Shown in pieces: positions 1-42,043 of a stretch of 42,043 bases of DNA. Both the position numbers and the translations under genes were made by a program. Position 1 is the first letter of the stretch; each line of letters begins with the position of its first letter. The stretch spans positions 1 through 42,043 of the forward strand of contig BAYV01000026.1 of the NCBI GenBank assembly GCA_000710935.1. The letters run 5' to 3'. The notes beneath the pieces are model-generated. The model did no database searches. It saw only the letters and a program-made list of their open reading frames with translations, and was not told where the DNA came from. The DNA comes from Iodidimonas nitroreducens (GTDB taxonomy: Bacteria > Pseudomonadota > Alphaproteobacteria > Sphingomonadales > Rhodothalassiaceae).

Positions 1-126
1 CGCAGGGGCGGTATTGGGGCGATTGCTGGCCGATCCGCCCCCGCCACAGGCGCCGAGCAGCAGGCAAACACCAAGCAGGCTTGATAGAAATAAAGGGGCG
101 CGCCCGGATGGCTTGCGATCTGGCAT
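1..126 (-). CDS. Lipoprotein, N-terminal fragment (cut by window edge)
   Basis: Reading leftwards from the ATG at 126, 42 codons run to the window edge without a stop. The visible part is a lipoprotein signal: basic N-terminus (MPDRKPSGR), hydrophobic core (LFLSSLLGVCLLL), then a lipobox L-G-A-C with the lipidation cysteine at residue 27, followed by a glycine-rich tether (GGGGSAS). Signal peptidase II processing and membrane anchoring are therefore expected. The functional domain lies outside the window, so no role can be given. The gene is divergent from the nitrilase gene to its right; the 181-nt gap should hold both promoters. Confidence 0.7.
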   Translation of the reverse strand, partial: MPDRKPSGRAPLFLSSLLGVCLLLGACGGGGSASNRPNTAPA

Positions 127-307
127 GATGAAAACCCGTGCAAATGAAAGAAAGAATGATCACACAATGACATGGAAAGCTTAGCAGATGGTTGCCTTTT
201 TGGATGCCCGTTTTGTGATCAATCGGGTGGCTTTTTTGTCGCGCTTTCATGCTAATTTCCGGATTGGATCGAAAGAGTGCAGGCTCAAAAGCGGAAGGAT
301 GAAGGCG

Positions 308-1222
308 ATGGATGATGGGATAAAAGCCGCTGTGGTGCAGGCCGGATCAGCCGGTTTTGAAACGCAGAAAAGCCTTGGAAAGCTGGCGGATCTGGCATCC
401 GATGCCGCGCGGGGCGGGGCTGAGCTTGTGGTTTTCCCCGAAGCCTTTATCGGAGGCTATCCCAAGGGGATCGATTTTGGCACCCGGCTGGGCTCGCGCA
501 GCCCTGAAGGACGGGATCAATTTCGTCGCTATCATGAAGCGGCGATTGATCTGCCCGGTCCGGCGGTGGATCGCATGGCTGAAATCGCCAGTGATTGCGG
601 GCTTTATCTGGTGGTGGGGGTGATCGAGCGCGCGGGCGGCACGCTTTATTGCACCAGCCTTGTTTTTGGCCCGGATGGCCGCCTGCTGGCCAAACATCGC
701 AAGCTGATGCCCACCGCGATGGAGCGCCTGATCTGGGGGCAGGGCGATGGATCAACGATGGAGGTGGTGCCAACGCCCATCGGGCGGATCGGCATGGCCA
801 TCTGCTGGGAAAATTATATGCCCCTTTATCGCAGCCATCTTTATGCCCAAGGGGTGACCCTTTATTGCGCCCCCACGGTGGATGAGCGTGAGGAATGGCA
901 GGCCAGCATGCGCCATATCGCCCTTGAAGGGCGCTGTTTCGTGCTGTCGGCCTGCCAGCATTTGAAGCGGCGGGATCTGCCCGATGATTTTGATTGCCGA
1001 GAAGGAAACGATCCCGAAACGACCCTTATCAATGGGGGCTCTGTGATCATCTCGCCTTTGGGAAAAATTTTGGCGGGCCCGGTTTATGGCGAGGATGCGG
1101 TGCTGTTGGCCGATCTTGATCGCGGCGATCTGGCGCGGGGCAAATTCGATCTCGATGTGGCGGGGCATTATGCCCGGCCCGATATTTTCCGCCTGATCGT
1201 TGATGATGGAGCAAAAAGCTGA
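308..1222 (+). CDS. Nitrilase / carbon-nitrogen hydrolase
   Basis: A 304-residue nitrilase-superfamily enzyme that hydrolyses a C-N bond (nitrile or amide). The catalytic triad is visible: Glu45 in FPEAF, Lys132 in HRKLMPT, and Cys166 in AICWEN. The C-W-E-N form of the nucleophile motif is typical of true nitrilases (branch 1, nitrile to acid plus ammonia) rather than amidases; the substrate is not readable. The open frame extends upstream to 188, but that segment does not look like nitrilase. ATG 308 has GGAAGG at 293-298 with 9 nt spacing; ATG 299 is the other option. It stands alone, convergent with the polymerase unit, and no nitrile-metabolism partner is nearby. Confidence 0.88.
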   Translation: MDDGIKAAVVQAGSAGFETQKSLGKLADLASDAARGGAELVVFPEAFIGGYPKGIDFGTRLGSRSPEGRDQFRRYHEAAIDLPGPAVDRMAEIASDCGLYLVVGVIERAGGTLYCTSLVFGPDGRLLAKHRKLMPTAMERLIWGQGDGSTMEVVPTPIGRIGMAICWENYMPLYRSHLYAQGVTLYCAPTVDEREEWQASMRHIALEGRCFVLSACQHLKRRDLPDDFDCREGNDPETTLINGGSVIISPLGKILAGPVYGEDAVLLADLDRGDLARGKFDLDVAGHYARPDIFRLIVDDGAKS

Positions 1223-1251
1223 GCGGGGGCGGCTTTCATCGATGATTGGCT

Positions 1252-1539
1252 TTACACCATCCCGGCGATGAAATGATGATCGGGGCGGCTTTTGATCGGG
1301 GTGATCCGCAGGTCTTTGGCGGTTTTTGCCGATTCGCGTTCCTGAATGCGGCCCTGATGATCCCGGGCGCGGCGGCAGGGCAGGATCGCCGCCAGTTCAT
1401 CTAGGGTCATGCGGCCATGCAGATCAGGGCGTTGCAAAAGATCGGCAGGCCGCACAGACCATGTGATGCCGCAATGGGGGCAGCGGCAGATAAAGCGATA
1501 GCCATCGAGATAATCGCTCAGATGCAGATCATGGGGCAT
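1252..1539 (-). CDS. Small cysteine-motif protein coupled to the Y-family polymerase
   Basis: A 95-residue protein of unknown function starting MPHDLHLSDYLDGYRF. It holds a compact cysteine cluster (ICRCPHCG) and a later Pro-Cys, which could form a zinc knuckle or ribbon; the C-terminal third is basic and probably disordered. The ATG (1539-1537) shares one base with the TGA of the polymerase gene (1541-1539), so translation is almost certainly coupled and the protein is probably made with the polymerase after SOS induction. A longer frame to 1617 exists, but it lies inside the polymerase gene. A role as an accessory or DNA-binding factor for lesion bypass is inference from context only. Confidence 0.72.
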   Translation of the reverse strand: MPHDLHLSDYLDGYRFICRCPHCGITWSVRPADLLQRPDLHGRMTLDELAAILPCRRARDHQGRIQERESAKTAKDLRITPIKSRPDHHFIAGMV

Positions 1540-2807
1540 CACCAGCCATCCTCGATATCGGGAATGCGGCTGAAGGCGATCTTGGCCCCGGCATAGCCCC
1601 CCGGTGGCGGGGCCCAAACCCCCTGGCTGATCACTGTGGCGGCATATTTGGCATTGACCTGATCGATGATCGCGGAAATTTTCCGCCAGCGTTCGGATTG
1701 ATGCGTTTCCGGGGTCAGCAGATCAAGCTGCCGGTGGCCTTCGGGCACCAGATCATAATGCGCCACATGCACCCGTACCACCCGCAGGCCCGGCGGCAGG
1801 CTGGCCCGCGCGCGCTGCCAGAGCTGTTCCAGGGCATGAAGCGAGCTGTGATCATCATTGCTCTCCGCCAGGGGCATTTCCCCCGACCAGCGATCATCCT
1901 TCATCACCAGCCACAGGCCAAATCGCCGGGCCAGAAAGCGCTCTCGGCGCATCCGGCGGGCGGCCTTGATGGTCAGCAGGCGGGAATAATCGCTGGCATC
2001 ATCATAGCCGCGACGATCCGGCGGCAGCACCCGACCATGGCCAAACATCGATTTCTGCGCGGCTTCGGCCTGCACCGCATAGCCATGAAGCGCATACCAG
2101 AATCGCTCGCCATTCACATTGCCCCACAAGGCGCGAAGCTGTTTGGGCTGGGTATCCCATAAATCCGACAGGCTCCAGATCCCTGCCGCATTCAGGCGGC
2201 GCTGCATCTGCCGGCCAATGCCGGGAAGATCATCAAGCTCCAGATCCAGCAAAGGGCCGGGCAGATCATCGGGATAAAGGATCGTCAGGCCATCGGGCTT
2301 GTTCATATCGCTGGCGATTTTGGCCAGATGCCGATTGGGGGCCATGCCGATGGAGCAGGTGACATAAGGCCCCACCCGATCCCGGATGCGATCCTTGATC
2401 CGCCGGGCCAATTGATGCGGATCGTCCTGATCCTCGGCTTTCAGGGTGCAGGCCAGTTCATCGATCGAGCACACCACATCGATGGGCAGCACCGATTCGA
2501 TTTCTAAAATCAGCTTGTGATGGGCGCGGGCATACAGATCGGGCGATTGCGGAACCAAAGCGATTTCGGGGCATAAACGCCGGGCTTCCACCACATCGGT
2601 TCCGGTTTTCACGCCATAGCGTTTGGCTTTGGCATTGGCGGCGATGACGATGGTAGCGGTGGCATGTTCAAAAGGAATCACCCCAATCGCCCGCCCGCGC
2701 AAAGCGGGCCGCGCCTGTTCTTCAACGGATGCGAAAAATCCATCAAAATCAATATACATGCACTCAAGGCGGTGGGGCTTGCGCATGGGGGGATGGTCCT
2801 TGTTCAT
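1539..2807 (-). CDS. Y-family (DinB/Pol IV-like) translesion DNA polymerase
   Basis: A 422-residue Y-family polymerase, longer than classical Pol IV (about 350). The palm metal ligands are intact: Asp20 in YIDFDGFFASVE and Asp116-Glu117 in the CSIDE motif, so it should be catalytically active, unlike ImuB-type proteins that lack these acids. A helix-hairpin-helix segment (LDDLPGIGRQMQRRL) precedes the little-finger region. The C-terminus carries a distinctive tail (AKIAFSRIPDIEDGW) that I cannot assign, and no clear beta-clamp motif was identified. The outermost ATG is listed; ATG 2786 has a better Shine-Dalgarno sequence (AAGGA, 10 nt away). A perfect LexA half-site pair lies 28 nt upstream, so SOS control is expected. 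Its stop overlaps the start of the small cysteine protein. Confidence 0.9.
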   Translation of the reverse strand: MNKDHPPMRKPHRLECMYIDFDGFFASVEEQARPALRGRAIGVIPFEHATATIVIAANAKAKRYGVKTGTDVVEARRLCPEIALVPQSPDLYARAHHKLILEIESVLPIDVVCSIDELACTLKAEDQDDPHQLARRIKDRIRDRVGPYVTCSIGMAPNRHLAKIASDMNKPDGLTILYPDDLPGPLLDLELDDLPGIGRQMQRRLNAAGIWSLSDLWDTQPKQLRALWGNVNGERFWYALHGYAVQAEAAQKSMFGHGRVLPPDRRGYDDASDYSRLLTIKAARRMRRERFLARRFGLWLVMKDDRWSGEMPLAESNDDHSSLHALEQLWQRARASLPPGLRVVRVHVAHYDLVPEGHRQLDLLTPETHQSERWRKISAIIDQVNAKYAATVISQGVWAPPPGGYAGAKIAFSRIPDIEDGW

Positions 2808-2834
2808 AGGGAATCGGCTGATTGCCGATAATTA

Positions 2835-2849
2835 GAACAAAACAAGAAC
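2835..2849 (-). promoter_or_regulatory. LexA (SOS) box
   Basis: The plus strand reads GAACAAAACAAGAAC, which on the minus strand is GTTC-N7-GTTC, the direct-repeat LexA operator known from alphaproteobacteria. It lies 28 nt before the polymerase ATG at 2807, where a repressor would block the promoter. Both tetramers are exact. Confidence 0.85.
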
Positions 2850-2884
2850 TTTAGCGCAAGCTCGATCAGATGGGGGCCGACGGA

Positions 2885-3772
2885 TCAAGGGTCGCGGCTG
2901 TTTTTGATGCTGATTTCCCGGCTGCCCAAAGCATCGGCCAAGCGGCGGGTGGCGCTGCCCGGCTGTTTGGGGCGCGGCTGGCCCGGGCCCGGGGCCCAGC
3001 CGGTGAGAAACAGGATCTGAAAGCGGGCGGTGATGCGGCCATCCATATTGCTGTGCCGGCTTTGATAAAGGCGCATGGCTTCCATCAGAACATCGCGCCG
3101 CCAAAGGCTTTTCTGGCGATCATATAAAACATTGCTTTCCCCCATGGCGCGCAGATCATGAAGCAGCGCCAAAGGATCGCCATAGCTGATCTCGATCAGA
3201 TCGCTATCGACCACGGGCATGGCAAATCCGGCCCGCTGGAGCAGGCCACCCATATCGCGCAGATCGGCCATGGGAGAAACGCGCGGGCGCACCCCGCCGC
3301 ACAGATCAAGCTCGGCATCCATCAGGGCGCGGCGCAGGTCCATCAATGTTTCTCCCCCCAGCATGGCCGCCAGAAACAGGCCATCGGGGCGCAAAGCGCG
3401 ATTGATCTGGATGAGGGTGCCGGGCAGATCATTCACCCAATGGAGGGCGAGATTGCTGATCACCAAAGACAGGCTATCATCACGCAAAGGCAGCCATTCT
3501 TCATCACAGGCCAAAGCCGGGCCGGGCATCCGGGCCGCGCGCCCGGGCGAAAGATCGGCATAAAAGCTGTGGCGGGCGGGCAGCGGCTGATGGGGGGCAT
3601 CCCAGCCCAAGGCCACAGCGCTGTCGAACGGGCGGTTGATATCGCCCAGCCGTTCCAGCAGCCGCGCGGCGACTTCCTCGTGCAGAAAGCCCGCTTTGGC
3701 CATGCCCGCACAGGCTTTGCTGCGGCGCTGGCGCAGAAGCCGCCGGTCAAAAACAAGGGCCGGATCGCTCAT
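2885..3772 (-). CDS. SAM-dependent methyltransferase-fold protein, NDUFAF5-like
   Basis: A 295-residue class I methyltransferase-fold protein. The middle shows the acidic post-fold segment and the SNLALHWVNDLP motif seen in BioC and in NDUFAF5-type proteins. The C-terminal block (ITARFQILFLTGWAPGPGQP) is the hallmark of the NDUFAF5/C20orf7 family. The human homologue is an arginine hydroxylase needed for complex I assembly, so a role in respiratory complex I maturation is plausible; the bacterial function is not settled. The typical glycine-rich SAM loop is poorly kept at the N-terminus (DSAVALGWDAP), as in that family. The ATG lies 2 nt after the stop of the dienelactone hydrolase gene, so the two are translationally coupled. 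Confidence 0.82.
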   Translation of the reverse strand: MSDPALVFDRRLLRQRRSKACAGMAKAGFLHEEVAARLLERLGDINRPFDSAVALGWDAPHQPLPARHSFYADLSPGRAARMPGPALACDEEWLPLRDDSLSLVISNLALHWVNDLPGTLIQINRALRPDGLFLAAMLGGETLMDLRRALMDAELDLCGGVRPRVSPMADLRDMGGLLQRAGFAMPVVDSDLIEISYGDPLALLHDLRAMGESNVLYDRQKSLWRRDVLMEAMRLYQSRHSNMDGRITARFQILFLTGWAPGPGQPRPKQPGSATRRLADALGSREISIKNSRDP

Positions 3773-3774
3773 CT

Positions 3775-4584
3775 TCAGGCTTTGAGATGCGCTGCGAAAA
3801 AGGCCTGGGTGCGGCTCCAGGCAAGGGCCGCATCCTCCTGGTCATAACGGGCGCTGGTGGGATTGGCAAAAGCATGATCGGCTTCATACCAATAGACATC
3901 ATAAGGCTTGCCCGCTTCATCCATCGCGGCTTTGAAGCGGCCCACCATGGCTTCATCGATATAGCCATCGCGGGTGGCGAAATGCCCCAGCACCGGGCCA
4001 TTGAGCCGGGCCATATCGCTGGCCGGGCGATCACAGCGCCCATAATAAATGGTGCAGGCATCCACAGGCGCGGCAATGGCGGCATTCAATGACCAGCCGC
4101 CGCCAAAGCACCAGCCCACCGTGCCCAGCCTATCGCTGGTGGCGGCATGGGCCCGCAGCCATGAAACCCAGCTTAGAAGGGTTTGGGTGGCGATGTCGGG
4201 GTCTGTTTCCCGGGCCAATGTGCCTGCCTGATCGGCGCTTGTGGCCACCGCCCCATCATAAAGATCGATGGCCAAAGCGGCATAGCCCTGCTGCGCGAAA
4301 TCGGCGGTCACCGCCTTGATCTGATCATTCAGCCCCCACCATTCATGGATGGTGATGATTGCGGGCGCGGGATTGTCCGCACTGGCCCCTTCGGGCAGGG
4401 CCAAAGCGGCGCGCAGGGTGCGGCCATCGGGGCCTTTGATCTCGACATTTTTGAGACCGGCCGCCGCCGCCCGGACAAGGCGCGGGTCTGCCAGAACAGC
4501 CGCCAGCGGCAGGGCCGAAAGCCCCTTCAACAGATTGCGGCGGGCCATCAGGCCATCGGTTTTCAGCGTGCTGATGCCATCCAT
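3775..4584 (-). CDS. Tat-exported dienelactone hydrolase-like alpha/beta hydrolase
   Basis: A 269-residue dienelactone hydrolase family protein. The Cys-Asp-His triad is visible: Cys159 in GWCFGGGW, Asp206 in ATRDGYID and His237 in ADHAF, with the helper glutamate Glu81 in HEWWGLN. The N-terminus carries a twin-arginine signal (ARRNLLKG, then a hydrophobic stretch to about residue 41), so a folded periplasmic enzyme is predicted. The start at 4584 has AGGAG 7 nt upstream; an open frame continuing to 4791 overlaps the divergent gene and was rejected. The true substrate is unknown, since members of this family hydrolyse many small esters and lactones. It forms a pair with the downstream methyltransferase gene. 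Confidence 0.88.
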   Translation of the reverse strand: MDGISTLKTDGLMARRNLLKGLSALPLAAVLADPRLVRAAAAGLKNVEIKGPDGRTLRAALALPEGASADNPAPAIITIHEWWGLNDQIKAVTADFAQQGYAALAIDLYDGAVATSADQAGTLARETDPDIATQTLLSWVSWLRAHAATSDRLGTVGWCFGGGWSLNAAIAAPVDACTIYYGRCDRPASDMARLNGPVLGHFATRDGYIDEAMVGRFKAAMDEAGKPYDVYWYEADHAFANPTSARYDQEDAALAWSRTQAFFAAHLKA

Positions 4585-4698
4585 GATCGGCTCCTGTATT
4601 TTTGTGCTGGGTTGAAGAAACGATCCAGACCCTTGATAAAGAACCAGCATAGCGCCGCAATCCCTTCCATCAAAGCGGCTTTTGATATGGAGTTTCTC

Positions 4699-5805
4699 AT
4701 GATCGCACAGCCCGTCCGGATGGCCCGCAAAAGTCTGCTCCGGATTTTGATCCTGATGATGGGTCTTTCTCTGGCGGGATGTTTTGCCCATGCCGATCAG
4801 ACCGCATCCTCCGATGGCGCCTCTTTGGGCATGGGTGATGATGGGCTGGTGATCGAAAGTCGGGAGATCGGCATGGATCGCTCCGCCGATCCCGATAAGT
4901 CGCGAACCGTGGGTCGGCTCGAATTTGTTACGGCTCTGGAACTCACAAGCGAAAACAAGGATTTTGGTGGCATTTCCTCGATCGAGATCAGCGCGGATGG
5001 AAAAACCATGATCGGGCTGACGGATCGCGGGCAGTGGCTTTGGATGGAATTAGACTCTGCTGCCGGTGATGGTCGCCCCACAGGGGTGGGGGCGGCGCGG
5101 ATCGCCCCGATGCGCGGTGCTGATGGCGTGCCTTTGGCGGCGGGTGATCGGGATTCCGAATCGCTGATCCTGATGGAAGATGGCTTTTGGGTTGGCTATG
5201 AAAGCCAGGATCGGGTGCTGGCCTTTGCGTCCAAAGGGATTGATGGGGCGACAAACGCGGCAGTGGATGTTTTTGCTGATCCCACCCCCTTTTTTCTGGC
5301 ACCCGGCGTGGCGGTGGATGTGCCCCTCATGATGCTTGATCATCCCGGCAATGGCGGCCTTGAAGCGATGGTGCGCCTGGCCAATGGCGCCGTGCTCGCA
5401 TTTTCAGAGCATGGCCGGAAGGAGAAGGAGGGACCGCTCAAAGCCTGGCTTTATCGCGATGGCATAGCGGCGGCGATGGCCCTGGATGCACCGGAAGGTT
5501 TTTCCCCCACCGATGCGGCCCTTTTGCCCGATGGCGATGTGCTGCTTTTGCTGCGCAGCTATTCGCCCCTAAGGGGGGTGCGGGCCCGCCTTTTGCGCAT
5601 CGATCTCGCTGCCATCCTGCCCGATGCGGTGCTCAAGGGCGATGAACTGGCGCGGCTGGAACCGCCCCTAATGGTGGATAATATGGAAGCTTTGGCGGTG
5701 CATGTGGATACTGTCGGGCAGTGGATGATCACGATTATCTCGGATGATAATTTCTCACCGCTGCAACGCACGATTTTATTGCGCTATAAGATGCCGCAGC
5801 CATAA
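4699..5805 (+). CDS. Esterase-like activity of phytase family lipoprotein
   Basis: A 368-residue protein of the phytase-like esterase family (PF13449 type), a beta-propeller fold. Characteristic blocks are present: GGISSIEISADGKTMIGLTD near residue 92, GGLEAMVRLANG and FSEHG in the middle, MEALAVH and the closing ISDDNFSPLQRTILLRY. The N-terminus is a lipoprotein signal with lipobox L-A-G-C (Cys28), placing it on the periplasmic face of a membrane. ATG 4699 has GGAG at 4689-4692 with 6 nt spacing; ATG 4687 and the long upstream frame to 4183 are less likely, because the latter runs through the divergent hydrolase gene. Substrate and true activity are not known. Confidence 0.87.
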   Translation: MIAQPVRMARKSLLRILILMMGLSLAGCFAHADQTASSDGASLGMGDDGLVIESREIGMDRSADPDKSRTVGRLEFVTALELTSENKDFGGISSIEISADGKTMIGLTDRGQWLWMELDSAAGDGRPTGVGAARIAPMRGADGVPLAAGDRDSESLILMEDGFWVGYESQDRVLAFASKGIDGATNAAVDVFADPTPFFLAPGVAVDVPLMMLDHPGNGGLEAMVRLANGAVLAFSEHGRKEKEGPLKAWLYRDGIAAAMALDAPEGFSPTDAALLPDGDVLLLLRSYSPLRGVRARLLRIDLAAILPDAVLKGDELARLEPPLMVDNMEALAVHVDTVGQWMITIISDDNFSPLQRTILLRYKMPQP

Positions 5806-5836
5806 GGGTCCCGCAGGCTTAAGGGTATCCAACACG

Positions 5837-5878
5837 AAAAAGCGCATCAGGAGAATGATCCCAATGCGCTTTCATTTT
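5837..5878. terminator. Bidirectional Rho-independent terminator
   Basis: A perfect 9-bp stem (5839-5847 with 5864-5872, AAAGCGCAT/ATGCGCTTT) is flanked by A-rich sequence on the left and TTTCATTTT on the right. It sits between the convergent esterase-like gene (ends 5805) and rpmB (ends 5921) and can serve both. Confidence 0.75.
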
Positions 5879-5920
5879 AATGTCCAACAGCCTTGGACGC
5901 CTCAGCCTTATACGCAGCGC

Positions 5921-6229
5921 TTATTCAGCGGCGAGGGCGGCGGGCGCAGCCGTCTTTTTCTTTTTGATTTCGGCTTTCAGGCGGCGGGCTTTGATGGAAA
6001 GCTCGGCGTCGCTTGCCTTCAGCAGATAATTATCAAGACCTTCGCGATGATCGACCGAACGCAGCGTGCTCACGGCAATCCGGAAGCTGACGGCGCGGCC
6101 GAGTGTTTCGCTCAGCAAACGAACCCGCTTCAGATTCGGCATGAAGCGGCGTTTGGTGCGGATATGGCTGTGACTGACTTTCATGCCGGTCTCAACACGC
6201 TTGCCAGACAGTTCGCACAGGCGGGACAT
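5921..6229 (-). CDS. rpmB: 50S ribosomal protein L28
   Basis: A 102-residue L28 of the large ribosomal subunit. The N-terminus [15 protein letters not shown], the central [15 protein letters not shown] and the basic helix are diagnostic. The length is that of the longer alphaproteobacterial form, with an Ala-Pro-rich tail ([14 protein letters not shown]). The gene is monocistronic on the minus strand, ends at a bidirectional terminator and starts 161 nt downstream of the bolA-like stop. The intervening sequence has no gene; it probably holds the rpmB promoter and leader. Confidence 0.96.
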
Positions 6230-6390
6230 GTCTTGATCCTCTTGTTTGTTATCAGCGCCCGATCAGAAAAAAAGGGCCGATCAGGGCATTCTATTTCCAA
6301 AGAGCCGCGTGGATGGTTCCATTCACGGCAGACGGGGGCATCTACACCGCATCGGCTGGCACGTCAAGCCTTGCGCATCGCAAAAGCCGA

Positions 6391-6726
6391 TCATTTGCTT
6401 TTATCATCGGGGGCGGCAAGGCTCAGGCTCAGGGCATGCACCTGTTGCTTTAATTCATTGGCCAGCAGGGCATAAACCATTCTTTGGCGGGCCACACGCG
6501 ATTGCCCGCTGAAAACCTTGCTGGTCATTTCCAGATGAAAATGGCTTTCCCCTTCGGGGCGATGGCCTGCATGGCCCTCATGTTTGTGGCTTTCATCACG
6601 AAGCCGCAGATGATCGGGGCTGAAGGCGGCAGCAAGCTTTTGCTGCAGGGCCTGACCGGCAGGGCCCAGAGATTCGAGAGACTCGATTGAATCCTGCGAT
6701 GAATCCTGCGTGTTTTGATGGGTCAT
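6391..6726 (-). CDS. BolA family protein
   Basis: A 111-residue BolA-like protein. The core is FHLEMTSKVFSGQSRVARQRMVYALL, matching the conserved block of BolA (FxVxxVSxxFEGxxxxxRHRxVxxxL), followed by a helix and a short acidic tail. A His-rich loop (HKHEGHAGHRPEGESHFH) precedes it. BolA proteins pair with monothiol glutaredoxins in Fe-S cluster handling or act as regulators. The start at 6726 has AAAGAG a few bases upstream; the frame open to 6993 enters the divergent J-domain gene and was rejected. It is divergent from the J-domain/cobST cluster, a common alphaproteobacterial arrangement. Confidence 0.9.
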   Translation of the reverse strand: MTHQNTQDSSQDSIESLESLGPAGQALQQKLAAAFSPDHLRLRDESHKHEGHAGHRPEGESHFHLEMTSKVFSGQSRVARQRMVYALLANELKQQVHALSLSLAAPDDKSK

Positions 6727-6804
6727 GGGGCTCTTTCGTCTCGCCTTGATCAGATGATGGGACTTTATAGATAGCGTTCTTTGGCTGTTGGATAAAGGGG
6801 GGTG

Positions 6805-7458
6805 ATGCATGGGCTTGTCGCCGCTGCCCCGATCAACGATATTGGGGCCATGACACGGGCCGAACGATTTCATGGCAAGGTGGAGGATGGCATCCTTCGC
6901 CCCTGTGCCGAGGCAGGCTGCGATGATGCGGGCCTGTTTCGCGCCCCCCGCCGGGATGGCGGTGCGGGCTGGCATTGGTTTTGCCTGCCGCATATCCGGG
7001 CTTTTAATGCATCATGGGATTATACCATGGGCATGGATCAGGATGAAATCGATGGCCTGCGCCATGCCGCGCCGATGTGGGAACGTAAAACCTGGCCGAT
7101 GGGCAGCCGGCCTGCTGACCATGGGGGTGCCGGCGGGCAACCGTCCTTTCATGATCCCCATGATCTTTTCACCCAAACCCAAAGCCAGCGGCCCCGGTCG
7201 GCCAAGGCAGCGACGGGCGCAGGGCATGATCATAAGGCCCAGGATTATAGGGGGGGTCACAACAAGGCCCGGGCGGCCCTCGAAATTCTGGGGCTTGACG
7301 CATCGGCTTCAAGGCAAGACATAAAGAACCGCTATAAGGATCTTGTGCGGCGCTATCATCCCGACAGCCATGGCGGCGACCGGCGGTATGAGCCTCATCT
7401 GAACGCCGTGATCGGTGCGTATAAACATTTGACGCAAGATGATAAGGCAATGAAATGA
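6805..7458 (+). CDS. J-domain protein with N-terminal cysteine module
   Basis: A 217-residue protein. The C-terminal 60 residues form a J-domain with the His-Pro-Asp motif at 185-187 (RYHPDSHGGDR), expected to stimulate a DnaK ATPase. The N-terminal half has Cys-x4-Cys (CAEAGC), a GLFRAPR segment, and HWFCLPHIRAFNASWDY with GMDQDEI. This conserved module of alphaproteobacterial J-proteins may bind a metal. The linker (about 100-150) is Gln/His/Gly rich. ATG 6805 is listed; GTG 6802 and ATG 6850 (MTRAERFHG) are possible. It sits between the bolA-like gene and cobS, suggesting joint expression with the AAA/VWA pair. The client protein is unknown. Confidence 0.88.
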   Translation: MHGLVAAAPINDIGAMTRAERFHGKVEDGILRPCAEAGCDDAGLFRAPRRDGGAGWHWFCLPHIRAFNASWDYTMGMDQDEIDGLRHAAPMWERKTWPMGSRPADHGGAGGQPSFHDPHDLFTQTQSQRPRSAKAATGAGHDHKAQDYRGGHNKARAALEILGLDASASRQDIKNRYKDLVRRYHPDSHGGDRRYEPHLNAVIGAYKHLTQDDKAMK

Positions 7459-7521
7459 GCGGCAAAGCGCCGGATAAGCCCGCCCGATGAGCCCGATGCG
7501 TAAAAGTGAGACAAGAACAGA

Positions 7522-8529
7522 TTGGATAGACCTGACGTGACCGTTTCTGAAAAACCCGATAGCGCGCGCCTCCCCGATATCACCCTTTCGGCTCGTGAAA
7601 CCTTTGGTATCGATCTTGATATGGATGTTCCGGCCTTTTCCGAGCCGAGCGAACATGTGCCCGATCATGATCCCACTTATGTGTTTGATCAGGAAACCAC
7701 GGCGGCCATCATCGCCGGTTTTGCTTTCAATCGCCGGGTGATGATCCAAGGCTATCACGGCACCGGCAAATCCACCCATATCGAACAGGTGGCGGCGCGG
7801 CTGAACTGGCCCTGCGTGCGAATCAATCTCGATAGCCATATCAGCCGCATTGATCTGGTGGGTAAGGATGCGATTGTTCTGCGTGATGGCAAGCAGGTGA
7901 CCGAATTTCGCGAAGGGCTGCTGCCCTGGGCTTTGCAATCACCCACCGCTTTGGTGTTCGATGAATATGATGCGGGCAGGCCGGATGTGATGTTCGTCAT
8001 CCAAAGGGTGCTTGAGGTAGAGGGCCGCCTCACGCTTCTCGATCAGAACAGGGTGATCCGCCCGCATCCGGCTTTTCGCCTGTTTGCCACCGCCAATACC
8101 GTGGGCCTGGGTGATACCACCGGGCTTTATCATGGCACCCAGCAGATCAATCAGGGCCAGATGGATCGCTGGAATGTGGTGGTGACGCTTAATTACCTGC
8201 CCCATGATACGGAAACCGAGATTGTGCTGGCTAAAGTGCCCCATTATCAGAATGAGGCGGGCCGCAAAATCGTCAGCCAGATGGTCAATGTTGCCGATCT
8301 CACCCGCGCCGGCTTTGTGGCGGGGGATATTTCCACGGTGATGAGCCCGCGCACGGTGCTGACATGGGCCCAGAATGCCGAAATCTTCAAGGATGTGGCC
8401 TTTGCCTTCCGGGTCAGCTTTCTCAATAAATGCGATGAGGCGGAACGGGCGCTGGTCGCGGAATATTATCAGCGCTGCTTTGGCACGGATCTGCCTGAAT
8501 CCGCGACCCGCATCGCCCGCGCGAGCTAG
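7522..8529 (+). CDS. cobS: CobS-type AAA+ ATPase (cobaltochelatase subunit)
   Basis: A 335-residue MoxR/CobS-type AAA+ ATPase. Walker A is GYHGTGKS (77-84, Lys83) and Walker B is LVFDEYD (Asp147-Glu148); the conserved [13 protein letters not shown]-terminal block and RSFxxK-like C-terminal helices are those of CobS. With CobT it forms the ATPase ring that drives cobalt insertion into hydrogenobyrinate diamide together with CobN. No cobN or cobalamin gene is in the window. No ATG is near the N-terminus: TTG 7522 is listed and GTG 7537 is an alternative; neither has a strong Shine-Dalgarno sequence. It is followed by cobT after 17 nt, so the two are one operon. Confidence 0.93.
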
Positions 8530-8546
8530 AGAGGAATAAGGCCTTT

Positions 8547-10430
8547 ATGGCGGCACAGGATCGATCGCCAGCGGAAAGCTTCAAGCGCAGTGTGGCCGGG
8601 GCCACCCGGGCCCTGGCGGGCAAGCCGGAGCTGGAGGTGAGCTTCAGCCATGATCGGCCGGGCCTTTCGGGGCTCGATCTGCATTTGAAAGCGCCTTCGC
8701 GCGGGCTTTCCCCCGATGAGATTGCCGATCTCAGGGGAGATGCCGATGGTTTTGCCATGCGCCTTGCCCATCATGATCCCCGGCTTCATGCCGCCCATGC
8801 CCCGGCGGGCGAGATTGCCCGGGCGGTTTATAATGCCATGGAGCAGGCGCGGGTGGAGTGTTTGGGGGCGAATGCCATGGCCGGGGTGAAGGCCAATCTG
8901 GCCCATGCGCTGGATCGGCGCTGCAAGGCGCGTGGCCTTGATCGGGTGCATGAACCGGGCGAAGTGGCCCTGTCGGATATTGTTGATCTTCTGGCCCGCG
9001 AACGGATGACCGGTGAAGGCTCACCGGCTTCAGCGCAATCGGCGCTTGATGTGATGCGCGCCTGGGTCGAGGAACGCGCCGCCGATCGTTTGGATGGCTT
9101 GAGCGATAAAATGAGCGATCAGCGCGCCTTTGCCCGGCAGGTGAGCGGTTTGCTGGCCGATCTCGATCTGGCCGATCACCCCGATGAGCGCGAGGATCGC
9201 GACGAGGAGGACGACCCCGACACAGCATCCGATGAAGGCGATGGCCGCGATGAGGGCGAAGAGGGGGAAGGTGACGAAGGCGATGGCGCCGCCGATAGCT
9301 CGGATCATGCCGAAGACGATCAAAGCAACGCCGAAGGCGAGGATGGCGATGCTGTGGAACTGGATGGCGAGGATGTGGCCGAAGCCCATGAAAGCGACGA
9401 CAATCTGGAAGGGGCCATGCCCTGGCAATCGAATAATCCGCCGGAAACCCGGCCCGATCTGCCATCCTATCGCCCCTTTACCACCGATTATGATGAAATG
9501 ATCCGGGCCGAAGATTTGTGCGAAAGCGAAGAACTGGATCGCCTGCGCGCCTATCTGGAACAGCAGATGGTGCATTTATCGGGGGCGGTGACCAAGCTTG
9601 CCAATCGGCTGCAAAGGCGATTGATGGCACAACAAAACCGGAGCTGGGATTTCGATCTGGAAGAAGGCATTCTCGATTCCGGGCGGCTGAGCCGGGTGGT
9701 CACCAATCCCACCCAGCCTTTATCCTTCAAGGCCGAAAGCGATATCGAATTTCGCGATACGGTGGTCACCTTGCTTCTTGATAATTCCGGTTCCATGCGC
9801 GGGCGGCCGATTTCGATTGCCGCCATTTCCGCCGATATATTGGCCCGCACCCTGGAGCGCTGCGGTGTGAAAACCGAAATTCTGGGCTTTACCACCCGGG
9901 CATGGAAGGGCGGGCAATGCCGCGAGAAATGGCTCAATCAAGGCAAGCCCACCCATCCCGGGCGCCTCAATGATCTGCGCCATATCATCTATAAAACCGC
10001 CGATACCCCATGGCGGCGGGCGCGGCGCAATCTGGGCCTGATGATGCGCGAAGGGCTTTTGAAGGAAAATATCGATGGCGAAGCGCTGCTCTGGGCCCAT
10101 AACCGGCTGATCGCCCGACCCGAGGAACGCCGGATATTGATGGTGATTTCCGATGGCGCGCCGGTGGATGACAGCACCTTGTCGGTCAATTCCGGCACCT
10201 ATCTCGAGCAGCATCTGCGGCAGGTGATCGGCTGGATCGAAAGCCGTTCGGCGGTGGAATTGCTGGCCATCGGCATCGGCCATGATGTGACCCGCTATTA
10301 TCGCCGGGCGGTGACCATCGTTGATGCCGAACAGCTTGGCGGGGCGATGACCGAACAGCTTGCCGCCCTGTTTGAAGAAGATCAGTTGAAAGCCCGATTG
10401 CGCCCATCCATCCCGGCCCGGATGATCTGA
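8547..10430 (+). CDS. cobT: CobT-type VWA protein (cobaltochelatase subunit)
   Basis: A 627-residue CobT. The N-terminal half (to about 205) is helical; a strongly acidic low-complexity linker spans about 205-288 (many Asp/Glu with Gly and Ser); a von Willebrand A domain follows with the MIDAS motif DNSGS at 412-416 and the later [11 protein letters not shown] segment. This is the usual CobT plan: it assembles with CobS as a chaperone-like AAA/VWA complex that activates the chelatase. The start ATG follows GAGGAATAAGGCC, with GAGG/AAGG Shine-Dalgarno candidates. It ends 3 nt before the comF ATG, suggesting read-through into that cluster. Confidence 0.94.
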
Positions 10431-10433
10431 TCC

Positions 10434-11279
10434 ATGGCGCGCATGAAGCCCGATCCCGATCCCGATCCCGATCCCGATCCTCTCTCCTCGATAAGGGTGG
10501 GGATCACGGCAGGCTCGTTCATGGGGGGGCGGCTGGCGGCCGTGGGGGCCATGCTGCGGCAGGGGATCGACCTGATCCTGCCGCCACGCTGCTATGGCTG
10601 CGGGGCTCTGGTGGATCGGCAGGGGGCCTTATGCGCAGCCTGCTGGGGCGGCTTGCGCTTCATCACCGATCCGCGCTGCCATCATTGCGGCTATCCTTTC
10701 GAGTATGCCATGGCAGGCGAACCCCTGTGCGGTGCCTGTCTGGCGGGTTTGCCGCTTTATGATCGGGGGCTGAGCGCTTTGGTTTATGATGATGCCAGTC
10801 GCTCCCTGATCCTTGCCTATAAACGCGCTGATCGCACCGAACTGGCCGCGCCTCTGGCGCTTTTAATGGCTCGGGCCGGTGGGGCTATGCTGGCGGATGC
10901 GGATCTGCTTTTGCCCGTGCCCTTGCATCATAGCCGCCTTTTCAGCCGGCGCTTCAATCAATCGGCACTTCTGGCCCGGGCCTTATCGCGGCAAAGCGGT
11001 ATTCCCCATGATCCCACGCTGCTGGTGCGGGTGAAGCGCACCAAAAGCATGGGGGGCCTCAATCGATCCGAGCGGATGAAAAATGTGCGCAAAGCCTTTG
11101 CGTTGGGGGGATCGGCGCGGAGCCGGGCGGCGCTTTCAGGGCGACGGGTGATTTTGGTGGATGATGTTTATACCACCGGAGCCACGGTTAATGCCTGCGC
11201 CCGGGTCTTGCGCAAGGCGGGGGTTGCCCATATCTCTGTACTCACGGTGGCGCGGGTGCTTTCTCCTGCGCATCAATAG
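10434..11279 (+). CDS. ComF family phosphoribosyltransferase-like protein
   Basis: A 281-residue ComF-family protein. Two CxxC pairs form a probable zinc finger (CYGCG..CAAC and CHHCG..CGAC, residues about 55-103). The C-terminal phosphoribosyltransferase-like domain shows LLPVPLHHSRLFSRRFNQS and the PRPP-loop motif VILVDDVYTTGAT near residues 239-251. ComF proteins act in DNA uptake in competent bacteria; in alphaproteobacteria the role is unproved. The first 20 residues hold a repetitive Asp-Pro run and are not part of the fold; a later ATG (MGGRLAAVG) could be the functional start. The gene begins 3 nt after cobT and is followed by grxC. Confidence 0.88.
   Translation: MARMKPDPDPDPDPDPLSSIRVGITAGSFMGGRLAAVGAMLRQGIDLILPPRCYGCGALVDRQGALCAACWGGLRFITDPRCHHCGYPFEYAMAGEPLCGACLAGLPLYDRGLSALVYDDASRSLILAYKRADRTELAAPLALLMARAGGAMLADADLLLPVPLHHSRLFSRRFNQSALLARALSRQSGIPHDPTLLVRVKRTKSMGGLNRSERMKNVRKAFALGGSARSRAALSGRRVILVDDVYTTGATVNACARVLRKAGVAHISVLTVARVLSPAHQ
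10449..10480 (+). repeat. Hexanucleotide microsatellite (GATCCC)n inside comF
   Basis: Five consecutive GATCCC-type units (the last ends CCT) encode an Asp-Pro repeat at residues 6-16 of the ComF frame. Since the unit is 6 nt, copy-number change would keep the frame. Confidence 0.9.
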
Positions 11280-11325
11280 GCTCAATGGCGCTTTTCGGGG
11301 CGCATTCAACAGAAATGGAGACGAT

Positions 11326-11583
11326 ATGGCGGATGTGGTGATCTATACTAAGGCCTGGTGCCCTTATTGCGTGCGCGCCAAAAGCCTTTTGAAGAAAAAG
11401 AACCAGACGTTCCGCGAAATCGATATTGGCAGTGAAGCTGCCAAGCGCGCCGAGATGATCGAACGTGCGGGGGGCGCTTCGACCGTGCCGCAGATTTTCA
11501 TCGGCAATCGCCATATCGGCGGCTGCGATGATCTGGTGGCCCTTGATCGCAAGGGTGGGCTTGATCCCCTGCTGGGGGCCTGA
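11326..11583 (+). CDS. grxC: Glutaredoxin 3
   Basis: An 85-residue dithiol glutaredoxin with active site Cys12-Pro-Tyr-Cys15 (AWCPYCVRAK), the cis-proline segment STVPQIFIG and the GGCDDL glutathione-binding motif. It uses glutathione to reduce disulfides in the cytoplasm. ATG 11326 has GGAG 8 nt upstream. It lies 46 nt after comF and its stop is 4 nt before the next gene's ATG, consistent with a comF-grxC-Nit operon. Confidence 0.95.
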   Translation: MADVVIYTKAWCPYCVRAKSLLKKKNQTFREIDIGSEAAKRAEMIERAGGASTVPQIFIGNRHIGGCDDLVALDRKGGLDPLLGA

Positions 11584-11587
11584 ACCC

Positions 11588-12466
11588 ATGCCGCGCCCCC
11601 TGCGCATAGCGATGGTGCAGATGACATCCTCGGATGATGTGGAGGATAATCTGGCCACGGCTTCAGCCATGATCCGGCAGGCGGCGGCGGATGGGGCGCA
11701 GCTGATCGCAACCCCTGAAATGACAAGCTGCCTTGTGCGCCAGCGGGATCGTGCCCTGGCCACGGCCCGGCCCGAAGCCGAGGATCGGGCGCTCAGGGCT
11801 TTTCGGGCGCTGGCCCGGGATTGCGGCATCACCCTTGTGATCGGCTCGATGCCGATTTTACTGCCCGTTCTTGAGCCCGATGCCAAAGAGGGCGATGGCA
11901 AGGAGGACGATTCTGGGGACGATGGGCAGCGTTTGGCCAATCGCTGTTTTGTTATCGGCCCGGATGGCGGGATCATCGCCCGCTACGACAAGATCCATTT
12001 ATTTGATGTGTCTTTGGGGGCGGGTGAAAGCTATCGCGAATCGCGAACCTATCAGGGCGGTGCACAGGCCGTTCTGGCCGATATCGGGCCTGCAAAACTG
12101 GGGCTTAGCATCTGCTATGATCTGCGCTTTCCCTATCTTTATCGGGCTTTGGCGCAGGCAGGCGCAGACATTTTGAGCATCCCCGCCGCCTTTACCGAAA
12201 CCACCGGACGGGCGCATTGGCATGTTCTGCTGCGCGCCCGGGCTATTGAAACGGGGTGTTTTGTGATGGCTCCGGCGCAATCGGGCCATCATGCGGATGG
12301 CCGCGATACCTTTGGCCATTCCCTGTTGGTCGATCCCTGGGGCGAGGTTCTGGTGGATGCCGGACGGGATCGGGGGGTGAGCCTTTTCACCATCGATCTG
12401 GATGCGGTGGCGGCGGCGCGGGCGCGGATCCCCGCCCTTGGCCATGATCGGCCTTTGACCATCTGA
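11588..12466 (+). CDS. Nit1/Nit2-type carbon-nitrogen hydrolase
   Basis: A 292-residue nitrilase-superfamily amidase. The triad is Glu44 (ATPEMTS), Lys135 (RYDKIHLFD) and Cys176 (SICYDLRFP). The KIHLFD and CYDLRFP blocks match the Nit group, whose best-studied members hydrolyse deaminated glutathione; the position directly after a glutaredoxin gene fits a glutathione repair role. Residues about 96-114 form an acidic insertion (many Asp/Glu/Gly) between two core elements. It starts 4 nt after the grxC stop. It differs clearly from the CWEN-type nitrilase near the left edge of the window. Confidence 0.9.
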   Translation: MPRPLRIAMVQMTSSDDVEDNLATASAMIRQAAADGAQLIATPEMTSCLVRQRDRALATARPEAEDRALRAFRALARDCGITLVIGSMPILLPVLEPDAKEGDGKEDDSGDDGQRLANRCFVIGPDGGIIARYDKIHLFDVSLGAGESYRESRTYQGGAQAVLADIGPAKLGLSICYDLRFPYLYRALAQAGADILSIPAAFTETTGRAHWHVLLRARAIETGCFVMAPAQSGHHADGRDTFGHSLLVDPWGEVLVDAGRDRGVSLFTIDLDAVAAARARIPALGHDRPLTI

Positions 12467-12563
12467 TCGCCGTTTCGTTCTTGATGGCGGCTTGTTTTGC
12501 GATAAAGGATGGGGGGATTGATCCCTTTTGGGATGCTTGATCTTTTTGTTTTAGGGACAATGC

Positions 12564-13169
12564 ATGATCGTTTTTGATCTGAAATGTGGCCGGGGCCATA
12601 GCTTTGAAGGCTGGTTTCGCGGGCGGGATGATTTCAGCCGTCAGCGCGATGCCGGGATTTTAAGCTGTCCTGAATGTGGATCGGCAGAAATTTCAAAAGC
12701 ATTTTCAGCGCCCAAGCTTGCCGGTTTACGCGGCGCTGGGGGCTTGTGCGACTCTGGGGATGAGGGTGAGGGCCGGACTGGCGGCAGGCTGTCTGCCGCC
12801 TCCTCATCTGGTGAACGGGATGAGAAAGGGGCAGGCCACGCGCCCCCGATGCCCCATGATGCGCGGGCAGCCCCCGGCCAGAGGTCATCCAAAACGAGTT
12901 CATCCAGAACGAGTCCGCCCACAGCGATGCCGCCCAAAACAATGCCGGATTCCCTGCACAAGATTTTGCTGGAGATGCGACGGCAGGTGGAACAAAACTG
13001 CGATTATGTGGGGGATCGTTTTGCCGAAGAAGCCCGCCGCATGCATTATGGCGAAACCGAAAAGCGCGATATTTATGGCGAGGCCAGCCTCAAAGACGCT
13101 GCCGAGCTGATTGATGAAGGGGTGGATGTGATGCCGTTGCCCGGCGGGCGCGGGCGATCAGATGCCTGA
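12564..13169 (+). CDS. DUF1178 family protein
   Basis: A 201-residue DUF1178 protein, a family of unknown function widespread in proteobacteria. The N-terminus MIVFDLKCGRGHSFEGWF and the CPECGS knuckle form a zinc-ribbon-like head (Cys8, Cys33, Cys36). The C-terminal block (EQNCDYVGDRFAEEARRMHYGE) is the second family signature. The two are separated by about 80 residues of Gly/Ser/Pro/Thr-rich sequence of low complexity. It follows the Nit-type hydrolase by 97 nt, as commonly seen in alphaproteobacteria, and is convergent with ubiG. Confidence 0.9.
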   Translation: MIVFDLKCGRGHSFEGWFRGRDDFSRQRDAGILSCPECGSAEISKAFSAPKLAGLRGAGGLCDSGDEGEGRTGGRLSAASSSGERDEKGAGHAPPMPHDARAAPGQRSSKTSSSRTSPPTAMPPKTMPDSLHKILLEMRRQVEQNCDYVGDRFAEEARRMHYGETEKRDIYGEASLKDAAELIDEGVDVMPLPGGRGRSDA

Positions 13170-13170
13170 A

Positions 13171-13214
13171 CGGCCTCATCCCCCCAGCCCCCCCAGCCAT
13201 GAGGCCGGTTTTGC
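13171..13214. terminator. Terminator between DUF1178 gene and ubiG
   Basis: A 9-bp stem CGGCCTCAT (13171-13179) pairs with ATGAGGCCG (13199-13207) across a C-rich 19-nt loop, followed by GTTTTGCC. It lies in the 48-nt gap between convergent genes. The T-run is short, so it may be a moderate terminator. Confidence 0.6.
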
Positions 13215-13217
13215 CTT

Positions 13218-13985
13218 TCAGCCGGTTTTAAGGGGTTTGGCCCAGCCGATATAATTCACCCCGCAATCATGGGATGGATGCCAGCGATCCCCTAAAAGAT
13301 CATAAGACAGGCCCGCGATCGCGCCCACCTCAAAGCCCTGCTCACCCAGAAGTGCGGTCATTTCGGCGGGGGTGACGAATTTTTTCCAATCATGGGTTCC
13401 CCGGGGCACCCAGCCCAGCAGATATTCCGCTGCCACAATCCCCATGGCAAAAGACCGCGCCGTGCGATTAAGGGTGGAAAAGATCACCAGCCCATCCGCC
13501 TTCACCAATTGCCGCACGGCCTTTAAAAACAGCTTCGGATCGGCCACATGCTCGATCACCTCCAGCGCTAAAACCACATCATAGCGCTTGCCCTCATCGG
13601 CCAGATCCTCGGCGCTGGCCTTGAGATAGCTGATGGGCAAGCCCATGGATCGGGCGTGGCTTTGGGCGATTGCGATGGTTTCATCGGAAACATCAAGCCC
13701 GGTGACATCGGCCCCCAAACGCGCCAAAGGCTCGCAGATCAATCCGCCGCCGCATCCCAGATCGACCATCTGCTGGCCTTGGAACGGTCTTAATGATCCG
13801 GCATCACATTTTTTATGATCTGTGATGGCCTTGCGAATGAAATCGAGTCGGGCGGGATTGAGCTTGTGAAGGGGGCGAAAAGGGCCCTTTGGATCCCACC
13901 AATGGGCGGCGACATCGGCAAATTGGCGGGCTTCAGCAGGGTCGATGGTGGCGGATTTAGGGCTGTGATCTGTATTGGGGCTCAT
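13218..13985 (-). CDS. ubiG: Ubiquinone biosynthesis O-methyltransferase
   Basis: A 255-residue UbiG that performs the two O-methylation steps of ubiquinone synthesis using SAM. Visible marks are FADVAAHWWDPKGPFRPLHKLNPARL at the N-terminus, the SAM loop VDLGCGGGLICEPLA, the GLDVSDETIAIA segment and the late WVPRGTHDWKKFV block. The start at 13985 (MSPNTDHSP) has AAAGG 7 nt upstream; an open frame to 14153 overlaps the lysC promoter and start and was rejected. It is divergent from lysC and convergent with the DUF1178 gene. Confidence 0.95.
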   Translation of the reverse strand: MSPNTDHSPKSATIDPAEARQFADVAAHWWDPKGPFRPLHKLNPARLDFIRKAITDHKKCDAGSLRPFQGQQMVDLGCGGGLICEPLARLGADVTGLDVSDETIAIAQSHARSMGLPISYLKASAEDLADEGKRYDVVLALEVIEHVADPKLFLKAVRQLVKADGLVIFSTLNRTARSFAMGIVAAEYLLGWVPRGTHDWKKFVTPAEMTALLGEQGFEVGAIAGLSYDLLGDRWHPSHDCGVNYIGWAKPLKTG

Positions 13986-14015
13986 GAGAAACCTTTCGAT
14001 CATCCTTTGGGTAAC

Positions 14016-14044
14016 TTGCGAGCAGGCAAAGTTCGCCCTATGAA
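14016..14044 (+). promoter_or_regulatory. Probable sigma70-type promoter of lysC
   Basis: TTGCGA (14016-14021), a 17-nt spacer and TATGAA (14039-14044) give a good -35/-10 pair. It is 78 nt before the lysC ATG in the ubiG-lysC divergent gap. Confidence 0.55.
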
Positions 14045-14121
14045 TACGCCACCTTTGTTGCGGGCGGCATGACGATCTTGATGTTGTGCTGTCCTCGTTG
14101 CTTCGATTCAAGGACCATTCT

Positions 14122-15363
14122 ATGGCGCGTCTTGTCAAGAAATTCGGTGGCACTTCGGTGGCCGATCTCGATCGTATCCGGGCTTCGGCGGCTTATGTGA
14201 AGCAGGCCGTTGATGAAGGCCATGAAGTGGCCGTGGTGGTCTCGGCCATGGCCGGGACAACGAACCAGCTGGTCAAATGGTGCACGGAAGCCTCTCCCCT
14301 TCATGATGCTCGGGAATATGATACAGTCGTCTCGACCGGTGAACAGGTGACCGTGGGGCTGATGGCGATCATTTTGCAGGGCATGGGGGTGCCGGCGCGA
14401 TCGTGGCTGGGCTGGCAGATGCCGATGATCACCAGTGGCGTGCATGGGGCCGCCCGGATCGAAGATATTGATGTGTCCGAATTACGAAAACGCATGGGCG
14501 AAGGTCAGGTGGCGGTGATCGCCGGATTTCAGGGCATTGGGCCCGATAACCGCATCACCACTCTGGGGCGCGGGGGATCGGATACCTCGGCGGTGGCGCT
14601 GGCTGCGGCCCTGGGGGCGGATCGCTGTGATATTTATACGGATGTGGATGGTGTTTATACCACCGATCCCCGGATTGTGACGCGCGCGCGAAAGCTTGAT
14701 CGTGTCACCTATGAAGAAATGCTGGAAATGGCATCACTTGGTGCAAAAGTATTGCAAACCCGGTCGGTGGCCATGGCCATGACCCATGCTGTGCGGGTTC
14801 AGGTGCTATCGAGTTTCAAGGATACGCCCGGAACGCTTGTGGTGAATGAGGATGAAATCGTGGAAAAAGAACTGGTAACCGGCCTTGCTTATTCGCGTGC
14901 CGATGCGGTTGTAACGGTTTATGGAATGCCGGATCGGCCGGGCACCGTGGCGGATCTGTTCAGCCCGCTGTCCGAAGCCGATATCATTGTTGATATGATC
15001 GTGCAAAGCCAGGCCCCCCATAAGGATGAGGCCGAAGTGACCTTCAGCGTGCCGGAAAGTGATCTGGCGCGCACGCAGGAGGTGCTGGCCAATCATCGCG
15101 ACCGTATCGGCTATCAATCGATCGAGGTCAATTCCGATGTGGTCAAGCTTTCGGTGATCGGGATCGGAATGCGCAGCCATGCCGGGGTCGCCAATATCAT
15201 GTTCCGAACTTTGGCGGATCGCGGCATCAATATCCGGGCGATTTCCACATCGGAAATCAAGGTCAGCGTTCTGATCGATTCGGAATATACTGAATTGGCG
15301 CTGCGCGCTTTGCATACCGCCTATGGTTTGGATGCGGTGCAGCAGCAGGATGATCGGGCATGA
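14122..15363 (+). CDS. lysC: Aspartate kinase
   Basis: A 413-residue aspartokinase (aspartate to aspartyl phosphate, first step to Lys, Thr, Met and diaminopimelate). The kinase core has KKFGGTSVAD at the N-terminus, STGEQVTVGL, GRGGSDTSAVALAAAL and DVDGVYTTDPR. Two C-terminal ACT domains (from about residue 265; second with SVIGIGMRSHAGVANIMF) give end-product feedback. ATG 14122 has AAGGA 8 nt upstream; the frame to 14086 lacks one. Its stop overlaps the next ATG (ATGA at 15360-15363), so the nitronate monooxygenase-like gene is coupled to it. Confidence 0.96.
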   Translation: MARLVKKFGGTSVADLDRIRASAAYVKQAVDEGHEVAVVVSAMAGTTNQLVKWCTEASPLHDAREYDTVVSTGEQVTVGLMAIILQGMGVPARSWLGWQMPMITSGVHGAARIEDIDVSELRKRMGEGQVAVIAGFQGIGPDNRITTLGRGGSDTSAVALAAALGADRCDIYTDVDGVYTTDPRIVTRARKLDRVTYEEMLEMASLGAKVLQTRSVAMAMTHAVRVQVLSSFKDTPGTLVVNEDEIVEKELVTGLAYSRADAVVTVYGMPDRPGTVADLFSPLSEADIIVDMIVQSQAPHKDEAEVTFSVPESDLARTQEVLANHRDRIGYQSIEVNSDVVKLSVIGIGMRSHAGVANIMFRTLADRGINIRAISTSEIKVSVLIDSEYTELALRALHTAYGLDAVQQQDDRA

Positions 15364-16442
15364 AAGATCTGAAGGCGGAGGCCGCCGAGCCGCCGCAGCC
15401 TTTAGAGGCGGTTGAAGGTCATCGGCGGCTGACCCATCTGATGGCCCGGGGCTGTGCGTTTTTAGGGGTGGAGCGGGCCATTCTGGGCGGCGCCATGACC
15501 TGGCTTTCAGAACGCCATCTGGTCTCGGCCCTTTCCAATGTCGGGGGATTTGGGGTTTTGGCCTGTGGGGCGATGACCCCGGATTTGCTGGCCACTGAAA
15601 TTGCGGCGACCAAGGCGCTGACGCCTAAGCCTTTTGGGGTCAATCTGATCACCATGCATCATCAATTGGATGAACTGGTGGCGGTGTGCATCGATCAGGA
15701 TGTGGGGCATGTGGTGCTGGCCGGGGGCCTGCCGCCGGGCTGGGCGATCGATCGTTTGAAAATCGCCGGGATCAAGGTGATTTGTTTTGCCCCGGCTTTG
15801 GCTTTGGCGAAAAAACTGGTGCGCTCGGGTGTTGATGCTTTGGTGGTCGAAGGCTCGGAAGCCGGTGGCCATATCGGCCCGGTTTCAACCAGCGTGCTGG
15901 CGCAGGAAATTCTGCCCCATATCAATGCCGTGCCGATTTTTGTGGCAGGCGGCATTGGCCGGGGTGAAGCGATGGCCGCTTATCTTGAAATGGGGGCGGC
16001 GGGGGTGCAATTGGGCACACGCTTTGTGTGCGCCACCGAATCAACGGCGCATCCGAAATTCAAGCAGGCCTTTATCCGGGCTTCGGCGCGGGATGCGGTG
16101 CCATCGGTGCAGCTTGATCCTCGCTTTCCGGTGATCCCGGTAAGAGCCTTGAAAAATGATGCGTCCCGGCGTTTCATGGAAGAACAGCGCCGGGTGATTG
16201 ATTGCGTCGATAAGGGGGACTTGAACCCCAAGGATGCGCAGCTTGAAATTGAACGATTTTGGGCCGGTGCCTTACGGCGCGCGGTGATCGAGGGTGATGT
16301 GGAACAGGGTTCGGTGATGGCAGGACAAAGTGTTGGTTTGGTCAGATCGGAACAATCGGTGCAGGAGATCATGGCTGAATTGATGATCGAGGCGGCCCAT
16401 TATCTTGATCGGGCCGGTTCGGCTCCAAGCTTTGATGGCTGA
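15360..16442 (+). CDS. Nitronate monooxygenase / FabK-like flavoprotein
   Basis: A 360-residue FMN TIM-barrel enzyme of the nitronate monooxygenase (2-nitropropane dioxygenase) family, which also contains FabK enoyl-ACP reductases. Visible are the early GGAMTWLSERHLVSALSNVG block, the VVEGSEAGGHIGP motif with His171, the phosphate-binding VAGGIGRGEAM, and GAAGVQLGTRF. It overlaps lysC by 4 nt. Close members cannot be told apart by sequence reading alone; a role in nitronate detoxification is the default, and enoyl reduction cannot be excluded. It is followed by ptsP after 29 nt, an arrangement recurrent in alphaproteobacteria. Confidence 0.88.
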   Translation: MKDLKAEAAEPPQPLEAVEGHRRLTHLMARGCAFLGVERAILGGAMTWLSERHLVSALSNVGGFGVLACGAMTPDLLATEIAATKALTPKPFGVNLITMHHQLDELVAVCIDQDVGHVVLAGGLPPGWAIDRLKIAGIKVICFAPALALAKKLVRSGVDALVVEGSEAGGHIGPVSTSVLAQEILPHINAVPIFVAGGIGRGEAMAAYLEMGAAGVQLGTRFVCATESTAHPKFKQAFIRASARDAVPSVQLDPRFPVIPVRALKNDASRRFMEEQRRVIDCVDKGDLNPKDAQLEIERFWAGALRRAVIEGDVEQGSVMAGQSVGLVRSEQSVQEIMAELMIEAAHYLDRAGSAPSFDG

Positions 16443-16471
16443 GAATTTCATGCAGCAGAATTGGATCTGAT

Positions 16472-18727
16472 GTGAACGATCTGGCCAGTCGTCCCCGTCT
16501 GCTCTTGCGCCGCCTTCACCAGGTGATGGCGGGGCCCGGCAGTGCGCAGGAACGGCTTGATAGGCTGACGACCGTGATCGCCCAGAATATGGTGGCCGAA
16601 GTCTGTTCGGTTTATCTTGTTCGGGCGGGCGAAATTCTTGAGCTTTTCGCGACCGAGGGCCTGAAGCAGGAAGCGGTCCATCATACCCGCCTGCGCTTTG
16701 GCGAAGGGCTGGTGGGGCTGGTGGCGCAGCGCGCTTTGCCCCTTAATGTGCAGGAAGCGTCTAGCCATCCGCGCTATGCTTATCGCCCGGAAACCGGCGA
16801 AGAAACCTATCATTCTTTTCTGGGTGTGCCGATTGTTCGGCATAATAAAGTTGCGGGCATTCTGGTGGTGCAGAATGTCAAGCCACGGGAATATTCCGCC
16901 GAAGAAGAAGAAGCCCTGCTGACCGTGGCCATGGTTCTGGCCGAACTGGTGGGCTCGGGGGAATTGGTCGATCCCGATGAAATCGCCGATGGTTTGAATC
17001 AATCGGGTCTGCCGCTCACCATCAAGGGCCAGAAGATGGCGGATGGTATTGCCCTTGGCGTGGCGGTTTTTCATGAAGGCCGGGTTGAGGTCACCCGCTT
17101 TGTGGCCGAAGATCTGGAAACCGAAAAGGCGCGCCTGCTCGAAGCTTTTGAAACCATGCGCGAACAGGTGGATCGGATGATTGCCCTGCCCGAAATCGGC
17201 ACGGCGGGCGAACATCGCGATATTCTCGAAACCTTCAAGATGTTCGCCTATGATCGCGGCTGGCAAAGGCGCATTTTCGATGCCATCGACTCAGGCCTGA
17301 CCGCCGAGGCCAGCGTGGAACGGGTGCAGCAGCAAAATCGGCGACGGATGATTGCCAGCCCCGATCCCTATCTGCGCGAGCGCCTGTCAGATCTTGATGA
17401 TCTGGCCAATCGCCTGCTGCGGACTTTGGCGGGTCGCCAGAATGGTCAGGAATTGAGTGAGGATTCGATCATCATCGCGCGCACCATGGGGCCTGCGGAA
17501 CTGCTTGATTATGATCGCAGCAAGCTGGCAGGCGTTGTTTTAGAAGATGGCAGCGCCACCAGCCATGTGGTGATTCTGGCGCGGGCGATGGGGATTCCGC
17601 TGATTGGTCGCTGCATTGATATCGGCGAGCATGTGCGGGCCGGTGATCGGCTTATTCTGGATGGCGATAGTGGCCAGGTTCTGGTGCGCCCCGGCGAGGA
17701 TCTGTGCGAAACCTATCGCGATAGCATCCTGATCAAGCGCGAGCAGGCGGCTCAGTTTCGGGCCGAGCGGAATCTGCCATCCGTGACCCGCGATGGGGTG
17801 CGGATCCATTTGCACATGAATGCCGGTCTGCAATCGGATATGGCGCATCTCGATGCTTTGGGGGCTGATGGTGTAGGGCTGTTTCGCACCGAATTTCAGT
17901 TCATGGTCAGTTCCACTTTGCCCCGCCTTGAAACCCAGCAAGAGCTTTATAAAGCGGTTCTGGATGCGGCGGGGGGGCGGCCGGTGGTGTTTCGCACCCT
18001 TGATATCGGGGGCGACAAGGCCGTGCCCTTTTTGCAGCATGAAGAAGAAGAAAATCCGGCAATGGGCTGGCGGGCGATCCGCATTGCCCTCGATCGGCCG
18101 GTTTTGTTGCGCTATCAATTACGGGCCTTGATGGGGGCGGCGGCCGGGCGCAGCCTTTCGATCATGTTTCCCATGATCGCCGATGTTGCCGAATTCAAGG
18201 CGGCGCGCAAAATTGCCTTAAAGGAAATGGAGCGCTTCGAGCGTCTTGGCCTCAAGGGTCCTGTGGATCTTCAGATCGGCACCATGCTCGAAGTGCCGGC
18301 TTTGGCGTGGCAGCTTGATTCGCTTCTTGAACTGGTTGATTTCGTGTCTATTGGCACCAATGATCTGATGCAGTTCTTTTTTGCCAGTGATCGGTCCAAT
18401 CCGCGTTTGATTGATCGCTATGATCTTTTGTCGCCTGCGGTTTTGAGCTTTATCCGCATGGTGGTGAAGGCCTGTGATCGGGCCGGAGTGCCGGTGACCG
18501 TGTGTGGCGAAATGGGCGGACGGCCCCTGGAGGCCATGGCCCTGATCGGATTGGGCTTGCGGCGCTTATCCATCTCACCGATGACCATCGGCCCGGTGCG
18601 CCGGATGATTCGTTCGCTTAATGTGCGGCAGATCGAAAACTATATTCTGGATATGCTCCAATCGCCTGATCACTCATTACGTGTAAAATTTAAGGATTAT
18701 GCACGGGATCATTCCGTCGATTTGTGA
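16472..18727 (+). CDS. ptsP: PEP-protein phosphotransferase of the nitrogen PTS (EI-Ntr)
   Basis: A 751-residue EI-Ntr. The N-terminal GAF domain (about 15-165, with RFGEGLVGLVAQRALPLNV) is followed by the EI N-terminal region, the phosphohistidine swivel with His365 in GSATSHVVILARAMG, and the PEP-binding TIM barrel with GLFRTEFQFM, FRTLDIGGDK and Cys678 in VTVCGEMGG. It passes phosphate from PEP to NPr, with regulatory output on K+ and stringent response. The start is GTG 16472, with GGAT 7 nt upstream; no usable ATG is near. NPr and EIIA-Ntr genes are not in the window. Confidence 0.95.
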   Translation: MNDLASRPRLLLRRLHQVMAGPGSAQERLDRLTTVIAQNMVAEVCSVYLVRAGEILELFATEGLKQEAVHHTRLRFGEGLVGLVAQRALPLNVQEASSHPRYAYRPETGEETYHSFLGVPIVRHNKVAGILVVQNVKPREYSAEEEEALLTVAMVLAELVGSGELVDPDEIADGLNQSGLPLTIKGQKMADGIALGVAVFHEGRVEVTRFVAEDLETEKARLLEAFETMREQVDRMIALPEIGTAGEHRDILETFKMFAYDRGWQRRIFDAIDSGLTAEASVERVQQQNRRRMIASPDPYLRERLSDLDDLANRLLRTLAGRQNGQELSEDSIIIARTMGPAELLDYDRSKLAGVVLEDGSATSHVVILARAMGIPLIGRCIDIGEHVRAGDRLILDGDSGQVLVRPGEDLCETYRDSILIKREQAAQFRAERNLPSVTRDGVRIHLHMNAGLQSDMAHLDALGADGVGLFRTEFQFMVSSTLPRLETQQELYKAVLDAAGGRPVVFRTLDIGGDKAVPFLQHEEEENPAMGWRAIRIALDRPVLLRYQLRALMGAAAGRSLSIMFPMIADVAEFKAARKIALKEMERFERLGLKGPVDLQIGTMLEVPALAWQLDSLLELVDFVSIGTNDLMQFFFASDRSNPRLIDRYDLLSPAVLSFIRMVVKACDRAGVPVTVCGEMGGRPLEAMALIGLGLRRLSISPMTIGPVRRMIRSLNVRQIENYILDMLQSPDHSLRVKFKDYARDHSVDL

Positions 18728-19064
18728 TTTTTCCTAAGAATTACGAAGAAATAAGATTTTTTTAGAACAATATTGCGATTAATCATTAATCCTCTATTGA
18801 CCTGTGTCCTATATGATACGCTATCGTTAACGGAATGCTGGAAATGGGCGTGGTCCATCTTTGCCATAGGGGTAGAACCAAGCAAAAAGGGATGGGGCTT
18901 GGCTTGGTTCAAGCGCTTTTCATAGATGAAGGGCTTTGCTCTCGTGAGGATGGCTGCATGATGGCCCTGAGATGCCATTCAAAATTGCCAGATATTTATT
19001 GCCAGATACTTGTGAATGAAACTGAAGGCTGCGGATAGAAAACTGAGTCGGAAAGTTGCAAGCC
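18728..19064. other. AT-rich gap between ptsP and the RodZ-like gene
   Basis: This 337-nt stretch has no convincing gene. The left third is much richer in A+T than the neighbourhood (T7 run near 18757-18763) and holds TTGACC at 18797, a possible -35 element with only a weak -10 match. A 9-bp inverted repeat GAACCAAGC (18875-18883) and GCTTGGTTC (18902-18910) with an 18-nt loop lies in the middle. A 67-codon open frame (18835-19038) covers the right part but does not resemble a known protein. A leader RNA or small RNA is possible. Confidence 0.5.
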
Positions 19065-20117
19065 ATGACTGATGAGCGCCAATCCAAAATGCATGAATTA
19101 TCCCAAGCTGATGATAGGAGCCCCGATACAGGAGGGTCCGATTTATCTGTGGGGCACATTCTGCAAAAGGCACGTTTGGCGCAGGGCCGTTCTCTTGAAG
19201 AGAGCGCTGCAGAACTCAAAATCAAAAGCCGATATCTGGCCGCTTTGGAAGATGGCCGCTATGGGGATATGCCGCCGCCCGCTTTCAGTGCCGGTTTCGT
19301 GCGATCCTATGCGGTTCTTTTTGGTCTTGATGGGCAAGCGTTAGCGCAATCCTTCCGCAGGGAAGCGGGGGCGGTCAATGAACAATCGCATTTGCATTTT
19401 CCCGAGCCTGTGGCGGATTCCCGCTTGCCGGGGCGGGCTGTTCTTTTGGCTGGGTCTGCGGGGATGCTGGCCATTTATTTTGGCTGGATCGCCGATTTTG
19501 GCACTATATCCATGGCGGAATCACAAGTTGATCCCGTGCCGCATCATCTGACCGCGCATCTCACTGATAGGGCTGCCGATGGCAAGGCTGTTGCGGCGGG
19601 GCTCGCCGTGGATGCCGCTTTGCTTGATCAGGCGCAAAAATCCAACCCTGAGGCTCCGGGTGATCAGGTCAGTCAGGTGATCGCTTCGGCAGTTACCAAA
19701 TCTGTGCCTGCGGGCGAGGCTGCGGGCGGGTCTTCATCTGCCGAACAAAGCCGCATATCAGGTGATGCAAAGCCCGAACCCACTGTCGAATCCGCTTCTC
19801 CTGATGCAGGCTCTGGCGATGATGGGGCGGCGCTTCTGGGTAGCCGTCTTGTTTTGCAGGCGCGGTCGGATGCCTGGCTTTATATTGTGGATGATGCCAA
19901 TCGGGAAGTGTGGAACGGCGTGCTGCGCACCGGCGAGCGCTGGTCGCCTCCCTCTGGTCGTTCTGGTTTGCGCCTGATGACCAGCAATGCCGGGGCTTTG
20001 CGTATCCTTGTGGATGGCGAGGAGCTGTCTGCCTTAGGTAAGGCGGGCGATGTTGTGCGGGATGTCTCGCTCAATCCTGATCGTCTGAAAAAGCGGGAAA
20101 AACTGGCCCTGCGTTAA
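19065..20117 (+). CDS. RodZ-like helix-turn-helix membrane protein
   Basis: A 350-residue protein with the RodZ plan: an N-terminal HTH domain (about 24-90, LSVGHILQKARLAQGRSLEE, LKIKSRYLAALEDGRY, PPAFSAGFVRSYAVLFGLD), one transmembrane segment (about 127-145, AVLLAGSAGMLAIYFGWIA), a Ser/Ala/Asp-rich periplasmic linker, and a C-terminal DUF4115 beta domain (LVLQARSDAWLYIVDD...REVWNGVLRTGERW). RodZ links MreB to the cell-wall machinery. ATG 19065 is used; TTG 19056 is too close to the GGAAAG sequence. In many proteobacteria this gene precedes ispG, as here, so co-expression with ispG is likely. Confidence 0.88.
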   Translation: MTDERQSKMHELSQADDRSPDTGGSDLSVGHILQKARLAQGRSLEESAAELKIKSRYLAALEDGRYGDMPPPAFSAGFVRSYAVLFGLDGQALAQSFRREAGAVNEQSHLHFPEPVADSRLPGRAVLLAGSAGMLAIYFGWIADFGTISMAESQVDPVPHHLTAHLTDRAADGKAVAAGLAVDAALLDQAQKSNPEAPGDQVSQVIASAVTKSVPAGEAAGGSSSAEQSRISGDAKPEPTVESASPDAGSGDDGAALLGSRLVLQARSDAWLYIVDDANREVWNGVLRTGERWSPPSGRSGLRLMTSNAGALRILVDGEELSALGKAGDVVRDVSLNPDRLKKREKLALR

Positions 20118-20250
20118 GTGATCGCACCGGGCCTTGCCTTTCCTTTCAAACTCCATCATTTTCCTCAAAGATTGAACTGCCGCGACTCTTTCAAAGGTCG
20201 GGGCCGTGTTCTATTGTGATGTTGTGCTGCCCAGTTGAAAGAGGATAACC

Positions 20251-21384
20251 ATGAGCATCCGCCCCTATCGCGATATTTTTCGCCGTCAAAGCCGACAGAT
20301 CATGGTGGGCAATGTGCCCGTGGGGGGGGATGCGCCGATCACCGTGCAAACGATGACCAACACCCTGACCCATGATATTTCCGGCACCATTGCGCAAATT
20401 CGTCGGGCTGAAGAGGCGGGTGTTGATCTTGTGCGGGTGTCCTGCCCCGATAAAGAATCAACCGCCGCACTGAAAACCATCGTGCGCGAAGCCAATGTGC
20501 CGATCATTGCCGATATTCATTTCCACTATAAGCGGGCGCTGGAAGCCGCCGATGCCGGGGCCGCCTGTTTGCGCATCAATCCGGGCAATATCGGCTCGGC
20601 TGATCGGGTGAAGGATGTGGTGCGGGCCGCCAAGGACAATGGCTGTGCCATTCGCATCGGCGTGAATGCTGGCAGTCTTGAGCGGGATCTGCTGGAAAAA
20701 TATGGCGAGCCCTGCCCCGATGCCATGGTCGAAAGCGCCCTCGATCATATTCGCATTTTAGAAGACAATGATTTTTTCAACACCAAGATTTCCTGCAAGG
20801 CTTCTGACGTGTTTTTAGCGGTGGCGGCCTATCAGGGGCTGGCGGAAGCCTGCGATTATCCCTTGCATCTGGGCATCACCGAGGCCGGTGGCCTGCGCGA
20901 TGGCACGGTGAAATCATCGGTGGGTTTGGGGATGCTTTTATGGTCGGGCATTGGCGATACCATTCGGGTGTCGCTGTCGGCTCAGCCGGAAGAAGAGGTG
21001 AAAGTCGGCTTTTCGATCCTCAAATCCCTTGGTCTTCGCCATCGCGGGGTGCGGATCGTTTCCTGCCCCTCCTGCGCGCGGCAGGGTTTTCAGGTGATCA
21101 AAACGGTTGAGATTCTGGAAGAACGCCTGTCGCATATTTCAACGCCTTTGTCCTTGTCGATCATCGGCTGTGTGGTGAATGGCCCGGGCGAGGCGCGGGA
21201 AACCGATATCGGCCTCACCGGCGGCGGCAATGGCAAGCATATGGTGTATCTGTCCGGGGTGACCGATCATCATATTGCCGATGATCAGATGGTGGATCAT
21301 ATCGTTGATCTGGTGGAACAAAAAGCGGCGGCCATCGAGGCGGAGATCGAAGCGGAAAAAGCCCGCTCGAATGCAGCGGAATAA
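20251..21384 (+). CDS. ispG: 4-hydroxy-3-methylbut-2-enyl-diphosphate synthase
   Basis: A 377-residue IspG (GcpE), the penultimate enzyme of the MEP isoprenoid pathway. The 4Fe-4S ligands are in place: Cys272 and Cys275 in [10 protein letters not shown], Cys307 in [10 protein letters not shown], with Glu314 as the fourth ligand. The N-terminal TIM-barrel blocks ([31 protein letters not shown]) are complete. The start has GAGGA 7 nt upstream. A flavodoxin or ferredoxin serves as electron donor. It lies upstream of hisS, a frequent order in proteobacteria. Confidence 0.97.
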
Positions 21385-21472
21385 GGCGCCCTTCTGATCA
21401 CAAGGTGCATCTGCGGGCCTTTTAAAGGCTCGATAGATCGGTATGGGCGGCATCAATAAGGAATGAGAACCC

Positions 21473-22783
21473 ATGAGCAAGCTGCAACCCGTTCGGGGGA
21501 CGCGGGATATATTTGGCGATGATATGCGCCGTTTCAGCCATGTCGTGCGGATTTTCGAGCGACTGGCACAGGCTTATGGCTTTGATGAAATCAGCACCCC
21601 GATCTTTGAGTTTACCGAAGTGTACAAACGCACTTTGGGGGAAACCTCCGATGTCGTGACCAAGGAAATGTACACCTTCGAGGATCGTTCGGGCGACCTG
21701 CTCACTTTGCGCCCGGAATATACGGCGGGGATCGCCCGGGCTTATATGTCGGGCGGGATGGCGCAGGCAGGGGTATCGCGCCTGTTTGGCTGGGGGCCGA
21801 TGTTTCGTCATGAACGGCCGCAAAAGGGCCGTTTCCGGCAATTTCATCAGTTGGATGCCGAAATCATCGGGGCCGCCGAACCTGCCGCCGATGTTGATCT
21901 GCTGGCTTTGGCCTGGCAGCTTTTAAGCGATCTGGGGATTTCGGATCGTATTGTTTTGCATCTCAACAGCTTGGGCGATCAGGAAAGCCGCCTTGCCTAT
22001 CGGGCGGCGCTGACGGCTTATTTTGCCGATCATGTGGATGCCCTGTCGGAAGACAGCCGGATGCGTTTGCAGAAAAATCCCATGCGCATTCTCGATTCCA
22101 AAGATCCCGGTGATCGCGCCCTGCTTCCCGATGCGCCGCAGATTGCCGATTATTTGAATGAGCGGTCGCGCGCTTTTTTTGAAACGGTGTGCGCGGGTGT
22201 CAAAAGCCTTGGGATTCCATACATCCATGATCAAAGGCTGGTGCGCGGCCTTGATTATTATTCTCACACGGCTTTTGAATTCGTCACCGATGCCTTGGGA
22301 TCCCAAGGCACTGTTTTGGGCGGCGGGCGCTATGATGGTTTGATCGAAATGATGGGCGGGCCGTCCACCCCGGGCGTGGGCTGGGCCGCGGGGATCGAGC
22401 GTTTGGCCATGCTGATCGATGAACCGCCAGCCCCGATGCGGGCAGTGGCGCTGATCCCCATGGGCGATGCGGCGGAAAAACAGGCGCTGGTGCTGGCCCG
22501 CGATCTGCGGGCGGCGGGGCTGCGAACCCTGATGGATTATAAGGGCAATATGAAAAAACGGCTCAATCGTGCGGCCAAAGCCGATGCCCGTTTGGCCCTG
22601 ATCATTGGGGATGAGGAAGTGGCGCGGGGGGCCGTGGTGGTGCGCGATCTGGATCACAGCACGCAAAAAGATTGCGCTCTTTGGGCGGTTCATGATCAGG
22701 TGCGGATGATGCTGGCCGCTCCCCCCATTGCGGATATTTCACCTGCGGCAAGCCGCGATGTGATCGATGCGGAGCAGCCATGA
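21473..22783 (+). CDS. hisS: Histidine--tRNA ligase
   Basis: A 436-residue class II synthetase. Present are [11 protein letters not shown] (N-terminal), motif 2 ([23 protein letters not shown]), the HisA signature [13 protein letters not shown], and motif 3 with [14 protein letters not shown]; a C-terminal anticodon-binding domain follows. The [14 protein letters not shown] block is that of the alphaproteobacterial/eukaryote-like type rather than the TLRPEGT form. The start has AAGGA 8 nt upstream. Its stop overlaps the prfA start by 4 nt (ATGA). Confidence 0.97.
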
Positions 22784-23859
22784 TCCCGCGCGAAAAGCTG
22801 CAGGCGCTTTTTGATCGTCATGCTGAATTGCAGCACAGGATGAACACATCCACCGATCTTCAGGCGGCCGAGATCATGCGGATTTCAAAAGAACTGGCCG
22901 ATCTCGATCCGGTGGTGTCGGCTGCCCGGATGCTGGATGAAGCGCTGGCGGAAAAGGCGGGCCTGCTCGATCTGATGAGCGGCGATGACAGCGATATGCG
23001 GGCGCTGGCACATGATGAAATGAAAGCCTGCAAGGCTCGGATCGAGGCGCTGGAGCAGGATTTGCAGCGCCTTTTATTGCCGAAAGACGAAGCCGATGAT
23101 CTGCCCGCCATTCTGGAAATCCGGGCGGGCACGGGGGGTGAGGAAGCCTCGCTTTTTGCGGCTGATCTGGCGCGCATGTATCAGCGCTATGCCGAACAGC
23201 AGGGCTGGAGATTTGAAATTCTGTCGGCCAGCGCATCCGATGCCGGGGGGCTGAAGGAACTGATTGCCTCGGTGGTAGGGAAAAGCGTTTTTGCCCATCT
23301 CAAATTTGAATCCGGCGTCCATCGGGTGCAGCGGGTGCCGGTTACGGAATCGGGGGGGCGTATTCATACCTCGGCGGCCACGGTGGCGGTGCTGCCTGAG
23401 CCACAGGATGTGGATATCAAGATCGATGAAAAAGATCTGCGGATCGATATTTTCCGCGCCTCTGGCCCCGGCGGCCAATCGGTCAATACCACCGATAGCG
23501 CCGTGCGCATCACCCATCTGCCCAGCGGTGTTGTCGTCAGTCAGCAGGATGAAAAATCCCAGCATAAAAACCGGGAAAAAGCGATGAAGGTGCTGCGCGC
23601 CCGGCTTTATGAGCATGAGCGCGAAAAGGTGCATCGCGAACGGGCCGATGCCCGCAAGCAGCAGGTGGGATCGGGGGATCGCTCTGAACGCATCCGCACC
23701 TATAATTTTCCTCAAGGTCGGGTGACCGATCATCGGATCAATCTCACCCTGCACAAGCTTGATCAGATTTTGGCCGGTCCCGGCTTATCCGAGGTGGTGG
23801 ATGCCCTTTTATCTTATGATCAGGCGGAGCGTTTGGCGGCGATGGAGCAGATGACCTGA
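22780..23859 (+). CDS. prfA: Peptide chain release factor 1
   Basis: A 359-residue RF1 that reads UAA and UAG. The peptidyl-transferase motif GGQ is at 231-233 ([15 protein letters not shown]). The stop-recognition tripeptide, Pro-Ala-Thr in Escherichia coli, is Pro187-Val188-Thr189 here, which keeps the PxT pattern typical of RF1. The [12 protein letters not shown] and [14 protein letters not shown] blocks are intact. It overlaps hisS by 4 nt at its start and shares one base with prmC at its end (TGATG), so the three are translated together; PrmC methylates this protein's GGQ glutamine. Confidence 0.97.
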
Positions 23860-24836
23860 TGCCCGATCATCAAAAGGCTGAGGGTTTGACGGTGGCTGCG
23901 CTGCTTAGCGGGGGCCGGGAAAAGCTGATCAGCCAAGGCATCGAGACGGCAAGGCTTGATGCCCAAATTTTACTGGCGCATGCTTTGGGGCGGTCGCGGA
24001 TGGATCTGGTGATGAACCCGGCCATCGAGCCCGGCATGGCCGAGATCGCTGCCTATCATGCGCTTATTGATCGGCGGATGCGGCATGAACCCATTGCCTA
24101 TCTTGTGGGGAAGCGGGAATTTCATGGCCATGATTTCAGCCTCAATCACGCAACATTGATCCCCCGTCCTGATAGTGAAACGCTGGTGGATGCGGTGCTT
24201 GATCAAATGCCGGATCGCGACGGGGCCTATCGGATTCTGGATTTGGGCACCGGCAGTGGATGTTTGTTGCTCAGCCTCCTTATGGCGTTGCCCAAGGCAA
24301 GAGGCTTAGGGCTTGATATCAGTGCGGATGCGCTTTTGATGGCGCGCCGGAATGCGGAAAACCTGGGCTGTGGGTTGCGTGCCGATTTTTTGGAAAGCGA
24401 TTGGCTGGCGGGGGTGCCGCATGATGGCCGGAGCTATGATATCATCATCAGCAATCCCCCTTATATCCCCCATGGTGATGTGCAAAATCTGATGGCGGAT
24501 GTGCGTGATCACGAGCCCTTGCGCGCCCTTGATGGCGGGGCGGATGGGCTTGATGTTTATCGGGCTTTGATGGGCCCGGCCTCGCATATTTTGGCGGATG
24601 GGGGTCTTTTGGCCTTCGAGGTGGGGGCAGGGCAGGCCGATGCCGTGGCGCAGATGATGGCGTTGCTCTGTGGCACAACCCCGCAGATTTACAAGGATTT
24701 GGCAGGCTTTGATCGGGTGGTTCTGGCCAGCAAAGCGGGTTTGCCGGTAAAAGAAGCGGACGCGGTTGAAAAAACCTTGGAATATGATTCTGAAACGGTT
24801 AGGGTCTGGCTCACAAGGCACGGTGAGAAGCAGTGA
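23859..24836 (+). CDS. prmC: Release factor glutamine methyltransferase
   Basis: A 325-residue PrmC (HemK). The catalytic NPPY is at 199-202 (IIISNPPYIPHGDV), the SAM loop is ILDLGTGSGCLLLSLL, and the N-terminal helical domain has LLAHALGRSRMDL and PIAYLVGKREFHG. It methylates the Gln of the GGQ motif in RF1 and RF2. The ATG overlaps the prfA stop by one base. The last about 35 residues (VKEADAVEKTLEYDSETVRVWLTR region) extend beyond the usual PrmC end and I do not recognise them. Confidence 0.95.
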   Translation: MPDHQKAEGLTVAALLSGGREKLISQGIETARLDAQILLAHALGRSRMDLVMNPAIEPGMAEIAAYHALIDRRMRHEPIAYLVGKREFHGHDFSLNHATLIPRPDSETLVDAVLDQMPDRDGAYRILDLGTGSGCLLLSLLMALPKARGLGLDISADALLMARRNAENLGCGLRADFLESDWLAGVPHDGRSYDIIISNPPYIPHGDVQNLMADVRDHEPLRALDGGADGLDVYRALMGPASHILADGGLLAFEVGAGQADAVAQMMALLCGTTPQIYKDLAGFDRVVLASKAGLPVKEADAVEKTLEYDSETVRVWLTRHGEKQ

Positions 24837-24953
24837 ACCGCTCCCTCCGGGCCCCCCGATGATAAAAATTGATATCGCAAAGCGGCGGTCTTTTGGCTTT
24901 GCTGCGGGGGTGGTGTGCCGTGACCGAAAACAGCAAGTACTGGTAGTTATTCT

Positions 24954-25871
24954 ATGAACAAACCTCAAAGTCCGCGCAGGCCGCGCGGTCGTGGTCCGAA
25001 ACGCCCGAACAAGGGTGGGGGCGGTGGCCTTCGGAATGATAATCGGGCCCGGGGCAATCCAAAACAGGCGCTGGATAAATACAAGCTGATGGCCCGTGAT
25101 GCCTTGCAGTCTGGTGATCGCGTTTTGGCGGAATATTATTTCCAGCATGCCGATCACTATCAGCGTGTGGTGAATGAACGTTTTGGGGTGAGCCCGGTCG
25201 TCGATGATGATGAAGATGACGACGACGATGAAGACGATTATGATCTTCAGCAATCACAGCCTCGCAGCCAACAGCGTTCGCGCAGCCAGCGGGCCGAAGA
25301 TGCCGCATTGTCTGAGCAGGGCAATGCGGATCGATCCGAGCGTTTTGAACGGCCAGAGCGGCCAGAGCGTTTTGAACGGCCAGAGCGCTCAGAGCGTGCG
25401 GATCGCTCCGATGAGCATGTTTCAGAGGATGGGGATGCGGATGGCCGGGATCGTGGCCAGCGCCCGCGCCATGGCAATCGGCGGCGTCCGGCACCGCGCC
25501 GTAATGATGCAGAGGCTCCGCGCAGGGACCAACGAGATCAAGGGTATCAGGGGGATCAGGCGCGTCCTGATTTTTATGATCGCGCAGAAGAGGCGCCGAA
25601 ATCCGCACCGCAAGGCGAATTGCCCATGACTGCCGAGCGCGTGGTTGAGCGTCCGGCGGCGGATGATGCGCCAATTGCGGAAAAGCCTGCGCCGCGTCCG
25701 CGCAGAAAGGCCCCGGCGGCAAAGCCAAAGGCCGATGCAGCGGCTGAAGGTGAAAAGGCCGTGGCCAGCGAAAAGCCATCTGCCAATCTATCGGATGCAG
25801 AGAAGCCAAAGCCCCGCCGTCGGCGCAAACCGGTGGCAGATAAGGAAGAAGCCCCGGCGATTTCTGATTGA
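24954..25871 (+). CDS. DUF4167 domain protein with repetitive charged tail
   Basis: A 305-residue protein. The N-terminal head (residues about 1-80) is basic and Gly/Arg-rich (RRPRGRGPKRPNKGGGGG) and then matches the DUF4167 core (NPKQALDKYKLMARDAL, RVLAEYYFQHADHYQRVVNE). The rest is disordered: an acidic run of Asp/Glu at about 84-97, an Arg/Glu/Phe/Pro repeat at about 122-148, and an Ala/Lys/Pro-rich basic end (RRRRK). The basic head and tail suggest nucleic-acid or ribosome binding, which is inference only. The prmC-DUF4167-clpB order is common in alphaproteobacteria. The long antisense frames over this gene are artefacts of its composition. Confidence 0.9.
   Translation: MNKPQSPRRPRGRGPKRPNKGGGGGLRNDNRARGNPKQALDKYKLMARDALQSGDRVLAEYYFQHADHYQRVVNERFGVSPVVDDDEDDDDDEDDYDLQQSQPRSQQRSRSQRAEDAALSEQGNADRSERFERPERPERFERPERSERADRSDEHVSEDGDADGRDRGQRPRHGNRRRPAPRRNDAEAPRRDQRDQGYQGDQARPDFYDRAEEAPKSAPQGELPMTAERVVERPAADDAPIAEKPAPRPRRKAPAAKPKADAAAEGEKAVASEKPSANLSDAEKPKPRRRRKPVADKEEAPAISD
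25338..25391 (+). repeat. 27-bp in-frame tandem repeat in the DUF4167 gene
   Basis: Two units at 25338-25364 and 25365-25391 share their first 23 bases exactly and encode ERFERPERP and ERFERPERS. Further degenerate Glu-Arg units follow. The unit length is a multiple of three, so expansion preserves the frame. Confidence 0.85.
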
Positions 25872-25927
25872 TCGTCGGGTGCGATCCTGATCTCGCGTGC
25901 ATTCGCTACGCTCATGGCTAATCCCAT

Positions 25928-26012
25928 CGTCATCCCGGGCTTGACCCGGGATCCATCTTTGGCACGCACGAGCCCTTCACGAGATGGATTCCGGGTCAAG
26001 CCCGGAATGACG
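25928..26012. repeat. REP-like palindromic intergenic element, copy 1
   Basis: Arms 25928-25958 and 25982-26012 are inverted copies over 31 nt with two mismatches, around a 23-nt loop. The arms carry the CCCGGGCTTGACCCGGG-type core seen in dispersed alphaproteobacterial intergenic palindromes. As RNA this would be a very stable hairpin and could end or stabilise the DUF4167 transcript. Confidence 0.8.
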
Positions 26013-26113
26013 AAAGTTGGGAGAGGGTAGAGAGAGTTAGCGCGACTGAGCGCTGGCGCTTATGCGCCGCCCCATCGGAGCCGTGAGCGTAGCGAACTGG
26101 CGCGAGATCAAAA

Positions 26114-26189
26114 AGATGGCCGGGGTCCATTCTTTTCCACGCTCAGCCCTTCACGAGATGGACCCGGGTCTCCGGCCGGGACGACGAAG
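26114..26189. repeat. REP-like palindromic element, degenerate copy 2
   Basis: This shares the loop-side segment GCCCTTCACGAGATGGA with copy 1 and has a right arm of the same type (26156-26187), but the left arm is shortened (about 26115-26130), so pairing is partial. The two copies lie in the same 479-nt gap between the DUF4167 gene and clpB. Confidence 0.65.
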
Positions 26190-26204
26190 ATTGCTTAAAT
26201 AAAC

Positions 26205-26230
26205 CTTGAGCGGCGCTGGTTTCTCCCCAT
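26205..26230 (+). promoter_or_regulatory. Sigma32 (RpoH) heat-shock promoter of clpB
   Basis: CTTGAG (26205-26210), a 14-nt spacer and CCCCAT (26225-26230, followed by ATC) match the RpoH pattern CTTGAA-N13-17-CCCCATNT. It is 120 nt before the clpB ATG, and clpB is a classic RpoH target. Confidence 0.75.
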
Positions 26231-26350
26231 ATCGAGGAGGGACGAGAGCGAGCCGGGCGGATCTTCCGTGCCAATGAAAGCCTTGCTCCGTGATGATCAC
26301 AGCGCAGCGCTGCCAATGTTGGGGCCTGCCACAACATGGGATAAAGATCC

Positions 26351-28960
26351 ATGGATATCGAACATTATACTGATCGGTCCAGAGGTTTCATTCAATCGGC
26401 CCAAGGCCTTGCCATCCGCTCCAATCATCAGAAATTCACTCCCGAACATCTGCTGAAGGTTTTGCTGGATGACAAGGAAGGCCTTGCTGCCAATCTGATC
26501 CGGGCTGCCGGAGGGCGGCCTGAGCAGGCATTGGACGCAACCGAAGCCGCTCTTGCCAAAATCCCTAAGGTGGAAGGATCGGGCGCGGGGCAGATTTATC
26601 TGGACCCGGCCCTGGCCCGGATTTTTGAAAGTGCGGAAAAGCTGGCCGAGAAATCGGGTGATCGTTTTGTGACAGCGGAACGCCTGCTGCTATCCATGGC
26701 CACCGAAACGAAATCCACCTGTGGGCGGATTCTGGCCGATGCCGGGCTGACCGCGCAGGCGCTGAATGCCGCCATCAATGATGTGCGCAAGGGTCGCACC
26801 GCCGATAGCGCCGGGGCGGAAAACAGCTTCGAGGCGCTGAAACGTTATACCCGCGATCTGACCGAGGCCGCACGCGATGGTAAGCTGGACCCGGTGATCG
26901 GCCGGGATGAGGAAATCCGCCGCACCATTCAGGTGCTTTCACGGCGGACCAAGAATAATCCGGTGCTGATCGGTGAGCCGGGCGTGGGCAAAACCGCCAT
27001 CGTTGAAGGCCTGGCCCTGCGTGTGGCCAATGGCGATGTGCCCGAATCCTTGCGCGATCGGCGGATCATGTCATTGGATATGGGATCCCTGATTGCCGGG
27101 GCGAAATATCGCGGTGAATTTGAAGAGCGGCTGAAGGGTGTTCTGGATGAGGTGACGGGTGGCGCTGGGGATGTGATATTGTTCATCGATGAAATGCATA
27201 CCCTTGTGGGCGCGGGCAAAAGCGATGGGGCCATGGATGCCTCCAATCTTTTGAAACCGGCTTTGGCCCGGGGTGAATTGCACTGCATCGGGGCCACTAC
27301 ACTTAATGAATATCGCAAATATGTTGAGAAGGATTCCGCGCTGGAGCGCCGGTTTCAGCCTGTTTTTGTGGGCGAACCCACGGTTGAGGATACCGTTTCC
27401 ATTTTGCGCGGGCTGAAGGAAAAATACGAGCTGCATCATGGGGTGCGGATCACCGATGGGGCGATTGTGGCGGCGGTCACTTTATCGAACCGCTATATCA
27501 CCGATCGGTTTTTGCCCGATAAAGCGATTGATCTGATGGATGAAGCCTCGGCCCGGCTGAAGATGGAGGTGGAAAGCAAGCCCGAGGAGATCGAGGCGCT
27601 GGACCGCCGGATCATTCAGCTTAAGATCGAGCGTGAAGCCCTAAAAAAAGAGAAGGATGAGGCATCGCGGGATCGGCTGAATAATCTGGAAAAGGAACTG
27701 GCCGATCTATCGCAATCGAGCGCGGAATTAACGGTACGCTGGCAATCCGAGAAGGAAAAGCTGACCGGCTCGCAAAAGCTGAAGGAACAGCTTGATCAGG
27801 CGCGGCTGGAATTGGAACAGGCGCAAAGGCGCGGCGATCTGGGCCGGGCGGGGGAATTGTCTTATGGCATTATTCCCGATCTGGAAAAGCGCATTACCAA
27901 AGCCGAGCAAAGCGCCGATGGCAGCCCCGAAGGTTTGCTGCGTGAGGAAGTGACGGCGGATGACATTGCCGGGATCGTTTCGCGCTGGACCGGGATTCCC
28001 ATGGAAAAAATGCTGGAAGGCGAGCGCGACAAGCTTTTGCGCATGGAAGAAGGGCTGGGCCGCCGCGTGGTGGGGCAGGAAGAAGCCATCACCGCCGTTT
28101 CCAATACCGTGCGCCGGGCGCGGGCGGGTTTGCAGGATCCGAACCGGCCTTTGGGATCGTTCCTGTTTTTAGGGCCGACCGGGGTTGGCAAAACCGAACT
28201 GACCAAATCTTTGGCGCATTTTCTGTTTGATGATGAACAGGCGATGGTGCGGATCGATATGTCGGAATTTATGGAAAAACATGCGGTTTCCCGGTTGATC
28301 GGGGCGCCGCCGGGCTATGTGGGCTATGAAGAAGGCGGGGTTTTGACCGAAGCGGTGCGCCGCCGCCCTTATCAGGTGATTTTGTTTGATGAGGTGGAAA
28401 AAGCCCATCCGGATGTTTTCAATGTGCTGTTGCAGGTGCTTGATGATGGGCGGCTCACCGATGGGCAGGGCCGCACGGTGGATTTCAGCAATACGCTGAT
28501 CATTCTCACCTCCAATCTGGGAAGCGGGGCGATTGCCGCCTTGCCCGATGGGGCCGATGTGGAAGAAGCCCGCGATCAGGTGATGGAGACCGTGCGCGGG
28601 GCTTTCCGGCCGGAATTTCTCAACCGGCTGGATGATGTGATTCTGTTTCATCGGCTCGCCCGCAATCAAATGGCCGGGATTGTGGATATTCAATTGCAGC
28701 GGGTGCAAAAGCTGCTGGATGATCGCAAGATCAGGCTGGAACTGGATGATGCGGCGCGCAATTGGCTGGCAGAGGCGGGCTATGATCCCGTTTATGGGGC
28801 GCGGCCCCTAAAGCGCACGATCCAAAGGCAGGTGCAAAATCCACTGGCCGAAATGATCCTGCGTGGTGAAGTGAAGGATGGCCAGACGGTGAAGGTGGGC
28901 GTTGGCGATGGCGGGCAATTGGCGCTTTCCTTGAGAAACCCGCAGGACAAAGCCGCCTGA
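26351..28960 (+). CDS. clpB: ATP-dependent chaperone ClpB (Hsp100 disaggregase)
   Basis: An 869-residue full-length ClpB. The order is: N-terminal double Clp_N domain (1-145), first AAA+ domain with Walker A GEPGVGKT (208-215), coiled-coil middle domain (about 405-525, with the repeated Glu/Lys/Leu pattern), second AAA+ domain with Walker A GPTGVGKT (608-615), and the C-terminal D2-small domain. With DnaK/DnaJ it extracts and refolds aggregated proteins. Presence of the middle domain and absence of an IGF loop separate it from ClpA and ClpC. It is preceded by a heat-shock promoter and followed by a bidirectional terminator. Confidence 0.98.
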
Positions 28961-28996
28961 AAACACCGGCTGAAAACACCGGCTGAAATCGCCGCC
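28958..28996 (+). repeat. 13-bp tandem repeat starting at the clpB stop codon
   Basis: TGAAAACACCGGC occurs twice exactly (28958-28970, 28971-28983) and a third time with changes (28984-28996). The first TGA is the clpB stop. Since 13 is not a multiple of three, successive units place TGA in each reading frame. Confidence 0.85.
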
Positions 28997-29035
28997 TGAA
29001 AAGCGATGAGCCTGACACCGGATTGAGACGGTGCC

Positions 29036-29077
29036 AAAAAAAACAGCCCGCCCCCCATCAGGGAGCGGGCCTTTTTT
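29036..29077. terminator. Bidirectional terminator between clpB and TonB receptor 1
   Basis: A 10-bp stem with one mismatch (29046-29055 with 29061-29070, 5-nt loop) is followed by CTTTTTT on the plus strand and preceded by an A8 run that becomes the T-run on the minus strand. It closes both convergent transcripts. Confidence 0.85.
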
Positions 29078-29095
29078 GTGCAATCCTCGAAAGGA

Positions 29096-32000
29096 TTAGA
29101 AGCGGGCGCTGGCCCCAACAAAGAAACGACGACCAAAGAAGTCGAAGATGTTGTTTTCAGCAAACCCCGGTGGCTCACGATCGAAAGCATTCGTGATACC
29201 GCCACGGATCGTATAATTCTCAAGGAAATCATAGGTGATATTGAAATCATGCTGCGAGAAATCACCCGTGAAGGCAAAGGGTGAATTCAACTGATCTTCC
29301 GTGGAGAAGAAGCTGTCTTCATCAAAAATCCGCTGTGAGCTTTGCCAGTTGAGCTGATGCCCAATGGTCAAAGGTCCGCGGTTCCATGATGTGTTGAGAT
29401 TGAAGCGATAGGTTGGCGTTCCCAATTCGCCTTCGCTCATATTCAGCGTTGTCGGATCAGACGGATCGGTTTGATCATTTTGCTTGAGAAGAGCGGTCCC
29501 TTGAACACGAATGCGAAGATTACCAAAATCAAAATTTGAATTGAAAGCCGGCTGCAGCCATTTGTTCAATTCGGTTTGATAAAGGGCTTCAAAGTCAACA
29601 CCACGAACCTTGAATTGCGCCGTGTTCACAGGCCCTTGGATGAAATCGATGATTTCATTTGTGTTGGCATCGCGTGTGAAAAGATTGCACAGATTTTCTG
29701 CCGGACCACCCGCAGCATCAAAACAATCATCAACGATGGTTTGAATGCCGATTGTCTGGATCGCATCATCAATCTTGATGTCGAAGAAATCTGCCACGAG
29801 CGTGAGGCCAGGAACCCAACGTGGGGTGATTGTGGTGCCCACAAAATAGCTGCGCGAGGTTTCTTCTTCAACAAAAGGATTGCCGCCATTCGCGCCCGGA
29901 TTGCTGATATTGGGGTTGGGATCAACGAAATCAGCAGGAACACCCAAAGCCTGGCAGTTGGCAATGCGATTTGCCGCAACCGAGGGATCTTCATTCAGAT
30001 TTTCCTGCGAGCAGGGATCATCGATCTGAATAAAGGTTTGGGCCGGGGCCTGGAACAATTCCCCGATATTGGGGGCACGAACAGATCGGCTGCGGCCCCC
30101 GCGGAACACAACATCATCCACAGGACGCCACACACCTGATGCAGACCATGTTGTGGTGGCCCCAATGGTGGAATAATCCGACTGACGCACAGACCCGGTG
30201 ATCTGCAGATCCTTGATCAGGAACATATCCTTGATCAGGGGAACATTCACTTCGGCATAACCTTCATGCACATCAAAGCGCCCAAAGGTTGGGTTGATAG
30301 CATTGGAGAAGCTATCCACAACCAGTGGAAGGGCATCAGGCCGTGTTTCGGAATCTTCACGGCGATATTGATAGCCCATGGCAACGCCGATATCCCCTGC
30401 GCCGGTCAGATTGAACAAATCACCAGACCAGTTGGCCGACACGATCAATTGTTCTGTTTTGGATTTGTCATTCAGATCGACAGACGCAAAATCAATGGCT
30501 TCCTGTGAAAGCGAATTGACACCAAAAATATTGCCGGCAACGCAATTATCGATGGTATTTTGCGACACTGCACCCACACCATTGATGGTGGTGGGAAGCC
30601 CTGCCTGTTCAAGAAATTGAACACGACAAACAATATCGCCCACATCAAATGTTGGCGTATTCCCAGCGGCTTCAATAGCAGCAATATCATCCTCATTGAT
30701 CTGGATGGCATCGATGGATGCAAAGAAATTGGGATTCAGGCGAGAATTTTGTTGCCGGTTGGTGGCATCATCACGGCTGAAGTTTACCGCAACATCCCAA
30801 TTCCATTCCTTTTCAATGATCGGCAGTTTGTATTCGCCTTCAAATCCACCCACAAAGCGGAATGTTTGGCGGGTTGCATTCTGCCCCCGATTGAATTCAG
30901 ACATGAAACGCTGGATATTGCCGATCCCAAAGCCATTATCAATGGCTTGGCCCACAACCGGATCGAGGAAAGCATTGTCGGTACCTGTGAAGGCGCCGAT
31001 ATTAAAGGTTTCGGCTGCAGTTGGCAGTGTGCGATCAGCATTGGCCGTGGCAATTCCGTTTGGCGCCCCAGAGAAGAAGGAGGGCTGGAACGTGAATTGC
31101 GAATCGATATAGGTGTATTTCATATCGACGAAGGTTCTGAAACCATCCGCAATTTCAAAGTTTGATTTGGCCTGAATATTATAGGTTTCACTATCGGGCG
31201 TAAGGGAAGCCTGCAACTCATTAACTAGGACACCGGTGCCGCCAATCTGAGTGGTTCTGGGAAGGCCAGCCGATTCGGGATCATCGCTGAAGGGCAATTG
31301 CGTACCGGGATTGAAGGGAATGGCTTGGCCATTCGCCCCGAATTCAAACTGCCCGGCATTGGTGAATGTGTTGACCAGGCCGCCGTTGGTGATGATGTTC
31401 AAAACAGCATTTTCGGTCAGAAAGAAATTGGGAACACCATCCGATGGGGCGAAATCAGGGACCCCATCACCATCGGTATCCACCGTGACCGCATCCTGAT
31501 CAACCGTTACAAGTGCGCGATTGCGATTGAAGAAATCGAGATCTGTTTGCAGGATTTCTTCATTCTGGCGATATTCAAAGGCAAGCATGGCATTGCCTTT
31601 GTTGTTGGCAAAATTGCCACCCATAATGCCTGAAAAACGTGCGGATTGCCCTTCGCCATTTTCATCTATTGCAAACTGACCATCAAGTTCCAGCCCTTCA
31701 AAATTTTTGCGGAGCACAAAATTGACCACGCCAGAAACGGCATCGGCCCCATAGATGGAGGAGGCACCGCCGGTCAGAACTTCGGTCCGTTCAACCATCA
31801 GAAAGTTCAGGGTATCAATATTCACCGCAGCCGTGCCGGGATCGGACCCGACCTGACGGCGACCATCAATGAGCGTAAGTGTGCGTTGCTCGCCAAGCTG
31901 ACGCAGATTCAGCAGGCTCAGGCCCGATGTGCCGAGAACAGCGCCTGTGGTATCATCAGGAACCTGAGATCCCTGCAGAGCCGGAATATCGCTTAAGAAA

Positions 32001-32254
32001 TCGGCCAGATTGTTGAAGCCAGAGAGTTTGACGGCATCGCCATCAATGGACAAAACCGGACTGGCTTCCATGCCGGGGGCACGACTGATGCGTGAGCCGG
32101 TGACCACGATTTCTTCAACTTCGAGCGCTTCTTCGTCTTCTTCGTCCGTTGATTCCTGCGACCAGACGGCGCTTGACGTCATCGCCAGAATGCCGATGGA
32201 CGAAGCGGCAAGCAGCCTTAATCGTCTGCTTTTCTTTAAATCTTGCGGGTGCAT
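29096..32254 (-). CDS. TonB-dependent receptor 1 (large outer-membrane transporter)
   Basis: A 1052-residue TonB-dependent receptor. It has an N-terminal signal peptide (about 1-33, basic then LRLLAASSIGILAMTSS), an acidic stretch, a TonB-box-like EEIVVTGSRISR, a plug with GASSIYGADAVSGVVNFVLR, and a 22-strand barrel ending in the outer-membrane signature FFVGASARF. Such proteins import siderophores, cobalamin, oligosaccharides or peptides; the substrate cannot be read, and the large size with long extracellular loops is typical of alphaproteobacterial carbohydrate or peptide receptors. ATG 32254 has a perfect AGGAGG 6-7 nt upstream; the ATG at 32272 lacks one. Base composition is lower in GC than in the housekeeping genes. 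Confidence 0.94.
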   Translation of the reverse strand: MHPQDLKKSRRLRLLAASSIGILAMTSSAVWSQESTDEEDEEALEVEEIVVTGSRISRAPGMEASPVLSIDGDAVKLSGFNNLADFLSDIPALQGSQVPDDTTGAVLGTSGLSLLNLRQLGEQRTLTLIDGRRQVGSDPGTAAVNIDTLNFLMVERTEVLTGGASSIYGADAVSGVVNFVLRKNFEGLELDGQFAIDENGEGQSARFSGIMGGNFANNKGNAMLAFEYRQNEEILQTDLDFFNRNRALVTVDQDAVTVDTDGDGVPDFAPSDGVPNFFLTENAVLNIITNGGLVNTFTNAGQFEFGANGQAIPFNPGTQLPFSDDPESAGLPRTTQIGGTGVLVNELQASLTPDSETYNIQAKSNFEIADGFRTFVDMKYTYIDSQFTFQPSFFSGAPNGIATANADRTLPTAAETFNIGAFTGTDNAFLDPVVGQAIDNGFGIGNIQRFMSEFNRGQNATRQTFRFVGGFEGEYKLPIIEKEWNWDVAVNFSRDDATNRQQNSRLNPNFFASIDAIQINEDDIAAIEAAGNTPTFDVGDIVCRVQFLEQAGLPTTINGVGAVSQNTIDNCVAGNIFGVNSLSQEAIDFASVDLNDKSKTEQLIVSANWSGDLFNLTGAGDIGVAMGYQYRREDSETRPDALPLVVDSFSNAINPTFGRFDVHEGYAEVNVPLIKDMFLIKDLQITGSVRQSDYSTIGATTTWSASGVWRPVDDVVFRGGRSRSVRAPNIGELFQAPAQTFIQIDDPCSQENLNEDPSVAANRIANCQALGVPADFVDPNPNISNPGANGGNPFVEEETSRSYFVGTTITPRWVPGLTLVADFFDIKIDDAIQTIGIQTIVDDCFDAAGGPAENLCNLFTRDANTNEIIDFIQGPVNTAQFKVRGVDFEALYQTELNKWLQPAFNSNFDFGNLRIRVQGTALLKQNDQTDPSDPTTLNMSEGELGTPTYRFNLNTSWNRGPLTIGHQLNWQSSQRIFDEDSFFSTEDQLNSPFAFTGDFSQHDFNITYDFLENYTIRGGITNAFDREPPGFAENNIFDFFGRRFFVGASARF

Positions 32255-32538
32255 TCTATCCCTCCTCAACACTATTATTGTTACTGATAGTCCCGCGCTG
32301 GCGTGAAATTTTATTTCATTTTTTTATCTTGTCATCGTGAAGTGCGGCTTTTTCTGATGCCACTACTCGACAGGAAAAAAGCCATGCTTTGTCTCAGTTG
32401 TAAACCTGCAGAGAATGCCATTCCTGAATATAGTTTTTCCTGTGACAATTTGGTCACAATTATGGCGCCTGGAAAGCCATTGTCATAATTGGAATGGCGC
32501 TGCATTAAATGGATAGCGATGCCGAAAAAGTGGATCGG
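32255..32538. other. AT-rich gap upstream of TonB receptor 1
   Basis: These 284 nt contain no gene. Next to the receptor lies an inverted repeat TGAAAT (32304-32309) / ATTTCA (32313-32318) with a 3-nt loop, about 50 nt before the start codon, a position suited to an operator. The rest is T-rich with no further clear signal; the receptor promoter should be here. A tRNA or rRNA is not seen. Confidence 0.45.
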
Positions 32539-33171
32539 TTAATTTGATACCGGGCTGATTTCAAATAGCTTTTCATAATTGGGAAGCTTCATCCGCCATT
32601 GGCCGAGGAAATTTTTGCTAAGGACGACCGTTTGACCATCTGGTTCAATTCCAGCAGGCATTTTGCGACCCGCACTTTCAAAAACGAAGCCTTCGCTGAT
32701 GCGGATTTTGAAATCGCCCACACTGTTGGAATTGTATCCTGTGATTGTGGTGGTTAAGGGCAGAGCCAGATCATCGGCGCTGGCTTCACGCTCCACCACG
32801 CGGCCTCGGATCACATCACCCTGCCTTATGGTGCTGGATTCGTAAGCACCTTCGTTGGTGATATTGCTGTCCAGACCTTCCTCCCCAACCCGCCCTTGGG
32901 GCACGGCGCGGGGGCTGGTGATCTGGCGCGGCCTGTCGCGTTCAGCCTCGGCGATGGCTTCGGGTGTCGCTTCGATCAGGCCATAGCGGATCTTGTATTT
33001 CTTGAGCAGGCTGTCATAGCAGCCAAGGCGTTCGGCAGCGATGATCAGGGGATCGCAGGACAGAAAATCCGACAGCACATTTTGCGCCGTATCCGTGCGG
33101 TTTTGTGCTGCGGCGGAAAAAAGGGGCGCTGTGCAGCACAGCATGCTTATTGCAATGAGGGGGCGGCGCAT
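32539..33171 (-). CDS. Secreted protein of the ERLxCYD type, unknown function
   Basis: A 210-residue protein with a cleavable signal peptide (MRRPLIAISMLCCTAPLFSAAAQ). The mature N-terminus has SCDPLIIAAERLGCYDSLL: two cysteines about 12 apart around the (A)ERLxCYD signature found in small periplasmic proteins of proteobacteria. The middle is polar. The C-terminal part (LPLTTTITGYNSNSVGDFKI onward) appears to be a small beta domain. The same plan recurs in the protein at 39461-40045. It lies upstream of TonB receptor 1 on the same strand, 284 nt apart, and may or may not share a transcript. I do not recognise a function. Confidence 0.72.
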   Translation of the reverse strand: MRRPLIAISMLCCTAPLFSAAAQNRTDTAQNVLSDFLSCDPLIIAAERLGCYDSLLKKYKIRYGLIEATPEAIAEAERDRPRQITSPRAVPQGRVGEEGLDSNITNEGAYESSTIRQGDVIRGRVVEREASADDLALPLTTTITGYNSNSVGDFKIRISEGFVFESAGRKMPAGIEPDGQTVVLSKNFLGQWRMKLPNYEKLFEISPVSN

Positions 33172-33297
33172 GGGGGTCTCGCTTTTTTCTGTTGCCTTTA
33201 TAATCTATCGATAACGCCCGCGCGCGCGGCTGTAAATGATGCGCATTGACAGTTTGGGGGGACTCTGTGCTTTTCTGAGGATCGACAGACCGATCCA

Positions 33298-35133
33298 ATG
33301 GTGGATTTGCCCATGACGGCTTCACACACGGCGCTTTCCCAAAGCCTGCAAACCGCCCTGTCCATGGCACAATCGGGCCGCTTGGGCGAGGCGGAGGCGA
33401 TTTTATCACGGCTATTGGAGCAATGGCCCGATCAGCCCGATGCTTTGCAATTGATGGGTTTGGTAAAGCGCGGGCAGGGGGATCAGATTGCGGCCATAGA
33501 GTTTTTTCAACGCTCTTTGGCTTTGAACCCCGCGCAGCCTCATGTGTTGAACAATCTGGGCAATGCGCTTTTGGCATCTGCCCGCCGGGATGAAGCCGTG
33601 GCGGCTTATCGGCGGGCCATTGTCCTTGATGCGGATTATGCCGATGCACGGCTTAATTTAGGGCGAATTTTGCTTGATGACGGGTATCTTGATGAGGCGA
33701 GGCAGGTGCTGGCGCAGGCGACAAAACTTGCACCGGGCAGCGTGAAGATCTGGTCTGCTTACGGCCGAGCCTTGCGGGCCCTGGCGGATTATGAACAGGC
33801 GGTGGCGGCATTTGAACAGGCTTTGCGGATCAAGCCCGATCATGTGCCCGCCCTCCATAATCTGGCAGTCACCCATTTCGTGGCCGGGCGGGCGGAACAA
33901 TCCCTTCAATTGCTCGATCAATGTTTGGCGCGGCAGCCTGATCTGGCTCTTGCCCATTATAATCGGGGCCATGCCCTTTATGAATTGGGGCGGACCGATG
34001 AAGCCATCCAAAGCTATGAACTGTGCATTGCCCTCGCCCCCGATTATCGCGAAGGCCATGATACCCTGAACAAGCTTTTCTGGCAGCATGGGATGGGCGA
34101 TCATTATCTGAAAAGCTATCAAACGGCGCTGCAAAAAGTGCCGCAGGCTTTGGATTTATGGATTGATTGGGCTGATAAGCTGATTTTGGCCGAGCAGTGC
34201 GCCGAGGCCGTGGCGGTGGTGGCGGGGGCTTTGGATCAGGGCCATGATGATGCCCGGCTTTCCCATGTTTTGGGGCGGGCCCTGATGGGCATGGGGCAAT
34301 ATGGTAAAGCGCAAACCGCCCTCATTGATGCCACGGATCGGCCTGATGCACCTTTGGCCGCCGTCCTTGATCTCTCGCGCTGTTGCCTTCTGGCTAAATC
34401 CTACAGGGAAGCAGAGCAAGCCGCCGAAAAAGCCCTGCGCCGGGCCCCTTTGGATCAGGAAGCGCTGGCTTGGCGCGCTCTTTCCTGGCGGTTTCTGGGT
34501 GATGCGCGGGAGCCTGATCTCAATAATTATGAACGCTTCATCGGGGTGTTCGATCTGCCCGCCCCGCCCGGATATGCAAGCATTGAAGCTTTTAATGAAA
34601 GGCTGGCCGCCTGTTTGCGGGATTTGCATAAAGCTCATCAGCACCCCATGGAGCAGACCCTGCGTGGCGGATCGCAAACCATGGGCAGCCTGTTTTCCCG
34701 CGATCATCCGGAAATCCAGCAGGTTCGCGCCTTGTTCGAGGCGGCGATCAAGGCTTATATCAAAGCCCTGCCTGATGATCCGGCGCATGTGTTTTTAAAT
34801 CGCAAATCCCGGAATTTCAGCTTTTCGGGGTCCTGGTCGGTGCGCCTTCATCGCCATGGCTTTCATGTGAACCATGTGCATGCCAAGGGCTGGATCAGTT
34901 CGTGTTATTATGTGGAACTGCCGCCCTCCACCCATCAGGGTGATGGCCAGCAGGGCTGGATCAAATTTGGCGAATCAAGCCTTGGCCTGGGCGGAGTGGA
35001 TGCCATCCAGCGGGTGATCCAGCCCAGGCCCGGCCGTCTGGTCTTGTTTCCATCCTATTTCTATCACGGCACCATCCCTTTCGATGATGAGGCCGAACGG
35101 CTGACCATTGCTTTTGATGTGGTGCCGGATTGA
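33298..35133 (+). CDS. TPR protein with C-terminal putative 2OG-Fe(II) oxygenase domain
   Basis: A 611-residue protein. Residues about 8-410 form consecutive TPR units (for example AEAILSRLLEQWPDQPDALQ, AAIEFFQRSLALNPAQPHVL, AVAAFEQALRIKPDHVPALH), a docking surface for protein partners. The C-terminal 130 residues match the putative 2-oxoglutarate oxygenase family PF13759: candidate metal ligands His526 and His528 in NHVHAKGWISSCYYVELP, His590 in FPSYFYHGTIPF, and Arg601 as a likely 2-oxoglutarate anchor. No signal peptide is seen, so it is probably cytoplasmic. ATG 33298 is listed; ATG 33313 has GGTGGA upstream. It lies between two TonB receptors on the opposite strand. The substrate is unknown. 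Confidence 0.85.
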   Translation: MVDLPMTASHTALSQSLQTALSMAQSGRLGEAEAILSRLLEQWPDQPDALQLMGLVKRGQGDQIAAIEFFQRSLALNPAQPHVLNNLGNALLASARRDEAVAAYRRAIVLDADYADARLNLGRILLDDGYLDEARQVLAQATKLAPGSVKIWSAYGRALRALADYEQAVAAFEQALRIKPDHVPALHNLAVTHFVAGRAEQSLQLLDQCLARQPDLALAHYNRGHALYELGRTDEAIQSYELCIALAPDYREGHDTLNKLFWQHGMGDHYLKSYQTALQKVPQALDLWIDWADKLILAEQCAEAVAVVAGALDQGHDDARLSHVLGRALMGMGQYGKAQTALIDATDRPDAPLAAVLDLSRCCLLAKSYREAEQAAEKALRRAPLDQEALAWRALSWRFLGDAREPDLNNYERFIGVFDLPAPPGYASIEAFNERLAACLRDLHKAHQHPMEQTLRGGSQTMGSLFSRDHPEIQQVRALFEAAIKAYIKALPDDPAHVFLNRKSRNFSFSGSWSVRLHRHGFHVNHVHAKGWISSCYYVELPPSTHQGDGQQGWIKFGESSLGLGGVDAIQRVIQPRPGRLVLFPSYFYHGTIPFDDEAERLTIAFDVVPD

Positions 35134-35170
35134 TCCTTGTCAAAAAGCCGGATCAGTTGAAGATCAAACA

Positions 35171-35202
35171 GGAAAAGGCGGGGAATGATCCCCGCCTTTT
35201 CC
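35171..35202. terminator. Strong bidirectional terminator
   Basis: A perfect 14-bp stem (35171-35184 with 35189-35202) with a 4-nt loop ATGA. The base of the stem contains the A4/T4 tracts on either side. It separates the convergent TPR-oxygenase gene and TonB receptor 2. Confidence 0.85.
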
Positions 35203-35224
35203 ATATCTATCGGGTGGCTCGGTC

Positions 35225-38200
35225 TTAGAAGCGAACCGTGGCACCCATGAAGAAGCGCGTGCCCAACACGTCGAAAGTGCTTGGGAAGGTGTTGGCCTGC
35301 TCCGAGGTGTCACCCACCAAGGGGGGCTTGTTGTCGAGGATATTATCGACACCGCCATAGATCTGCAGATTTTCCATCACATCATAAGTGGATGACAGAT
35401 CGAAATAATGCTGGCTTGCAAGCTTGGGTGCCGCAAGATCGGCAGGATCAACGGCCGGATCGAGCAATTGATCATCCCGGGTGCTGTCAATCCAGCGCCA
35501 ACGAACGCTGAGATTGAGCGGACCGGTGCGATAGGTCACGCGGCTGTTGGTCTTGAATTCCGGCAAAGGCTCACCGCAGGTATTACCGAAAGTACCGCCA
35601 CATTCGTCGATCCGATCAGCCAGTTCGGCCACCGGGGTGATATCGAAATTATTCAGCCAGGTACCGGCGAAGGAGATGTCAAGGCTGCTGGTTTCGCTCA
35701 AAAGCCCGCGGCCCAGATCCATAGTGTAGGCGATCTGAACATCGATCCCGTCGGTTTCGATCTTGCCGATATTCTCATTCAGAACTTCAACGAAATTGGG
35801 TTCCTGAATAACGCCATCGGGGCCACGATTAACAGCCTGACAGAAGGGGCTGTTGATATCCTGCACCACATTGAAACACAGATCGAGCACATTATTCACC
35901 GAACCGCCCAGCACGCTGATGGCACCATCAAGCTCGATATTATAGTAATCGACCGTGACGCTGAGGCCTGGAATGGCCCGCGGGGTGATCACCGCGCCCA
36001 CGGTGAAGGTATCCGATTCTTCTTCTTCAAGATCGGGATTGCCGCCAAAAAGACCCTGGATCTGCGTATTGGGCTGGATGGCCCCAAAGACGCTGCCATT
36101 CGGAACACCGCTGGCGACGCAGATATCACGCAGTGCCTGGGTGCGATCACTGGCCGAGCGATCAGAGCAGGGATCGGTAGCAGGTGGGAAGCCCTGTGAC
36201 TGGCCACCAAACAGTTCCTGCACATTCGGCGCCCGAACGGCATGCTGGAACTGCCCACGGAACATCACATCATCCGTAGCGCGCCAATCCACACCGCCAG
36301 CATAGGTCCACACACCGCCCACATTATCCAGATCATAATCGGAATAACGGAAGGCGCCGTTCAGCTCCACACGTTGGGCGAAGGGCAGATCGGCAATCAC
36401 AGGAACACGAACTTCGCCAAACAGTTCCCACACATCATAGCCACCCTGGGTGGGCTGACCGGCATTGAAGCCGACCACATCACCTGACGACAGGGCGAAA
36501 TCAGGGCTGAAGCGGGCCGAGACCGAGCGATATTCAAAGCCGAAAGCGGCCCCGGCGGTACCAGCAGGCAGATCGATAATATCACCGGAAATCACGCCCG
36601 ATGCCACCTGAAGCTGGGATTCTTCGACATTGGTTGCATTGATGCGGACAAAACCAGCCGCTTCAGGGGTGATATTGGGGCCGAAGATATTGATGGGAAC
36701 GCAGTCGCTCGAGGTATCGGCGCAGGCTGTGCCATCTTCATTGGTGAGCAGGGCCTGCTGGAAGCGGCTGCGCGAGACATTGCCGAACTGGCGTTGGGTA
36801 TTCAGTGTTCTGGAGAACATGTAATAGGCATCATAGGTCATGTTCTTGAACATGGTGTCGCTGAAATCACCCAGATCGCCACGCAGACCGGTGACCACCC
36901 GCCAGCTATTGCGTTCATCGAGATTCTGGCGCGGGCCCACTTCTTCCAAACGGCGACCGATGCCCAGAGTGGTTTGACCATCACCTGCGGTGCCAGCAAG
37001 GGTCAGGGTGCCGGGATTGATCAGATTGCCATCATCATCCCGTGTTGTGCCAGTGATCGTCCCTTCGCTCAGGTCGGTTTGGCGTAAAACTTCCTGTAAT
37101 TCGGGCGACAGGAAGGGATTGTTCACATTGAATAGGAAGTTGCCGGTGATGGGGGTGGGGGCAAGCTCGGTATTCACCCGGTTATTGGCAAAGGTGCCTT
37201 CGGCATAAGCTTCGATCTTATCATTGATATCAAAGCTGGCCATGGTGCCGATCAACCAGCGTTCCTGAGGAACCTGCAGGAAGTTGTCGGGCGCATAGTT
37301 GAACAGATCGCCCGGATTGTTGAACGGGCTTGCATTGCGGCCACTGTTATCGGGCAGGAAACCCAACCCGCCAAGGCTGCCAAGGTTGGCATTATTGAGG
37401 GCTGTGATGAGCCCGGGGCGCAGAGCCTGATTGACATCGCCCGCATTGGGGCCGGTGAAACGACCATTGGGAACGGAGGCCGAACCACCAGCGACCAGCG
37501 CCGGATTGCCATTGGCATCCACATTATCAATCAATGCATTGGTCGAGAAATCGCGGGCATCCTGCATCACAGGATCGCGATCGAAATAGTTCATGAACAG
37601 CACGACATTGCCGCGACCATCGGCGAAATTACCGCCCATGGTCAGATCGATATTGGCGCGATCCGCATCACCACGGCTGGTAATATCATATTGGCCGCCG
37701 AGCTCGATGCCTTGGAAATCATCCTTCAATTTGAAGTTGATGACACCGGCGATGGCATCGGAACCATAAACGGCGGATGCGCCACCGGTCACCACTTCGG
37801 TGCTTTCAATCAGCGCCGATGGAATGGTGTTCACATCGGTGATCTGATTGGCATCAAAGAACATATAGCGGCGATTGTTCACCAGGATCAGCGTGCGGGT
37901 GACACCCAAGCCACGCAGATCGAGAGTTGCCGCGCCGCCACCGGGATTGTTGGAAAAGGCGGTGGCCGCAGGAATGAGCTGGGGCATGGTATTGAGCAGC
38001 TGCTCAACGTTCACCGTGCCGGAAATCCTGAATTCTTCGGCGGTGACAACAGAAACCGGGCTGGAACTGGTGAGATCGGTGCGGGCAATGCGCGAACCGG
38101 TAACCACGATCTGTTCGATTTCGGCCACTTCAGAATTTTGCTGGGTTTGGGCCAGCGCAGAAACCGAGAGCAGGCTGCCAGCCAGCGCAGTGGCTGCACT

Positions 38201-38245
38201 GCCGAGCAGGAGGGCTCTGCGCTTCATGGGTCCGTTACGAGACAT
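35225..38245 (-). CDS. TonB-dependent receptor 2 (large outer-membrane transporter)
   Basis: A 1006-residue TonB-dependent receptor. It has a signal peptide (basic MKRRALLLGSAATALAG, cut near ALAQ), a TonB-box-like EQIVVTGSRIAR, a plug with SSPVSVVTAEEF, GASAVYGSDAIAGVINFKLK, and a barrel ending FFMGATVRF. The domain plan matches receptor 1, but the two are clearly different sequences, so they probably recognise different or related large substrates. ATG 38245 has GGAAG 6 nt upstream; ATG 38227 (MKRRALLLG) is possible. It uses the same minus strand as receptor 1, with the TPR-oxygenase gene reading between them. Confidence 0.94.
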   Translation of the reverse strand: MSRNGPMKRRALLLGSAATALAGSLLSVSALAQTQQNSEVAEIEQIVVTGSRIARTDLTSSSPVSVVTAEEFRISGTVNVEQLLNTMPQLIPAATAFSNNPGGGAATLDLRGLGVTRTLILVNNRRYMFFDANQITDVNTIPSALIESTEVVTGGASAVYGSDAIAGVINFKLKDDFQGIELGGQYDITSRGDADRANIDLTMGGNFADGRGNVVLFMNYFDRDPVMQDARDFSTNALIDNVDANGNPALVAGGSASVPNGRFTGPNAGDVNQALRPGLITALNNANLGSLGGLGFLPDNSGRNASPFNNPGDLFNYAPDNFLQVPQERWLIGTMASFDINDKIEAYAEGTFANNRVNTELAPTPITGNFLFNVNNPFLSPELQEVLRQTDLSEGTITGTTRDDDGNLINPGTLTLAGTAGDGQTTLGIGRRLEEVGPRQNLDERNSWRVVTGLRGDLGDFSDTMFKNMTYDAYYMFSRTLNTQRQFGNVSRSRFQQALLTNEDGTACADTSSDCVPINIFGPNITPEAAGFVRINATNVEESQLQVASGVISGDIIDLPAGTAGAAFGFEYRSVSARFSPDFALSSGDVVGFNAGQPTQGGYDVWELFGEVRVPVIADLPFAQRVELNGAFRYSDYDLDNVGGVWTYAGGVDWRATDDVMFRGQFQHAVRAPNVQELFGGQSQGFPPATDPCSDRSASDRTQALRDICVASGVPNGSVFGAIQPNTQIQGLFGGNPDLEEEESDTFTVGAVITPRAIPGLSVTVDYYNIELDGAISVLGGSVNNVLDLCFNVVQDINSPFCQAVNRGPDGVIQEPNFVEVLNENIGKIETDGIDVQIAYTMDLGRGLLSETSSLDISFAGTWLNNFDITPVAELADRIDECGGTFGNTCGEPLPEFKTNSRVTYRTGPLNLSVRWRWIDSTRDDQLLDPAVDPADLAAPKLASQHYFDLSSTYDVMENLQIYGGVDNILDNKPPLVGDTSEQANTFPSTFDVLGTRFFMGATVRF

Positions 38246-38330
38246 AGGCGCTTCCTTTTTGATTTTGCGGTCCGTAGAGAAAAAAATGCGAGTGCATCTT
38301 ATGCGACGCGTAAGATCACCTAAACGCGGT

Positions 38331-38344
38331 TGCCTGTACAGGCA
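38331..38344. promoter_or_regulatory. 14-nt perfect palindrome upstream of TonB receptor 2
   Basis: TGCCTGTACAGGCA is fully self-complementary and lies about 86 nt before the receptor start, in the 172-nt gap to the methyltransferase gene. The geometry suits a dimeric repressor or activator; no regulator gene is nearby to assign it. Confidence 0.4.
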
Positions 38345-38417
38345 TATAGAGTAGAATTCGGGGGCTATTCATCATTCTTTCATAAAGCTGTTGCCATGAT
38401 GCAACAAATACCCCGCT

Positions 38418-39464
38418 TTATGAGCGGTTTCCTGTCAGCCACCAGCCCAGCTTGATCTGCTGAGTGCCGAAAATGGCCGGTGAGATGGCGACTCTTCCCC
38501 CCCCATGTCTGTGCCTTCCATATCTGGCAAACAGATCGTGGAGCGCCCGGCCTTGGTCTTCATCATGGGCAGCGGCGAGCAGGGCCGATAAGCGCTGATG
38601 GCGAGCGGCGCGCTTCAGATCAATTTCATCGATCAGCGCTTTTATGGCGGCATCGTCGAGCTTGTGCCTTTGTTCGAACAGCCAGCCTGCGCTTTCCATG
38701 AAGGCCTTGAAGATATCGCCCGCGCCCAAAGCGGTTCCATCCCGCACCAGCCGGGCTACGGCGATGGCCAGGCTTTGGCTGGCTTCCCGGGCTTTGGCTT
38801 CCAGGGCATGGCTATCATGGGCATTCAATGTGCCGGATGCGCGGATATGCTGAACGCGCTGCTCCATGTCTTTGATCGCTGGGATTTGTTCGCGCATCAA
38901 GGCGATCAAGCCGCTGTCTTCGATCATCTGCAATTGCGCCATCTGCTGGCTGCTATGGGTCATCAGAACGCTATCTTTGGCATGGATCAGAAAGCGGAAA
39001 GCGCCGCGGGGGGCCAAGACCCGCAAAATTTCGGGAACGGCTTCATCAATGGGCGCATATTCAAGTGCATATTGGCCGCTGATGGCGGTGAAGGTGCCAT
39101 CATCAAAAGGCAGCTTTTGCATCAGGGTGCGGGGGTGAAAACGCACGTTCTGGAGAGCCTCGCCCCCTGTTTTCACATATTGAACAGGATCGATATCGGC
39201 GGCATCGACGGCATCAATCGTGAAATCCACCTTTCGCTCGCGGGCCGATTTCACCGCCAGTGCCGCCAGCGCCCCATTGCCGGTACCCACATCCAGAAGG
39301 CGGGTTTGGTTCGGCAGGCTGGCAAACCACGCCATCCATGCCGCATCGAGCGCCACCGCCGCATCGCCGCTGCCTGTGCTGTTTTGGGGGACACAGGATT
39401 GCAGCCGGTCGGCCTTCCAATAAAGATCCCAGGCCCAGCTTTGATGGTGCGAATTGCTGATCAT
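38418..39464 (-). CDS. Class I SAM-dependent methyltransferase
   Basis: A 348-residue protein with a Rossmann-type SAM domain: the motif I loop LLDVGTGNGALAALAV, the acidic motif II region (TIDAVDAADIDP), and SGQYALEYAPIDEAVPEILRVLAPRGAFRFL as motifs IV-VI. The C-terminal half (about 185-348) is mostly helical and not recognised. No signal peptide is present. Its ATG overlaps the stop of the secreted-protein gene by 4 nt (ATGA), so it is translated with that gene. The target (small molecule, lipid or protein) is unknown. Confidence 0.85.
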   Translation of the reverse strand: MISNSHHQSWAWDLYWKADRLQSCVPQNSTGSGDAAVALDAAWMAWFASLPNQTRLLDVGTGNGALAALAVKSARERKVDFTIDAVDAADIDPVQYVKTGGEALQNVRFHPRTLMQKLPFDDGTFTAISGQYALEYAPIDEAVPEILRVLAPRGAFRFLIHAKDSVLMTHSSQQMAQLQMIEDSGLIALMREQIPAIKDMEQRVQHIRASGTLNAHDSHALEAKAREASQSLAIAVARLVRDGTALGAGDIFKAFMESAGWLFEQRHKLDDAAIKALIDEIDLKRAARHQRLSALLAAAHDEDQGRALHDLFARYGRHRHGGGRVAISPAIFGTQQIKLGWWLTGNRS

Positions 39465-40045
39465 TGCAGCCGTTTCACACGAAAGCTGCGGCCATCGATG
39501 GTCATGATGAAATTGCTCATCACGCCTTTTTCAATATCGGCTTTAAGGCCCCCCTTGATCCTTGATAGTCGCTCGGTATCCACTTGTTGCCAGATCTGGC
39601 CATTTTCCATGCGGATGATCCATTGTCCGCGCAGGGTTTTTTCGGCACTCTCCACCGTCATGCTGCGCTCTTCATCGGATTGGCCTGGTTCCGGGCGCGG
39701 GGCAAAACCAAAGCGATCTTCCTGGCTTTGGCTGTCATCGCTTTGTCGTTCGGCTTTATTGCTCTCTTTACTGCTTTGGGTGTCGTCTTTGGGGGGCGGC
39801 ATCTGTCGGTCGAGAGTTTGTGACCGGTCCGACATCTCGATGCGGGATGCATCAAGCGCGATGCGATCAAAACAGGCCAGCCGCGCCGCATCCTGCGTGA
39901 TTTGCCGACAGGCCTGTATCTGCCCCGAAAGGCTATTGGGACGCTCGGGGTTTTGCGCTTGCGCCGGATGGGGCATGAGAGGGGCCAGCAGCAAAGCAGC
40001 GGCGGCAATCAGGGGCTGCCGGGGGCGGTTGAACGTGATAGGCAT
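39461..40045 (-). CDS. Secreted protein of the ARLxCFD type, unknown function
   Basis: A 194-residue protein with a signal peptide (core LIAAAALLLAPLM, cut near AQAQ). The mature start has ACRQITQDAARLACFDRIAL, two cysteines flanking the ARLxCFD signature; then a Ser/Asp/Gln/Lys-rich disordered stretch; then a small C-terminal domain with RGQWIIRMENGQIWQQVDTERL and a closing basic strand. The plan matches the protein at 32539-33171. It sits between the M23 endopeptidase and the methyltransferase on one transcript. The role is unknown; envelope localisation is predicted. Confidence 0.8.
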   Translation of the reverse strand: MPITFNRPRQPLIAAAALLLAPLMPHPAQAQNPERPNSLSGQIQACRQITQDAARLACFDRIALDASRIEMSDRSQTLDRQMPPPKDDTQSSKESNKAERQSDDSQSQEDRFGFAPRPEPGQSDEERSMTVESAEKTLRGQWIIRMENGQIWQQVDTERLSRIKGGLKADIEKGVMSNFIMTIDGRSFRVKRLQ

Positions 40046-40095
40046 GCCGGTTCCGTTTCAACTTGATAATAAAGGGAGGCCCTTTGTGCCTGCGA

Positions 40096-41655
40096 TCAAT
40101 CGGCTTTTGCCAGCAAAATCGCCTGCGCTCTTGAAAGGGCCAGACGATCTGCATCGGTTTGCTGCCGGGCCTCGATGAAGGCATCAAGGGCATCGGCGGT
40201 CAAAACCCGCCCGGATGGCAGTTTCAAGGTCAGCGGATCAACGCGCTCTTCGCCCATATAAACTTCATAATGCAGATGCGCCCCGGTGACCCGGCCGGTG
40301 GCCCCCACATAGCCAATGATCTGGCCCTGTTTCACCCGCACGCCCTGCTTGATGCCCCTGCCATATTTGCTGAGATGGGCATAAGCGGTTTTATAGGTGC
40401 CATTATGCCGGATACGCACATAATTTCCATAAGAGCCATAGCGGCTTGATCGCTCGATGATCCCATCGCCGGCGGCAAAAACCGGTGTGCCGGTGGGGGC
40501 TCCGAAATCAACCCCCTGATGCGAGCGCACATAGCCAAGCACGGGGTGCTTGCGCTTGCCGAATCGCGAGGTCAGCCGCGCTCCGTCGAGCGGGGTTTTC
40601 ATCAGGGCCTTGCGGACGCTTTTGCCGTTTTCGTCGAAATAATCCCAATCGCCGCTATCAGCCGGGGTGTGGCGATAAAGGGGTAGATCGCGTCCCCGCA
40701 GATTAAGCCGGGCATACAGAATCGCTCCATCTTCAATGGCCCCATCATCCTGTGCCATGGTGCGCTGATAGAGAATTTCGAATCGGTCGCCCGCCCGAAT
40801 TTCCCGCTGGAAATCGACATCAAAGCTGTAAAGCCGGATCAATTCCACAATCACCTCAGCAGGCACCCCCGCCGCCCGCGCCGAAAGATAAAGGCTGTCA
40901 TCAATGGTGCCGCTGCCATAAGCCAGCAAAGGGGTCACCTCAAGCGCTTCATTGCGCGCTTCATAGCGGCCATCGGCAAGGCGATCTGCGATGATCAGGC
41001 GATCATAGCTGGCACGCAGGGCAAGCGAGTTCAGGCTCAAGGCCTTTCCATCTGCCTCTAATGTGGCATCGATGATCTGGCCAATCGCCAGACGCCGCAT
41101 ATCATAATGCTTGGAAAGAGCCGTGATCGCCGCATGGGCCTGCGCCCGATCAATGCCTGCGCGCATCAGCGCTTCGGTCATGGTGTCGCCCCGTCCGATG
41201 GTGATGGTGCGGATGAAGGGCGCTGCCGATTGATCAGCGCTTTCGCTCTCTTTATGCCCCGCCATGATTGGGAAATATTGCGGGGTGGGGGCGGCGGCCC
41301 ATGGCCCCAGGCTTTCGGTTCTATCGGCCATATTTTTAGAATCAGCCGCTGTTTCAGCCGCATCCGCTAAAGCAGTCGCCTGATCAAAGCGCGTGCCCGT
41401 TGATGACAATCCAATGCCAAGGGCCAGGGCAAGCCCGGCCATTAATGTGGCAAGCCCGGCCCACCATGTGCGCTCGCCCTTGTTCCGCGACAGATCGATC
41501 ACCAGCGGCCAGGGTGCAGAGGCTGAAGCAGACGAACGCCGCCCCAGCCAGCAGTTTCGCGGGCCATGCCCCTTATGCTTATTGGCACGATTTCCGGCCT
41601 GATCATGAGGGCTATTCGATGCGTTATCCGTCACAGCAATCTCCTGAGCCTTCAT
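40096..41655 (-). CDS. M23 family peptidoglycan endopeptidase
   Basis: A 519-residue membrane-anchored zinc endopeptidase. The N-terminus (about 1-55) is cytoplasmic and polar; one transmembrane helix follows (WWAGLATLMAGLALALGIGL, about 65-83). A periplasmic region has an OapA/LysM-like segment (TITIGRGDTMTEALMRAGI...LAIGQIID) and then the M23 LytM domain. Zinc ligands are His379 and Asp383 in HQGVDFG and His462 in HLHYEV, with His460 as catalytic partner, so it should be active in cell-wall cleavage. This is the MepM-like plan. It is the first gene of a three-gene minus-strand operon; the gap to the next gene is 50 nt. Confidence 0.92.
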   Translation of the reverse strand: MKAQEIAVTDNASNSPHDQAGNRANKHKGHGPRNCWLGRRSSASASAPWPLVIDLSRNKGERTWWAGLATLMAGLALALGIGLSSTGTRFDQATALADAAETAADSKNMADRTESLGPWAAAPTPQYFPIMAGHKESESADQSAAPFIRTITIGRGDTMTEALMRAGIDRAQAHAAITALSKHYDMRRLAIGQIIDATLEADGKALSLNSLALRASYDRLIIADRLADGRYEARNEALEVTPLLAYGSGTIDDSLYLSARAAGVPAEVIVELIRLYSFDVDFQREIRAGDRFEILYQRTMAQDDGAIEDGAILYARLNLRGRDLPLYRHTPADSGDWDYFDENGKSVRKALMKTPLDGARLTSRFGKRKHPVLGYVRSHQGVDFGAPTGTPVFAAGDGIIERSSRYGSYGNYVRIRHNGTYKTAYAHLSKYGRGIKQGVRVKQGQIIGYVGATGRVTGAHLHYEVYMGEERVDPLTLKLPSGRVLTADALDAFIEARQQTDADRLALSRAQAILLAKAD

Positions 41656-41791
41656 GGGGAAGACTCTTCGATGAATAAGGTTAAAATAACCATGTCTTGT
41701 TGGGATGCGTCTGTCAATCGGCGGAATTCTGCGGATTCATGATGAAATATGACGGCATATCCCCCAAACTGTAAAAAAAATGACGCATCGG

Positions 41792-41818
41792 TAAAAAAGC
41801 CGCTTGACCCCAGCGGCT
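41792..41818 (-). terminator. Rho-independent terminator on the minus strand
   Basis: On the minus strand AGCCGCT, loop GGGGTCA, AGCGGCT is followed by T6 (plus-strand A-run 41793-41798; stem 41798-41804 with 41812-41818). It ends transcripts coming from the right before they reach the M23 gene. No minus-strand gene is seen to its right within the window. Confidence 0.65.
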
Positions 41819-41879
41819 CAAGGGCATAGAAACCCCCTCGTCGGCGGCAAACGTCGGCACCGGCACTTGAGCTTCTTGC

Positions 41880-41908
41880 TTGACTCGTTCATTCGAGACG
41901 CTTATATG
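41880..41908 (+). promoter_or_regulatory. Strong sigma70-type promoter, probably of an rRNA operon
   Basis: TTGACT (41880-41885), 17-nt spacer, TATATG (41903-41908). Both hexamers are near consensus with ideal spacing, and a boxA-like site follows about 100 nt downstream. Confidence 0.7.
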
Positions 41909-42007
41909 ACGGTCTTGCGCATGTTCACATTGGTGAGCACGGCAAAATTTTGCCTTACAACCCGAAAAGGTTTTTGCGAATGCTTCGGCAGTCGTGGGGG
42001 TAGAATT

Positions 42008-42019
42008 CGCTCTTTGACA
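42008..42019 (+). promoter_or_regulatory. boxA-like antitermination element
   Basis: CGCTCTTTGACA closely resembles boxA (TGCTCTTTAACA), where NusB and S10 bind nascent rRNA. Such a sequence, with GATGAGAGAAGGGA after it, commonly stands in the leader before 16S rRNA in alphaproteobacteria. The 16S body itself is not in the window. Confidence 0.65.
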
Positions 42020-42043
42020 GTGTTGATGAGAGAAGGGAGATGC

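Follow-up and report, generated by a model that had tools for sequence, protein, structure and literature searches.

Genes that join a TPR superhelix to a PF13759 2OG-Fe(II) oxygenase domain mostly lie beside genes for TonB-dependent receptors (TBDRs), and this linkage is not due to chance. The member that we analyzed, P0001, is encoded between two TBDR genes in a 42,043-nucleotide stretch of the Iodidimonas nitroreducens genome (the window). The receptor adjacency of its relatives suggests that the enzyme's target is the receptor itself, or something handled by it, and not a single specific nutrient. We tentatively favor the reading, in which our confidence falls a little short of even, that P0001 would work in the cytosol as a TPR-guided 2OG-Fe(II) hydroxylase whose dedicated protein substrates are TBDRs, modified before their export.

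The P0001 gene (positions 33298 to 35133, plus strand; 611 aa) was defined by its open reading frame and profile matches. It is divergent from the gene for P0002 (29096 to 32272, minus strand; 1058 aa) and convergent with that for P0003 (35225 to 38245, minus strand; 1006 aa), with 91 bp between the open reading frames of P0001 and P0003. Both P0002 and P0003 match the TonB plug (PF07715) and barrel (PF00593) families above cut-off. The reading frames and Pfam matches confirm, coordinates included, the original prediction of two minus-strand receptors of more than 1000 residues flanking a plus-strand TPR-PF13759 gene. The gap between P0002 and the oxygenase gene is occupied by the gene for P0005 (32539 to 33171, minus strand; 210 aa), a small predicted secreted protein with a signal-peptide-like start, encoded upstream of P0002 on the same strand. 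A second member of its family (39461 to 40045, minus strand; 194 aa) has a weak match to PF11319, below cut-off; the family pattern is C-x8-14-C[YF]D ... GQ[IV]W. clpB (26351 to 28960, plus strand) and an M23 peptidase gene (40096 to 41655, minus strand) form opposite edges of a genomic slot with recurring receptor and modifier genes. In Sphingomonas parapaucimobilis (NZ_CP155752), an oxygenase and two receptors are likewise enclosed by these two genes.

P0001 has two parts, modeled with a mean pLDDT of 95 for the whole protein and 93 for the oxygenase domain alone. The TPR superhelix (33313 to 34497, plus strand; residues 6-400) comprises 23 helices and matches TPR families with E-values down to 4.8e-36 in a profile search. 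Among its closest solved structures are PilF (Z 22.4, 220 residues aligned, rmsd 2.6), a consensus TPR (Z 22.4, 272 aligned, rmsd 4.7), and the TPR domain of O-GlcNAc transferase (Z 21.9, 343 aligned, rmsd 8.3). The oxygenase domain (34501 to 35130, plus strand; residues 402-611) has its PF13759 core at residues 512-607 (E 3e-21), scoring 76.1 bits in the whole protein and 80.1 bits as an isolated domain against a cut-off of 27. At E ≤ 0.01 in Pfam, the isolated domain matched PF13759, PF13640 below cut-off, and nothing else, the AspH-type family PF05118 included. Pfam also found no DNA-binding or output domain in P0001. The start of the protein lacks a hydrophobic stretch, with a best 15-residue mean of 0.33 versus 1.6-1.8 in the receptors.

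The candidate ligands named in the original prediction, His526, His528, and His590, are present and invariant. The putative metal ligands His526-x-His528 (34873 to 34881, plus strand), the putative third ligand His590 (35065 to 35067, plus strand), and Arg601 (35098 to 35100, plus strand), which we take by analogy to be the 2-oxoglutarate anchor, are identical in 86 of 86 aligned rows; these represent 85 genes, as the window's own gene was entered twice.

What does this domain resemble? The best matches are 3bvc and 2rg4, both PF13759 (2OG-FeII_Oxy_5) proteins (Z 18.6-18.7, 178-179 residues aligned, rmsd 3.2-3.3; for 3bvc alone, Z 18.7 over 178 residues, rmsd 3.2), which carry H-x-H at the aligned place. 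These chains of about 205 residues were deposited as uncharacterized, and P0001 adds to them a TPR part of about 400 residues and linkage to receptors. After these two, the best fold matches are mostly protein hydroxylases: OGFOD1 (Z 16.0, 176 aligned, rmsd 3.4), the Pseudomonas putida P4H that was solved with EF-Tu (Z 16.0, 165 aligned, rmsd 3.2), and PHD2 (Z 15.7, 171 aligned, rmsd 3.4), all 15-17% identical to the P0001 domain. In these comparisons of the TPR and oxygenase parts, a weak or missing match excludes no family. The order of ligand positions in P0001 is presumably the same as in PHD2. PHD/P4H-type prolyl hydroxylases, however, use an H-x-D...H metal triad, and P0001 has H-x-H...H instead; we therefore claim only that it may work like these enzymes. 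Modeling of the C-terminal domain thus bore out a hydroxylase fold with invariant histidines but returned H-x-H where a PHD-type enzyme has H-x-D. Human AspH also pairs helical repeats with a 2OG hydroxylase and acts on secretory proteins, although its oxygenase belongs to another family (PF05118), and bacterial PF05118 proteins are neighbors of the TPR-oxygenase gene rather than part of it. The architecture of P0001 is like that of O-GlcNAc transferase, a long TPR superhelix joined to a protein-modifying catalytic domain (TPR Z about 21-22, rmsd 8-10 over the longest alignments), but the chemistry differs, and the TPR fold is common and no indicator of function.

Of 85 TPR-PF13759 genes, 72 are flanked by at least 5 kb of sequence in each direction; a TBDR lies within 5 kb of 55 of these and within 1 kb of 41. 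The other 13, 4 of which have a receptor nearby, are cut short on one side and do not enter the count. Left out before counting were G036 (the 3.2-kb contig of L024), G016:C123 (TPR part only), 25 of 41 matched genomes in which the match was to the TPR part only, and H6, one of nine plasmid matches, which lies near H5. In genomes whose receptors were counted, 31 of 42 genes have a TBDR within 5 kb versus about 4.3 expected, and 22 within 1 kb versus 0.9 expected, where the expectations assume even receptor spacing and ignore relatedness. The oxygenase span was approximated as 1830 bp in these distances. As a baseline, in three one-contig relatives 9-12% of random positions have a TBDR within 3 kb. 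On rechecking, 44 of the 55 linked genes were supported by strong receptor models. The 11 weaker cases include 5 confirmed by Pfam, 3 annotated TBDRs, and 2 (L078 and L082) that group with annotated ones; in the last, L058, the receptor is broken across several frames and matches the barrel model in part.

Co-occurrence of homologues with receptors, as envisaged in the original prediction, is therefore the common state but not a universal one: 17 of the 72 genes have no TBDR within 5 kb, among them genes of a clade of about 570-aa proteins that shows no receptor in view in any of its 7 rows, 5 of which have full flanks. Scanning the named species with P0001 gave a single distant locus, where the match was confined to the TPR part. 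A receptor model of at least 100 bits lies within 5 kb of 48 genes, of which 29 are convergent with it, 15 tandem, and 4 divergent. These arrangements are spread from Alphaproteobacteria to Alteromonadales, and because they vary, the linkage does not reflect one inherited operon. Croceicoccus marinus and Sphingobium sp. RAC03, for example, share the convergent pair in a different setting; Pseudoalteromonas sp. NC201 has the order TBDR, TPR-2OG, AspH-like.

The receptor link tracks genes that combine TPRs with an enzyme. Across four genomes, 10 of 11 sulfotransferases whose frames reach at least 500 aa, which we call TPR-sulfotransferases, have a TBDR within 3 kb, as against 0 of 10 short sulfotransferases (Fisher p 3e-5). 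TPRs were observed in 9 of the 11 long frames, and a single genome, G034, contributes 9 of the 11. Of the two in which no TPRs were seen, one, the G034 gene at 672344, is also the one far from a receptor and matches the sulfotransferase model partially. TPR genes carrying either the oxygenase or the sulfotransferase lie within 3.5 kb of a TBDR in 9 of 11 cases versus 1 of 47 other TPR genes in three genomes (p 5e-8). Receptor spans in these tests were approximated from plug positions. Short PF13759 genes (0/2) and PF05118 genes (0/2) in the four genomes were not within 3 kb of a TBDR. Nor were PF13640 oxygenases near one (0/6 in three genomes, excluding four matches in the window's genome), so receptor linkage is not universal among 2OG genes. 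Also recurrent at receptor loci are AspH-like, Sel1-P4H-like, and Ofd1-like oxygenases and tryptophan halogenases, the last with a TBDR no more than 3 kb away in 8 of 12 cases (one of 13 matches, in G015 with E 4.8e-4, is omitted). PMC open-licence full text yielded no paper linking TBDRs with TPR-2OG or TPR-sulfotransferase genes.

Several receptor lineages take part in the linkage, and P0003 belongs to the clade that holds most of the sampled oxygenase-adjacent receptors; the tree labels used a narrower receptor list (53 of 85 genes adjacent versus 59 of 85 in the linkage count). None of the NCBIfam ligand-class models listed for P0002 (16) or P0003 (20) reached its cut-off, the best listed scores being 69.3 and 78.5 bits versus 316.85. 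Taking the nearest long receptor as partner, enzyme and receptor tree distances correlate with r 0.19 over 45 pairs (the maximum of 3000 permutations was 0.29), and swapping partners within four multi-pair genomes fits no worse (fraction 0.46). We count this weak co-phylogeny against a one-to-one partnership. Starting from the receptors, the linkage is also weak, and few named P0003 relatives have such an enzyme: among 10 annotated plasmid records examined of 61, one of them visible on one side only, an annotated oxygenase lies near the P0003 relative in 1. Two unannotated Pseudoalteromonas records carry a TPR-oxygenase 643 bp from a P0003 relative. At L165, two hypothetical genes adjoining the receptor are PepSY-like. 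Oxygenase-adjacent receptors share three conserved cysteine pairs and further conserved columns; these seem to follow the receptor clade, and so we claim no modification site.

How might P0001 act on receptors? O-GlcNAc transferase uses its TPR arm to hold protein substrates, and by analogy we propose that the P0001 superhelix would bind a receptor, or part of one, while it is still unfolded and has yet to be exported by Sec. The C-terminal domain would hold Fe on His526, His528, and His590 and 2-oxoglutarate on Arg601, and would hydroxylate a receptor side chain. P0001 may be one of an interchangeable set of receptor-linked enzymes that tune the receptor, together with TPR-sulfotransferases, AspH-like, Sel1-P4H-like, and Ofd1-like oxygenases, and flavin halogenases. 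The earlier proposal of an uptake-and-modification island survives in part. Receptor linkage together with the hydroxylase fold and invariant histidines supports a receptor plus a modifying enzyme; a shared nutrient substrate is unsupported because the genes near these loci vary (sugar, aromatic-ring, and peptide enzymes) and P0001 lacks a hydrophobic start. The receptor polypeptide would be a better common denominator than any nutrient.

Modification of an imported nutrient or its catabolic intermediate, most likely a peptide, is the likeliest of the alternatives, although we regard it as unlikely. An S9 peptidase (L065), a proline dehydrogenase (L063), and an amidohydrolase (L036) occur at receptor loci. 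Peptide uptake is hinted at by a P0003 paralogue in the same genome, 56% identical and with none of the modeled enzymes adjacent, whose gene overlaps one for a family-5 solute-binding protein. On Sphingomonas plasmids, 4-hydroxyproline catabolism genes adjoin two P0003-like receptors, but no TPR oxygenase is annotated at either locus. Moreover, catabolic neighbors change from locus to locus while the enzyme stays constant, the nearest folds after 3bvc and 2rg4 belong mostly to protein hydroxylases, and a small molecule should need no 400-residue TPR arm. If the substrate is a protein, it could instead be the small secreted protein found at these loci, which would be modified ahead of its export and would have the receptor as a partner. 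Its family has two copies in the window, occurs in 19 of 81 other oxygenase stretches but in none of 39 receptor stretches from the window's genome, and adjoins the oxygenase gene in L040, L044, L045, and L068. We nevertheless consider this improbable, as the family was not found in the other 62 oxygenase stretches and its distribution partly tracks the clpB/M23 slot rather than the enzyme.

Only slightly less credit goes to P0001 as a sensor or regulator of the adjacent receptors, reporting 2OG, Fe, or O2 status and hydroxylating a regulator or nothing. PHD-like domains sense oxygen in eukaryotes, and regulators occur at some loci (a LysR at L056, an NrsF-like anti-sigma protein at L036). Yet these regulators vary between loci, P0001 carries no domain for DNA binding or output, and the TPR-sulfotransferases, which are equally linked, would be unlikely sensors. 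Positional hitchhiking, with no functional link, is already disfavored and in our judgment very improbable. The window's genome is receptor-rich (43 plug domains in 3.08 Mb), and the clpB slot is common to several loci, but hitchhiking sits poorly with 31 linked genes where 4.3 were expected, with the 1 in 47 for other TPR genes, and with multiple orientations and receptor lineages.

If receptors are the substrate, as we favor, hydroxylation, sulfation, and halogenation of side chains would constitute a layer of nutrient-receptor control in Proteobacteria. A broader version of this idea, possible but doubtful, is that in Proteobacteria the side chains of outer-membrane TBDRs are modified combinatorially before export with hydroxyl, sulfate, or halogen, by TPR- or Sel1-armed cytosolic hydroxylases and sulfotransferases, AspH-like and Ofd1-like oxygenases, and flavin halogenases, which would alter the range of ligands or conceal receptors from phages and bacteriocins. 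If true, this version would also supply the missing natural substrate of receptor-linked halogenases. Should the receptor idea fail, the TPR-enzyme rule (10/11 versus 0/10 for sulfotransferases in the four genomes) would still help to tell which oxygenase- or sulfotransferase-annotated genes are part of receptor loci. We would group BrvH-type halogenases with the TPR-oxygenase enzyme set; the natural substrate of this flavin-dependent enzyme is reported to be probably not indole, in a paper whose main text does not contain "TonB" (PMC5945002). In Catenovulum adriaticum, a tryptophan halogenase gene follows a TBDR and a TPR-2OG gene amid sugar genes.

Genes like P0001, the TPR-PF13759 2OG-Fe(II) oxygenase gene of the window, lie beside TonB-dependent receptors far more often than expected, in line with the original prediction. 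The three genes on which that prediction was built are indeed present: P0001 (33298-35133, plus strand) encodes 611 aa; TPR-like helix pairs span residues 6-400, and the C-terminus carries a PF13759 oxygenase domain. It is flanked by two minus-strand receptors with plug and barrel, P0002 (29096-32272) and P0003 (35225-38245). The window is contig 83 of a 3.08-Mb genome in 108 contigs, which has two more PF13759 genes; their reading frames are short (247 and 303 aa) and lie >3 kb from any receptor. Elsewhere in the window, a compositionally biased 316-aa minus-strand ORF (24952-25902) without a Pfam match overlaps a 305-aa plus-strand ORF.

With E <= 1e-30 as the threshold, 51 of 99 genomes from the order and 41 of 299 genomes drawn from the phylum contain relatives of P0001; of the 41, 25 match in the TPR part only. 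We examined stretches around relatives with the oxygenase part, together with eight of nine plasmid relatives. This sample holds 85 oxygenase genes, 72 of them with 5 kb of flank on either side. A receptor lies within 5 kb of 55 of these 72, within 2 kb of 47 and within 1 kb of 41; when all 55 linked cases were rechecked, 44 were strong and 11 weaker but supported. For the 42 genes from genomes with counted receptors, we observed 31 with a receptor inside 5 kb where 4.3 would be expected, and 22 with one inside 1 kb where the expectation is 0.9. At least one linked gene is found in 48 of 59 genomes or records, and the linkage reaches the Alteromonadales (Pseudoalteromonas, Catenovulum). Where a receptor model of at least 100 bits falls within 5 kb (n = 48), 29 pairs are convergent, 15 tandem and 4 divergent. 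One of the weaker cases is a receptor gene split across several reading frames next to its TPR-oxygenase (L058, 5175-7866). TPR-PF13759 proteins of ~570 aa form a separate clade of seven rows (L070, L144-L149) with no receptor in view, and perhaps have a different function.

Which genes keep company with receptors? In four control genomes (G000, G034, G015 and G004), where chance is 9-12%, a receptor lies within 3 kb of 10/11 sulfotransferases in frames of at least 500 aa (9 of the 11 come from G034, which weakens the independence of this count), 8/12 halogenases and 3/4 PF13759 genes in long frames. The same test found 0/10 shorter sulfotransferases, 0/2 short PF13759 genes and 0/2 PF05118 genes. 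TPRs were seen in nine of the 11 long-frame sulfotransferases. Within 3.5 kb of a receptor were 9/11 genes combining TPRs with a sulfotransferase or PF13759 domain, compared with 1/47 other TPR genes (G034, G015, G004), and none of six PF13640 oxygenases lay near receptors. Thus, the association follows TPRs joined to a modifying enzyme, not TPR genes or 2OG oxygenases generally.

Other modifiers share these loci. With a first set of domain models, 25 stretches combine a PF13759 gene with a PF13469 sulfotransferase, a PF05118 AspH-like gene, Sel1 + PF13640 or a PF04820 halogenase; a separate model set adds L058, L123, L124 and L133. Among the 25, no receptor was found at L043 or L152, and that at L066 was detected by the second receptor model only. 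L074 is no receptor locus: there, a short PF13759 gene of the window's genome adjoins a short sulfotransferase. That genome also has one TPR-sulfotransferase and two tryptophan halogenases adjoining receptors (L106 11172-12458; L109 10742-12268; L099 3928-5487). The window and 13 other oxygenase stretches carry clpB, and the slot on its side (26351-41655 in the window) holds a variable mix of receptors, TPR-oxygenases, sulfotransferases and AspH-like genes. In the best eight plasmid rows, alphaproteobacterial ClpB shares ~73-75% identity with the window's ClpB, which makes an alphaproteobacterial host probable. PF13661 Ofd1-like oxygenases were seen at L047, at L049 and in Sphingomonas parapaucimobilis. 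L049 is the richest stretch, with an AspH-like gene, a receptor, a TPR-sulfotransferase, an Ofd1-like oxygenase, a TPR-PF13759 gene and clpB. The S. parapaucimobilis order (M23 peptidase, small VasI-like gene, two receptors, Ofd1-like oxygenase, clpB) resembles the window's slot but differs by its Ofd1-like oxygenase.

The models of P0001 are of high confidence, with a mean pLDDT of 95 for the whole protein and 93 for the domain alone. The oxygenase domain best matches 3bvc and 2rg4 (Z 18.6-18.7), followed by OGFOD1, P. putida P4H and PHD2 (Z 15-16), and Foldseek is concordant. Of 24 counted positions, Q460, G521, H526, H528, S534, G553, G558, H590, T592, R601 and D607 are invariant in 86/86 aligned rows; among them are all three candidate ligands originally proposed (His526, His528 and His590). 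H523 is kept in 79/86. These results are consistent with a 2OG hydroxylase fold and putative His ligands. H526-x-H528, H590 and R601 parallel the ligand spacing of PHD2, but P0001 has a His where PHD2 has Asp. Structural matches of the TPR arm, at Z about 21-22, are to PilF, consensus TPRs and O-GlcNAc transferase; this fold is common and alone gives no pointer to function.

What would P0001 do at these loci? We tentatively favor modification of the receptor chain, which P0001 would carry out prior to export, because the enzyme is probably cytosolic, judging from its sequence, and the nearest characterized folds act on proteins. Moreover, neighbors that would reveal a nutrient vary by locus while the receptor is mostly constant. 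This variation tells against the common nutrient substrate implied by an uptake-and-modification island, leaving in place its link between receptor and candidate modifying enzyme, and makes it unlikely that P0001 acts on an imported ligand.

A small predicted secreted protein is a further candidate substrate. Its two window copies (32539-33171 and 39461-40045, both minus strand) belong to a family with C-x8-14-C[YF]D near the N-terminus and, in most members, GQ[IV]W near the C-terminus. The family occurs in 19/81 other oxygenase stretches versus 0/39 receptor stretches of the window's genome, yet we consider this substrate distinctly improbable, and hold a role for P0001 as a regulator to be more doubtful still. 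That enzyme and receptors have no link at all is very improbable given the observed excess within 5 kb and the scarcity of receptors beside other TPR genes.

A tree was built for 103 receptors, of which 59 adjoin the oxygenase and 44 do not. On it, adjacency to the oxygenase changes 12 times against a shuffled mean of 33, and 48 of the 59 fall within one 54-row set including P0003, with further lineages linked too; this clustering is indicative only, because most of the non-adjacent rows belong to a single genome (37 to the window's own). Enzyme and receptor tree distances correlate weakly, so partners seem to have been exchanged. An oxygenase is nearby in one of the 10 annotated plasmid records with a P0003 relative that were examined; hence, many P0003-like receptors lack a linked enzyme. 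Two Pseudoalteromonas records have a P0003-like receptor near the TPR-oxygenase itself. Three cysteine pairs of P0003 (508/515, 693/709 and 790/802), kept in 92-100% of 49 oxygenase-adjacent receptors versus 23-30% of 44 others, are probably a feature of the receptor clade. A P0003 paralogue from the same genome (56% identical; L094, 7848-12420) shares its strand with a family-5 solute-binding protein gene and overlaps the start of that gene, a hint that the clade can serve peptide uptake. On the Sphingomonas plasmids L163 and L164, 4-hydroxyproline epimerase genes adjoin P0003-like receptors.
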